Assembly: GCA_963971405.1 (NCBI GenBank)
Contig: OZ020490.1
Coordinates: 32,079,464 to 32,143,463 of the forward strand
Direction: 5' to 3'
DNA: 64,000 nucleotides
Source: Psococerastis gibbosa
Taxonomy: Eukaryota > Arthropoda > Insecta > Psocodea > Psocidae
The notes beneath the pieces are model-generated. The model saw nothing but the letters and a program-made list of their open reading frames with translations. It ran no database searches and was not told where the DNA came from. Below are positions 1 to 64,000 of the stretch, in pieces. The position numbers and the translations under genes were made by a program. The first letter of the stretch is position 1, and each line of letters opens with the position of its first letter.

Positions 1-372
1 TGGCACATTTTAAGTTGTAGGAGACTACTTCATGCATCATACCTACAGTATATAATAAGGTATTTTTAATGTTTGAAGTTGTAGTTTTTTCATATAAACA
101 CGATTTTACGCGAAAAGTTATTGTTTATAAATTATTATTGTGTTTATGAAAAAACTACAATTTCGAAAATTAAAAATATCTTATAACTGCAAAGGCTTTC
201 ACGGCCGGAGTCGAATGAGGAACCAGTAGAATCCGGGCTGATGGGCCGTGGTCGAAGTGAAAGTGAACTTCCACTTCGACCACGGCCCATCAGCCCGGAT
301 TCTACTGGTTCCTCATAAAAATATCTTATTATATGATGCATGAAGTAGTCATTTACAACTTAAATGAGCCAA
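1..372. mobile_element. Fold-back element, left end at window edge
   Basis: Bases 1-42 are an imperfect inverted copy of about 331-372 (both arms carry the CATGCATCAT/ATGATGCATG core). An inner hairpin, about 56-105 against 138-184, has arms containing GTTTTTTCATA and ATGAAAAAAC. The second inner arm is interrupted by a separate insertion at 185-315. There is no coding potential. The class is unknown, and the left terminus may lie outside the window. Confidence 0.7.
185..315. mobile_element. Self-inverted copy of SINE-like repeat K, with 14-bp target duplication
   Basis: The insert is flanked by a perfect 14-bp direct repeat, TAAAAATATCTTAT, at 171-184 and 316-329, which marks a clean insertion into the surrounding fold-back. 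Inside, about 208-257 and 260-315 are inverted copies of each other (arms contain CCAGTAGAATCCGGGCTGAT and its reverse complement). The unit matches the 3' part of a repeat also seen at 15955, 39214, 49921 and 62618, which ends in GGCCGTGAAAGCCTTTG. A duplication this long suggests target-primed retroposition rather than DNA transposition. Confidence 0.75.
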
Positions 373-404
373 ATCTTATAACTTGCTCAGTTAATTAAAT
401 AAAA

Positions 405-1160
405 AAGAGCCGGTCCGAGTTTACTCGAACATGCTTTCCAATGTATCAAAATTAGTAGATAGAGAAAATGAGTATTTTCATGGTAAATACTTTTTCTATG
501 GTTAAATTTCAGATATCTCGGAGGGAGGGGGGTGTCCACCTGACGTCACTGGAGGTGAGATAAATTCTTGATAGGTCAGATGAACACATTACACATTACC
601 ACACAGCAATAATGGCAAGGCACGCAATGCATTTGAGCGTGAATTTTCTATCATTTGTTCAAAAATTATTTTTTTTTAAAACAAAACCGAGTAGTTTTTT
701 GGGAAGGCAACCTGTCCGGTTTCGTTACTCAATTTAACACCTAAAACATGCCTGAAGGTAGAAATCATCGATGGAAAGGTTTCACAGAAAAATTATTTTT
801 TAGTCATTTTTCATTAAAATTCAGTTATTTTTATTTTTTTACCCCCAGAAGCAAACTATCAAGGGGCAAGCGACCCCCCGCATTTTTTTAACATTAATAA
901 CGACTACAATATATGTGAATTTAAATGAAATCGTTGCAGCCGTTTTTGAGGAATAATGTTTTTAGACTTTTTTTGGAGTTTTTTAGAATAAAACCCCCCC
1001 AAATTAAGTTAGCCCAAAATAAAATTGTCCCGAGGTATGATTTTTGTGAACCTACATGCTAAATTTCATCAAAATCGACCGAGTAGCTTGCCCGGAAATC
1101 GATGAACAGACAGACAGAGCGACAGACAGACAGGCAGACAGACATTTCGTAAAAACTGGC
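405..1160 (-). repeat. R780 repeat, copy A
   Basis: This is an interspersed repeat of about 760 bp, inverted relative to copy B (3538-4316). It starts near CCGGTCCGAGTTTACTCG and runs through a C/A-rich block near 985-1010 to a short (CAGA)n tract at 1108-1143. It lacks the AAAGCTTTGTGATGG end present in copies B and C. No ORF is seen. The class is uncertain. Confidence 0.7.
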
Positions 1161-1696
1161 TGTACACTCTTAATAGTATATATATATGTTATCAGTGACG
1201 TCAATGTGGTTTCCCTCCACGTTTGAAGAACTTTTTCCCACGGAACTGAAAAGTTTGTGGTTAATACGGGAAGCCACCGGCTTAACAAGTGAAAGCCCTG
1301 ATAATGCTGCAAGATATCATACAGATGCATTAAAGCCGCAACGTCCTGCATTGATAGCACCTTAATGTGGAGTTTCTGAGTACATCCTACAGATACGAGT
1401 ACCCGTACATGCTTTCAGATTTACCTACTCGTTTTTTTTGACGTGACGTCTAATAAATCGATGAGCGCTGGCTGGAACACTGGGTGCATACACGAAAAAG
1501 TGTGACGCTCATAGGTGACGCCCATCCGTTACGCTCATCCGTTACGCCGCATCTTTTCATTGCTTATTACAACAAAAACGCGGGTCCCTATTGGGCATTT
1601 GCGCAAGGAATTTTGGGGATGTTGACGGATTATTTTGTGGGGGAGGGTTATCAGCTCTGTTGGGTAAGTAGTGGGGGGGGGGGGGGTTAAATGCTG
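1161..1696. other. Noncoding interval, unassigned
   Basis: No conserved coding signal is seen. It holds a short direct repeat of a CCGTTACGC-type motif at 1520-1550 and a G-tract at 1673-1686. A few small ORFs here show no recognisable family. Confidence 0.5.
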
Positions 1697-1861
1697 AATA
1701 AGAGGCCGGTGGCTCTTAGGAACTTGAAGATATTATCTGTGGCTGTTGTGTTGTTTCCAAACTCTCGTAAGCTCGTAAGACTGAGATTCGTTGGACCGAG
1801 TAGGTTGGGCAATCGAGAAGAAGGTGAGCTGCTGTGAGGGCTACTCCGCACCTTGTGCATA

Positions 1862-2260
1862 GGCGCGGTTTCCACCGACCTCTAAGTGCAAAATACACAT
1901 ACGGTGAAGTGGTAGCAAATATCGTTAATAAAGGCGGGGTTTCCACCGACCTCTCATTGCAGAATGCAAATGACATTGACGGAAATGTTTGTTTTACTCT
2001 ATACCATAGTTAAAATTGATCAATGATTATAGTCTAGACTAAAATCACAAACAAACAAACTAAAATAAAAAAATGGCGTCATGGGATATGTTAAGTACAA
2101 ACATTTTAATAGATTTCTATAAAAAGAAAAATTCAAATTTCCGTTATGTCATGTGCATTCTGCAATGAGAGGTCGTCGGAAGCCCCGCCTAAGTCTTGAA
2201 TGTCTGCTACCACGTCACCGTATGTGTATTTTGCACTTAGAGGTCGGTGGAAACTGCGCC
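1862..2260. mobile_element. Nested fold-back (Tourist-like), ATA duplication
   Basis: The termini are GGCGCGGTTTCCACC and GGTGGAAACTGCGCC, flanked by ATA at 1859-1861 and 2261-2263. Arms of about 70 bp include AGTGCAAAATACACATACGG and its inverse. A second fold-back of the same terminal family sits inside at 1933-2189. The 3-bp duplication and GG-C termini resemble PIF/Harbinger (Tourist) MITEs, which is an inference. There is no transposase. Confidence 0.75.
1933..2189. mobile_element. Inner fold-back inside 1862-2260
   Basis: Termini GGCGGGGTTTCCACCGACC and the near-inverse ending AGCCCCGCC, with inverted arms containing CTCATTGCAGAATGC. The right flank is TAA. Its terminal sequence is a variant of the outer element's, so it is a same-family insertion. 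A relative with the same interior is nested at 20651-20892. Confidence 0.65.
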
Positions 2261-2345
2261 ATAGGGGTGGCGCCTGATTCCTCATTAGCAGTTTTTGAGT
2301 CAAGTTTGTATCTATTAGTATAGGTTTCGTAATAGATTATATATG

Positions 2346-3537
2346 AGTAGTGGGAAAATTTCAAAATTTCGGTTGTCTTGACTTTCTCTATCCCAAAGCA
2401 CTGAATAGATCAATGGGACGATTGGATAGTCTACAACGGGCAGACCAATACAGTATATTACAGTTATAATGGCTGGGTATATGCAATGTATTGGGATATT
2501 GAGTTATCCATGGTTAATTGTTAGCCCGACGGAAAATAAAGACAATTTTCATTCATTCTTTCATAATTTCTAAAAAAAAAAAATCGCCTGTATGGAATAT
2601 AAAGACAATTATCTTTCTTTCATTCTTTCTTTCATAATTTCTTAATTAAATTAATTAAATGACTAATAATTAATTAATAAAGAATCGGTACGAGTAAACT
2701 AGTACATGCTTACCTATTTATCAATTAGGACAGGTACTGTACATAATTGTCCTAGGGTTAAATTTCGGTTTTGGTTTAAATTCTCCCTATCCCAAAGCTC
2801 TGAATTAATCGATGAGATGATTCCGTAGTCAAGAATAGACAGATAGTGTACAATACAACACAATATAACAAAAGACAATATAACACGATACAACACAGTA
2901 GAAAAATAATTTTTTAGTCATTTTTCATAAAAATATTTTTTTTTTATCCAGCTCACCACCTCTTAGGACCGCACAGCCCCACCCAGTCCCTATAGGAGTG
3001 GCATTTTCAGAATCAGCACTGTAAAAAATGCACAGGGTAGTAAAAGTGCTAAAACCGGGCCTGGGCAGCCTCCAGACGGAGTCAAGGGATCTTGGGCCAA
3101 TCTTTGAAACTGCCGAAGGTACATATAGTAGTTAGGCCTATCTTCTTCTTTTCGAGTTGCAATATATGGATTGGTTTGCAGCGAATGCTGTATTTTTCTC
3201 CTCCACTCTTGTCTGACAAGGCCTATCTACATACATCTATTGGTGCACTAATCTACTTCTACTTTTTTACTTTTTCCTAGCTTTTATTCCTATGTTCTCT
3301 TCCACTCCTAGCGATTTTGTGCTTCGACTGTGGTTGCTCCTACAATCCTGAGGTCTTGGTGGACTTATGGCGCACGAATCTAGGCCTCAAAATCTAGGGG
3401 AAGCATCAATTACATCAAATGTAAAATTTAACCAATGAAGCCAATATTAATTTTTCTCTTGTGCACGAAATCTGGTCTTAAATGGATTATTAATTTATTA
3501 CGCTTGTTTACATTTTTGCGTTCCAATTTATACGTAG
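2346..3537. repeat. Noncoding interval with degraded repeats
   Basis: Two blocks (about 2390-2560 and 2800-2890) share a CCCAAAGC-x-CTGAAT motif with each other and resemble about 61430-61500. The segment 3275-3390 resembles the repeat at 62020-62130. No supported gene is seen; the short ORFs have no recognisable family. Confidence 0.5.
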
Positions 3538-4316
3538 TATAGGGAAAAGCTTTGTGATGGTCGAAATTTTCGATTCTGAGATTTCAACGGATTTACACGT
3601 TTTGAGGTCTCAGGAACCCAAAAAAGTGATTTTTACGAAATGTCTGTCTGTCTGGCTATTCGTCGATTTCCAGGCAAACTACTCTGTCGATTTTGATTAA
3701 ATTCGGCATTTAGGTTTACAAAAATCATACCTCGGGACCATTTTTTTTATTTTGAGCTAACTCAATTTGGGGGGGTTTTATTCTCAAAAAAACTCATAAA
3801 AACGTCTAAAAAATTTATTTCTCAAAAACGGCTCCAACGATTTCTTTTAAATTCACATATACTGTAGTCGTTATTAATGTTGACAAAATGCGGGGGTCGC
3901 CTGCCCCTTGATAGTTTGCTTCTGGGGGTAAAAAGAATAAAAATAACTCAATTTTCATGAAAAATGACTGAAAAATAATTTATCTGCTAAACCTTTCGAT
4001 CGCTGATTTCTACCTTCAGTCATGTTTTAGGTGTTAAATTGAGTAACGAAACCGGACAGGTTGCTTTCGCATGAAAAAATGATTGAAAATTCACGGTCAA
4101 ATGCATTGCGTGCCCTGCCATTATTACTATATGGTAATGTGTTGGTCTGACCTATCTAGAATTTACCTCACCTCCAGTAACGTTAGGTAGACAACCCCCC
4201 CCCCCCCAGATATCGACAATTTAGCCATAGGAAAATTATTTACCGCGAAATTACTAATTTTCTCTAACTACTAATTGATAAATGGGAAAGCATATTCGAA
4301 TAAACTCGGACCGCTT
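3538..4316 (+). repeat. R780 repeat, copy B
   Basis: Begins with the end sequence AAAGCTTTGTGATGGTCG and closes with AAACTCGGACC, close to 780 bp. It matches copies A (405-1160), C (18945-19905) and D (19925 onward) in inverted or direct orientation. A short GTCTGTCTG tract sits at about 3640. It has no coding capacity, and its class is unresolved. Confidence 0.75.
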
Positions 4317-5009
4317 CTTGAAAAATGTCGCAGAGTATAATCATTGAAGCCATCAAAATTAATGTCCTCCTACTCTGGCGATTATTTTTAATTTAATCCT
4401 GAGATTAAAAATGAAAATTAAAAATTGATAGCGCTATTCAAAATTGTTTTGCTTACACTTTTAACCCCAGCAGTAAGTTAATACTAAACGGCGTAGTAGG
4501 CCTGCAGAACATACAGTAGATATTGCAGTCCTTTGCTAAGGCTAAGTAAAAATTATATAATTATACTTACCGAAATTAAGCTAGTTTCCAAAATACAATA
4601 TATCCCCTATAAATTGTTCGGATACGTAAAACACGGTAAGATATATCATACAGTAGTTACGTTTCACTCAATCCACGTCTGGCACAACACTGAACACTAG
4701 CACACCAACAAGTTATAAGCTAGGAATAGACTGGATCTGAGAAGCTTCCTTCCAGTCGAGTAAAGTTAGAACGTTGTTCACTACGACTACGGCTCAGACT
4801 AAAACCAAATATGTCCACTAGAGGTGTACTATACTTAACATACTACCACATAATGTATGTACTATGGATCTATTGTACATCAATGCTGGCGTAACAAATG
4901 TTTCACATGAGAGTTCAGGGGCCTCTCCCCCCAATATTTTATTTTATTGCAATCAAATTCACCCCCAGCGGGCCGACTATGCCATTTAGTATTAACTTAT
5001 TCCTGCAGC
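4317..5009. other. Noncoding interval
   Basis: No gene is recognised. Around 4430-4520 there are fragments of an inverted-repeat family seen whole at 35025-35179 (GTTTACATTTT and GGC-x-TAGTAGGCC-x-GCAG type sequence). 4540-4900 is unassigned. Confidence 0.45.
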
Positions 5010-5410
5010 CCTATATTATCGCGATTTGGGATTAACATAATACCAGGGGCTATTCAATTGTTTTAAACAAATGAGTACAAAATGCGCGGGAAATTCAAAT
5101 TGATTTATAAATTAATACTCGGCCATATTTTTGGGTGAGTTTTCAATTTTTTCTCCCTTAGATGTAGGCACATTAATTAAAATTCTCATTATATTATTCT
5201 CATTCTATTATATTTCGAAATTCTGTAAATTTTAATGTTTAATTGTAGGAGTTTGCTACAATTATAAAACAATGCATTGTCTTGTATTCCAATAATTTAT
5301 TAATTTGAATTTCCCGCGCATATTTTAACACCGTCACGTGCCACCTCTCTACTGCGGTAGTTAAGAATTAACCCCGGTATTATGTTACTCACAAATGGGG
5401 GGTGAAGTTG
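5010..5410. mobile_element. Imperfect fold-back of the GCAGCCTGATCATGG family
   Basis: The left arm (TTAACATAATACC near 5030) and right arm (CCCCGGTATTATGTTA near 5371) pair imperfectly. The interior shares CGCGGGAAATTCAAATT-type sequence and its inverse with 27235-27555 and 34632-35027. No ORF. Confidence 0.55.
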
Positions 5411-5688
5411 ATCGCCTGCTCGTGGTGCCCCCTGCCTGAAATAACCGAGGTACGCCTCAAATCGTGCGAAGCTGTGTATATATTGTAAATGAAGAGAAAA
5501 ATGAACCTCAACGGCCCTTGTAAGGGCCCCGACGCGGACCTCCGAACGCTCGAGACTCGTCGGTGAACACAGGAGAATATCTCCTCGCTGATCTATACTG
5601 GCTTGCGCGACACCGAATGGCAGAGATGCCAAGAGTGGGCATTGGATAATAATAATAATGTTACACACAAATCGGCATATTAGGGCTC

Positions 5689-5852
5689 CTGCAGCCTGAG
5701 CGGGGCGTTTATAATGCCGGTATTTATTTAATCCACTGGTAAACAAGATAATTTTATAATGGAAAGTGCTACTCAAAATTTGTTTGTTTACAGTTATAAT
5801 CCTAGGGTGTTTATTTAACCCCGGTATTATAAACGCCTCGATCAGACTGCAG
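5689..5852. mobile_element. Inverted-repeat MITE of the GCAGCCTGATC family
   Basis: Arms run from TGCAGCCTGAGCGGGGCG (5690) to CGCCTCGATCAGACTGCA (5835-5852), enclosing a TTTATAATGCCGG/CCGGTATTATAAA pair. The interior matches 34152-34315. There is no coding capacity. Confidence 0.75.
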
Positions 5853-6179
5853 CTGGGATTAGAAATGTAAACAAAATAATGTTGAATAGTATTTTTCATT
5901 GTAAAATGATCTTGTTTACATTTTTTTTAAATCCCAAGTTAGAATTAAAAATAATAGCCTGAAGTCTAAATCTTCTTTGGGTTGGCCTAATTTCTAGTGC
6001 TGAGGTCCTGAGGTGAATGCATAAAGAAGCCGAGTTGCTGCTGACGGTAAAGAAAACTACTTCCGTTTTCAGATCATTCTCCAAGCTCCAAGTCGCCATG
6101 ATGATCGACAATCTTAGATAGAAGAGGCGTTAAAAGAAGAAGAACTCTTGCGGCCCGTGGCCTTCGTCTTTTCATAACC

Positions 6180-6355
6180 CCGACTTCTTCATCTTCTTCT
6201 TCTTCTACCTCTATCCAGCCCTTGATGAGCTTTGGCCGGCTCGCCAACACTCCTCTAGTCATCTCGGTTCTGTAAAACGCTCCACCATCCACGGACTCCC
6301 AACTCGCGAAGGTCAGTTCCCAACTCATCCTTCCAGCGTTTTCGAGGACGTCCGG
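6180..6355 (-). pseudogene. LINE ORF2 extreme C-terminus with (GAA)n tail
   Basis: The minus strand reads GRPRKRWKDELGTDLRELG followed by a region ending AKAHQGL, a pattern common at the C-terminus of non-LTR retrotransposon polyproteins. It then runs into a (GAA)n tract (6187-6206 on the + strand as CTT repeats). One in-frame stop interrupts the peptide. Related fragments with the same tail lie at 24020-24183 (-) and 40372-40495 (+). Confidence 0.65.
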
Positions 6356-6732
6356 CCAGTTGTCTTCCTGTCATGCTTGCTTTGTACATCTTTTTTGGCA
6401 TGCGGTCATCTGACATTCCCTGATTACTATACATTTAAAGGCCACTGCCATGTTTTACATGTTTGTGAACTTAGCGACGATGAATCATTGTTTCGTGACC
6501 AATCTAGCAATAAGATGACACTAATCTTCTAGACGATATTGCACCATAAATTATTCACAGACACTGTCTACTATACGTGACAATCATCGTATTCAAATGA
6601 TAGGTAGTGACTCATTATTTCGAGGAAATGAATGAACCCGAACGTTTAGATTGAACAGTCCGAGGAAGGAAGGGGGGCCCGGGGGTCTCCCCCGGGGGAA
6701 TTGTTTGAATATACGATATGTACCTAAAACAT

Positions 6733-6920
6733 GTCAGAACATGTAGAGTCTCCAACTTTCACCCGAAAAATGGTTGGCTGGAGTCCACCATTTTCTGGCC
6801 ATGCTTTGGGGGGCATGTAAAGCAGGCGATCCCGGGTCTTCTTTCTAGTTGGGTGTAAGAGAGGGCTTTAGAGCCCTTACTCCGCTAGTTCGGTTTAGGA
6901 ATAGAAAATATTTATTTTTA
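6733..6920 (+). mobile_element. tRNA-derived SINE copy (degraded head)
   Basis: Shares the body CTGGCCATGCTT-x-GG-x-GCATGTAAAGCAGGCG and GTAAGAGAGGGCTTTA with copies at 11511, 16051, 17491 and 54545. The B-box region is degraded here (GGTTGGCTGGAGTCC). It ends in an A/T-rich tail. Confidence 0.7.
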
Positions 6921-7171
6921 TTTGAAATAGTAGGGTTTTATGCATTCTGTCCACAAAAAATTATACCGTACATTTTTATTTTTAAATGTTTAATTAGTTT
7001 TGTAATTTTTGTTATACTCTTTTGTTATATAATATGGATGATGACGATATTTTGTCCAATTTGGCGCCCCTCGGCGATGTGGCGCCCGTGGTGGACTGCA
7101 GGTTCAGTAGAATGCACCCTGAAAGAAAAGTAACTTGAAACACTCGTTATCGATTCCAATACGGGGACTTC

Positions 7172-7185
7172 GTTATCATGGCAAC
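7172..7185 (+). promoter_or_regulatory. X-box-like RFX site upstream of PACRG
   Basis: GTTATCATGGCAAC matches the nematode X-box pattern RYYNYYATRRNRAC at every position and the imperfect palindrome GTTRCCATGGYAAC at 13 of 14. It lies 101 bases before the PACRG start codon. RFX factors control ciliary genes through such sites, and PACRG is ciliary. Function here is inferred. Confidence 0.6.
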
Positions 7186-7286
7186 AAAGCTTTGTTTATT
7201 TTCCTTTTGAAATTTCTGTTGCTTAAGCATGCCACACCTTCTTTATGGATTATTTAAAATAATTTTAGTATAAATTATTCTCTAAA

Positions 7287-7338
7287 ATGGTTCACTGTGT
7301 TAATGTAAAGGAATTCAGAGAGTCACTGCGTAGGCCGG
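7287..7338 (+). CDS. PACRG: PACRG coding exon 1
   Basis: Encodes [17 protein letters not shown] plus one base of the next codon, followed by donor GTGAGT. The start context is CTAAAATGG, with A at -3 and G at +4. This is the least conserved part of the protein, so the exon is inferred from start context, donor and phase. Confidence 0.7.
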
Positions 7339-10300
7339 GTGAGTTATTTTTTAAAGTAACCGGTACCTAGAGTAGACTTTAGATCATAAGACAGGAATTT
7401 CCAAATCTTTTGAAAAACAATGGAAGCCTGGGTATTTTTTAGCCGTGTATTCCACTTGTCATCTTTTCTTCATCTGTGCACTAAAAGATAATGAGATTTT
7501 TGTTTTTTAAGGAGACTATTACGATGATACTTAGTTTATCTATTAAACATTAAGTTATAATATGGTAGAGACTTATTATTGATGTCTGCCCCCCCCCCCG
7601 CCTAGGGTCCGCCATTGCCCACTAGGGACACAATCTCACCAAGATATGTGCAGCAATCGTCTGTATATATCCACTTCCGAACTTCGCATACTGTAGATAC
7701 ATTTCTACACACAGTATATCTTAAGGCCTGAGGTGTGGGGGAAATTCAAACAAAACAAACGGGGACACCCACACCTGCAACACGAGGCAACGGGGAGACC
7801 TTGTAAGGCCAGCAACACGCAGAGCCAAGTGTGAGTGACTGGATCCTATACTACAAGGTTTCGCCTACCTTAGAAAACTCCCGATTGAACTGAGAGTGGA
7901 GTGAAATGCTACTAACTTCTCTAAATTGCTTAGAGACCATCTCTTAGAGAATGCTTTCTATACTGACACTGAGGCACTAGCACAATGACAACTATCTGGC
8001 AACGTAGAGGTTACGCCGCTCCAATTACTTGCCTAGGTATGGCTTGTGTGCGGGGGATTGGGGGTGTCTCTACGGCTAACGGTGTAGGCTAAAAGGGCCC
8101 TAAAAAGCCCCAAAGTCCTGTCTGGACCGAAAGGTTTAGGCAGGCTAGGGTCCTGTAAGGTTACCGATCCTCTCGACCCGAATACTATTGGTACCAGTTC
8201 TAACAATCTAATGCATAGTGGATTTTACTTTATACTTGTCGATTATTTATTGATTACTTGATTGTACCTATATATTTTATAACAGAAATATATATTTATT
8301 TATTTTTTATGTATTTAATGCACTTTTTTCTATAGCTTATGTCAATGTTCGTCCTTCCATGTCACATGGAACGATTCTGTGCCATCCCACTGATCAAATT
8401 TCTTTTCAGCTCCGTGTTACCGACATGTACCTGCATTCTCCATACAGGCATTGCAGAGGAACACCCGCGTGTTACCCCTACCCAAGCGAGACAACTACAC
8501 GTTCCAAGCCCCCAAGCAGTCCATGTTCCGAAGGCTGTATGTAGGCGGGGATCTGCCTATAACAATAGACTCGGATGGCGCCGGGCCTGCACTCCGATGG
8601 AAGGTAAGGACTTTAAGTGGAGGACCCTCTAAGGGCAGCTCCCATCTATGAAGAATAGGTTGACTCGTAAAGTAGGAGAGGGCACGGTCTATCTTGCCCC
8701 CGCCAGCTCCTTTTGGGGGGGGGGGGCATTGCCCCCAGCCTCGAGCATTGTAAGACGTGGTTCACGGAGACCCCCGGGCCCCCTGTTTACAGCAATATGA
8801 ATGTAAGGATTCCTTTGTTAGGTGTTAGCTTATAAATAAACTCTACAGATATACTCTACTACTATTAAAATGCGTAAAACCCCCCTCTTTGGTTAAATTT
8901 ATTTCTATGCAATCTAAACCGTCGTAATGATAACGTTAAGATTTATAATATATTATGTATGTATTTTCTGCCTGGGTCCGCACCAAAGCTAAATCCGCCA
9001 ATAAATTGAGGCCATGAGGCTCTTCTGCACCATTCGAAATTCAGAACTATCAACCGCTTTAAATTTTTGGGAATCTGCGATTCCGTGCTAGGGGAAGCTT
9101 ATACATGAAAAATATCCTTATGGAAAGTCTGATGACGTCATAAGGTTAACTAAGTTTTGCTGCCCCCGCTATCATTCGAAAACTTTACGCCTCTGGGTAG
9201 ACTCGTTCTCGATCCTAGTGAAGACATTCAAGACTGTCGACTTCAATGACAAGGTGTTACTTGTACTTGAGCTAGTCTCTACACGTCATACCAAGGCCAA
9301 GGGGTCCGGACCCCCTCGGAAAAAAAATGCACGCTTTGCCACTGGAAATCGTCCTGAGCAAGGCCGTAGCCAGGATTTTTTTTTTGGGGGGGGGGTTCAG
9401 AAATTTCATTGGATATTGCATAGCGATTTTTATTTTTCCTCTCTAAATCCGATTCTATCTAGTATCAAGCCATTTCATTGGGGGGGGGGGGGGTTAACCC
9501 CCCTTGGCTACGGCCTTGTTCCTGAGGACGGAAAGGAGGAATGTGAGGAGGAGAAATTATTTAAAATATATGTGTTTTTTTTTAAACTTGTTTTAAGGAC
9601 GACTGCAAGCTAGGGTTTGATTATACACTCACCGAGTCTATTATTGTCGTTACAGTGTAATATTGTGAACTGCAATCAGGAGCGGACTGGACAATATATA
9701 TATATGTGTGTGTGAGTGTGTGAATGATACCTGAGTCAAATTAGGGCTGTAATTCCTGAAGTGTACAGAAACATCAACTCATCGTTGACTTGTTCCTCCG
9801 TGTCCCCCAGGACGCATGGTCGCCTGGGGGACCATCGACGATACGGGGAGAGGGGTCTGCATTCCACCAGAAGAGGCCTAACAGGTTTTACGCATTTTTG
9901 GTGGAAAAATATTTTTTCGAAAGGGGGGATAAAACCGGCTGACTCCCCCCCCCCCACCTTGGGTACGGCCTTGTCTCAAATAGAGCAGTGGTCAAGAGAG
10001 AGAATGCTCTACCAGTCCTCAGGCTCGCTCTTGCCGAGGCGTTTATTTCGTTTGCTGTACGGAAATTTTAGAGCACATACAGTACTTGCATTAGGCTAGT
10101 TCGTGGTATGAATTTGATTGAATTTACTCGTAGCCTGTCAGATATTTGGGGGTGCAAAAAATGGGGGTGGGGAGTGCTTTAGCATCTGAACTCAATGAGG
10201 TTCTGTAGGGACAGTTTTGGTCACTAGGTTCGCTGACGACAAACCGATATCCATATTATTCAAAATGGCCGCCGTTTGCATGCGAAAACTAAGCTCTTAG

Positions 10301-13300
10301 CATCTAATTAATTATTTTAATATTTTTTATAATATTTTTACTATGCCTGGACCTTATTTCGCTGCATATAATTTAAAATATATATTCTCCATGGTTTATA
10401 GAAAAATATCACTTTAAAATAATACGTAATTAAAAATAATTTTAAAATAGTATTGAGGCTTATGGAAAAATCAACGCTTTGATATCATTGCAACTGGTGC
10501 TGCCATCTACAAAATGACGCCACAAATGAACCCCCTACGCGTCGGCCAAGGCTGTAGCCAGAGGGGGGTCTAGGGGGTCCGGGCCCCTCCCGAAATATTT
10601 GCAGCGTACACTTGATAGAGGGCAGTTTTAAATATATTAAGGCTATCTTACCTCCAGTGGCGTCAGATAAACCCCTCCCGAAAAAAAAATCTGGCTACAG
10701 CCTTGACGTCGGCGCCTCTGCATGACTGGCCTTTTCCAAATTGTACGGATTTCCCGCTTGTAGAATGACATTTGCGCTTTACTACCTAACGTAGTATTCT
10801 TGTCCCAATAAATCTGCAGTTAAAGCTAAGAAAAATTTAAATTTGAAAAAGGCAGTAGATAAATTTAATTTTAATTTGGGAATGAACATGTTTATTGGGT
10901 ACCTATGTTATAGCTGGCAAATGTGATACTCGTATTTTTGTTGGAAATCCCAAACGATAAAAAATAACAACTGTATTATACATAGTTTATGGACTATTTT
11001 CTCGTAAATGATTAAATTCAATGATGTAACTTTCGATTAGTCCCTGCTTGATTATGTTTTTACAAAGCTCATCATAGCTTAAGGCAGGGTATCCAGTGGC
11101 GGAGCGTGCATGTAAGGCGTGCAATGCCGCATTACTCTCAAACAATCCTTAGAATGTATGCCGCTTCATTGAAATCTATAGGAAGCCGCGAGAAAATAAG
11201 ATGAGCATGATGTGATCGGCGCAGTCTAAGAAAATTAAAAATCTCGTTACGTTAGAATTAAAATTGTGTTTTTTTTTGGTTTTTACATTGTCAAGCATTA
11301 CACTTGCAATTATCCCACGCTCCGCCACTGAGGGTATCCCGTCTCCAGACTCAGTCACAACTAGTATTTTTATTCTTCATGTATTAATAATTTTTAGGAG
11401 CCTCTTGAGTCCATTTAATTTACGCCTGACAGTTTTAAGATGGCTTTATTATTTACATGTTAGTATAATATATAAGTTACGACCGAATCTAGGAAAGAAA
11501 GAAAGAATGTAAAGTAGTGGAACGGACTCTGACTTTCACTTTCACCCGAAAGGTTGTTGGTTCTAGTCCCACACTAGTTGCATTTTCTGGCCATGCTTCG
11601 GAGGACATGTAAAGCAAGGGGCGATTATCATGACAATATGTACCTTATGGAACCTGCTGTTCAGAAAAGGGAAGTCGTGCTCTTGCCAAACCACTGCCTC
11701 AGGTGTTTCAACCTGGATGTTCTTCTGCCGGGAGTCCTCTGCCCTTCTATCCTCACATGGATTATTACATGCAGAAGGCGATACTTTTCTTTCCTCAACA
11801 CATAACCGAAGTATGTTAGTTTCCGTTTCTTAACCGTCAGCAGCTACTCTACTTCTGTATCCATTCACCTCAGGACCTCAGCATTACGGACACGATGTTC
11901 GCTGCATTCGTCTGAATACCCACATTTTAAATGCACTGATTCTGTTCTCCGTAGCATGTATTAATAGTTATTTAATTAAATTGGTAAGCAAGTAATATTT
12001 TATTAGTATGGGCCTATATTTATTGTGTTATAGATCATATGACTCATATACGATAATATTGACTCATCATAAACAGATCATTAGCCTGTTTTCAGGCATG
12101 AATCATTCTTTCCAATAATCATTGCTTCGTATCGGACCGGTTTATTTGTTTGAGTACCAGCTAGACTGGACAACGAATGTCAACAACGCAGTCTTATGTA
12201 ACGTCATACATGCATGGCAATATGAGTCATAAGTCCCAGAAACAAGCAACAACGCATTGCGGATGGCTGCAAAAAGTGGATACATTCCAAGAAGGGCGAC
12301 GCCAGGATTTCAGCTGGGGGGGGAGGGGGCAGGAGGTAGGTCCCCACCCCCCTTTCAAAGTCATTTCGTAAAGAATGATTATAGCTTAGCATGTAATAGT
12401 AGAGCAGTAACAGGCTCATTGGGGGGGGGGGGGGGGGCAGCGGATGGTTTAGGAGCGGGCCCTTGATACATTCGGAGCTTCGCCATGACTCCATAAGATA
12501 ATGGGTTTCGAAAAGTGAAAAAGCACACGGTCATTGGAAGAAACACTGATGTGCTTATTGTTCGGCTTGGTTTGGCCGTTGACATATTTTAGGAGAGAAA
12601 AAAACACTCAAACTAAGATACGCATAAGAAACCCTAGACAAATACATAAATATGCATAAATTAAAAAAAAAAAATCAAAAAGCCATTAGTATCTATTGAA
12701 AAAATTAGAATTGAAAAATAATCAAAAGCCAACGACACGTGGTGTTCCCAAGCGGTCACCCATCCAAGTACTAACCACGCCCGATGTTGCTTAACTTCGG
12801 TGATCGGACGAGAACCGGTGTATTCAACATGGTATGGTCGTTGACATTAGTATCACACTATTGAAACTGCTTGAGTTAAACATTTAGAAAAGCACCTTTT
12901 GAAAAAAAATAGAATAGAAAAATAATCAAAAAGCCAACGACACGTGGTGTTCCCAAGCGGTCACCCATCCAAGTACTAACCACGCCCGATGTTGCTTAAC
13001 TTCGGTGATCGGACGAGAACCGGTGTGTTCAACATGGTATGGTCGTTGACATTAGTATCACACTATTGAAACTGCTTGAGTTAAACATTTAGAAAAGCAT
13101 CTTTTGAAAAAAAAATAGAGAATTGAAAAATAATCAAAAAGCCAACGACACGTGGTGTTCCCAAGCGGTCACCCATCCAAGTACTAACCACGCCCGATGT
13201 TGCTTAACTTCGGTGATCGGACGAGAACCGGTGTGTTCAACATGGTATGGTCGTTGACATTTAGCTGCACATGAACATTTCCACATGACTCGACTAGACG

Positions 13301-16300
13301 TACGAGTATTTTTGCTTCTTATCATCTTCATGTTTTCCTGATACAATTTTCTCTTGTTTGTGCGGCTACGGCAGTGGTGATTAGTTTTGTTGTTTATTTG
13401 TTGTGACAGGTGTAGTAAGTAAGTAGTTGTAGACAGGTATTGTCATCCGCCATATTGTATCCATTATAATTCTGGTGTATAAGCCAAGCATTGGGTGTTT
13501 ACCTATTTATTTTTAGAAATTTATCGTTGTTTATTTATTATTATTTAAAAAAACGTGCTACCAATTAGGGAAGTGTTTAATAAAAAACTACTAAAACATG
13601 TATTCGTTTTTTTCAATATTTTTAATTCGTTTACTTACAAGACTTACCATATAGGAAATATGGGATACAACATGGCGGATGACAATACCCGGGTATATAT
13701 ATATAGTGCCTTAGTAGTTAGTAATCTTATAGACTTCTATTCTAGTCTATGTATCTAGTCTTTCTTCTAGCCCAGGGGTTCCCAACCTTTTTTTGCCCGT
13801 GGACCACTAGATTATTTTATGATTTTCCGTGGACCACCATAGCTGCGACAGGAAAATCGTCAAATTCTATGATGATTTGTGCCTACAATTACATGCTAAT
13901 ATTTGTTTCAATGTTTAGGACTGGCATTTGGGTTTTATTGTTCAGTGCCAAGACCAGGCCCGTACCCAGGATTTTTTTTTTTTTTTGGGGGGGGGGCAAG
14001 AACAAAAAATTTTATAAATGATAGGTGCATCCTTATTGATTTTAGTAGTTTTAGCTAAAACTCTTACATTATTTTTTTTTATCAAAGTTATAGGGGGGGC
14101 ATGGCCCCCTTTGTCCCCCCCCCCCCTTGGGTACGGGCCAGGCCAAGACTTACTGCATTTTACTTCAAATTTCCAATATCTCAGCTGATAAATGCTGATA
14201 GCCACGCCATGTTAAAATGTCTGAGACCATATATCTTAGACCATATAATACATTATTTGTGTTGCGATGCCAACATGGCTGTGACGTCATCTGCTGGCAA
14301 AAGGTAAAAAACGCTTTTATATATAGGGCCACTTGAATACAATAAACTTTCTCTAGAACTTCGTGGCGCACCTACACGCAAAATATTTCAAAATAAGGTG
14401 AAACATGCAATACTACAAAAAGCACAGCACTTTGGAACTTCTAATAACATGCCTCTCTCAACATACCTCATACCATCTGTATACCAAATGGATCTGTACT
14501 TATACATATTACTACTTTAAATTTTTAGTTCTTATATTGTTATCGGCACCTTGCCTCCACGTGCAAAATGGCTGCACAATGGCAAGGGACCCAAAGAAGA
14601 AAAATGTATTATCTAAATTTATGTAACTGAATTTATTTTGGGAATTACACTATTATTATTATTATTATAAGCATAATGATTGGTCCCCCAACTTTTTGAT
14701 GCAGTGCAGAGTATTAAATGGTCTAAGGGTGCAGTAAATAGATAGGGGAAGTTGAGCAAAGGAATTTGAGCTGTTTAAGTTATTTCAATGAAACAATAGG
14801 CGTTCTAAAACCTAAGACACAATAACAATAAATAAATAAGTAAAACCCCAATATTTCAGGCTTCAGCCCTATTTTTCCCCCATCATATCCTCCGAACCCT
14901 CTGGCTCATGCGCAAAGGACACTAGTAGTAGTAGTAGTAGTGTTTGTCGGGTTAATAACGACTTAGGCCTCATATTTGGGCCCATAGAGCGACCCCGACT
15001 TGACAGTCCTATGCCACCCCATAGGACAGTGGACCCCCTGATTATAGTGGATTCCGAACCACTTGGGAAACACAATGAAGTCACTCGATTAGTTCGGAGG
15101 TAACCAGGACAAGTCCTACCATGTTTCCCTACCGGCACTGTGCACACGACCAAGTTATCTGCGGCTTTGAACCTGCTCTGGTCCACTAGATTCAACTTGG
15201 TATGGCGGCCGGCGGACACTAAGGTCATTGATGTAAAAGCTGCGTACGTCCGTGAGAACGGCTTTCCGCATTTTATACACTTTTATGAAAATGTGTGGAG
15301 GGGTGCCAAATTATACTCCGCCCCCTTCGAAAACCTGTCGTTATGCTACTGACAAGCGCCTCCCCCTTTCGTCAGCAGGTACCGCGTCTGGTGGTTTCAG
15401 TAATATCTGTACTGAGAAACATGAGAAAAACACCGGCTGCTTAGTTCCACATCATGTCCTCCACATACAAACATTGGTCTATGAGGTGCCTTTTTAGTTT
15501 ACTTCTAAAAGCTGTCATTTTTTGGATTTCAAATTTCAGGTGAAAATCGAGACTCTAGACTTTCACCACTACCTGCCTATCTTCTTCGAGGGGCTTACCG
15601 AAACGGTGAGTCCTTACAAGTTCTTGGCAGAGCAGGGAGTTCACGACCTCCTCACCCACGGTGGACACAAGGTTCTACCTGTAGTGCCGCAGCTTATTGT
15701 ACCAATCAAAAGTAAGATCCGAAAAATTCCACATAAATTCAGCATTTTGTGATAATAGGTAACATATTGTAACAATAAAATATTAAATATGGTTTATACC
15801 GTATAGTGTACTCTTTTGGGAAATTCCCCGGTGTAGAGGGTGAGTTCAGAGCGAGCCAATCAGGGCCCAGTATTCACTTACACAGTGTCCAGGTTTAAAT
15901 CTCCGTGCACAACCCCCTACCCAGTCACTCGCTAGTCTACGCAGCGCCGCTGAAGATGTCGACCGCAGCTGCTAGACGAAACGTTTGGAAGATCACTTTC
16001 ATATCGACGAAGGTCCATCAGCCCGGATTCAACTGGTTCTTCAAATGACTATGTACTGTGTAGAGTAGTGGTACGGACTCTGACTTTGAAAGGTTGTTGG
16101 TTCGAGTCCTACGCTTCCTAAATTTTCTGGCCATGCTTCGGAGCGCATGTAAAACAGGCGGTCCCGGGCTTTCCTAGTTGAGTGTAAGAGAGGGCTTTAT
16201 AGCCCTAACTCCGCTAGGTTGGGGTAGTAATAGAACAAAAAGTCCTTATTTATTTATGACTCTAGCCGTGAATGCCTTTGTAGATACATTATTTTTGATA

Positions 16301-18597
16301 TTTCTTCATATTTCCAGATGCCTTAAGCACAAAGCATCCCGCAGTGATGTGTACCATTTTGAAAGCCATCCAGCACCTTGTTTTGTCGACGGACATGGCT
16401 GGGGAGGCCCTGGTTCCATATTATAGGCAAATTTTGCCTATTTTCAACATGTTCTGCAATAAAAATAGTATGTGACATGCCAATAACATTGTTTGCTTAC
16501 AATTACAAATCTTCTTTCTTTCTTTTCCTTGTCCAGTATTCCCTGGACAAGGTACAAGGAGCATACATTACAAAAATACAATGCATAATAATACCATCCC
16601 GCATCCCCAAGCTAGCGCTTATTTGGGACAAAAGACTCATACAGTGCTGCTAAACAAGGCTTAATCATTTATTTTTGTTATTTATTTATAATGTTTATTT
16701 TATTTTTATTTTATTTTAACTTGTTATTTTAATGTCAGTTTTTATTATTATTATTAACTCCCATTGACCAGCCATCTTTTTATACCCGCTTTTAACTCAC
16801 ACATCTGTTTAAATTTTTTCATTTGTGGAGGAAGTTCATTAAATAATAATAATAATATTTTTTTTTTTTTCCTAACTGGTTACTCCACCAGCTAGGGGAT
16901 TATATTAATTCAAAATAAAAATAGACTAATTACCATTCACGACCACCCCAAAGCTTCCGCTTGTCGGGGGTGGCGTCTTCTTCACTAAATGTTGCAACTT
17001 TTTAAGGGTATTGTGGGTTCAATAGGTCTTGCCTATTGAGTCTCTAGCAACCATTTTTTTTAATAATAATATTATTATTATTATTAATAATTATAAGAAT
17101 AAAAATAATAATTTTTTTAATAATAATAGTTTATATTTGAGCCATCAACAGATCAGGTCCACAACGATGACATTAGCTTATAAAAGAAAATACAGTCTGC
17201 AGCCATCCTCCTACACTCAAGAAAGTTCATCCCAAACTCCAATTGCAACTGAGCTGTGCTAACAATTATAAATATATATATATATATTATATATAAAAAT
17301 TATATTTACAAAATGTTTGGACGGTTGGTTCGCTGGCCCCCTTGACCTTGGGACCCCCAGTTTCACCACTGTCGTATCATACCTTAGATTACCAATGCTT
17401 ATAGTTCTGTTAAACTGCGTATTAGGTCTACATAATAATTAATGAATTATTAAATTTTATGTTTGAGCCATGAGGAGCTGTCCTTGGAACGATTTGCTGC
17501 ATTTTCTAGCCATGCTTCGGAGGGCATGTAAAGCAGGCTGTCCCGGGCCTTACTAGTTCAGCGTAAGAGAGGGCTTTATAGCCCTAAATCCGCTAGGTTG
17601 GCTTAGTAATAGAACAAAAAGTCAATATTTATTTTATCTAGCAGCAGTGGCGGCTCGTGGAGTTAAGCCTGAGTGTTCAAAATGTTTTGTAAACAAGAAA
17701 TTATCGTACTTTTTGGACGAAATTAATTAATTGCTCCTTCTGCAGCCACAAAGATATAAAAGGGAACAGATGAAAAAATCTTAAAAAATACGAGCTTTCT
17801 CTGAAAGCTGTCTATTTCCCTTACAGATTTACAACTGTTCTACTAAATGGGTTTAAGGCTCTTTATCCAATTTTTTTAAAGGTAATAGTATTTCAGTTCA
17901 GAAAATATAAACTTCCTGCGATAACTTGGATTTTTTATGAGTTTTTTATCTGTTCACTTTGTTATCTTTGTATCTGTGGAATGAGCAATAAATTATTTCC
18001 GTCAAAAAATCAGCAAAATTTCTTGTTTACAAAACATTTTGAACTCTCAGCCTTAAATTTGGTTATTGGCTGACTGAGTTGAGTGCATCAAAACATTGAA
18101 AAAAAAATATTCACGACTTTTCAGTTAGCATTTGTGCCCGTCTTGAAGCAATAGATAAGCACCATGGATTGATTTAGTGCCTGAACAACGTTATTGTGAC
18201 TTGAACCTAGCAAATTTGTGGTGCAAGTTTGTGTTCAGAACTCTTTTTCGCGGGTTTGATTTTTCTTTTTTCTTTAATCCATTTAATTTTTAAATTAGAT
18301 GAGGCACTGACTCATTTGCCCACAATGGTGAGCCGCCACTTTCTAACAGGAACTTTCATTAAATTATTTCTGGCTCTTCCACATTCTGTTCTATTTTGTT
18401 TTTGTCCCTAGCTACCACAAAATATTTTTTTTCCAGAGAATTTATGGGATGGCATAGACTACAGTCAGCAACGCCGGGAAAACTTGGGAGACATGGTGCA
18501 AGAAACGCTGGAGCTTTTGGAGCGGTATGGAGGAGAAGACGCGTTTATAAATATCAAGTACATGGTACCTACCTATGAATCATGCATGCTAAACTAG
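7287..18597 (+). CDS. PACRG: PACRG, ciliary doublet-microtubule protein (5 coding exons)
   Basis: The coding exons are 7287-7338, 8410-8603, 15540-15711, 16318-16467 and 18437-18597. All introns are GT-AG, the phases join (1, 0, 1, 1), and the product is 242 aa. Recognisable family segments are [10 protein letters not shown] near residue 28, [13 protein letters not shown] near 55-67, [16 protein letters not shown] in exon 3, [16 protein letters not shown] in exon 4 and the C-terminus [17 protein letters not shown]. The last four-fifths is the ParcG domain. In other animals PACRG sits at the inner junction of ciliary doublet microtubules with CFAP20. Its length is close to other invertebrate PACRGs. 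The ATG was chosen because it opens a short exon with a GTGAGT donor of the right phase; the 5' UTR is unproven. Introns 2 and 4 are packed with repeats, and intron 2 holds three 5S rRNA genes on the other strand. I found no parkin gene upstream. The family identity is very secure; exon 1 is less so. Confidence 0.93.
7437..7590. mobile_element. Degraded MITE related to 44167-44355
   Basis: Left end GTGTATTCCACTTGTCAT, then a shared interior (AAGGAGACTATTA, TTAAGTTATAATA-x-GGTAGAGA, TTATTATTGATG). The right terminus is obscured by a C-tract. It sits in PACRG intron 1. The interior is shared with the better preserved 44167-44355 copy. Confidence 0.5.
7600..8409. other. PACRG intron 1, unassigned part
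   Basis: No recognised gene or intact element. The interval 7720-8160 is moderately GC-rich with no matching copy elsewhere in the window. Confidence 0.4.
8410..8603 (+). CDS. PACRG: PACRG coding exon 2
   Basis: Acceptor TCTTTTCAG at 8401-8409 and donor GTAAGG at 8604. It encodes the family's conserved lead-in ([12 protein letters not shown], then [13 protein letters not shown]) and ends with RWK at phase 0. A second AG at 8446-8447 would also be in frame, giving a shorter exon, but phase with exon 1 favours 8410. Confidence 0.9.
9359..9518. mobile_element. hAT-like G-tract MITE
   Basis: 160 bp with termini CAAGGCCGTAGCCAGG and CCTTGGCTACGGCCTTG. The flanks are GTCCTGAG (9351-9358) and TTCCTGAG (9519-9526), an 8-bp duplication with one change. 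A long G-tract lies just inside the left end, and a G-tract/CCCCCC pair just inside the right. It sits in PACRG intron 2. An 8-bp duplication points to the hAT superfamily (inference). Confidence 0.85.
9890..9973. mobile_element. Partial G-tract MITE, right end only
   Basis: A G-rich and C-rich stretch closes with CCTTGGGTACGGCCTTG, the right terminal repeat of the G-tract family. No matching left end is seen. Confidence 0.5.
10547..10705. mobile_element. hAT-like G-tract MITE
   Basis: Termini CAAGGCTGTAGCCAGAGG and TCTGGCTACAGCCTTG, 159 bp. Flanks are GCGTCGGC and ACGTCGGC (7 of 8). It contains a GGGGGTCCGGGCCCC internal palindrome. Confidence 0.85.
11094..11330. mobile_element. hAT-like MITE, perfect 8-bp duplication
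   Basis: 237 bp. Termini CAGTGGCGGAGCGTGC and ACGCTCCGCCACTG, flanked by AGGGTATC at 11086-11093 and 11331-11338. It lacks the G-tracts of its relatives, so it may show the ancestral end structure. Confidence 0.9.
11511..11630 (+). mobile_element. tRNA-derived SINE, 3'-truncated
   Basis: A-box-like GTAGTGGAACGGA at about 11513 and B-box-like GGTTCTAGTCC near 11561, then the shared body to about 11630. The downstream half of the body is missing. Confidence 0.65.
12288..12465. mobile_element. hAT-like G-tract MITE, perfect 8-bp duplication
   Basis: Starts CAAGAAGGGCGACGCCAGG and ends GGGCCCTTG, flanked by ATACATTC at 12280-12287 and 12466-12473. A long G-tract is at about 12420-12437. The right terminal repeat is short and diverged. 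Confidence 0.8.
12728..12845 (-). rRNA. 5S rRNA gene, tandem copy 1
   Basis: The minus strand opens with GTCAACGACCATACCATG and closes with ACGTGTCGTTGGC, 118 bp. It has the internal control region (AAGTTAAGCAACATCGGGC, then GGATGGGTGACCGCTTGGGA) of metazoan 5S. One base near the 5' end (GAATACACC) differs from the other three copies (GAACACACC). A short T4 run follows the gene, shorter than in the other copies. Confidence 0.95.
12933..13050 (-). rRNA. 5S rRNA gene, tandem copy 2
   Basis: Identical by eye to copies 3 and 4. It begins 205 bp from copy 1, with a conserved spacer (TTAGTATCACACTATTG). The gene is followed on its own strand by TTTTT, a Pol III terminator. Confidence 0.97.
13141..13258 (-). 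rRNA. 5S rRNA gene, tandem copy 3
   Basis: Intact 118-bp gene 208 bp from copy 2, with a TTTTT terminator. Its upstream spacer (beyond 13258) no longer matches the array, so this is the array edge. It lies in PACRG intron 2 on the opposite strand. Confidence 0.97.
13432..13694. mobile_element. Terminal-inverted-repeat MITE (GACAGGTATTG family)
   Basis: Ends GACAGGTATTGTCATCCGCC and GGCGGATGACAATACCCGGG. An inverted second copy lies at 52132-52385, sharing the interior AAATTTAT-x-GTTGTTTAT and AAAACGT-x-CTACCAATTAG. About 260 bp, no ORF. The target duplication is unclear. Confidence 0.75.
13773..14180. mobile_element. hAT MITE (CAGGGGTTCCCAA family), right-truncated and interrupted
   Basis: Starts CAGGGGTTCCCAACC and follows the complete copy 46025-46322 (inverted) until about 14180, where similarity stops and no right end is found. 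A second MITE (13955-14141) is inserted at GCCAAGAC. Confidence 0.8.
13955..14141. mobile_element. G-tract MITE inserted in hAT MITE at GCCAAGAC
   Basis: 187 bp. Ends CAGGCCCGTACCCAGG and CTTGGGTACGGGCCAG. Flanked by the perfect 8-bp duplication GCCAAGAC (13947-13954, 14142-14149), confirmed by the empty site in the 46025 copy, which reads GTGCCAAGACTTAACTG. T-tract and G-tract inside the left end, C-tract inside the right. Confidence 0.9.
14922..15213 (-). mobile_element. 5S-headed SINE, (CTA)n-tail subfamily
   Basis: On the minus strand it begins GCCGGCCGCCATACCAAGTT, resembling the 5' end of 5S rRNA, and ends in a (CTA)n tail (GTAGTAGTAG on the + strand at 14926). The middle contains GTGGTTCGGAATCCACTATA as in the (CAA)n subfamily. 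A second copy is at 26046-26290. Confidence 0.7.
15540..15711 (+). CDS. PACRG: PACRG coding exon 3
   Basis: Acceptor AAATTTCAG and donor GTAAGA. It encodes [19 protein letters not shown] through [11 protein letters not shown], the most conserved part of the ParcG domain. Confidence 0.95.
15950..16290 (+). mobile_element. SINE-like repeat K, interrupted by a tRNA-SINE
   Basis: Runs from CGCAGCGCCGCTGAAGATG through GACGAAACGTTTGGAAG and CCCGGATTCAACTGGTTCTT. It is split at 16050 by the SINE at 16051-16255 and resumes with ACTCTAGCCGTGAATGCCTT. The same order occurs uninterrupted at 62618-62740. Confidence 0.7.
16051..16255 (+). mobile_element. tRNA-derived SINE, best preserved copy
   Basis: A-box-like TAGAGTAGTGG at 16061-16071 and a perfect B box GGTTCGAGTCC at 16099-16109 give a tRNA-type Pol III promoter. 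The body (GTAAGAGAGGGCTTTATAGC) and an A/T-rich tail follow. Flanked by ATGACT at 16045-16050 and 16256-16261, inside repeat K. Confidence 0.8.
16318..16467 (+). CDS. PACRG: PACRG coding exon 4
   Basis: Acceptor ATTTCCAG and donor GTATGT. It encodes [20 protein letters not shown] through [12 protein letters not shown], with split codons at both edges that join exons 3 and 5. Confidence 0.95.
16505..16840 (-). mobile_element. LINE 3' end (same family as 32668-33375)
   Basis: On the minus strand it encodes the terminal peptide [12 protein letters not shown] through LVNGS and stop, then a 3' UTR ending in an AAGAAAG-rich tail. It matches the + strand at 33050-33375. A severely 5'-truncated copy inside PACRG intron 4. 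Confidence 0.75.
16841..17300. repeat. AT-rich microsatellite-rich interval
   Basis: Contains (TAA/TTA)n at 17055-17095 and (TA)n at 17268-17292, with T-tracts at 16859. No gene signal. PACRG intron 4. Confidence 0.7.
17491..17632 (+). mobile_element. tRNA-derived SINE body, head missing
   Basis: Shares TTTTCTAGCCATGCTTCGG to the A/T-rich tail with the 16051 copy. The Pol III boxes are absent. It is immediately followed by the target site of the hAT MITE at 17645. Confidence 0.7.
17645..18341. mobile_element. hAT-like non-autonomous element, 697 bp
   Basis: Ends CAGTGGCGGCTCGTGG and GAGCCGCCACTT, flanked by TCTAGCAG and TCTAACAG (7 of 8). Long sub-terminal inverted arms (TTCAAAATGTTTTGTAAACA near 17677 and its inverse near 18025). 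No transposase ORF. The right edge lies 95 bp before PACRG exon 5. Confidence 0.85.
18437..18597 (+). CDS. PACRG: PACRG terminal coding exon
   Basis: Acceptor after a T-tract (TTTTTCCAG). It encodes [19 protein letters not shown] through YESCMLN and the stop TAG. A canonical AATAAA was not seen in the next 300 bases; AT-rich variants near 18765 are possible poly(A) signals. Confidence 0.95.
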
Positions 18598-18944
18598 CTT
18601 AATTCAAAAATTGATACACGTAATTTTAAATACAACATGATTCACGATTTGTTATGTTTCCCTCTATTCCTCAAATGCAACTCTTATTCATATAATTATT
18701 TACTTAATTACAGGCCACGTTGTGACTGGTATCTTATAAAAATATAGTGTCATTGGCTATTGTACTCAATATAAATTATACATTAATTATATATTATATT
18801 GCATTGTGTTAAATATAATTATTCATTCATAGCTTGTAGAGCCACAGTTCTTCTTATGGGTAATCGGGACTTGCAGGAACTTGCAGTCCGACCAGTTTCA
18901 ATTAGGCCTATATCTTTCCAATTTACAGGTCTATATGTAGAGTA

Positions 18945-19905
18945 AGGAAAGCTTTGTGATGGTCAAAATTTTCGATTCCGAGATTTCAACGGATTTACAC
19001 GACTTGAGGTTCCAGGAGCCCAAAAAGTGGCTTTTACTGCCACAGGCGTCTTTGCATCGATTTTCGGACAAAGAACCGGTCCGAGTTTACTCGAACATGC
19101 TTTCCAATTTATCAAAATTAGTAGATAGAGAAAATGAGTAATTTCATGGTAAATAATTTTCCTACGGTTAAATTTCGGATATCTCGGGGGGGGGGGGGGG
19201 GGGGTTGTCCACCTGACGTCACTGGAGGTGAGGTAAATTCTAGATAGGACAGACACATTACCACACAGCAATACTGGCAAGGCACGCAATGCATTTGAGC
19301 GTGAATTTTCTATAATTTTTTCAAAAAAACATTTTTTTTTACAAAACCATATGTTTTTCAGGGAAAGCAATCTGTCCGGTTTCGTTACTCAATTTAACAC
19401 CTAAAACATGCCTGAAGGTAGAAATCATCGATAGAAAGGTTTCGCAGAAAAATTATTTTTTAGTCATTTTTCATTAAAATTTAGTTATTTTTATTTTTTT
19501 ACCCCCAGAAGCAACCTATCAAGGGGCAAGCGACCCCCCGCATTTCGTTAACATTAATAACGACTACAATATATGTGAATTGAAAAGAAATCGTTGGAGC
19601 CGTTTTTGAGAAATAATTTTTTAGACGTTTTTTTGGAGTTTTTTGAGAATAAAACCCCCCAAATTAAGTTAGCCCCAAATAAAAAAATTCTTCCGAGGTA
19701 TGATTTTTGTGAACCTACATGCCGAATTTCATCAAAATCGACCGAGTAGTTTGCCCGGAAATCGACGCACAGACAGACAGAACGACAGACAGACAGACAT
19801 TTCTAAAAAACCACTTTTTTGGGTTCCTGTGACCTTAAAACGTGTAAATCCGTTGAAATCTCGGAATCGAAAATTTCGACCGTCACAAAGCTTTCCTTAT
19901 ACTAC
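18945..19905. mobile_element. R780 repeat, copy C, with about 110-bp terminal inverted arms
   Basis: The left arm (AAGGAAAGCTTTGTGATGG) and right arm (CCGTCACAAAGCTTTCCTTA) are inverted copies. Between them lies the full R780 body starting at CCGGTCCGAGTTTACTCG (19078). This is the only copy with both arms. It contains a G-tract at 19181-19204 and a (CAGA)n tract near 19770-19797. No coding. Confidence 0.7.
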
Positions 19906-20579
19906 GTATAAATTGGAAAGCAACTAGTAAACTACTCAGTGGATTTGTCTAAAATTGGGCATGTTGGTTCACAAAAATCATACCTAGACCTAGAAACCTA
20001 TTTTATTTCCATTTTGGGCCAACTGAATTTGGGGGGGGGGGGGTTACCCTCGAAAAACTAAAAAAAAAAGTCTAAAAAAAATATTTCTCAAGAACAGCTC
20101 CAAAGATTTCTTTTAGCCTCACATACAGAAGGAGTCTTCACAGTGTTGGTGTTATCGAGTTATACTTAGGTAGTTAAGTGTGTTATGTCTAGCTAAGCTA
20201 ACACACCGGTAACCAGCTAACCAGCGTATTATCCTAAACCCACTTCCAAGTTGGTTAACGTGTTCTTTAACTTGCTATAGCTCAGGTTTGACCGCCGCCA
20301 TAGTTGTTTTTGTCGATTGATGTGAAACACGCGTTCAAAATTTTGTTTTATTTAAATTTATTTGTATAATATATTATCACAAGCAATTACCGTAAGTACT
20401 TAAAATTATAATAACCAAAATGAACAAAAAATATAAACAAATGTGGCACTAGAATAGAGTTCTGCCACTTTCTTTACACCCACGAACGTCTGACTACTAC
20501 CAACACGTTGCTTACTCTGTCGATATAGCATGATAACTCACTCCCGAGCCCCCGAGGTCCACTCACGATTGTGTGTTAA

Positions 20580-20963
20580 GGCGCCCATTCCATTGACCGG
20601 CTAGGGCTATTTCCAACAACGGTGACGTGGTAGCAGACATTCAAGACTTAGGTTACGTTTCCACCGACCTCGCATTGCAGATTGCAAATGACATTGACGG
20701 AAATGTTTGTTTTTCTTTTAATAGAAATCTATTAAAATGTTTGTAATTAATATATCCCAGGAAGCCATTTTTTAATTTTAGTTTGTTTCTTTGTGATTTT
20801 ACTGTATGGTCATTGATCAATTTTAACTATGGCATAGAGGAAAATAAACATTTCCGTCAATTCTGCAATGCGAGGTCGGTGGAGACGCCACCTAAGTCTT
20901 GAATGTCTGCTACCACGTCACCGTTTTTGAAAATAGCCCTAGCCGGTCAATGGAATGGGCACC
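20580..20963. mobile_element. Tourist-like fold-back with TAA duplication
   Basis: Termini GGCGCCCATTCCATTGACC and GGTCAATGGAATGGGCACC, flanked by TAA at 20577-20579 and 20964-20966. Arms are about 70 bp, including ACGTGGTAGCAGACATTCAA and its inverse. Another fold-back (20651-20892) sits inside. Confidence 0.8.
20651..20892. mobile_element. Innermost fold-back of the 20-21 kb nest
   Basis: Arms TTTCCACCGACCTCGCATTG and CAATGCGAGGTCGGTGGAGA. Interior shared with 1933-2189 (AATGACATTGACGGAAATG). Confidence 0.7.
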
Positions 20964-21282
20964 TAACTAGAATAGCACATCTAACTCGATAACACGAACA
21001 CTGTGAAGACCCTAGTATATTGTAGTCGTTATTAATGTAAACAAAACGCAGTAGGTCACTTGACCATTGACAGTTTGGTTCGGGAGGTTAAAAAATAGAA
21101 AAGACCCAATTATCATGAAAAATGACTAAAGAAATGTTTTTCTGTGGAACCTTTCTATCGAAGCTTTCTAACTTCAGGTATGTTTTAGTTGTTAAGAAGT
21201 AGCAAAACCGAACATGTTGCTTTCCCAAGCAAGGATTTCATTTTGTACAAAACATTATTTTTGAAGAAAATAATGTGTTGTA

Positions 21283-21460
21283 CAATGGCGGATCCGGGGG
21301 GGGGGGGGGGGGTTAGAGGGTTTTCAAGCCAATTCATAAGATATACCTAGTAAAAAAAATTTGAATAAGACTCAACTTTTCAACAAACAAAAATTACCTT
21401 AACTTACAAGCAACTTGTGACCCCCCCCCCCCCCTAAAATTTCCGCTGGATCCGCCCTTA
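21283..21460. mobile_element. G-tract MITE, perfect 8-bp duplication
   Basis: Ends CAATGGCGGATCCGG and GGATCCGCCCTTA, flanked by GTGTTGTA at 21275-21282 and 21461-21468. A long G-tract inside the left end, a long C-tract inside the right. A sister copy is at 50707-50903. Confidence 0.88.
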
Positions 21461-21520
21461 GTGTTGTAATGCATTGGTCTGCCCATTTTAGACCATGGAA
21501 TCGTCTCGTCGACAAATGCA

Positions 21521-22506
21521 GTGCTTTGGGATAGGATAAACTCCATAACCCCGAAGGTAAAGTTGAAATTTAAAAAAAGTACATACAACTCCTGCAAATA
21601 TTTGTATCTGCTTTTTTGATAACATGGCCGTTGGTAAAACTGCATACGTGGCTTAATGCAGGCGAATGCACCTGTGACTCAAAATAGTAAAGATGGACCG
21701 CAACATTGACTCATCCATAGTAGCGCCGTCAACTTAGAGTTTCCACAACACGAGAGAGTTTGCAATTAGTAGGTAAAGTGTGTCCAAAATAATTTGAAGG
21801 CCCTCCAAAATTATTTCCAAGGACAGCTAGTCAAAGCCATATTGGAAAATTTATAGATGACGTTAAATTTCGGGAGTTTTCATATTTTGTTGGATTTTAT
21901 ACCAAAATTGTATAATGTTAGGAGGTCTCTCAAAATGCTATTTTACGGATTTTTTCCATCCTCGCAGAATTGCCAACAATGCTGGCTAAAGTGACCACTC
22001 CGACGCCGAAATTATACCTTAAATGATTAGGAGGTAATGTAAATAGGAGGTCGACTGAATTGTCGTGAATACCACGGTCCTCTCGTTTAACAGCTTGGAT
22101 GCGAAACGTTGTATGTCGCGATCGGTATGACCTTGCTTTTTAACTGGCCGGCTGCTTTGTCCGTGTATGCTTTCGTAATGGATATTTTTAGTTTTAAAAC
22201 TTTACAACTTAGAGAGCATTTTTAAAATGTTTCCCTATTTGTTTTCAATAATTTCAATAGGTATTCATATTTCCCTCTCCGCTCTACAACCCCATATCCA
22301 TGTAGGCCTATCATAATACTATTGTACTATTCTTAATAGGTTGCTGGCCATAACGTATCGTCCTAGAGCATGAAGATAAAGTTAGCTGTTTGTATAATAC
22401 ACGAACGACGCTTATGCATATATGTATTTTTCTAGGGGAAAGATCGTGTTTTTCTCTAGAACGAAAAAGCAGAATATATTTCCTCATTTCGTTGCTTCCC
22501 TAGCAA
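21521..22506. other. Noncoding interval
   Basis: No gene or complete element recognised. The first 30 bases resemble the CCCAAAGCACTGAAT-type block of 2390. Confidence 0.4.
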
Positions 22507-22518
22507 GCTGGACAATAT

Positions 22519-22890
22519 GTTGTTGTTTCCAACGCCTGCTTTCAGCATTTCTGCTTTAAGCAACCCTGTCAGCCTGGTGGGGGGAGTGAGTCTGTTTTTT
22601 AACTTGAGGCACCCTAAGGGCAGACTCTTTCACCTCGGGGAAGGGGGAGTTGACTAACAGGGTGGACCTCCTGATTATAGTGGATTCGGAACCACTTGGG
22701 GAACATGGTAAAGTCACACGATTAAATTGGAGGGGACCAGGACTCGACTTATACTGCCTAAGCGAGTTATCTTGTCCCACCAGGTTCCCCTGCCAACGCT
22801 GTGCACACTACCAAGTTGCCGCAGTTTGAAACATGCTCTTCTCTAATGGAATCAAGTTGATTATCAATATGGTAAGGCCGTTGGCCTATC
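22519..22890 (-). mobile_element. 5S-headed SINE, (CAA)n-tail subfamily
   Basis: On the minus strand it starts AACGGCCTTACCAT (5S-like) and ends in a CAACAACA-type tail. Flanked by GCTGGACAATAT (22507-22518) and GCTGGACAAATAT (22891-22903), a target duplication of about 12 bp, as expected for LINE-mobilised SINEs. Confidence 0.8.
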
Positions 22891-22903
22891 GCTGGACAAA
22901 TAT

Positions 22904-23962
22904 TCCCCAGCATACTTTCAAAAATTTGTGTGCAATCAATTTCGTCAAAATGGCTCAGCCGTCCGTTATTTACAAGTTATATTGAAATATCTGCTTTAAA
23001 ACTCCATATTCGCCTAAAAATTGACACACCCTCCCAAAGCGGGTTCCTAAGAGTCTTATTCTTTATTGTATTACATTTCCATCAATTCCTAATTTTAAAT
23101 TATAACATAATAGACACATAGGAAGATTCGTGGGAATGGGAATGCGTTGAAATAATTTGAAAGAAAGAAAGAAAAAAAATTGTCTTAATTTTAATATTGC
23201 ACCAGTTTTGACTTAGGGTCCTCAGGCCCAATCTGAAAAATCACAATTAACCTTTAATTAAAAATTAATTAAAATTAATAAATCGAAACCAATTCTATAA
23301 CTTAACTCAAAACTAGAAAGCATGCTGGATCCATCCGTACGAAAAATCAATAACAGCAGGTGATTATGTATATAGAGGACAATTTACAATAATACATGTA
23401 ATACACATATTTCAGAGATTCTGCTTTGAACCGTAATCCTGCTTTTTGTAATATCGTAGGATCTTGTTTCGGGCTTCGGTTATGGTCACCAAATCGAACA
23501 ACAATTTAAGGCACTTAAAATAAAAGACAAACAATGCAATAGGGCATCGATGGAATGAAACTAAAGATGTTAAAATAGAAAACACCAATGCTATTGCAGT
23601 ATACTGTTATAAATGAATAATAATAGGGCGCCATTAAATAAATACCCATCAAATTCTACAAGACATTTTAGACAAAAGATAGTTTGATTTAAGTGTTCGT
23701 TCGGTTGAGACTTTTGAAGTTGAACATTTGAAATGCATTTTTAAATCATAATATAAATTAAAGAGATGCCAGGCAGCATAGCTCCTAGTATTTGAATAAA
23801 TAAATAAATAAATTGACTATCTAGCTACCTATGTAGGTATATTATGATTAATAATAATCACTTTAAAGTATATAAACACTATATTAGCTGAAACCATGGA
23901 GCTAATAAAGATAAAGTTGAACTATCTCTATGGCTGAAACGCCTACACAAAACAAATAAACC
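22904..23962. other. Noncoding interval, AT-rich
   Basis: An (AAAG)n tract at 23159-23178. Otherwise no recognised gene, RNA or element. Confidence 0.4.
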
Positions 23963-24600
23963 ATTCCTAGCTCCGCTTACTGGTACAAACGTTTAAAACC
24001 TAAGAACCATACCCATCCTATATACTTCTTCTTCTTCTTCTTCTGGCTCTACAGCCCTTGATGAGCTTTGGCCTGCTCAACAACACTCCTCCAGTCATCT
24101 CGCTTTTCTACAACTCTCCACCATCTACGGACTTCCAACTCACGAAGGTCACTTCCCAACTCATCCTTCCAGAGTTTTTATACCTATTTAACTAAAACGT
24201 TCAAAAAGCACAAACTGCAATATACAAGCACCCATCCGAGTGACTAAATCATTGATTTGGGCTAATAAAACACCTGCAGTAATGAATGATATATATAACT
24301 GATTTGAAAAATTCCCAGCTCCGCTACTGGTGTAAGCGTTAAAAAGTTAACACATGTCCCCATCCAACTAAAACATGTAAAAAGCACAAACTGCAACATA
24401 CAAGCACCCATAGGAATGACTCACATCTCAATCATATGAGCTGATGCTAATAAAACACTATTAAAACACCTGCGGTAATGATAAGACGAATTCCCGGCTC
24501 CGCTACTGGCGCGTTAAAAACTTAACACGTGTGCCCAGGAACTTGCACGTGCAAAAAGCTTTAAGCTACAACAAGCTACATACAACAAGCTCCCACAGAA
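23963..24600. repeat. Tandem repeat of about 180 bp, three units
   Basis: Units start with ATTCC-x-GCTCCGCT-x-ACTGG at 23963, 24311 and 24490. They share GCACAAACTGCAA-x-ATACAAGCACCCAT and CTAATAAAACAC. The first unit is lengthened by a LINE fragment at 24020-24183. Confidence 0.65.
24020..24183 (-). pseudogene. LINE ORF2 C-terminal fragment with (GAA)n tail
   Basis: Same family as 6180-6355: the minus strand matches the KDEL-x-DLRELEVR-type terminal peptide and the AKAHQGL end, then a (GAA)n tail (CTTCTTCTTC at 24025). It sits inside the first tandem unit. Confidence 0.65.
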
Positions 24601-25074
24601 GCGGCTGGCCATATGGGACACGCGTAATACGCACGTGCACATCTGTTTGAAAACGCCGGGACCCCTCAATGACATTTTGAAGGCCGCACGTCAATCTGAA
24701 GGAAGAATGGCAGACTACACACAGCTTTTGTATTAGGACAGCATGAGACTAGGAGGTGTGCATATCACAGGCTGGCAATGAATGCAGATGGTTCTTGTTT
24801 AAAACAGGTTATCTCCATTTGGTAAAACATAGGCCAGGTGTGTTGAAGGTGAGCCAGTTGGGCTTTTCAACGTTGAGTGTTAGGCCTATTACATTTTTAA
24901 TTATGCGGTACAGCGGTAGGCTTGTATTAATGCTTTTGTGCTTTACTCTATGGTCTGAATGCATGGGCTTCCTATCCGACCGATGGCACTTGGAACACTT
25001 ATAAAAATAAAATAAACTCGGTGTTCCGCTTATGCAAGTTTTCGAATAAACAAAGTGTTCCAAGTGCCGGGTAA
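24601..25074. other. Noncoding interval
   Basis: No supported gene. 25000-25060 resembles 56810-56885 (TAAACTCGGTGT followed by AAGTTTTCGAATA), a short shared repeat. Confidence 0.4.
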
Positions 25075-25082
25075 TACATGGA

Positions 25083-25246
25083 CCTGGCCGTGCCCAGGGG
25101 GGTAGTCCATGGGGTCCGGACCCCCCCCCCCAAATAAATTTTGTATGTAAACCTGTATGGTTTGAAGAATTTATCCATTAATAAATTACCTAACAAAAAA
25201 TTTGGACCCCCCCCCCCCCCGAAATCGAAACCTGGGCACGGCCTTG
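25083..25246. mobile_element. G-tract MITE, perfect 8-bp duplication TACATGGA
   Basis: Ends CCTGGCCGTGCCCAGG and CCTGGGCACGGCCTTG, flanked by TACATGGA at 25075-25082 and 25247-25254. Contains GGGGTCCGGACCCC. A sister copy at 56158-56331 shares the interior. Confidence 0.9.
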
Positions 25247-25269
25247 TACATGGAACAAGCTTTTAGCAA

Positions 25270-25578
25270 GGCGGAAATTCCACCGGCGAATTTACTTCAT
25301 TTGTGATTTGATATTTTTTGTTTGTTTTGTTTTAAGGAGACTATTATGTACAGTGGCGTAGCCAGATTTTTTTTTTTTTTGGGGGGGGGGTCCAGTTTTC
25401 ATAAAGTTTGCCCGCTTACGTTAGGTTTTCGAATGGGGTGGTGTTTCATTTGGATAAATATCTAAAAAAAATTGCTATTTTGCTTTAAAAAAATTTTTGG
25501 GGGTCCGGACCCCGCTGACAAAACAAAATAAAAATCTCAAATCACAAATGAAGTAAATTCGCCGGTGGAATAGCCGCC
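25270..25578. mobile_element. Tourist-like fold-back with an inserted CAGTGGCGTAG element
   Basis: Ends GGCGGAAATTCCACCGGCG and CGCCGGTGGAATAGCCGCC, with arms of about 58 bp, flanked by CAA and TAA. From 25351 it contains CAGTGGCGTAGCCAG, a T-tract, a G-tract and the palindrome GGGTCCGGACCC, a one-ended copy of the element at 41556. Confidence 0.75.
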
Positions 25579-25774
25579 TAAGTCTATACTATATGCCATT
25601 TAATAGTATCTTATGCTGTGTAATCCTGTGGTTAACTATGTAAGCAATATAGATTTTTAGAATGCAAAATGTTTTCTTAAACTGTTTTGTTTACATTTTT
25701 CACCGCTTATTATGTTATAATTAAGCGGCATAGTAGGTATTACAATTTAGTGAACATAGTAACAGTAGTAGACG

Positions 25775-25925
25775 CAGTAGCTCGAGGATGACCGTGTGAC
25801 TGGGTAGTCGCCACTAATTAAGCAACCACTCTTTTGTCCTGCTGGGGTTGGGCGGTGGAACTCAATGAAGAGTCAACGGCATAAGGGTGCGGAATAAGGC
25901 AACGGGAATCCGCTGCATTACAATT
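25775..25925 (+). repeat. Interspersed repeat Q
   Basis: The GAGTCAACGGCATAAGG and TTTTGTCCTGCTGGGGTTGG blocks recur inverted at 42465-42640 and, in part, at 60000-60075. No coding evidence. Confidence 0.6.
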
Positions 25926-26045
25926 CCCTACAGCAGGGGTTCCCAAACATTTTGTCCGTGGACCACTAGATTATTTTATGATTTTCCGGGGACCACCATG
26001 ACTCTGACAGGAAACTCGTTAAATTCTAGGACTCAATTGAAGTAG

Positions 26046-26290
26046 TAGTAGTAGTATGGTTGGACACAGTCCCAGGCCACGGTGTGGGCCCATAGGACAG
26101 GGGACCTCCTGATTATAGTGGATTCCGAACCACTTGGGAAACACTGTGAAGTCACACGATTAGTTCGGAGGTGACCAGGACAAGTCCTACCATGTTTCCC
26201 TACCGGCACTGTGCACACTACCAATTTATCTGTATCTTTGAACCTGCTCTGGTCCGCTGGATTCAACTTGATAAGGTGGCCGGCTTACTA
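26046..26290 (-). mobile_element. 5S-headed SINE, (CTA)n-tail subfamily
   Basis: Flanked by AATTGAAGTAG at 26035-26045 and 26291-26301. Same tail and body as 14922-15213. It interrupts the hAT MITE. Confidence 0.8.
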
Positions 26291-26381
26291 AATTGAAGTA
26301 GTTTGAGCCCAAAATTACTTGCTATTTGACTGAATGTTTAAGACTGGTACCGGTTGGATTTTACATAGTTCGTGCCAAGAC

Positions 26382-26568
26382 CAAAGGCGGATTTTGGGGG
26401 GGGGGGGTCAGGGGGTCTGGACCCCCATAAAATTAAATGAACTTACACTAGATAATATGGGTTTACAGTGGGAATTAAAAATAATAATGTTTTTTAATGT
26501 TATAATCCACAGAATCTGCCCGCTGACCCCCCCCCCCTCCCCTACATTGGAGGCAAAATCCGCCCTTG
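26382..26568. mobile_element. G-tract MITE inserted at the same GCCAAGAC target
   Basis: 187 bp. Ends CAAAGGCGGATTTT and AAAATCCGCCCTTG. Flanked by GCCAAGAC at 26374-26381 and 26569-26576. The interior (AATAATAATG-type, CCGCTGACCCC) matches 49394-49550 inverted and is unlike the element at 13955. Confidence 0.9.
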
Positions 26569-26975
26569 GCCAAGACTTATTACTGTATTTTAGTTCATAT
26601 TTCCAATAACTCAGCTGTTTTATTTTCTTATTCCTTACTTTGGCCTGTGAACCACCTGATTTATGTTTGTGGACCACAGTTTGGGAAACCCTGCCCTATA
26701 GTACAGTCATCATGACTAAGTATACAATCAATACACTCCACATACTTGATTTCCTTTTGGGGAGTCCGAAGTACGGTATCAACGTATGTTTACAATTGCC
26801 ATGATGATCGCCAATCTTATAGATAGAAGAGATATTTGCAGAAGAATACACTTTCGCTTCTATGCGGGGAAATTTTGGAGCCCATAATACAGCTTTCAAC
26901 TGTCCACCATTTACGGCGGCTGGTTACTAAATTGTCCTACCGGCGGTTTTGTGGAAGTCCATGTAATCGTCTAAC

Positions 26976-27168
26976 CAAGGCCGTGCCCAGGTTTTGATTG
27001 GGGGGGGGGGTCCAAAATTTGTTTACGTAATTTATTATTATAATAATATTAGTCCATTCTATCCAGTGTTCAAGCCCAAATAAATGTATTCCAATTCTTC
27101 AAACAATATTTTAAAGAAATTTTCCGGGGGGGGGGGTCCGGATCTCTTGGACTACCCCCCCTGGGCAC
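26976..27168. mobile_element. G-tract MITE, right end degraded
   Basis: Begins CAAGGCCGTGCCCAGG and ends near CCTGGGCAC, with two G-tracts. The last bases of the right end and the duplication are lost. Confidence 0.6.
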
Positions 27169-27234
27169 TCATCAACAAGTTTGGCAAAAACATAAGATTT
27201 TCTTTTTGTAATTTCCAACTGCAAACCGATCTTG

Positions 27235-27555
27235 GCAATTTGGGATAATTACACTAGTAGCATAACACCTGGGTTTATTCAGTTGTTTTAAACAAATTCA
27301 AATTGATAAACTAATATTTTTGGGTAGTTTTTAATTTTTTCTCCCTTAGATGTAGACACATTAATTAAAATTCTTATTATATTTCAAATTTCCACCTGTA
27401 CATTTGAATGTTTATTAGTATTTCCTTCAATTATTAAACAATGCAACCATTCTCTTGTATTTTAATAATTTTTTAATTTGAATTTCCCGCGCATATTACC
27501 TTACTAAAGCGGTATTAAAAAAAATAAACCCTGGTATTATAATCATCCCAAATAG
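27235..27555. mobile_element. Imperfect fold-back of the GCAGCCTGATC family
   Basis: Arms TTTGGGATAATTACAC and TATAATCATCCCAAA pair, and the interior (TCCCGCGCATATTACC) matches 5290-5340 and 34930-34960. Confidence 0.55.
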
Positions 27556-28136
27556 CCATAATATGGCTGCAGGTGACTAGCAAGCAATTTAGTAGCTTCC
27601 CCGCCTACTTCTTACATAAACAGCCTTGATTGACATCAAAAACTCAATCGAATACGTGAAAATGTGAAGAATGCAGGTTTCAGCATAGTTAGACCTCCTA
27701 TCCGGCTGCAACCCTGTTACAAATTATCCGTGTTGGAGGTTTTAAAACCCTACGCGGGGCCGGTCCCCCTCCTCTGGGTGGCCGCCTACCGCCTGCCAGT
27801 GGCGGCACTATCAGCGAGGGGCGGGGGCGTGGCGCCCCCTTTCTGTGTTTATTAGCCGACGGAGGCGTCAATTGCCGGGTAGATGCATGGGGCCCCATTT
27901 CAGGTAGCTAGGCTGCCTACCTTTTTATCAAATTTAAATACCGCGCGTTATTAGTAATGAGCAAATAGCATTGGATACCTTGCCTTCCTTTATGGTATAG
28001 CCTATAGGTAGTGTATTAGTAATTTGGCTTAGGTATGTTTTTGCTTACTTTAGTTGAATTTGGTGGTATGTTGGTATGGGACTTTCTTTCATAACGTCAA
28101 TTAAATAAAGAGTATGTCTGTTAAGTTAAAGGTTCT

Positions 28137-28197
28137 GGTTGTTGTTGTTGTTGTTTTTGTTGTTGTTGTTGTTGCTGTTGTTGTTGTTGTTGTTGTT
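28137..28197 (+). repeat. (GTT)n microsatellite
   Basis: About 60 bp of GTT units with two interruptions. It directly precedes repeat P. Confidence 0.95.
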
Positions 28198-28412
28198 CTT
28201 TTAAAGGACTTTATGAACCCAGACCTACTTATGGTCTATGGTCTATATAGGTCTCTTGTCCAATGCTAATAACCCCATAGATTTCGGACATTATTTGTGA
28301 TGTTTCCGTATGAATTTTTGACCGTAGGCAAACTGCTATACGTCCTAGATGGCAACCTACACCGGCTACAAGTGATAATGGACACGCTGAGACACCCTTA
28401 CTATTGCCGCAA
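28197..28412 (-). repeat. Interspersed repeat P
   Basis: CGGACATTATTTGT, GGCAAACTG-x-TATACGT and CCTACACCGGCTACAAGTGA recur at 55925, 59480 and inverted at 60690 and 61160. The + strand side near 55917 starts with a TTTA run, so the repeat may read on the minus strand with an A-rich tail. Confidence 0.65.
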
Positions 28413-28414
28413 GT

Positions 28415-28553
28415 TCCAGAAATTTCATTGTATATTACATAGTAGTTTTTATTTTTCCTCCCATCCTTCCTTCCGAGTCCAGCCATTTAATTTCGGGGGG
28501 GGGGGTGACCCCCCATGAACCCCCCCCCCCCCACGGGCACCGGCCTTGCATCC
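28415..28553. mobile_element. G-tract MITE, left end degraded
   Basis: The interior (AAATTTCATTG, TTTTTATTTTTCCTCCC) matches 9395-9480 and 38800-38880. Right end CACCGGCCTTG. The left terminal repeat is not recognisable. Confidence 0.55.
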
Positions 28554-28891
28554 TGTGCCTTCATTTTAAAATTTTATTGATCGTGGAATATTTGTCTAAG
28601 GGTGGACTATTCTTCCCCAGAAAGGACCTCCAACAAGGACCCGGCACTGCCCCCCCCCCACAAATAGGCTGGATCCATACCTGGTGTAATTATGCTTAAT
28701 TAATTAAAACGTCGTGCAATGAAATTGCTCTCGAAGGGTATAAATTTGGAGAGGCGTACTGTGGTTATGTCGCACGTAAGTGGGCAAAACAGGCGGGGAA
28801 GATTACTTACAGACGCGACCACGCCTCTATTGACATGGGCGGATAGGGGGGAGGGGCGGAACCGATGATCAAATTTCATAGTGTTGGGTAA

Positions 28892-29031
28892 GGCGCTTAT
28901 TCCACCAACGTCAATAGTGATAGTAAATGTAGTATTGACGTGGTAGCAGACATTTTTAGACTGTCTTTAATGTCTGCTACCACGTCAATACTACATTTAC
29001 AATCACTATTGACGTTGGTGGAATAGGCGCC
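28892..29031. mobile_element. 140-bp near-perfect palindromic MITE, TAA duplication
   Basis: Ends GGCGCTTATTCCACC and GGTGGAATAGGCGCC, flanked by TAA at 28889-28891 and 29032-29034. Nearly the whole element is two arms of about 63 bp around a 14-base loop. The arm contains ACGTGGTAGCAGACATT, shared with 20580-20963. Confidence 0.9.
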
Positions 29032-29104
29032 TAAGACAAATGCACAAGTTTTGATGTAAGAAATAATCAGCGGGCCTATACTATACTGCGTTTAGTATTA
29101 ACAT

Positions 29105-29215
29105 ATTCTAGGATTAAGACTCGTATCTGTGCTTGGTTAAGTCAGGCTTACCCCTGTTTGATTGTGTTAATAGTAAGCTTGTCTCAGCTTGTCCATTATC
29201 ACTTGTAGCGGGTGT
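29105..29215 (+). repeat. Repeat P fragment (inverted)
   Basis: CTCGTATCTGTGCTTGGTTA and AGCTTGTCTCAGCTTGTCCA match 60690-60770. Confidence 0.55.
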
Positions 29216-29636
29216 ACCTACTGTGAACTACTTTGGCCGCTAGGGTGGTCTCAGTTATAAAAAAATAAAGTCATTATTTATAATTTTTCGGGAGGGGGTG
29301 GACATCTGACGTCACCGGAGTTGAGGTAACCTCAATGTGCTTAAAACTCCATTCTGTATCTAGTGTACGCTGAAAATATTTGGGGGTCCAGACCCCAAAC
29401 TCTGGCTACGGCCATGTGTGAATGCTGTTTGTAGCTGCCAAATCTCTAGTTGACTTGGTTTGAACATGGACCAATGGGCATTTATTTAGCCTGGTCCCAA
29501 TATTGGCACATTTACGTTTAGCTTAGCAATAGAATAACTCTGCTAGTGAATGTCGTTGAGTTAAGGTATAGTCTGTATTTTTATGGGTCTTCTTAACATT
29601 CCCTCCACGTGGGGACTCAGGGCACTTTGGTCTGGT

Positions 29637-29800
29637 CAGGGACGAATCCAACCCATTTTATGGGGGGGGGGGGGTAGTTATGGGTCAAGATAGGAAAAAC
29701 GTATGTATCAATTAAATCAGAGCGTAATAAATTAGACTACAATTTATTTACTAAAGTTGGGGGGTGGGCAGCTACCCCCCCCCCCCTGTATCCGTCCATG
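29637..29800. mobile_element. G-tract MITE, perfect 8-bp duplication GGTCTGGT
   Basis: Ends CAGGGACGAATCCAACCC and GTATCCGTCCATG, flanked by GGTCTGGT at 29629-29636 and 29801-29808. The interior (AATTAAATCAGAGCGTAATA) is shared with 36660 (inverted) and 37707. Confidence 0.9.
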
Positions 29801-29819
29801 GGTCTGGTGCCCCCACCCC

Positions 29820-31400
29820 CGTGATTTATGAATGACTGGTTGCCTAATTCAATTTTATCAGTTGTAGACTTAGTAACATTATAGGGTTTTTTTTATCTCT
29901 TTCACAAGAAAATTTTGAGAAGGCAGCTGCCACAGTGCCCTTATGAACAAGCCACCACTGTATTTATGTAAGATTTTGAACGGAGGGTGGTTTTAGGCTC
30001 AGGGGGTCCTGAAATGAAATCGAACTTTGGTCGCCGTCTCAATTTGTTGATGAATCTTCCAAAAAATAATTAATTAGAAGCGTATAATTTTGTAAAGTCA
30101 TTGAATATATAAAACTCCAATATAATATAATATTAATTCTGTATAATAGTTTAGCAAACCACCTTCGTTATCAACACGTGCTAAATAAACAGGGACCTCC
30201 CCTACTCAAGGCGGACCCAATAATAGACTTTAAAAAGACCTCAATGTCTATTTAATTAAAATGAAAAGAATCTGTCTTTTTAAAATATATATCTTAGTTT
30301 CTCACGCTGGCTTTATAATACCTCTGAATTTTATACAATACTGGTGTCCTGTGACTCAATTGACGACTTGCGTGCTGTGCTGACTTGACTGCTTTTTTCT
30401 TTCTTTTACTTTCTGGTTAGGCGTAGTAGATAGATATCGTGGGTTCGCATCCCGCCAAGCCCACTTTTTCTATATCGCTTATAACGAGGACCACCAACTT
30501 CTACCAATTAATTAATTAATTAATTAATTTAATGTCAGTGTTATATTTTATATATGCCATATAATACTGCATGCAATATAATGACGCATAAAGAGAAAGG
30601 GGTAAAATTGGGTGCCATAAAATTAATGAATCAACTAAGTAATAATTAAAATACCAACAATCATTATATAGGAACCCAGAGATAACACAAAAGCAAGCAT
30701 TCAAAAAGTAGGCTAAATTATTTATTTTTTTTTTCTTTCCTAATTTACATTTAGCTTATATACAGATAAGAAAAAGCTTTTGTGATGGTCGAAAATTTTG
30801 ATTTCGAGATTTTCTGTAATTGCAGCCCAAAAAATTGCTTTTTACAAAGTGTCTGTCTGTCTGTCGGTGTTTGTTGACTGTTGTTGTCTTTGTCAGTGCC
30901 TGATTAACTAACCCTGGGCTGTGGGGGCCGTGATTAAAAACTCTGTCTGTCTACCAACATTGCAAAAAAAAAAAACGTTTAATTTCCCGCCAATTCCAAA
31001 ACTAAGCTTGGAAATTGTTTTCAACATTTTATTTTTTATTTGTTGTCGTTTAAAACAAAAAAAAAAAGTCTCGTTTGTGGGGGGGGGGGGCGAATTTCAG
31101 GCATTTTTATGGGGGCCGTGGGCCGTGGAGTCCCAAGTTCCCATGGGTGATGCAGCCAGTCGGCGCGGCGTGTGTGGTGTATGTGATATGATGAACAAAA
31201 TTAGTGAAATTGTTATTAGAGAAACATAAGTAATAAAAATCAATGATCTAACCGAGTCTTTTATTATCATGTGGGACTGAATTACCAGTATAGTACCCTG
31301 ATACCCCCGGAACAAGGAAGCACAAGAAGTTGACGACGGCTGCTCACTCAGCGCGTTGACAGAAAATAAATAAATAAATAAAACGAAGGAATTTATTTAG
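29820..31400. other. Noncoding interval
   Basis: Contains a TTAATTAATTAA run at 30508-30530, an R780 end fragment at 30768-30880 and a G-tract at 31078-31091. No supported gene. Confidence 0.5.
30768..30880 (+). repeat. R780 end fragment
   Basis: AAAGCTTTTGTGATGGTCG and a (GTCT)n tract as at the start of copy B. The rest of the repeat is missing. Confidence 0.6.
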
Positions 31401-31410
31401 TTTCTTTTTT

Positions 31411-31975
31411 ACCTTCAGCAGCCTGATCATGGGGATTATAATACCGCTATTTATTTAATCCCCTGGTATTAAAAATGTAAACAAACAAATTTTGAATAGC
31501 ACTTTCCATTATAAAATTATCTTGTTTACATTTTTAAGGGCAAACCGGAGTCGCCGATATTCCATTTCTGTGCAAACTTTAATTTCTCATGAAATATGGA
31601 ACGTAGAACAATGAAAAAGTGCTGAATGGAAAGAAGAATTTTTTCTACTAATTTTGATGCATAGTATGTTGCAATCATCAATACCGATCGGCTATAGTTA
31701 GTGAACTTGATACGCAAAAAATAACGGTCACTGAGGAGTTCAAGCTGAAGGAGTTCATCAACTGTGGCAAATTGGGGTTAGTTAAGGCCACATACTGTAC
31801 ATCAAAATTAGGAGAAAAAATTCATCTTGCCATTCAGCATTTTTTCATTGTTCTGCGTTCCATATTTCATAAGAAATTGAAGTTTGAACAGAAAATGGAA
31901 TATTGGCGACTCCGATTTGCCCTTAATACCAGGGGATTAAATAAATACCGGTATTATAAGCAGCCTGATCATGGT
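31411..31975. mobile_element. Fold-back, GCAGCCTGATCATGG family, long arms
   Basis: Ends CAGCAGCCTGATCATGG and inverse. Arms of roughly 250 bp (GGGCAAACCGGAGTCGCC at 31539 and its near-inverse at 31905) flank a short centre. No ORF of interest. It abuts the next fold-back. Confidence 0.7.
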
Positions 31976-32395
31976 GATTATAATCCCGGGGTTTGTTTAA
32001 TACCATGTCACGTGATGGGATTAATTCAATAGTTTAAAATAAAAAAAGACAAGCAAATTTCAGATTTTTGTAATTTTTTATGTTGTCGCAGTGCTATAAG
32101 TGCGGAAATTTCAAATTTAAACAATTGAATTATCTTCAGATATATTTTGGTGAGTTTCTTCATTTTTTCTGCCTTAGATTTAGACAAATAATTTATAATA
32201 TTTCCTTAATTTATTAATAAAAAATATTAAAACTTGTTTATTTCTAGGGCGATGTGTATATTTAATATATTATTTTATTTTAATTTAAAAATTCTGAAAT
32301 TTGCTTTTCATTTACTTTAAACAATTCAATTAATCCCATCACGTGACATGGAATTTAATTAACCCCGGTATTATAATCGCCATGGTTGCTGAAAT
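31960..32395. mobile_element. Second fold-back of the same family, abutting the first
   Basis: Ends AGCAGCCTGATCATGGTGAT and GCCATGGTTGCTG. Arms carry TACCATGTCACGTGATGGGA and the inverse CCCATCACGTGACATGG. Related to 36355-36875. Confidence 0.7.
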
Positions 32396-32667
32396 AGTTT
32401 AAATCATTTTTATTATTTAATGTATAGGTTATTTTTTTTTTTAATTTCCCTTCTATCGGTATAGCTTATTTATTAGTTCAGCTCGTGTGAAAGAAAGAAA
32501 GAAAATTGTCTTTATTTTCCATTTGTGGTGAATTTCGGGCTTTTCGGGCCACTCTTACAATTAACTCATAGGTCCTTGTTTTACTTTCTGGTCCTTCTTT
32601 AATTTGACGACTTCATACTTTCTTGTCAATTACTTGATTGTATTATTTGACATATATACCTATATAG

Positions 32668-33375
32668 TACCTCTTAAAACAATTAAATTAGCGTACCGCG
32701 CCCTGGTTGAATCCATAGTAAGCTACGGTATAACGGTATATTTCAAAGATAGAAACACATACACCTACAAACTAGAAATGATAAAAAAGCGTATAATAAA
32801 AAACATGTTATCAAATAAAATCAACAAGAAATACAATCAATACGACGAAAAATTCAAACATGCTAACATTCTGCCTATAACGAAACTATTCAAGTATAAA
32901 TTAATAAGAGATAACTATTTTAAAAAAGAATACCAAATAGATGATAAAGGGAAGTACAATACAAGAAACCCAAAAAAGCTTAAGTTTGAGATAACATACA
33001 ACAAATACGGAGAGAGATTAAACAAAGTATACTTATACCAAAGATATTTAATGAACTTCCTCCACAAATGAAAAAATTTAAACAGATGGGTGAGTTAAAA
33101 GCGGGTATAAAAAGATCGCTGGTCAATGGGAGTTAATAATAATAAAAAATAACAAGTAAAAAATAAAACAAACATAAAAATAAAATAAAATAAACATTAT
33201 AAATAAATAACAAAAATAAATGATTAAGCCTTGTTTAGCAGCACTGTATGAGTCTTTTGTCGCAAATAAGCGCTAGCTTGGGGATGGTATTATTGGTATT
33301 ATTATGTATTGTATTTTTGTAATATATGCTCCTTGTCCAGGGAATACTGGACAAGGAAAAGAAAGAAGAAGAAAG
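32668..33375 (+). pseudogene. LINE 3' end: RT C-terminal region plus 3' UTR
   Basis: Reads LKTIKLAYRALVESIVSYG, typical of the region just after the RT domain in non-LTR elements, through about 130 residues. A frameshift near 33030 then leads into [15 protein letters not shown] and LVNGS-stop. A 3' UTR and AAGAAAG tail follow. 5'-truncated. Same family as 16505-16840. Confidence 0.75.
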
Positions 33376-34151
33376 AGCGTGATAATTATATTTAATAACA
33401 AATGCACCTTGTCCGGGGTCAAGGAAAAAAGTGAAGTGAAGTGATATAATAAGGTCGCTTGCGACGCCGATGCTCCAGGCCTCCAGTGGCGCCCAAACCG
33501 CCGAGTGAGATTATTTTCTTATGTTTTATGCGAGTGGATTTATATATAATTTTAAGTGGAATGAATGATATTAGTAAATATTAGTAAAATTTCTCCATTT
33601 GCCCAATGTCGTTGAAATTGGAAACAAATTTTTGTCGCGACTCCACCGCGATAGAATTCATGCTACCCTTCTCAGCAATTTTTGCGCAGCTTTCAGCTAG
33701 ATAGCATACATAGCCTATAGGTATCGTATTTCAGCATGTTTTGAATCCCTCCCCCCCCCCCTGAAAAAATGCTTTTGACATTCAAAACTGTAACATCTCT
33801 GCTTTCGTAAATCCCCTAAGCCCACATATCACCAAATGATCTTTTGCCTCAACAAAAGATTGAATAATTAAAAACGGTTTTTTTTTGAAAGATTAAATTA
33901 GTGCAACACTGACATTTGGTACTGAACTCACAACATTTCAAATAAAGTTTACTGGATTTTGAGAGCTGGTTACACCCCCCCCCCCCCCCCGGTCCCCCTC
34001 TATAGTTCATTTAATTAAGAGTAGCCTAATTTTTTTTTATTCTTACCAAAAGTGTCACGTTGAAATCTTGTGGCCCTTGCTTGCTAGACTAGACTGCGGG
34101 CCTACTATAAGTACTATGCCGTTTACTGTTTACTGTTTACTTTACTTATTC
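33376..34151. other. Noncoding interval
   Basis: C-tracts at 33747 and 33976. No gene or complete element recognised. Confidence 0.4.
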
Positions 34152-34315
34152 CAGCAGTCTGATCGAGGCGTTTATAATACCGGGGTTAAATAAATACCGT
34201 AGGATTATAAATGTAAACAAACAAATTTTGAATAGCACTTTCCATTATAAAATTATCTTGTTTACCAGTGGATTAAATAAATACCGGTATTATAAACGCC
34301 CCGATCAGGCTGCTG
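34152..34315. mobile_element. Inverted-repeat MITE, GCAGCCTGATC family
   Basis: Ends CAGCAGTCTGATCGAGGCG and CGCCCCGATCAGGCTGCTG, with a TTTATAATACCGG/CCGGTATTATAAA core. Interior identical in type to 5689-5852. Confidence 0.85.
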
Positions 34316-34631
34316 GGGTTAAAAAAAAATTGCATTGCAAACAAAACAATTTTGAATGGCATTTTCCATTGTAAAATTATCTTGTTTACTTTTTTAATCC
34401 CAGGTTAAGATTAAAAATAATCGCCATAATAGGCCCACAGCTGCAGGCTGGCTCAGAAATTCGACTTGTAAGTTCCATGGATTTTTCTATGCATTGAAGA
34501 AATACCACAAACCTCCTGAATGTATTGGCTCCTGATCACTCACGGGGTTTTTGGATGGCAACACCTCGTATCCCCGCATTCCACACCAACAAATAAAAAA
34601 GAATTTTTTTTGCTTGTTGTTCTTTTATGTA

Positions 34632-35027
34632 CCAGCAGCCCGATCATGGTGATTAGGGGTTTTATTTATTACAATACCGGCCACCGGGGTTTATTTTTTT
34701 AATACCGCAGTAGTAAGGTGTCACGTGACGGTGTTAAAATATTCAAATTAATAAATTATTTGAATACAAGAGAATAATGGTTGCAATTTTTAATAATTGA
34801 AGGAAACACTAATTAACATTAAAATGTACAGGTAGAATTATTTTGAAATATAATAAGAATTTTAATTAATGTGTCTATAACTAAGCGAGAAAAATATTGA
34901 AAACTCACCAAATATATTAATTCGTCAATTTGAATTCCCCGCGCATTTTGCAACCATTTTTTTTGAACAGTTGAATAAACCCCGGTATTATAATAATCCC
35001 AAATCACCATGATCAATCAGGCTGTTG
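34632..35027. mobile_element. Fold-back, GCAGCCTGATCATGG family
   Basis: Ends CAGCAGCCCGATCATGGTGA and TCACCATGATCAATCAGGCTG. Interior shared, inverted, with 27235-27555. Confidence 0.75.
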
Positions 35028-35179
35028 CGGGCATACTATGGCGATTAATGCTAATCTTAACCTGGTATTAAAAATGTAAACAATATAACTTTACAATGGA
35101 AAGTGCTTTTCTAAAATTGGTTTGTTTACATTTTCAACTCCAGGAATAAGTTAATACTTAACGGCATAATGGGCCCGCA
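35025..35179. mobile_element. Inverted-repeat MITE, TGCGGGC family
   Basis: Ends TGCGGGCATACTATGGCG and ATAATGGGCCCGCA, with TTAAAAATGTAAACA and inverse inside. Fragments lie at 4430, 25690, 29070, 34090 and 37014. Confidence 0.7.
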
Positions 35180-36354
35180 GACAGATGAGTTGGATTAATT
35201 AATTATTTTGTTATTTACATAGCCATTCTAAACTCTAAGCGTCAGACAAAAATACAGTAATTTACAGTATCCCCTATGATGTCAGTTGTCAGGATATAGG
35301 CCTATCTATGTATAATTGAAATTCAACAGCGAGAAGTGCCGTAGTTATGGACTCTTAAGACACTGTCTGGAAAGAATTAAGAAGCATTTTGTTGAATATG
35401 TATGAATAACACTAAATACATCAAACCTGATAAAAACAATGATAACACAAAACAACAAATTAGCAATGAAAATTTTTTATTCACATCAATTAATTAATTT
35501 AATGAGCATGATAGATATATTTTTAATTAGGGAATTAAATTAAAAAAAACTGTTTATAAATACAATAAAAAATATGTATTATTTAAAGTTTTTTATTAAT
35601 ACAGAAATGTTTTATGTAATACAAAATAGTTCTATCTATATCATTGAAAATAATAATAATAATAATAAATAAGTAATTAATGAAATAGCCGCAATAAAGT
35701 CATTTTTTAAAGTTTTTTATTAATACATAAAAGTTTTTTATTTAATACAAAATAGGTCTATCTATATAATAAATAGTATATCATCAAAAACTAACAATAA
35801 TAAAATAGCCGCGCCAGTTCGCCAGACCGCAGCTTCAACCGTCACCGCACTTGATCGACAAGACTAGCAGAGCAACATAGAAATAGGAGGTGTTGAGTGA
35901 TAAGCATGGCGATCAATGCAATACACATTCATACGGTTATTATTAACCTTTTAGGATCATGTTATCCTAATACAACTTAGTTCTCCCGCAGCAGGAACTG
36001 GAACGGGCACGGCGCGTGGGCACGAGCAGCACGCCGCGACCGACGCGACGGCTACTGGCTAGATTAGGAGATACAGAGAGGCAATGAATGGCTGGCAATT
36101 TTATATACATAGCCTATTCAATCGACGTTTTTCTCATTTTATTTAATATTTTATTATTTTATATTTTAATATTTAATTATTGACTTCATTATAATGTACC
36201 GAAAAATTCCCCACAATAGAGTTGAAATTTACAATTACAGCTATCAAACCAACTCATCAATTTTTCGAATGTACACCATTATTTTCTCAAATTTCAACAC
36301 AACACAAATCACTCAACAAACTCACTCTACAAGCCGCACAACCTCCAGGCGATT
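35180..36354. other. Noncoding interval with one GC-rich patch
   Basis: AT-rich (TAA microsatellite at 35648-35668) apart from 35975-36060, which is CpG-rich. No conserved protein is recognised. Confidence 0.4.
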
Positions 36355-36875
36355 TTAATATAATACCATGTCACCTTTTCACGTGATGGTATTAATTCAA
36401 TTGTTTAAAATAAATGAACAGTAAATTTCAGAATTTTTTAATGTTTGATGTTGGTTATCGTCGCAAGAGTGCTAAGCGCGGAAAATTCAAATTGTGTCTA
36501 TTAAAACGATTGTTATATATTTTTTTAGATTTGGACAAATTCCTCACTTATAATCCTTAATACAATATATTAATTCAAAATTAAAACTTGTTTATTTATA
36601 GGGCGAGATGTGTTTATACTTGCTATTTATATTTGCTATGGCACGTCCAATATTAATTTATTACGCTCTGATTTAATCGATCCTACACATGTTTTTCCTA
36701 TTTTGACCCACCACTACCCCCCCCCCCCCCCCAATGGGCTGGACCCGTCCCTGGCAAGTGGCAGCGTTCGCGTCAGTTAAGTTCTTCAGTATTGCCAGCA
36801 TCACAGTTAAAAAAATTTTTAAATTAAGACCATCACGTGACATGGTATTATAATAATTAACCCCGGTATTGCAGC
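36355..36875. mobile_element. Fold-back with an inserted G-tract MITE fragment
   Basis: Arms TACCATGTCACCTTTTCACG (36365) and ATCACGTGACATGGTATTA (36831). Interrupted at about 36657-36755 by an inverted, one-ended copy of the 29637 MITE (C-tract, then GGCTGGACCCGTCCCTG). Confidence 0.65.
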
Positions 36876-37088
36876 AAATCATCATAAACTCCTACAGTTT
36901 ATGCGCTATGCAGCTCAGTCCTGCGTCCATAAAATTCATTCGCGAAATTCTCAATAATAGTTTGAAATCTTTCTAGGTTTCATCATGTACACAAACACAG
37001 TTCAGTACACAGTACTGCGGGCCTGCTATGGCAATTATTTCTAATCTCAACCTGGGATTAAAAATGTAAACAAAACTATTTTCAATAT

Positions 37089-37447
37089 TTTGTTGTTGTT
37101 TCCAACGCCTACTTTCAGCATTTCTGCTTTAAGCAACCCTGTCAGCCTAGCGGGGGGAGTGAGTCTGTTTGTTAACTTGAGGCACCCTAAGGGCAGACTC
37201 TTTCACCTCGGGGAAGGGGGAGTTGTTAACTAACAGGGTGGACTTCCTGATTATAAAGGATTCCGAACCACTTGGGGAACATGGTAAAGTCACACGATTA
37301 AATCGGTGGTGACCATCAGGACTCGACTTATACTGCGTAAGCGAGTTATAATGTCCCACCAGGTTCCCCTGCCAACGCTGTGCACACTACCAAGTTGCCA
37401 CAGTTTGAAACATGCTCTGCTCTAATGGAATCAACATGGTAAGGCCA
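37089..37447 (-). mobile_element. 5S-headed SINE, (CAA)n subfamily, 12-bp duplication
   Basis: Flanked by TATTTTCAATAT at 37077-37088 and 37448-37459. The minus strand starts GGCCTTACCATGTTGATTCC and ends in CAACAACAAA. It interrupts a TGCGGGC-family MITE (37014 onward, resuming at 37460). Confidence 0.9.
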
Positions 37448-37706
37448 TATTTTCAATATGAACTTTCCATTCTAATATTATCTTGTTTACATTAATTTAC
37501 AAATTTAAGAAATGTAAATGAAGAAAATAAAAAGCGATACGATGATAAGTTAAACATATGCTCTATTTTTTGGAATTGTCAATGTAATGAGGGCATTTTT
37601 TTGCCATTTTTTTATTATTTTTATTTGTATAATAGGAAAGTTGTCCATTTTATGTATGGATGTATAACCTTGAGTCAGGGCCAAGGCCACAAATTGGGCC
37701 CCTAGG

Positions 37707-37909
37707 CAGGGACGGATCCAGCCTATTTAGGGGGGAGTTGTAGGCCAAAATAGAACAAATATATGCATATATTATGCATACAGCATGCTGTATCGATTAA
37801 ATTAGAGCGTAATAAGAGAACTTACTATTATTACTTACTATACACATATTTACTAAATTAAATTTTGGGGGCAGCTACCCTCTGCCCCCCCCCCCTGTAT
37901 CCGTCCATG
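37707..37909. mobile_element. G-tract MITE
   Basis: Ends CAGGGACGGATCCAGCC and GTATCCGTCCATG, flanked by CCCCTAGG and CCCATAGG (7 of 8). Sister of 29637-29800 with a longer interior. Confidence 0.85.
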
Positions 37910-38019
37910 CCCATAGGTCCCTATGTCCATTCTAAGTTGACACTTTGACTTACAAAAGAACAAATAAACTCGGAATAATTGTAACCCTACTACATACATA
38001 CATTCAGCGACCCCTCATC

Positions 38020-38302
38020 CAGGCATGTAGGCAGGGAGGGGGTTTTGGGGCTGAAGCCCCCCCCCCCCCGGAAATGAAAAAAAATCCTTGCATTGTTCAG
38101 TTAGATGTTTCACCTGTAATTTCTTTTCTCCCTCTAAAAACACTGAAACTATGTATTTTTGCAAGTGAATCGTTAAAAATTTCCGGGGGGGGGGCCCGCC
38201 ATTTTACTGCTGGGAGTATTCCATACCCCCCCCCCCCCCCACTGACCCCGAGGTAGTTAGCGCCCCGGAATTAAATAATCCTGACTACATGCTTGCATGC
38301 CT
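38020..38302. mobile_element. G-tract inverted-repeat element, CAGGCATGTAG ends
   Basis: Ends CAGGCATGTAGGCAGG and CTACATGCTTGCATGCC pair with a small offset. Two C-tracts and one G-tract inside. The duplication is not resolved. Confidence 0.55.
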
Positions 38303-38729
38303 AAAATAGAAGAAACTTCTAAAATTCTTAGCATTCCATTAGTACGCATGAAAAAAAAAATAGCTCTTCACCTTTAAGTTAAGAAAGAGGCTTCCTAATG
38401 ATGAAGCAAACGCCGGTGTAGTCTTTCCAAATTGCCTACTACTGTTAGCTAGCTAGCTAGGGCAGACAGCAAGCAGGTAGGTGGAATTAATTATTTGTCT
38501 CTATCTCCTTGATCCTGGTGCGAGTGTGACGCAACGACTTACACGGGCTATGGCACTGACCTTCTCCGTATTTTCTCGGCTGTTATATTAGGAGAACATG
38601 ACAATAGGAGGTTAGGAGGTTTGCGCATTGACTCACTCTTGACTTACTCTGATACACTCGGATCATTATCAAGGTCCACTCAATTTTGGGACTTAATGCA
38701 TTATTCTGAGGGTGAAGGCTGCAGCCTTG

Positions 38730-39060
38730 CATGGACGGATACAGGGGGCCTGGGCAAAGCCGGGGGCAGGATTTTTTTTTGAGGAGTGGGGGTTCACGAA
38801 TTTCATGGGATATTACATGTAGTAGTTTTTATTTTTCTTCCCAAAATCCGATTCTATTTAGTGTCAAGCCATTTCATTTCGGGAGGGGGGGGGGGGGTTT
38901 AACCCCCTGGCTACGGCCTTGGGCCAGGGGGATTGCTGCCCCCCCCCCAACTTTTGTAAATCTATTGTTATTACTCTCTTATTTAATCGATATTACATGT
39001 CTTTGTTCTATTTTGACCCACAACTACCCTCCTCCCAAAAAATGGGCTGGATCCGTCCCT
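38730..39060. mobile_element. G-tract MITE (GGACGGATCC type) carrying another MITE
   Basis: Ends CATGGACGGATACAGGGGG and GGCTGGATCCGTCCCTG. The inner element 38755-38921 splits it near the left end. The remaining interior (CTCTTATTTAATCGATATTA) matches 36660 and 29637. Confidence 0.8.
38755..38921. mobile_element. Inner G-tract MITE of the 38.7-kb nest
   Basis: Ends CAAAGCCGGGGGCAGG and CCTGGCTACGGCCTTG, flanked by GGCCTGGG and GGCCAGGG (7 of 8). The interior matches 9359-9518. Confidence 0.85.
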
Positions 39061-39213
39061 GAGTCTTGAGAAGCGAATTTTCTGGGGCTTAACTTGTTCA
39101 GCCTTTAGCCTAGAAATGGCAGGAAGGGTCGTGCTACCATACCCAAACCATAGGGGGGGGGGGGCACTGAAGGGTCATCACTCCTAGTTTTATATGGTCG
39201 AAATGTAATATGA

Positions 39214-39300
39214 AGAACCAGTAGAATCGGGGCTGATTCTACTGGTTCTTCATTTGACTCCGGCCGTGAAAGCCTTTGAAATGAAATGAAATGAAATGAA
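39214..39300 (+). mobile_element. Self-inverted copy of repeat K with (AAATG)n tail
   Basis: GAAGAACCAGTAGAATCGG is directly followed by its inverse GATTCTACTGGTTCTTC, then ACTCCGGCCGTGAAAGCCTT and a GAAAT repeat at 39278-39300. Confidence 0.7.
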
Positions 39301-39509
39301 AAAACGACTTTATTGCAAACAAAAGGCGAACAATAAGACTATAAAGTCTTGTTTTCATGCTAACCTTAAGAACAAAAAAAAAACATTGTAGACTATTATA
39401 AATTAATTAAAATTAAATAGAGAAAAAGGAAACAGAGGAGTAGTGAAAAAAAGAAGGATAAAAGGTATAGGGGGGAGGGGGAGGAATCCATTGTCATCAC
39501 CATTACAGG

Positions 39510-40207
39510 CAGTGGTGGCTCGTCCATAAGGGCACTGGGGCTACAGCCCTTCCAAAATTTTACAGGCAAACAAAGCAATTTCCTTTTAATAATAATAATA
39601 ATAATAAAATAATAATATACTAATCTAGATTCGGGAGAAAAATGCAACTGCTACAATTCGGCTATGCTATGTCCGTGCTCTGGGCAACTTGGGGCGATTT
39701 TCAATTTAGCCCCGGGTCGCCATGGCAACCGAGTCAGGCAAAAGTTAAGAAGATCGTTCGCACCATTGAAAAGGTGTACACAACTTTCTTGTTATGGACC
39801 TTGCAATGCAATTCCTGGCATATGCATTAATGCATGGCAAGCGGGGCAGCGCCCCAAAAATGACTTTAAATGTTTCGTATTAATAATATCGTTGAATACT
39901 GGTATATTTTTAAAATCATAATTTTAAGAGTTATTTTTTAGAAGAGTTTCACTGTTTTGTCATGAGTGATGATTATTATAAAATTTATCAAAGAACAATT
40001 TTCGACTAGGGAAGTCAGGTTCTGCCCAACGGCCAGGCAGGGTAATGTACACAAATATTAAAAAAATGTAAACGGCGAGTGATAGACTTGTTTGCCACAT
40101 CGAAATGCCGAAGAATCTATTTGATATTCAAGTAGTGGTAAGTTATATGCTATTACTTTATTACAATTCGTTGCCCCACCATTTTGAAACACCACGAGCC
40201 GCCACTG
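39510..40207. mobile_element. hAT-like non-autonomous element, perfect 8-bp duplication
   Basis: 698 bp. Ends CAGTGGTGGCTCGTCC and CACGAGCCGCCACTG, flanked by ATTACAGG at 39502-39509 and 40208-40215. An (AATAAT)n tract near 39585. Short ORFs inside show no transposase motif. Confidence 0.9.
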
Positions 40208-40371
40208 ATTACAGGACCGGAGAGAGTCTAAGCGTTATCTAAGCCGTTACGAAATGTAATATTTAGGTTTCAATAGTTTTCCTCCAAGTTATTGAACATA
40301 GCAACCTTTCCGGTTTTGTTACTGCATTTAGTACCTACAATAACGGCAGGGCCGTCCACGAAACTGCTGGA

Positions 40372-40495
40372 AGGATGAACTAGAGCCTACCTCCGCGAGT
40401 TGGGAGTCCGTAGAGGTTGGAACGTTGTACAAAACCGAGATGATGGGAGGATGGGAGGAGCCCAACAAGGGCTGCAGAACCAGAAGAAGAAGAAT
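40372..40495 (+). pseudogene. LINE C-terminal fragment with (GAA)n tail
   Basis: GCTGGAAGGATGAACTAGAG onward matches the inverse of 6180-6355 and ends in AGAAGAAGAAGAA. Confidence 0.6.
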
Positions 40496-40617
40496 TTAGT
40501 ACCTAAAACATACCTGGAGTCAGAAAGCATCGACAGATTGGTAAAATTATTAATGTTGTTCACAATAATAGCAGTTACGTTCGTGTTTTCGGGGGGGGGG
40601 GGGGGGGGGCTAAAAAG

Positions 40618-40705
40618 CCCAATATATAAAAATCCGTTGAAAACTTGGAGTCGAAAATTTTGACCATCACAAAGCTTTCCTTATACGACGTATAAATTGG
40701 AAAGC
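40618..40705 (-). repeat. R780 end fragment
   Basis: Contains GACCATCACAAAGCTTTCCT and GACGTATAAATTGGAAAGCA as at the end of copy C, next to a G-tract (40590-40608). Confidence 0.65.
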
Positions 40706-41555
40706 AAAAAATTGTCCCGATATGGTGGTTTTTACGAGTTTTACATCGAAGCCCAGTCCATAGTAGCAATACGTACGACTAATGACATCCCAGCTGGCTG
40801 CTGGCATGGGGCAAATGGGATGTCGTGTAATGAACCCCACGAAACAAGCAGGCTGCATTCTTAACATTGTTTTGAACCTACTATTCTCATAGTTTTCTAC
40901 TACCACATATCTTTCTATGAGAGCTGTGGAGCGGCGGCGAGTGCGCGACTGGATAGGGCACATTTCATTAAGTATACCTCCTGCACCTTTTGTAACCCTG
41001 ATGACAATTTGTCTCTCAGTTCTCTCTACCCACCAATCAAACAAACCGACGACATTTTTTTTACTACAACAACAAACAGACAGACAACACAAACAGACAG
41101 AAGAAGAGACAGAAAGAAAGAAAGAAAGGAAGCATTAACTAATTTAATTAATTAATGTTTAGCTTTCTTTGGTATTTGCCACAAACAATTAAGTCTTAAA
41201 CCCCCTTCCAGATTTGGGAATTTGGGAATCAGCAAGCAAAGGAAATCTGAGTACCCACACTACGCGGTTTTTGTACAAAGTCGATTTTCGCAAGAAATAT
41301 CCTATCGTTAAAAGCCGTAAAAAATTTCCATTAAATTAGCAGAAATGCTAAAGAAATGGTAAAAGCTGGCAAAGGTGTAATATTACTTCACAAAGGGTTA
41401 GTTGGACTTACATTCCTTGTGTTAGCGTCGCCCCCTTCCCCTGACAATGGCCTCTGCACTATTTGGTCTATGACTGTGAGGCCCCTGCCTCTAATGACTA
41501 TCAACGCAGCAGGCACACAACAGAAGTTGCAGTAAGTTGTAAGTTGACTGAGGTG

Positions 41556-42302
41556 CAGTGGCGTAGTCAAGGGGGGGGGGGGGAGGTCAGCGGGGTCCGG
41601 ACCCCCACCCCCAAAAAATTTAGCAAAACAGAAAATTTTTCAGATATTTATTCCAAAGAAAAATCCCCGGGGAGCCCCCGGTCCCCCTGTTTCCAGTTTT
41701 GTTAATAATGATATCGTCTGCAAAATCAAAATTTTTTTGCCGACAAACTATTTCAGACCTCTCTTTTAAGAAACATTCCCCACGGTAACCCCCGGGCCCC
41801 CCTTGTTAGCTGTAATATTCTTCATATGTAAAATATGAGCATAACTGCCTTCAAAGTGCGTAAATTCCACTTTTTTTGGACTATTCTTTTTCAAAATAAA
41901 TCCCCCGGGGGGGGACCCCCGGGCCCCCCTTCCTTGCAGTAGGTCTACTATTCTTCGGCTGTAAAACCTAATCATTATTAGAATAGGTTACAAGACGTAT
42001 ACACATCAAAATGTGTAAAACTCCACAATTTCAGGCCCATGTTTTTCAAAAACCTTCTCCGGGGGAGACCTCCGGGCCCCCCTTCAACCCCCCGACCCCT
42101 CGGGTGGGGAAATTAAGTTCATGCCCCTAATAAGAAGATGCGTATTATTCGTCCATAGGGACGACTTTCCTATTTTTCTACTATTTTACGAAAATGAAAA
42201 AACCACCCCATTCGAAAACCTATCGTAATCGGGCAAACTTTATGTATTGATGATGTTGCATGAAAACTGGACCCCCCAAAAAAATTACTGTCTACGCCAC
42301 TG
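41556..42302. mobile_element. Long CAGTGGCGTAG element with internal CCCCCGGGCCCCCC repeats
   Basis: 747 bp. Ends CAGTGGCGTAGTCAAGG and CTGTCTACGCCACTG. Inside are GGGGTCCGGACCCC and three to four diverged units of a GTAATAT / GTGTAAAACTCCAC / CCCCCGGGCCCCCC repeat, the same unit as 63205-63615. The flanks do not form a clear 8-bp duplication. Confidence 0.7.
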
Positions 42303-42464
42303 GCATAGTGTGAATGTGTTACGCGAACAACAAGTCGTCTTACAATTTAATAATGTATGAGATACGAACTTACTGCATTCGTATGTAATATTATTGTGAT
42401 AAGATTGCATAACTCAAAATTTGCAGGTTTGTCTTACTAACACTTTTTGCTTATGTGCTTATGT

Positions 42465-42700
42465 GCAGTGGTTTCCCGTTGCCTTCTGCATCCTTATGCC
42501 GTTGACTCTTCAATGAGTTCCTCCGCCTTCTGGGCCCAACCCCAGGACAAAAGAGGGCCACATTAGTGGTAGCTTATTTAGCGGTGGCGACTATACGCCC
42601 CGTCACATAGCCATCCTCGGGTTACTGTGGCGTCTTCTACACAAACCTGCACCACCAGACTTGCCACCACACCCTCCAATTATGTCGCTGCTTGGTCAGG
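42465..42700 (-). repeat. Interspersed repeat Q, inverted
   Basis: CCTTATGCCGTTGACTC and CCAACCCCAGGACAAAAGAG match the inverse of 25775-25925. Confidence 0.6.
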
Positions 42701-44160
42701 GACGGCTCATTCGTTATATTTGTAACTAGCCACCATATCTGGTGGCCTTTTCGCTATCCACCACCCTTAAACTAAAGGAGTTCAAGTTTTCATGTCTTCG
42801 TGTTCAATCAAGTATGGCGGGGCCCTGGATTATTAAAATTAAATTCTTGAAGCCAGCCCTATGTATGTATCATCTTGGAGTCGGGACCCAAGCCACAGTG
42901 TAGGCACTGCCAGGTTTGGCCTTGCGGGGGCCCCTAGGCCGGAATAGTATGGGGGCCCTTTCTTGGGCAGGGCACCATTACACGAATATTCCACTACCAT
43001 TTATAGAATAGAGACACAGAATGCAAAATAGAATAGAACACAATAGAGTAAGGCGGTTAATCATTAATGCCCCGATACGTTCCGATTTCCCGCCAAATAT
43101 TTCGACAAGTTTATTTATTTGTTTTAGTTTGTTGTTTTTGGTGTTTTAATCTATTGCGATTTTGTATTTTGCTGCTTGTTGTGGGGGCCCCTTTTTTGTG
43201 GGGGGCCACAGCTCTCCTGGCCCAGTAGATAAACCCGTCACTGCCCATTGGTCCCCCAATGGGGCCCCAACTCTTACCTTCCGCCTTTCAGACTCCTCAA
43301 AATCCAATATACAGTACATAGTATTACACACACACACATTAATTATACCCCTCGTTTATGCAAAATCAGAAAGCAACAGGGGTTCTGCAGCTGCTAGTAG
43401 AAGGGGAACAGCACAAGCAACCCCTGCTTTCACTACTTTCTCCCCTTCCGGAAGAACCTCCTATATTCATCCCCTCCTAATACAAAAAACTCCTGTCAGC
43501 TAACCTCTGTCTCAGGGACATGTTTTGATGGACACATATGCATCATGTCGAAAAGTGCATACACGTATGCAAAACTGCATACAACTGCATTATACAACAG
43601 GAGTGCAATAAGCAATACACTTGTTACATTGAGAAGAGGTATTTTAATCGGGGAGGGGAAAGGGGCACCTCGATTCCGACAAACAGGGGTGGGAGGGGGT
43701 TGTTGTGTAACATATAAATACGTGGGGGGAGGGGTGTGTGTGTGTGTGTTGTGCGTGAAAAAATAGACTACGTCTGCCTCAAGCAAACAACAACGCTATT
43801 AGGGGTACATAATGTGAAAGAGGTAAAACTCGTAAACATGTTTTGTATAGGGGTTGTTTCGTAAAGGGACATCCCCTGAGGGCGGGGTGGGGTCCCCCTT
43901 TGCCACGCGTTATATGATCCCCTTCATGATGCGAAATAATTTTATTTTTGTTTATTTTGTTTCTCTTAATTTTTCTCCCATCTTTGGAGGGGGGAGGGGG
44001 GTTCCACTTCTACGTTCCTATGCTATGGGGGTCATACATTGTACTGAAGATTGGAAGCATAATAAAATAATAATGTTTAATACCCCACCCCGAAAAAGGT
44101 TTTTATTTATTATTTAAAAGTAAAGCAAGCAAGACTGAGAAACGTAGCCTAAATGTTTAA
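42701..44160. other. Noncoding interval
   Basis: Holds (AC)n at 43327-43340 and (GT)n at 43736-43749, plus G-rich runs. Several short ORFs have no recognisable domain. No supported gene. Confidence 0.45.
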
Positions 44161-44166
44161 TATGCA

Positions 44167-44355
44167 TAGGCGACTATTCCACCTGTCAATATTCCCTTAT
44201 TTGTGCTTCAAAAATACAATAGATGAGATGCTTGTTTTAATGAGACTATTATGTAGATATACTTAACTTATCTATTATATATTAAGTTATAATAATGGTA
44301 GAGAGAGACTTATTATTGATGCATAAATGACGGAATATTGACAAGTTGAATAGCC
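44167..44355. mobile_element. Tourist-like MITE with short arms
   Basis: Ends GGCGACTATTCCACC and GAATAGCCACC, flanked by ATA and ATG. CTGTCAATATTCC pairs with GGAATATTGACAAG. Interior shared with 7437-7590. Confidence 0.7.
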
Positions 44356-44734
44356 ACCATGGCAGGTTTGTCGCTTTAATATACTGCTTTAATAATGTAA
44401 TTATAATGCATTGAATGCGGCTTAAATATATAGAATAACGTACATACTTTATTGTAGTCCGAACAAACTTCAATAAATGCATATGAGTCTGCTTTAACGC
44501 CTTAGGCTATTGTACAGTATGTATAATGCTGAAGCTTTAATTTAGAAAAACTTACATAGCCTCCTGTATTGTAGCTTCGATTAACTTCAATAAAAATTAC
44601 AGTAGTATTAGTATTAGTAGGTATTAGAGACTATTAAACTTACAGTGTGATTCTGAACTGCAATCAGGAGCGCATCACTGGACAACGAGGTTGCCTAAGG
44701 ACCGCCAAAAACAGTTCTATGTATATATATATAT

Positions 44735-44915
44735 CGACTTCGATGGCCAGGTGGTAACGTGCTTGCACTTGTGCGAGTCTTTACACGCGCCATGCAATCG
44801 GAGTCGTGTCGTACTCATCACAGGTAATAACCTACAGAGGCGACTGAATAGGTCAATCGGATACATTCATTAAATTGTTTGTATGCGATTAATCTTATTA
44901 TATTAAAAAAAAAAA
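44735..44915 (+). mobile_element. SINE with tRNA-like head and poly(A) tail
   Basis: The head GATGGCCAGGTGGTAACGTG resembles a tRNA A box. It is followed by a body that recurs inverted at 62145-62215 and 63070-63200, and ends in A13. A clear B box is not seen. Confidence 0.55.
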
Positions 44916-45067
44916 AAAATGTATGTGTGTGACAGTCCCGTATCCAAGGGGGGCTCCCCTCCCCCCCAAATTTGATCGGATGATCATTGTATTTACAGCG
45001 TCACAAGTGAATTACTACGAATGTAACATTTATAAAAAAAAAATGTTCTTGCCCCCCCCCCCCCAAA

Positions 45068-45194
45068 AAAAAGCCTCCAGAAGTTTTTTTTCCTCTCAAA
45101 ATCCGATTCTATCTAGTGTCAAGCCATTTCATTTCGGGTAGGGGGGTTTGAACTCCCATGAACCCCCCATGAACTCCCTGGCTACGGCCTTGAA
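45068..45194. mobile_element. G-tract MITE, right half
   Basis: Interior CAAAATCCGATTCTATCTAG as in 9359-9518, and right end CTGGCTACGGCCTTG. Preceded at 44937 by another one-ended member (CAGTCCCGTATCC with C-tracts). Confidence 0.6.
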
Positions 45195-45495
45195 CGACGA
45201 TATGGGGAGAGTAGTCTGGAAGCAAGGGAATTATGTAAACAAACATGACCTATATTTGAGGGAAACGCATTGCCCACTAGAAATTTAAAGTAAGCAGTCA
45301 AATTCAAAAATAGCTCAGCCTTTCCATACAACCCACTTGTGCTCTACTAAAAATGAAATTTATATCTTTTCACAACATTTTGTGGGAGTGGGGGAAAACT
45401 GTATGAGAAGGGATCTGCAATAAGTGGCAACTTAGTTGTCAGTGCGTTCTGTTCTACAACTCGTGTGGTTTGTTATACCTGTCTTATACGTCAAA

Positions 45496-45519
45496 ATGCC
45501 CGGCAGACCACTCTGGCAG
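45496..45519 (+). CDS. Possible first coding exon of an unidentified gene
   Basis: TCAAAATGCC start context, eight codons (MPGRPLWQ) and then GTAAGC. The preceding 70 bases look like a unique 5' UTR rather than a repeat. No continuation exon was found downstream in the window, so this is only a lead. Confidence 0.2.
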
Positions 45520-46024
45520 GTAAGCCTGATCCTAAATACAAATACAAATGTTAGAGTCCCTGACCAGTCAGAGCCGGATCGACCGTGTCACATTGCAAAT
45601 AATTAATTGCAAGTAAAAATATATAATATAGTAAATTGTAAACAGCCACCCGAGAGAGTTTTGTACCAAAAAGAAGGAGTAGTTACTTAAACTGTCCAGC
45701 TTCTAGGGTCGTACTTGAGTTTCCCATTAGCAAAAGCAATCCTCACCATTTTTTGCAGTTTTGAGATATTCGCGCCATTTTTTTTAATTTTTCAATACTG
45801 TATCCGATGAATCAGATATTGAGACGCAAAAGCAATTCTAATACTGTTAAAATTAGCTTTAAAAACTGTAATGTTATACCTCATGGCGTTGCGGCACAGC
45901 AGTTTTTTGCGGTTTCTGAAAAATCGACCTGGGTGGACAGGATTGCTTTTGCTAATAGGCAACTCGCTTATCTAATCTATACAGTGATGCGTCAATTTGT
46001 CTGCTCTTCATATATGCTCTAAAA

Positions 46025-46322
46025 CAGGGGTTCCAAACTGTGGTCCACAGACATATATCAGTTGGTCCACGGAGCAAAGTGAGAAATAAGAAAATAAAAC
46101 AGCTGAGTCAGTGGAAATTTGAAGTATAAAATACAGTTAAGTCTTGGCACTGAACTACAAAATCTAACCGATATCAGTCCCAAACATTTAATCAAATATT
46201 AGCACGTAGGCTAATTGTAGGTACAAACTACTTGATCTTAGTCCTATAGAATTTTTGCAGTCATGGTGGTCCACGGAAAATCATAAATTAATCTAGTGGT
46301 CCAAAAAGGTTGGGAACCCCTG
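46025..46322. mobile_element. Complete hAT MITE (CAGGGGTTCC family), uninterrupted
   Basis: 298 bp. Ends CAGGGGTTCCAAACTG and GGTTGGGAACCCCTG, flanked by CTCTAAAA and CTGTAAAA (7 of 8). It gives the empty-site sequence for the insertions at 13955 and 26382. Confidence 0.92.
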
Positions 46323-46734
46323 CTGTAAAACAAGTTATCTGTCTTACTATACTAACAATAGATTTACTATAAATTAAATATAAATATATTTACATAAATT
46401 ATTTTACTTCAAAAACGGACAAGAAACGTGTAAATCTTGTTGCTCTTATGTTTGATCTCAGGTTCCAGCCCCCCCCCCTTTTTTTGCTGCCATAGAATAT
46501 TACAATGTATTAGGCCCCTTTTGGTATCAGTATATCAGCTACTATAATATACATGTTTATTGGAGAGCGGGATATTTATACCGAAAGTGTTGAAATTCTC
46601 AGCTGAGTCAGCAATCATCACCACCAGGGGCACCCACGCGCTGATACATTTTCTTTCATTTACACTTTTAACTGTTATGGTCTACTTTACTATATAGGAG
46701 GCGGTATATAAATTAGACTTAAATGAATGAATAA

Positions 46735-49090
46735 TTAATATGAATGAATGAATGAATGAATGTATTAACAATTTAAATACAATAATTGTAAAGCCCCACA
46801 TGAAGACCTATAACAATTTACCCTACTCTAAAACTAAAGAGAAAAGAAAAAAATCAATTAGACTTAATTTAACTTATTAAACTACACTTACATATTAATA
46901 ACAGATCTCTCGTAAACACATAACAGTCTAGTCCACTATTTCAAATAAAGATTCCACCTCTTCCCGTCTCATCAGCCATTCCCGGACGAATTTGGAAAAT
47001 TTATTTATTGACAGCGACCCAGGACAAATATTAAGTAAGTTAAATAATTTTGGTGCTATATATTGGTAGGATTTGGTGAAATTTGCTATGTATGCCCTTG
47101 GTACTACAAGGTGCTCAATTCTTCTAGTATTTGCTGGTAGCTGGGTCTCTGTACCATGTCCCCACTGATAGAGTAAAAAATTCGCAATGTCTTGTGTAAG
47201 AACAAGTGCCGCAGCGGGAATAAACCGAGAGACGCAAAGAGAGGGAATGATGGCCAAGTTCTAGGTTTTTTGAGTATTGTTCTAATAAGGTATTTTTGGG
47301 TAACTACAAGTGAATTTAAATTTGTAACAAAGGTCCCACCCCACACTTGGATACCATACGCTAACCGAGATTCACAAAGTGAGTGGTATAGTTGGATTAA
47401 AATTTTTTGAGGGCAGACCGTGCGGAGGTAAAAAAGTTGTCTTAAAAAATTTCGACATTTTCCGTTTATCGATTTTAAGTGGCTGCTCCATTTCATATCA
47501 CTGTCGAAGTGGACGCCAAGGTATTTCGTCGTTTGTGCTTTAGTGATAGCTGGGCATTGACAATTTGGATTTTGTAAGTCGCAATTATACGCATGGCATC
47601 TCACTTCGAGGGGCTCATCTATACTTCCTGTTCTTAGATTGTACGGCAGAAAACAGGTTTTACTGACATTAATTGTAAGGCCATGGATTTGGAACCAAGT
47701 GTTAAGATGTTGTAAATCCTCAGTCATAAACATTTGTATCTCATTCCAGTCTCTTGCAGAGTAGCAGAGTGCCGTGTCATCAGCGAAGCTAGTCAAAGTA
47801 CCATGTAGCCGCAAGTTGCATAGTTGATTAGTGTATCAAAATAAATAATAATGGGCCTAAGATTGAGCCTTGTGGTACAGAACATAGTTGTTCCAAAGCG
47901 TCACTATCTACAAAACCAACTGTTCCACTTTTTTGAATTTGCAAACGTACTCTCTGAGTCCTCCCGATCAGATAGCTCTTGAACCACTCCCACGCTATTC
48001 CTCTTACCCCTGCATTCCATAAAATGTCTAGGAGCAAATTGTGTTCGACAGAATCAAAGGCACGGCTTATATCTAAGAACAAGCTGGCTGTTTTACGGCC
48101 TTTATTTAGAGAATCGTATATGGGTCGGGTAAATTCTATTAACGCTAAATCTGTTCCTTTTCCTGCCCTAAACCCAAATTGATTTGAACTTATCCAATTA
48201 TGTTTCGTTAAAAAGTTGTTCAAGCGAGCTGCCATAAGTTTTTCTATGACTTTACTTGTTACATTGAGTAAACTTATAGGACGATATGACTTTGCAGAGC
48301 GGCGATCCCCTTTCTTATGCAATGGTATCACTATTGCTTCTTTCATTTTATAAGGAAATATTCCTTGTGAAAAACTGAGATTTATGATATGTGTAAGATA
48401 GGTAGTAATATGAGCCACAACATTTTTTAAGCAGCCTGTAGATAGGCCATCAGGACCAGCGGAGTTTTTATTTTTTAGTCCAGAAATAACTGTCATTACT
48501 TCATCGTGGGTTACAGGCGATAAAAAAATAGACTGTTCTGTAGACTTTGAGTCCCACCCTGACATAGTGTGTTGGTTTAACGGTGGTTTTACTAACTGCT
48601 CCTTTAATTGCAATGGTAGATTCGTAAACAGCCAGTTTAACTCATTTGCCACCAGCTTAGGATCAGAGATCGCTACTCCATCGTCATTTACAATTTCAAT
48701 CGGTTGTTTATCCTTACTGCACACTCCCATTACTTCATTGATTACTTTCCACTGTTTTTTACTATCACCAGACGCTTCCGTAAACTTGTTGCTATAAAAT
48801 GACTTTTTTCCAGCTGAACTTGTTGCTTTGTATATGTCTTTAAGAACTTTAGCCTCTCTTTACTCTCATAATTTAGAGGAATTCTCTTTTTAGAGTTTAT
48901 AATTGCATATTTCTCGTTTATGAGGGCTTTAAGTTCCCGAGATAACCATGGCTTCCCCGGACTTCTGTATTTGGACATGCGTTTGGGTATAGTTGCCGCC
49001 TTCTGTGCCTGAATCATTTTATTCTCGAATAGTTCGTAAGCGACATTAACATCCGTACAATTTAAATATATATTATGAAACACTTACCCT
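46735..49090 (-). pseudogene. LINE retrotransposon, RT domain nearly complete, three frameshifts
   Basis: The minus strand reads, from 49083 down: a linker region (NIYLNCTDVNVAYELFENK), then RT motifs AIVIPLHKKGDRRSAKSYRP, NQFGFRAGKGTDLAL, FLDISRAFDSVEH, CSVPQGSILGPLLF, SFADDTALCY and KYLGVHFDSDMKW, then a C-terminal region ending SLFEIVD-stop at 46928. This is a non-LTR RT of the jockey/CR1 type (family known, clade inferred). Frameshifts near 48800, 47835 and 47165 break it into four frames with no other obvious damage. The endonuclease domain is absent: the copy is 5'-truncated near 49090. The 3' end is an (ATTC)n tail, seen as GAATGAATGAATG at 46742-46760. Confidence 0.9.
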
Positions 49091-49393
49091 AATATCATTA
49101 TGGCAGCTGCTCTCTCTTCGAACTGTCAGCTACTTGTCTTGTCTGCGAATTGTCCTCTAAATCGCCGTTTCATGTCTTTTATCACTTTAGGGAGCCTATA
49201 CCCATCAGTAGTCTAAAAGACATGAGCAAGCGTTCTGATTGGCTAATAATGACGCACATTGATGACAGTAGGCCATAGGTACACATGGTACACACGTGTA
49301 TACTACCTCTGGACCTAGCTGTTCTAAGTGAATCATTATTATGCCATATCGTAGGACAATTGTCAGCAAAACATAACTTAGCCGAGGGCAAGG

Positions 49394-49550
49394 GCGGAGT
49401 TTGCCTTCAATTTAGGAGGGGGGGGGGGGGTCAGCGGGCAGTTTCAGTGAATTATATAACATTAAAAAACATTATTATTTTTCATTCCCACTACAAACCC
49501 ATTGTTATCTAATGTAAGTTCATTTTATTTGGGGGGGGGGGGGGGGGGGT
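49394..49550. mobile_element. G-tract MITE, right end lost
   Basis: Starts CAAGGGCGGAGTTTGCC, with two G-tracts (49419-49430, 49531-49548). The interior matches the inverse of 26382-26568. Confidence 0.65.
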
Positions 49551-49920
49551 CCGACCGGGAAAATAAGAGGTAAAAATATGATATCGATATTTACATTTTC
49601 TCCCAGACTTCCATAAATACACCAATGCATGGTATTTTAACTTGAAATTCATCTTCATGTTTAATTAGACACATTATTATGTCATCTAAAGCTACTAAAC
49701 CAGTTGACCTAGAGCGCAGACATAGATACTAATTGTTATACTTGTGTATCTGACCAAATTTGTCGATACAGACTGTATAAAGTGCATATTAAGTGGCCAG
49801 TACCTTATATGGAAAATAGGTTACCACTACCGCGGCCTCACCGATCAAGTTCAAGTTATCGACATGAGGTTTTACTAATAGGTAGCGTATTCCAGTCATT
49901 TGTGAAGTTGACTACAAACT

Positions 49921-50035
49921 GAAGAACCAGTAGAATGCAGGCTGATGGGCCGTGGTGGATATGAAAGTGAACTTCCAAAGGTTTCGTCAACAGCTGCGGT
50001 CAACATCTTCAGTGGCGCTGCGTGGACTTCCCAGG
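49921..50035 (-). mobile_element. SINE-like repeat K, inverted
   Basis: GAAGAACCAGTAGAATGCAG, then AACTTCCAAAGGTTTCGTCA and CAACATCTTCAGTGGCGCTG, the inverse order of 15955-16045. Confidence 0.75.
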
Positions 50036-50112
50036 TTGTGCCTCGGTGGCACTGTAGAGAGTTACATTAGCGAGTTACATTGCAGTTACATTGACCCGAA
50101 ACTGTATGTTAT

Positions 50113-50465
50113 TTTGTTTTCCAACGCCAGCTTCTTGGATTTCTGCTTTAAGCAACCCAACCAGTCTGTTTCTTAACTTGAGACACCCTAAGGACAGACT
50201 CATTCACTTCAGAATGAAGGGGAGTTGACTGACAGGGTGGACCTCCTGATTATAGTGGATTCCGAGCCACATAGGGAACGTAGTAAAGTCACACGATTAA
50301 TTCGGAGGTGACCAGGACTCGACACACATGTAGACTGACTGGTATAGCCTCAACGCATTATCATGACCCACCATGTTCTCCTGCCAACGCTGTGACACAC
50401 CATAAGTCTGCTACAGTTTTGAACAGGCTCTATTCTGGTGGATTCAACTTGGTATGGCCGTTGGC
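50113..50465 (-). mobile_element. 5S-headed SINE, (CAA)n subfamily
   Basis: The minus strand starts GCCAACGGCCATACCAAGTT, the copy most like the 5S 5' end. The tail is eroded to AAAACAAAAT. Confidence 0.75.
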
Positions 50466-50706
50466 TACTAGCTGGAAGAACGAGGCTCGAGATGTAGCAG
50501 AATTCCTGGACTCAGTACCGGGTCCAGGATTTTTGGACAGGTTGGGGGTTAGTTCATCAATTAGCGCCCCTATCTCACATTAATCCCCCCCCCCTTCATT
50601 ATGTATTCTAATTGCTGTATAGTTTTTAGTGTCAATCAGCCAATAGGAAACCTGTTCCTGGTTCCTGTGAACCCACACGCCCCCCACGCATAGTTCCGGG
50701 GCTGAT

Positions 50707-50903
50707 CAATGGCGGATCCTGGGGGGGGGGCGGGGGGTCAGGGGGGTCATGACCCCCCTAAATGAGTAAATTCACATTCACAGTAAATTCAGAGGATACC
50801 TAGTAAAAAAATGAATGAAACTGAACTTTTCAACAAACAAAAAATTGCCTTTTAAACTTACAAAAAACTTGTGACCCCGCCCCTAAATTTTCGCTGAATT
50901 TTG
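50707..50903. mobile_element. G-tract MITE, right terminal repeat eroded
   Basis: Starts CAATGGCGGATCC. Flanked by GGGCTGAT at 50699-50706 and 50904-50911. Interior as 21283-21460. Confidence 0.75.
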
Positions 50904-51747
50904 GGGCTGATGGACTCTAAGACTCTAAGAGACTATAGCAATTCAAACACAACAATTAAATTATTATGTTATAATTAACAGTTGAATATATTTAGAAAAA
51001 AGCAAATACATTCAGTTACTAATAAGAAATATATGAAAATGAACGAAGACTACACTGTTTATGCGAGAAAAAATAATTGGGCCTTCATAAGCGTGGACAC
51101 CATATATTTTATATATATACTATTATTATACTGTAGATAAGTCAGTGGCGGACCCAATGGGAGGGGCGACCGAGATAAACCAGTGGCGACTAGATATAAT
51201 AAACTTGCCACATAAAACACATTGGTAGATACCGAAATAGCCCCCCCTCCCCTCCTGTGAAATATTTATGGGTCCTCCCATGAGTCGAGAAGTAGTGAAT
51301 TGCGTACCTTATACCAGTTAAGCTATAAGTTAGTTATTGCATGCTGAATTGAGCGGTACAGCCCTATGTACTTATATACTATTTTAGAAATATTGTGCGA
51401 ATGCGAAAAGCATAATGACATTAAATACCCCACCCTGCGATTCTGTTGTCATTTTCCAATATTTTCATTTTTTTTATGTTGCAATTTGTCACATTACTTT
51501 TGACCTCTTTTGCCATTTCCCGTGAAATTTCCTTCTGCGTTCCATATTGGCCATACTTAGCTTATAGTTTGCCACCTTCTATTCAATTTTATAATCATTG
51601 GTTTAAACACGATTTCGAGACACCAGACTGTTGAAAAAATCATCCCGGGACACATACATTTCATCATAAGGGTTGAAAGGGTTAAATTTATAAATTAACT
51701 TAGCCTATAATATATTATTAAAATTATTGTTGTTGTAGACGTAATGT

Positions 51748-51930
51748 TTACATGTGTCGGGTGTTTCCAAAACCCCCCACCCCCGCCTGCGACGCTCCCT
51801 TATTGTACCCCATCTGCAGGTTCAGTTCGCCCTCGTGAGCCCGCAGTTGCTCCTCTGTGAATGTCCTCTTGTTCTCATCGGCCATTTTGGGCCCCAGGCC
51901 AGGTCCTGTGTATTCTGGATGTTTCTGAGT
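51748..51930 (-). CDS. Mp20-like terminal coding exon
   Basis: Acceptor CAG at 51933-51931. Encodes 60 residues from TQKHPEYTG to GFGNTRHM and stop TAA, including the calponin-type repeat GYNKGASQAG. No clear AATAAA seen within 100 bases after the stop. Confidence 0.96.
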   Translation of the reverse strand, partial: TQKHPEYTGPGLGPKMADENKRTFTEEQLRAHEGELNLQMGYNKGASQAGVGGFGNTRHM

Positions 51931-54900
51931 CTGAAAAATAAAAATATAAGTAAATAAACTGTTGATTGGCAGGGTCTTTCGGGTTTCCCGCCCCCCCCCC
52001 CCCCCTCAGAATTTTGGGATAGATACGCCCATGCTCTATCACCGTCAAGGGGAGGATCCAGGGGCCCAGACGCCCCTCCCCCCGTCTTGAAAAATTAAAC
52101 ATTACTTGCTGCTTGATACTATAAGGCACTAAACACCCGGGTATTGTCATTCGCCATTTTGTATCCTATATGGTAAGTATTGTAAGAAAAGTAAAAGATT
52201 GAAAAAAACAAAAACACGTTTAAGTATTTTTTTATTAAACACTTCTCTAATTGGTAGAACGTTTTTTAAATAATAATACATAAACAACCATAAATTTCTA
52301 AAAATAAATAGGTAAACACCCAATGCTTGGTTTATACACCAGACTTATAATGGATACAAAATGGCGGATGACAATACCTGTCTAATACTAATATATATAG
52401 AGCCCGTATTACGCATTGAAAAGCGCCACTGCTCCAGTTGTGTACGTATTATTTTAAATTAGGTCTGTTCCTAAGTGTATTCTTGTTATTTGTCTATAAC
52501 GACGTTGAACACCGTATATGTACTAACTTGACGGTTAAAAATGTAGGATTAAATATTGTCTATTGTCTATTGTCTATGATGAATAAAAAATACCTCAAGT
52601 GACAAGTCAATCTACTATAGTACAGCAGACTTACGATTCTTCCAAGGGCGTACAGGCATAGAGTGACCTGAGGGATGTTTCTTCGCTCGAATAAATCTGC
52701 AGTCTGGAATATCTCCGTCTCGGGAACGCCATACTTTTTCAGGGCTGCCTGGAACCTGCCAAAAAATTAATAATACACATTAAGTTACACAATATCATTG
52801 AAAATGTTAATCTAACGCCTGCTTTCAGCACTTTCTGCTTTAACCAACCTAGTCAGCCTGGTGGAGAGAGTGAGTATGTTCATTAACTTGAGGCACCCTA
52901 AGGGAAGAAGGGGAGTTGACTGACAGGGTGGACTTCCTGATTATAGTGGATTCCGAACAACTTGTAGAATATAGTAAAGTCACACAGTTAATTCGGAAGT
53001 GACCAGGACTCGACACGCACGTGGACTGACTGGTATAGTCTCAACGCATTATCATGTCCCACCATGTTCCCCTGCCAACGCTGCACACATTACCAAGTTT
53101 GCCGTAGTTTAAAACACGCTCTGCTCTCGTGGATTCAACTTGGTAAGACCGTTGACAAAAGAATGTGTCGTAAAATCAATTAAATCCCTATAAACGAAGG
53201 AATAAAATTTTGAAAGACTAAGAACTTATTTTAGAGTAGCATAGAGCGATAGTGATTGGAATTAGACGTCCCTAATGATAGAGAGCTAGAGGCTATTGAA
53301 GAAGGGAGACAGCTGCTATCTCATCCCCCCCCCCCATTAGGTTCCTCAAAATGCGTAAAACCTCACTATTTCAGTCCTATTTTTCACAAATTTTTTCCCG
53401 GGCCCCCCTGTGCTCTATTGTATTAATTACTTATAATATAACTTAGAACCCTAATTATTGCTCTGAAAATGCGTAAAACCCCAATATTTCAGCCTTATTT
53501 AAAAAAAAAAAAAAATCGTATTTAATCTTAGCCCCCTCCTTGGTCTCATTCTAGATCCGCGCCTGGAAATGGGTAGGGCATTTATTAAGACACAAAATTC
53601 TCGGGCACACCATCACATAGGGTACTCCCAACGACCTCACCATGTTGATTCCATGAGAGCAGAATATGTTTCAAACAGCGGCAAACTTGGAAGTGTGCAC
53701 AGCGTTGGCGGGGGAACATGTCGGGACATGATAACGCGCTGAGCCTATACCTGTCAGTCTAAGTGCGTGTCGAGTCGTGGTCACCTCCGATTTAATCGTG
53801 TGACTTTACCATGTTCCCCAAGTGGTTCGGAATCCACTATAATCAGGAGGTCCACCCTGTCAGTCAACTCCCCTTTCCCCCGAGGTGAAAGAGTCTGCCC
53901 TTAGGGTGCCTCAAGTTAACAAACAGACTCACTCCCCCCGCCAGGCTGACAGGGTTGCCAAAAGCCGAAATGCTGAAAGCAGGCGTTGGAAACAATATCA
54001 TTTAGGGTGCAGTGGAAGGAACCAGTAGAAGAGATCGGCTGAAGAAGGAATACATGGATGAACTGAAGGCGGACGTAGGAGATCGAACGTACCAAGAGCT
54101 GAAGAGGAATGTGCAAGAATGCAAGATCGAGTGACCTGCGGAGGATGATACCATTGAGATTGTGGCCTCAGAAGAAGCCTGTTTATATAGTGCTTGGTAC
54201 GTCTTTCTTTATAATAGTAGTATCGAAGGAAGTGCCCTAAGAATAATATAATGATTTATGAACAGATTGAGCATTGAACGAAATAGTCGATGCTGTCATA
54301 TTTTTTTGGGGCTCTGCCAGGAAACCAATCATTGAGTGTGTCAATACCCTGGCGAATGTCTCGCTATAGAAAAGAAATATGAGATTTCAACAGGTTTCAG
54401 GATTTACAATATATATTTCATTTATTATATTATATAATAAAAATAAATTGAAGCAGATGAAACAAAAATAAATTAAGGCCCAATTTTACACACCCCCCCC
54501 CCCCCGGCGCCCACACCATAGCCACTCGTTTACTAGTTTCACAATAAATAAATAAAATAAATAAATATCAACTTTTTTGTTCTATTAGTAAGCCAACCTA
54601 GCGGAGGTAGGGCTATAAGCCCTCTCTTACACTCAACTAGGAAAGCCCGGGACCGCCTGCTTTACATGCCCTCCGAAGCATGGCCAGAAAATGTAGCAAG
54701 TCACAATGTCACATTTTACAGTATTTCATTGTAGAGGGAAAATAATCACAGCCGTTTGAAGAAATGCTCCTCAACATTGCGATTGGTCAGATATAGGTGC
54801 GTTTATGAAATTACTTTCACCTGATAGGCCATACCAAGTTGAGTAGCCTACACCACAAAAGAACCTGTTCCAAAATGCAGCATAACTGTTGAGTGCACAG

Positions 54901-57900
54901 GGGACATGGTGAGACATGATAACGCGCTGGGACTGCCAGTCAGCCTAAGTGCGTGTCGAGTCTTGGTCACCTGCTAATTAATCATGTGTCTACTATGTTC
55001 CCCAAGTGGTTCGGAATCTACTATAATCAGGAGGTCCACCCTGTCAGTCAACTACCCTTCTCCCTAAGCTGAAAGAGTCTGCCCATAGGGACTCACTCCC
55101 CCCGCCAGGCTGACACGGTTGCTAAAAGCCGAAATGCTGAAAGCTGGCATTGAAAAACAAACAAACCTGCAGATCGGCCGAGGCGGATTTGTATTTTTTA
55201 TTTATTCTTCAACTTGTATCGACTGTATATTATAATTAATATATTATTAATAATTATAATATTAATATTAATATGGTATGCGAGAGACTCTATGATTATT
55301 GATCAATTTTAACATGTGGAAGTTAAAATGGACAATGACATAGACTAAAGACAAAATCTCATCAATTATTGAAGAAAAATTGGCAAGTGGAATAGCCGGC
55401 TATGTATAAAATATAAGTGACGCAATTCAGAAATTCTGACCACAGCAATTCAAGGGTACCAACTTGCTTAATTAATGAACAAAGTGAACTTAAATCGCGA
55501 AACAATTAATGTTGTCAGGTTGGTATGGTGCCAAAATGGCGCGAAAACTGTCGCAGATGGCGCGTTTTTATGGTGTTGCGAGCAGTGTCACGGCCACCAA
55601 CGATTTTTTTTTTAAACAATGATGTACTGATATAATGAGCCGTGGAGCAAGACCATCGGTCTACCAAGGGGACACTTGGGGTTGGTGCCAAAATCAACAC
55701 ACGACTTAAGTGTTTTTGTGATTAGCTTTTGAAGTTTGAGGTCATTCTGTTGTTGTGCTTGAGAGTCAAAGTAATTAATTTCACGTTCGAATAACTTACG
55801 GTGATAAGACATCCGCTTAAAATTAGTTAGCAAAAACGAACCAAATCACTCATAAAATTCTCCGTGCTAGAAACTTAGGTAAGGTTAAGCTGGACTTCGA
55901 ATAAGTTCTTTAGTTATTTATTTATTTAAGGAATTTTTATGGACCAAATTGGTATAGTGGTCCATAGGTCCCTTGTCTAATGCCAACGACCCCATGGATT
56001 TCGGACATTATTTGTATTGTTTCTGTATGCATTTTTGGCCATTGGCAAGCTGGTATACGTTCTCGATGTCAACCTACACCGGCTACAAGAGATAATGGAC
56101 AAGCTGAGACAAGCTTACCATTGACGCAATAGTGAAACAGGCGAAAGACGTATGACTCATGGCCCTGCCCAGAGGGGTGGTCCATGGGGTCCGGACCCCC
56201 CCCCCCCCCGAAATAATTTTTTGTATGTAAACCTGTATGATTTGAAGAATTTCATTAATAAATACTAATAAATTACGTAAAAAATATTTTTGGACCCCCC
56301 CCCCCCAAATGAAAACCTGGGCACGGCCTTGGTATGACTTAACCAAGTACAGATACGAGTCTAGACAGTTCTACATCTATGTTTAATTTAAGGTACAGTA
56401 CTACCCGACCACAGGGTTGCCAGATTTACGAAAATAAAAACCGGACAGGGAGACAATTGGCCATTCTATCTAGTGTAGGCCTAAATTTTTATAAAATAAG
56501 GTCATTTTCTCTAGTCTTAAATTTAGTGACTTTTGAGGAACTTTCTATCATAGTAGCTAGCAAGTTAGCCGTAGCCTACCGTAACTTAAATAAAACTGTA
56601 AAATGGCAGTAGACATTTTTAATTTCTGTAACTGTAATTTTTATCTATTCTATCGTCCAGAAAAAAAACATTTTGGCACCCACGAGCAAAAAAACCGGAC
56701 GAAGGATTGTCCGGTCAAGCATTTATTTTTTTCACCGGATAGATGTACGACAAACCGGACTGTCCGGTGAAAAACCGGACACCTGGCAACCCAACCCGAT
56801 CACGACATGACATTTGGAACACTTAAAAAGATCGAATAAACTCGGTGTATGTAAGTTTTCGAATATATACATAGTGTTCCAAAAATATGTCATCCTGTCG
56901 TGGTCGGGTAGCATGTACTGTGTAGCCTATGCAAATTAATCTCCTAATTTATTGTATATTTATGCAGATTTCCTGTGAAAATTGATTTTGTCAAAAAAAA
57001 AAAAAAAAAAACGTAGTGGGGGTACTCCCATTGACTGTTAATGCTTATGAAACTGTATTAAATTGTTACGTATTTGGAGGGCATTTTACTGAAGCATGAG
57101 AGCCTCTGGTTTTAATATCTAGAGTCTGAGAGTCATGTATCGTTGCTGACAATGCAAAACCGCATAAGTGACATTTTTTTCGAAATCGGCGTTATACATT
57201 GACTTGCTAAATTTTTAAAGTCCGCATCGTCTTATGAACTAAACATAACGAACGAAAATTTAACACAATAGAAATTAGGTACCGAACATTAGCGGGTATC
57301 ATAAGGTGCAATCGAATGCGTAATAGTTTTTCCTCTCTCCTGCAAAAGTAGAGAAATGCCACTTACGCGGTTTTGCATAGTCAGCGACGATACGTGAAAG
57401 TCTAAAACGTATAAATAAGTATGCATAAGTATAATGAAAAAATAATGAAATAATGAAAATGAAAAATAAAATTGAAAAATTCTCTGTGGCATTGGGCAAG
57501 AGTAATTTATAACGATTTCCATTTCATATGCTGTATGTCAATGTTCAAAATTAAGTGTCATTGTTCTTTTATGTTGTTTTGAAAGGCGTCGTTAACTTTC
57601 CTATGCTTTTAGCTTGTTCAAAAATTTATTGCTGCTTTTCAGTTAAACATGTAATATATTGTTAATTGGCAGGAATGGCGTTATGCCACAACGAATCGGA
57701 CGATTCGGTGCCGAGTCAACGTTATTTTATTGTAGCTGCTATTGCGTGGAGAAATAAAACTTTGAAATTTACCATTTTGAGGGTAAATGGCTTTTACTTT
57801 TCTTACACGCCACTTTTTTGGGCTCCTGGGACCTCAAAACATGTAAATGCATTTAAATCTCGAATTCAAAAATTTCGACCATCACAAAGTTTTCCTTGTA

Positions 57901-60900
57901 CTACTTATAAATAGGAAAACAAACAGTTCCTCAAGTCCCCTCTTTTTTTCTTTTATATAAACGACCGCGGGCCGTGGGACCTACCCTAAGAATCTTTGAA
58001 TTATAAGACTTCAGTGAGCAGTGCAACTAAATTGAAATTGAAAATAAAATATATGTTAATTCCCAGGAAATTTAGGATGAAAAAAAAATGATACAAAGCA
58101 TCAAAAAGCCAACGACACGTGGTGTTCCCAAGCGGTCACCCATCCAAGTACTAACCACGCCCGATGTTGCTTAACTTCGGTGATCGGACGAGAACCGGTG
58201 TGTTCAACATGGTATGGTCGTTGACGTTTACAGCAAGGCCCTCTCTGCCTACATCTGGATCCGCCGTCAGTTGTGCGCTGCCTTGTCCTCCAATATTGGT
58301 TTTGATATATTAGTAAATCAGGAGTTGAGGAGGTCTATAAAGCGTTGACAATATCAAATCCTACTTGACTGCATTCGTAGTAGGGCTCAGCGTTAGAACG
58401 AGTTAACTGTGTTAAAGGTTTGAGTTACCTCCTTAGATCATGCTTTCCTGGTACTTCGTGGGTATGTTTGATGCCGCTGTGCTTCATCGACAGAAATTTT
58501 TTATAACTAAACTAACTGAATGAAGAAAGAGTGAGTGAGTGAGGAGAAAAAAAGACTGATTGATTTATATTATTAACTAATTCTTCATTTTTTCACTTAA
58601 CTGATATACTGTATGTGTCGCCCCCCCCCCCCCTTGGAAGGCGTCATTTGGGGTCCTAGGGGGTTTTTCCATTACATTATTTTACGCGGATTCGACTGCC
58701 CCAGGCCCTAAAAAAAATGTATTTGCTAGTGAATTCTTTGACAAGCTTCAAAACTAACCTCTGAATGTTCTCCATAAGCTGGAAATTGGTGCCCTTGGTT
58801 TGGATTTTCTTCACGGAATCAGGTGCAATTTTATTGATAAGCTTGCACAAAACGACGCCATCCTTGAGAATGTCTTCGTAATCACCAGCGGGCAGGGCCT
58901 CACCCAAAACAGCCGCTATCCACTCTAGAACCTCCTTTTCCTGTTCCTTATTTCGGCCCTGAAATTAGAAACAAAATTATATCTTATAGTATTTGCTCTT
59001 AAAAGGTGGAAAAACGGATACGGTACGTCGGTACAGATACGCAGGTACAAAAAACAAATGCAGCTAAATAAGCCGGCCGCCGGTGATTCAACGGATTTCA
59101 ACGGCAGGTGTCGAAACTGCTGTCGCCAATAAAAATAAAACGCAACCAGCAGCATAATAAATTAAATCTTAAATTAAATTATCAGCAACAGTAAATTAAA
59201 ATACAAACAGCATTTTTCACATTTCTCGGACAATTAGCCCTTTGACAAGTCTGCGGCAGTTGGTGCGCGGGTGTCTCAAAATTTAAAATTTAAAAATGGC
59301 TGCTTTCAGATGAAGGAGCAGCGGCAATACAGGGGAGGCTATTTTTAAAATTCACTTCGGATATAAACGTCAGTTTTATGATATTTTGGTGCGAGATGCA
59401 GCTGCTGTCACTTGGGTGTTAAGGGGGAGTTTCAGATAAAAGTTATGATCTGCTAACAAGCTCTTCGGGGGCCGTGTATTTCTTTTAGGGACTTTTATAG
59501 ACCCAGGCCGACTTATAGTGGCCCATAGGTCCCTTGTTCAATGCCAACAACCCCACGGATTTCGGACATTATTTATATTGTTTCCGTATTCATTTTTGGC
59601 CATTGGCAAACTGGTATACGTTCTCGATATCAACCTACAGCGGCTACAAGTGATAATAGACAATCTGAGGCAAGCTTACCATTTACACAATGAAAAAGGC
59701 GAAGGCATGATTTACCAAGTACAGATACGAGTCTGCCGTGTATTAAGCTGCAGATGATAGTCAGCAATTTGCCCTTTTTTCCTCCCTATTTTTTGGTATA
59801 CGTTTTTGGGTTGTAATGCTTTAGTTTCTCGTCGTCTTCTGCGGATTCAGCCCATTTGTGGTCGGTGGGTAGTGGTGGGCCATAGATTAAAATAGATTAA
59901 ACGTATTTAGTATCGATTAAATTATAATTTACAACGTATTATATTGACTCACATGCAACAGACTTAATAAATCCCCCCCCCCCCCCTGTGTATCTGTCCT
60001 TTTCCTGCATCCTTATGCCTTTGACTTTTCATTGAGTTCAGAGTTCAGTTTCCCAGCCCCAGGACAAAAGAGTGCCCTGCATAGAAGAGACTTTTTTTTG
60101 CTTATCCCTGCTCAAACTCCGTCCCCTATCTGCGCAGTCGCTATAACGCGTTTCCATCTTCACCTCGATGAGGTACCGATTGGGTATTTTCGCTTCTTTT
60201 CCTCTGAGACTATAAGGCATTACTCAGAGGCTCAGCTGCTTTGAAGGCCTCCACAAATCCAGCAGTGACAATCAACATAACTTAGTGATAATGATTTCCG
60301 TCGTCTTATCATATTTGCAGCCTGTCGAAGTGACCGAATGTCAATCACCGACACAGCTGTTTTCTTTTCGTCAGTAAAGCGCCTATCTTCTCAGCAATCA
60401 AACAATCTTTTCGAACCAAACACGCCCACACACTTGGGTCTCATTAACGACTTCCCAGATTGAGGGGGAGGGGGGGGGGGGCTAGGAGACTATGTAAACT
60501 GAGTCAGTGATGCCAACTGTTGTTTTATGACAAGTCTGCTGTTGTTAATTGTATCATGTTGGCAAATATCCCGTTGACGTCATTGTTAACTTTTCATTGG
60601 AACCTTTGAACTCGTAGAGATATTTGCCTCCAACTGAATTTCCTACAAGCATATCTCAAGACAAGAAGACATACTTGCCATCAAAGGACGACTCGTATCT
60701 GTACTTGGTTAAGTCATGCTTTCGTTTGTTACATTGCATCAATGGTAAAGCTTGTCTCAGCTTGTCCATTATCGCCTGTACCCGGTGTAGGTTATTGTTG
60801 TTTCCTATGCTTGTTCTCAGCATTTCTGCTTTAAGCAACCCAGTCAGCCTGGCGGGAGGGGAGTGAGTCTGTTTAGTTAACTTGAGGCACCCTAAAGGCA

Positions 60901-63799
60901 AACTCTTTCACCTCGGGGGAAGGGAAGTTGACTGACCGAGTGGACCTCCTGATTATAGTGGATTCTGAACCACTTGGGGAACATGGTAAAGTCACACGAT
61001 TAAATCGGAGGTGACCAGGACTCGACAAGCACGTAGAGTGACTGATGGTACAGTCTCAGCACGTTACCATGTTCCCCTGCCAACGCTGTGCACACTACCA
61101 AGTTTGCCGCAGTTTGAAACATGCTCTGCTCTCATGGATGCAACATGGTAAGGCAGCCAGTGTAGGTTGATATCTATGACACATCCTAGTTTGTCAATAG
61201 CAAAAAATCCGTCTGCCGGATAAATACAATATAAACAATGTAAATCCATGGGGTCGTTGGCTTTGGACAGGGGACCAGCAAGTAGGCCTCGGCTCATAAA
61301 AAGTCCTACAGGAACAGGACATTATATTTATATTTATCGTTATTAACCCGACGAACACTACTACTACCAGTACTATATTTATCCGTCAGGCGACATTTGC
61401 ACACATAATTTTTTGAAACTAATACAATACAAAACAGTAATAATGGCAGGGTATGCTACCCTATGTATTGGGGCATGAATTATATCTTATAATTTCTTCA
61501 AAAAGTAAAATAATATGAAGAGGTCAGTGTCTTCGTCAATACTCAGTTCCAGTTGCCCTGGTGTGATATGTGTGCCTCCTCCACTCCCTCCTGTCTCTCT
61601 TATTCTTCTGATTATTTAGCACTTCCTCTGGTACCAGTACCGCACGCCGCTTTTATGCTGAGGTCCATCTGGTTCATGCACCTCTTCCTTGGCCCTCCCG
61701 TTCTTCGTGTCCCCTGTTCTTTCTTCCTCCAGCCATTTCCTGTTATCCATGCCCGTACGTTTATAATTATTTGTTATGTAATGTGATATGTAATGTTTTT
61801 GTTTTGTAATAGTTATAAGGGCCACGACGCAAGTCCCCTTTGATTAATTTTTTGAATAATTAATACTTACTTACTAAATACTTACTTACTTACTTACACT
61901 TGCAGTCACAGTTTCTTTCAATGTCTTGCTGGTAATTCATGACGGCTATATCCAAACTGCAAGGCCCGTCCTATTTTTTTTTTTAATAAAGATTAATTAT
62001 TGCATACTTACTTTACTTTTACTTTTTCCTCGCTTTTGTCCCTATGAGGGGTCCGCGGTACCGCATGTTTTCTTCCAATCCTGCTTGTAATTTTGCGCTT
62101 CGACAGCATTTGCTCATTCAACTCTGAGGTCTTCGTATGCATACAATCCGATCACATGGCGTGTAGAGACTCGCACAATTACAAGCACGCTACCACCTTG
62201 CCATCGAAGTCGATTTATTTATTTATTTATACATTGAAAGTGGTAATTCTCCGACGGTCTGGCAGGGTCAAATTAACCAAGTTTGGGAACGTATCAATCT
62301 GCATGTTTACGTGAATATTCAACAGTTGTGTGTTGTGTATTGTTTGACTCAGTTGAAGTTTGCTGACAGGAACCAAATGTTTTGCGGTTTGGCAATAGTT
62401 TGATTTTTTTCTTTCGCAATGCAAAATCCCTGCAGCAATTTTCGCTTTCGATGCGGTGCTTTCCTTGTAAAATTATATAACTGAAAATACGGCTTAAAAA
62501 AATAAAAATCCACGGGTGAGACACTCTTTTTTTATCTTTTTAACGCTGCGTCTACGCTTTAGAGGATATTTAATGTGATGAAGCAGCAGACTCTGGGATG
62601 GTAAGCCGTGGTCATTCTACGCAGTTCCACTGAAGATGTCGACCGCAGATGTTGACGAAACATTTGGAAGTACGCTTTCAGAACGACCAATCCCAGTAGA
62701 TTCTACTGCTCCGCCGCTCCGGCCGTGAAGGCCTTTGTGATTATATTGAAATTTTTATGTTTGTATAAGATATTCACCAACTATTTTGTACTGTGTTTAT
62801 TTTTGTATCATATGTTACAAACTGTCTTTGGACTTGACATTGTATAACTATATATATGCTGACATTACATTTTTTCACTTTTGTAAACCTCTGGCGGTAA
62901 ATTTCATAGCTATAGGCCCTGACTATCAGGTTTATCTTTCAGGCACAACAATGAAATGATATAGTATTAGCTACACTAACTCTCATACGATGCACATCAT
63001 CTAGGCGCTATGCTCCTTTTCTATGAATTCGTCTAACTGAGTCACTGCCGACAGTTCTTTTCTTTTTTTGCAAAAAAAGATTAATCGCATACAAACAATT
63101 TAATGAATGTGTCCGATTGACCTCTTCAGCCACCTCTGTAGGTTAGTACCCGTGTTGAGTTACGACACGTCTCCGATCGCTTGGCGTGTAAAGACTCGCA
63201 CAGGCTGCACTCAAAATGCGTAAAACCCCACTATTTCTGCCCTATTTTTCAAAAATTTTCTCCCGGTAATATAGGACCCTTATTGCTCTGAAAATGCGTA
63301 AAACCCAAATATTTTAGTCCTGTTTTTCTAAAATTTTCTCACGGGGGGGACCCCCGAGCCCACCTTGTGCACAATTGTATTAATTCCCCGTAATATAGAA
63401 ACCTTATTGTTCTGGAAATGCGTAAAACCCTAATATTTCAGCCCTATATATTTTTCTACAATTTTCTCCCGGGGGAAACCCCCCACTCCCCAGCCCCCCT
63501 TGTACACTATTTTATTAATTCCAGCTGTAATATAGAACCCTTGTTGCTCTGAAGATGCGTATAATCCCAATGTTTCAGCCCTATTTTCCAAAAAAAATTA
63601 AAAAGTGCTTCCCCCTTTTATGAGGTCTCGGGCCGCCTCTGTTATGTCGAGTATGTTGAATACCCTAGCAGCGTGAACAATAATTGACATGTTGCTGTTG
63701 TTTCATCGGGAATTCCAACCCATTACATAGTTATATCTATATGTTTCGTATGTGGCCTATAATATTACGAATAACATACTAAAAAATACTTACAACCAT
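51748..63799 (-). CDS. Mp20/transgelin-like calponin-homology protein (4 coding exons)
   Basis: Exons on the minus strand: 63799-63794 (probable), 58958-58759, 52755-52635, 51930-51748. All introns are GT-AG and phases join; the product is 169 aa. It opens MVGRNKEQEKEVLEWI and carries one calponin-homology domain (about residues 10-110; DGVVLCKLINKIAP, FQLMENIQRFQAAL, LFERRNIPQVTLCLYALGR). A linker (TQKHPEYTGPGLGPKMAD) and one calponin-type repeat (LNLQMGYNKGASQAG near residue 150) follow, ending in NTRHM. This is the arthropod muscle-protein-20/transgelin architecture: a cytoplasmic actin-filament binder in muscle. Length fits (family 165-190 aa). Exons 2-4 are certain; exon 1 rests on phase, start context and donor. 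Introns are loaded with SINEs and MITEs, and one holds a 5S gene. Confidence 0.93.
52132..52385. mobile_element. Terminal-inverted-repeat MITE, second copy
   Basis: Ends ACCCGGGTATTGTCATTCGC and GGCGGATGACAATACCTGTC. Inverted relative to 13432-13694. In the last intron of the Mp20-like gene. Confidence 0.75.
52635..52755 (-). CDS. Mp20-like coding exon 3
   Basis: Acceptor GGCAG, donor GTAAG. Encodes FQAALKKYGVPETEIFQTAD through LCLYALGRI, the second half of the CH domain. Confidence 0.97.
52812..53155 (-). mobile_element. 5S-headed SINE
   Basis: The minus strand starts GTCAACGGTCTTACCAAGTT and ends at TAACGCCTGC's inverse. The (CAA)n tail is almost gone. Confidence 0.75.
53290..53560. repeat. 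Two units of the AATGCGTAAAAC repeat
   Basis: AAAATGCGTAAAACC recurs at 53349 and 53467, with GCCCCCCTGTGCTCTATTG between. Same unit as 63205-63615 and inside 41556-42302. Confidence 0.65.
53629..53998 (+). mobile_element. 5S-headed SINE, (CAA)n subfamily
   Basis: + strand: CCAACGACCTCACCATGTTG to GGCGTTGGAAACAAT. It contains GTGGTTCGGAATCCACTATA at about 53820. Confidence 0.8.
54001..54140 (+). pseudogene. Possible LINE C-terminal remnant
   Basis: The + strand reads VEGTSRRDRLKKEYMDELK then TYQELKRNVQE, similar in pattern to the tail of LINE polyproteins. A short fragment, weakly supported. Confidence 0.35.
54545..54697 (-). mobile_element. tRNA-derived SINE body
   Basis: Inverse of the 17491 copy: an (AAAT)n run, then AGCCCTCTCTTACACTCAAC and CTCCGAAGCATGGCCAGAAA. 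The Pol III head is missing. Confidence 0.7.
54821..55165 (+). mobile_element. 5S-headed SINE, diverged
   Basis: Starts GGCCATACCAAGTTGAGTAG and ends GAAAAACAAACAAAC. About 35 bp of the body near 55090 is deleted. Confidence 0.7.
55925..56350 (-). repeat. Repeat P, interrupted by a MITE
   Basis: Matches 59480-59745. The MITE 56158-56331 is inserted just before TTAACCAAGTACAGATACGAG. Confidence 0.65.
56158..56331. mobile_element. G-tract MITE, perfect 8-bp duplication GTATGACT
   Basis: Ends CATGGCCCTGCCCAGAGG and CCTGGGCACGGCCTTG, flanked by GTATGACT at 56150-56157 and 56332-56339. Sister of 25083-25246. Confidence 0.9.
56400..57665. other. Noncoding interval in the Mp20-like intron
   Basis: 56400-56795 has a CCGGAC motif repeated at both ends (ACCGGACAGGGAGA, then AACCGGACACCTGG), possibly an inverted-repeat element of about 400 bp. 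No gene otherwise. Confidence 0.35.
57815..57920 (-). repeat. R780 end fragment
   Basis: ACCATCACAAAGTTTTCCTT and CTACTTATAAATAGGAAA, as at the right end of copy C. Confidence 0.6.
58108..58225 (-). rRNA. 5S rRNA gene, lone copy
   Basis: 118 bp, same sequence as tandem copies 2 and 3 by eye, with complete internal promoter and a TTTTT terminator downstream on the minus strand. Flanks match the array only for about 8 bases (ATCAAAAA), so it was inserted or moved alone. It is in an intron of the Mp20-like gene, same strand. Confidence 0.96.
58759..58958 (-). CDS. Mp20-like coding exon 2
   Basis: Acceptor TTTCAG, donor GTTAGT. Encodes GRNKEQEKEVLEWIAAVLGE through NFQLMENIQ, the first half of the CH domain. 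It begins at phase 0. Confidence 0.97.
59480..59745 (-). repeat. Repeat P, fullest uninterrupted copy
   Basis: Spans AGGGACTTTTATAGACC to CAAGTACAGATACGAGTCTG. Members at 28197, 55925 and 60690. Confidence 0.65.
60690..61310 (+). repeat. Repeat P inverted, interrupted by a SINE
   Basis: 60690-60793 and 61160-61310 join after removing the SINE, which is bounded by GTGTAGGTT. Confidence 0.7.
60794..61159 (-). mobile_element. 5S-headed SINE with 9-bp duplication
   Basis: Flanked by GTGTAGGTT at 60785-60793 and 61160-61168. The minus strand ends GGAAACAACAAT. Confidence 0.8.
62020..62215 (-). repeat. Interspersed repeat with SINE-like segment
   Basis: 62145-62215 is the inverse of the 44735 SINE head. 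62020-62130 resembles 3275-3390. Confidence 0.5.
62618..62740 (+). mobile_element. SINE-like repeat K, uninterrupted copy
   Basis: CGCAGTTCCACTGAAGATG, GACGAAACATTTGGAAG, TCCCAGTAGATTCTACTG and CGGCCGTGAAGGCCTTTG in order. Confidence 0.7.
63205..63615. repeat. Tandem repeat of roughly 115 bp, about four units
   Basis: AATGCGTAAAAC (or GATGCGTATAATC) occurs at 63216, 63293, 63417 and 63554. Units contain CAGCCCTAT, TTTTCTCCCGGGGG, TGTATTAATTCC and GTAATATAGAACC. Confidence 0.75.
63794..63799 (-). CDS. Mp20-like probable first coding exon (two codons)
   Basis: The minus strand reads CAAAATGGTT then GTAAGT, a consensus donor. It supplies the start codon plus one residue at phase 0, as exon 2 requires, and the context has A at -3 and G at +4. 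Alternatives were not found between 58959 and 64000, but a six-base coding exon is easy to match by chance. Confidence 0.5.
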
Positions 63800-64000
63800 T
63801 TTGCAAGTACAGAACTGTCAAAAATTAAATTCAAACCGAAACGGCTGCGCTCGCGGCAAAGTTCCAACTTTAAATGAGAAATTGACGTTACAACAGCAGA
63901 GGCTTACGTAAGAAACCGCTCCCAAAAATAAAACTGACATGTGTGCATCTGGAACTCCCAAAAGTGACATAGTCTCTTTTACCGATTAACCGGTCTTTAT

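Follow-up and report, generated by a model that had tools for sequence, protein, structure and literature searches.

Four distinct short, non-autonomous G/C-tract hAT-like elements appear to have inserted separately across the same eight bases, GCCAAGAC, at consensus positions 193–200 of an abundant hAT MITE of Psococerastis gibbosa, each in a separate copy of it and each duplicating the 8 bp of the target. We consider it reasonably probable that related hAT transposases insert at this place as a weak local hot spot. Such transposases would have made the insertions, and the site may be favored through the shape of the local DNA or the sequence beside it, not through a strong 8-bp motif. From one further copy (L120) an element has probably been excised, with two altered 8-bp copies remaining. 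At face value, the enrichment over other host positions is more than ten-fold, and our best reading is that the site is filled in roughly 1% of host copies or fewer. Against a hot spot stands the fact that a mere 12.4 kb separates two of the four cases, both inside the window (the whole 64,000-nucleotide stretch analyzed here) that prompted the question.

A broader reading, in which this internal MITE stretch is a landing pad for several related hAT transposases and perhaps for other insertion machines, with some losses, seems doubtful to us; if it were true, MITE copies across the genome would gather different elements at one base pair. Hundreds of similar MITE copies form a natural target library in which each insertion can be placed to the base by comparison with copies that lack it, so that the choice of targets by hAT elements in a living genome becomes measurable without an experiment. 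Such a library can separate chance, common hot spots and real MITE preference as causes of nested MITEs.

Two inserts and one empty target in the window

The sequence-only reading had placed two different inserts at an identical 8-bp target, and the letters, when re-read, bear this out: both hosts are split between perfect copies of GCCAAGAC. This 8-mer occurs five times in total in the window (both strands scanned), as a pair bracketing each of two 187-bp inserts and as a single target, reading GTCTTGGC at 46141, in a third host copy that has no insert there. The features are as follows, the target copies being placed by the 8-mer scan.

13773–14187, plus strand: host hAT MITE copy 1, left part 13773–13954 and right part 14142–14187 (consensus 1–200 and 193–238)
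13947–13954, plus strand: left target duplication GCCAAGAC of insert 1
13955–14141, no strand assigned: insert 1, 187-bp hAT-type MITE, ends read inwards CAGGCCCGTACCC / CTGGCCCGTACCC
14142–14149, plus strand: right target duplication GCCAAGAC of insert 1
25934–26693, plus strand: host hAT MITE copy 2 with both ends, insert 2 and a retroposon-like insert
26047–26290, no strand assigned: 244-bp SINE-like insert within host copy 2, related to other window repeats
26374–26381, plus strand: left target duplication GCCAAGAC of insert 2
26382–26568, no strand assigned: insert 2, 187-bp hAT-type MITE, ends CAAAGGCGGATTTT / CAAGGGCGGATTTT
26569–26576, plus strand: right target duplication GCCAAGAC of insert 2
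46025–46322, minus strand: host hAT MITE copy 3, target uninterrupted
46141–46148, minus strand: empty target GCCAAGAC of host copy 3

For both window inserts, the duplication is exactly 8 bp long, the bases beside each repeat pair being different. The terminal inverted repeats begin with CA in both, with one difference between CAGGCCCGTACCC and CTGGCCCGTACCC in insert 1 and 13 of 14 positions matching in insert 2. Taken with two further inserts described below (L055 and L068), the 8-bp duplications (exact around both window inserts and in L068, 7 of 8 in L055) and the short inverted repeats starting with CA, imperfect in L055 and L068, suggest that all are hAT-type MITEs. Two inserts would share one position with a chance of about 1/306 if insertion were uniform, for a pair chosen post hoc in a very repeat-rich window. 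The reversed window was uninformative as a control for the duplication scan, because mirror images retain direct and inverted repeats.

The host family was defined by searching the 409-Mb genome (68 contigs), where scoring the best 40 of 1,701 first-look candidates gave 41 matches; the resulting consensus of 314 positions rests on 28 rows, 27 of them distinct, with one short match (L010) left out. The target at consensus 193–200 is thus internal, and the earlier description of it as sub-terminal was wrong. Host copy 1 can be traced to 14187 (consensus 238), and its 3′ part was not found. Host copy 2 has its own flanking duplication (CCCTACAG / CCCTATAG), and its SINE-like insert is bounded by a 12-bp duplication, AATTGAAGTAGT, at 26035–26046 and 26291–26302; this insert matches part of a roughly 350-bp repeat that the window contains at least seven times (22516–22859, 37086–37446, 50102–50464, 52799–53154, 53628–54001, 54827–55172 and 60792–61154). 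Judged by eye, the targets of the host MITE itself carry TA at their middle in 25 of 27 distinct copies (positions 4–5 of the 8-bp left flank). A single-strand fold of the host consensus beats its shuffles (z −3.7, with 0 of 100 as good), and the folding gave no trustworthy special place for position 193. The search of viral contigs and phages returned no match.

Further filled sites in the genome

Site-directed searches, together with the window, brought the hAT-like inserts to four and added a single footprint, a retroposon-like insert and an unclear one. A strict two-sided pattern with an insert of 153–213 bp matched two places in the genome, both in the window (reversed control 0). The right-junction pattern matched 19 places (reversed control 9), and the 17 outside the window, all fetched, comprised three host copies (one filled, two empty with an extra G) and 14 sequences unconvincing as hosts. 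L055 carries a 144-bp hAT-like insert at the target, between GCCTAGAC and GCCAAGAC. L064 and L066 were rejected as filled sites, being empty hosts with one extra G ahead of GCCAAGAC; this G sits at the exact left target edge (CACTGGCCAAGAC / CAGTGGCCAAGAC) and could be a subfamily variant that they have in common or a small scar.

With one mismatch allowed, the left-junction pattern matched 40 places (reversed control 1), including window copy 1 and L055. Fetching 15 of the other 38 gave one filled host (L068), one host with another insert (L082), one empty host (L081) and 12 non-hosts; the 23 unfetched places finish with CT or TA where the junction falls, and we took them for empty copies in which one base has changed. 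The insert of L068 is hAT-like, 123 bp long and flanked by a perfect GCCAAGAC on both sides, and that of L082 is a 336-bp sequence behind GCCAAGAC that has no clear ends or duplication. Ten left-junction places (L069–L078) share TTTCAGTGCCAAGACCA and were set aside as an unrelated near-identical repeat rather than host.

The right-junction pattern with one mismatch matched 58 places (reversed control 8). Among the 20 fetched were 11 empty hosts, seven sequences unconvincing as hosts, L120 and L113, and the 38 unfetched comprise 11 that were already known and 27 with ATGCC or TTGCC, which we read as empty hosts with a changed base. L113, together with L123 (C2:37968289-37969854), has a retroposon-like insert of about 765 bp at the target that starts with poly-T and lies between GGGCCAAAA and GGGCCAAGA, which match at 8 of 9 positions. 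Excision of hAT elements leaves altered tandem copies of the target duplication. The host copy L120 has GCCAAGAGTCCAAGAC at the target, an excision-type footprint, and is the single match to a footprint pattern searched across the genome (reversed control 0). Exact matches to the empty-site 16-mer GTGCCAAGACTTACTG number 396 in the genome (reversed control 0).

Two host copies are broken in other ways. At L048:4700-5068, the host starts at about consensus 190, beside the target, behind G/C-tract sequence, and its left half was not found within 10 kb of sequence around the locus. At L050:4842-5969, the host is broken by an element of roughly 900 bp with GGAAAGC near both ends, whose stretch GCTTTGTGATGGTCGAAAT is similar to one end of the window element 18948–19894.

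Weighing a proposed local hot spot against its alternatives

How special the position is was gauged by a matched assay with 9+9-bp anchors, in which the target spans 16 admissible positions and a control, the right part of the host, spans 89. The target pattern matched three places (reversed control 1), namely the filled hosts L055 and L068, which share one position, and a third that, by its letters as listed, reads as non-host; 350 places were empty. The window's own two cases do not match this pattern. For the control there were 19 rows from 17 loci (reversed control 1) and 323 empty rows, a few of which are double counts; two of the 17 loci were hosts with an insert, five were not (one ambiguous) and ten were unread, which leaves the control rate uncertain six-fold. 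For any one position, 352 copies should accordingly hold between 0.024 (two control inserts) and 0.159 (13) inserts, and the probability of at least two at the target position is 0.0003 with two control inserts and 0.011 with 13, ten of the 17 control loci being unread. The window pair had already singled out the position when L055 and L068 came to light; the anchors and the length range were set after both were known, and the length ranges differ slightly (about 112–172 bp for the control and 121–181 bp for the target). At the level of whole segments, two filled sites per 352 × 16 copy-positions at the target do not differ significantly from the control (Fisher 0.13 to 0.73). A second estimate came from 23 host copies in 198 kb (20 loci picked for an intact site plus three copies therein), of which three carry an insert elsewhere (L035, L046 and L050), hAT-like in one case (L046); scaled to 396 copies, the expectation at one position is 0.056 for hAT-like inserts and 0.169 for any insert.

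These numbers bear on coincidence, the alternative that in a MITE-packed genome with many nested pairs some will share a position by chance, and that the window was reported for holding one. The very high repeat density, the post hoc choice of the pair, the inserts elsewhere in three of 23 sampled copies and the absence of a significant segment-level difference all speak for it. However, once the exact position had been named, a further two hAT-like inserts turned up there, as did a footprint, against an expected count of 0.02 to 0.17, and we regard coincidence as unlikely, if still a serious contender. The hot spot put forward in the sequence-only reading has moderate support: the new inserts and the footprint exceed the rate per position of a control in which ten of 17 loci are unread, but the segment-level excess is not significant. 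Its suggestion that MITEs would dock repeatedly into other MITEs also needs tempering, since docking recurs but is rare, with 396 exact sites empty and two filled against 350 empty in the assay. Alternatively, the place might draw inserts or breaks of any kind rather than hAT elements specifically, as the poly-T insert of L123/L113, the 336-bp insert of L082 and the host start near consensus 190 in L048 could suggest; these cases, however, come from searches aimed at the target junction or from the sample, and we judge this account very unlikely.

A transposase specific for GCCAAGAC or a close motif would explain why identical 8 bp were used four times, and strong site preference was indeed the earlier proposal, but the family of insert 2 does not bear it out. 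From 1,723 first-look genome candidates, 40 relatives of insert 2 were scored and 20 read, with ends picked by a best-fit script; 17 of the 20 have 8-bp duplications (seven or eight of eight matching) and three were dropped. The 17 targets are all different, and none of the 20 relatives read (of 40 scored) sits at the host target. Their symmetrised target matrix is weak, no position carrying more than about 0.2 bit, and places the host target 39 of 306 with 8 bp, 175 of 300 with 14 bp and 106 of 290 with 24 bp, so that a matrix-based explanation of the site choice fails. Exact-duplication hAT-like elements in a 262-kb sample also use other targets, and the 396 exact 16-mer sites are empty. Strong site specificity in insert 2's family thus appears very unlikely from the targets compared, and a site-specific transposase as the cause of the whole pattern is highly improbable. 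Least credible of all is a single ancestral insertion that was carried to other places by the host MITE or by gene conversion, to diverge or be replaced later, even though the junctions are identical and two cases lie so close together. The four inserts are unlike in length (187, 187, 144 and 123 bp) and in their inward ends, which read CAGGCCCG/CTGGCCCG in insert 1, CAAAGGCGG/CAAGGGCGG in insert 2, CAGGGAGACC/CAAGAGCAAC in L055 and CAGGAAGGAT/CGTGGACGGA in L068, the last two forming poor inverted repeats. No BLAST match among them is longer than 39 bp, and most of the matches lie in homopolymer tracts; between the two window inserts, whose interiors had been called unrelated with good reason, the common stretches are G/C- or A/T-rich tracts within that length. 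Their hosts are mutually 82.9–90.0% identical and split into two deletion types (window copy 1 with L055, window copy 2 with L068), and in the window self-comparison no homology is listed for the sequences outside the two window hosts. Because the inserts have only short tract-like matches and the hosts are no more alike than this, independence of the insertions seems near certain from these comparisons, in agreement with the earlier view that one shared ancestral insertion was unlikely. Exact composites whose insert measures 153–213 bp number just two in the genome, and an amplified composite family was rejected for this exact pattern on the same count.

Comparison with known systems and other window features

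Hot spots for hAT insertion are already known, and in light of the parts of the reports available to us the weak local hot spot proposed here is a further case. Tol2, a hAT element, inserts preferentially at hot spots of a target plasmid (PMC4818426), and in the available part of that report it is like the present case in its 8-bp duplications and repeatedly hit positions; we also count as a likeness that its consensus is weak and AT-rich, yet positions recur. That work concerned one element and one plasmid in vitro, whereas here several natural MITE kinds lie in genomic MITE copies. For the carrot Stowaway element DcSto, the portion available describes two different MITEs in one position (PMC3695323), with nesting, clustering and a short deletion at the position, interpreted as a likely excision scar, as further likenesses; DcSto, however, is a Stowaway element with a TA target, seen as variants of one locus across plants, and ours are paralogous MITE copies. 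In the open-licence literature, to the extent available, we came across no account of a MITE family in which different hAT MITEs recur at a single position.

Target motifs with 8-bp duplications have been described for hobo and Hermes (PMC3276498, PMC10368747; excerpts). Against the hobo motif GTNCGNAC as given in the excerpt (PMC3276498), GCCAAGAC agrees at three of six specified positions (1, 7 and 8), and against nTnnnnAn, also in these excerpts (PMC3276498, PMC10368747), it has the A but lacks the T at position 2. Unlike hobo and Hermes as these excerpts present them (PMC3276498, PMC10368747), our inserts are known from MITE sequences alone. An AAGT on the minus strand adjoins the target, and a sub-terminal AAGT motif of Hermes is taken as a BED-domain site in the part of the report at hand (PMC10368747); any meaning of this resemblance, at one site, would be speculation. 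The host MITE itself, with its TA-centered targets, is like the Drosophila Buster-type hAT MITE Mar, for which the available part of the report describes targets of the nnnTAnnn kind as for other Buster-type elements (PMC3517528); Mar differs in sequence and organism from the host, which is known from MITE copies alone.

The window holds several other features. At 12699–13261, three 5S rRNA genes follow one another in tandem every 205 bp, and a fourth 5S rRNA copy lies 45 kb from them at 58107–58225 on the minus strand. The related elements at 32008–32346 and 36379–36840 are each bounded by the palindrome TCACGTGA, which, being its own reverse complement, probably belongs to the inverted repeat of the elements rather than being a common target duplication. 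Finally, reverse-transcriptase fragments (Pfam RVT_1) are found at 47104–48859 on the minus strand, the shorter one scoring below the curated cut-off.
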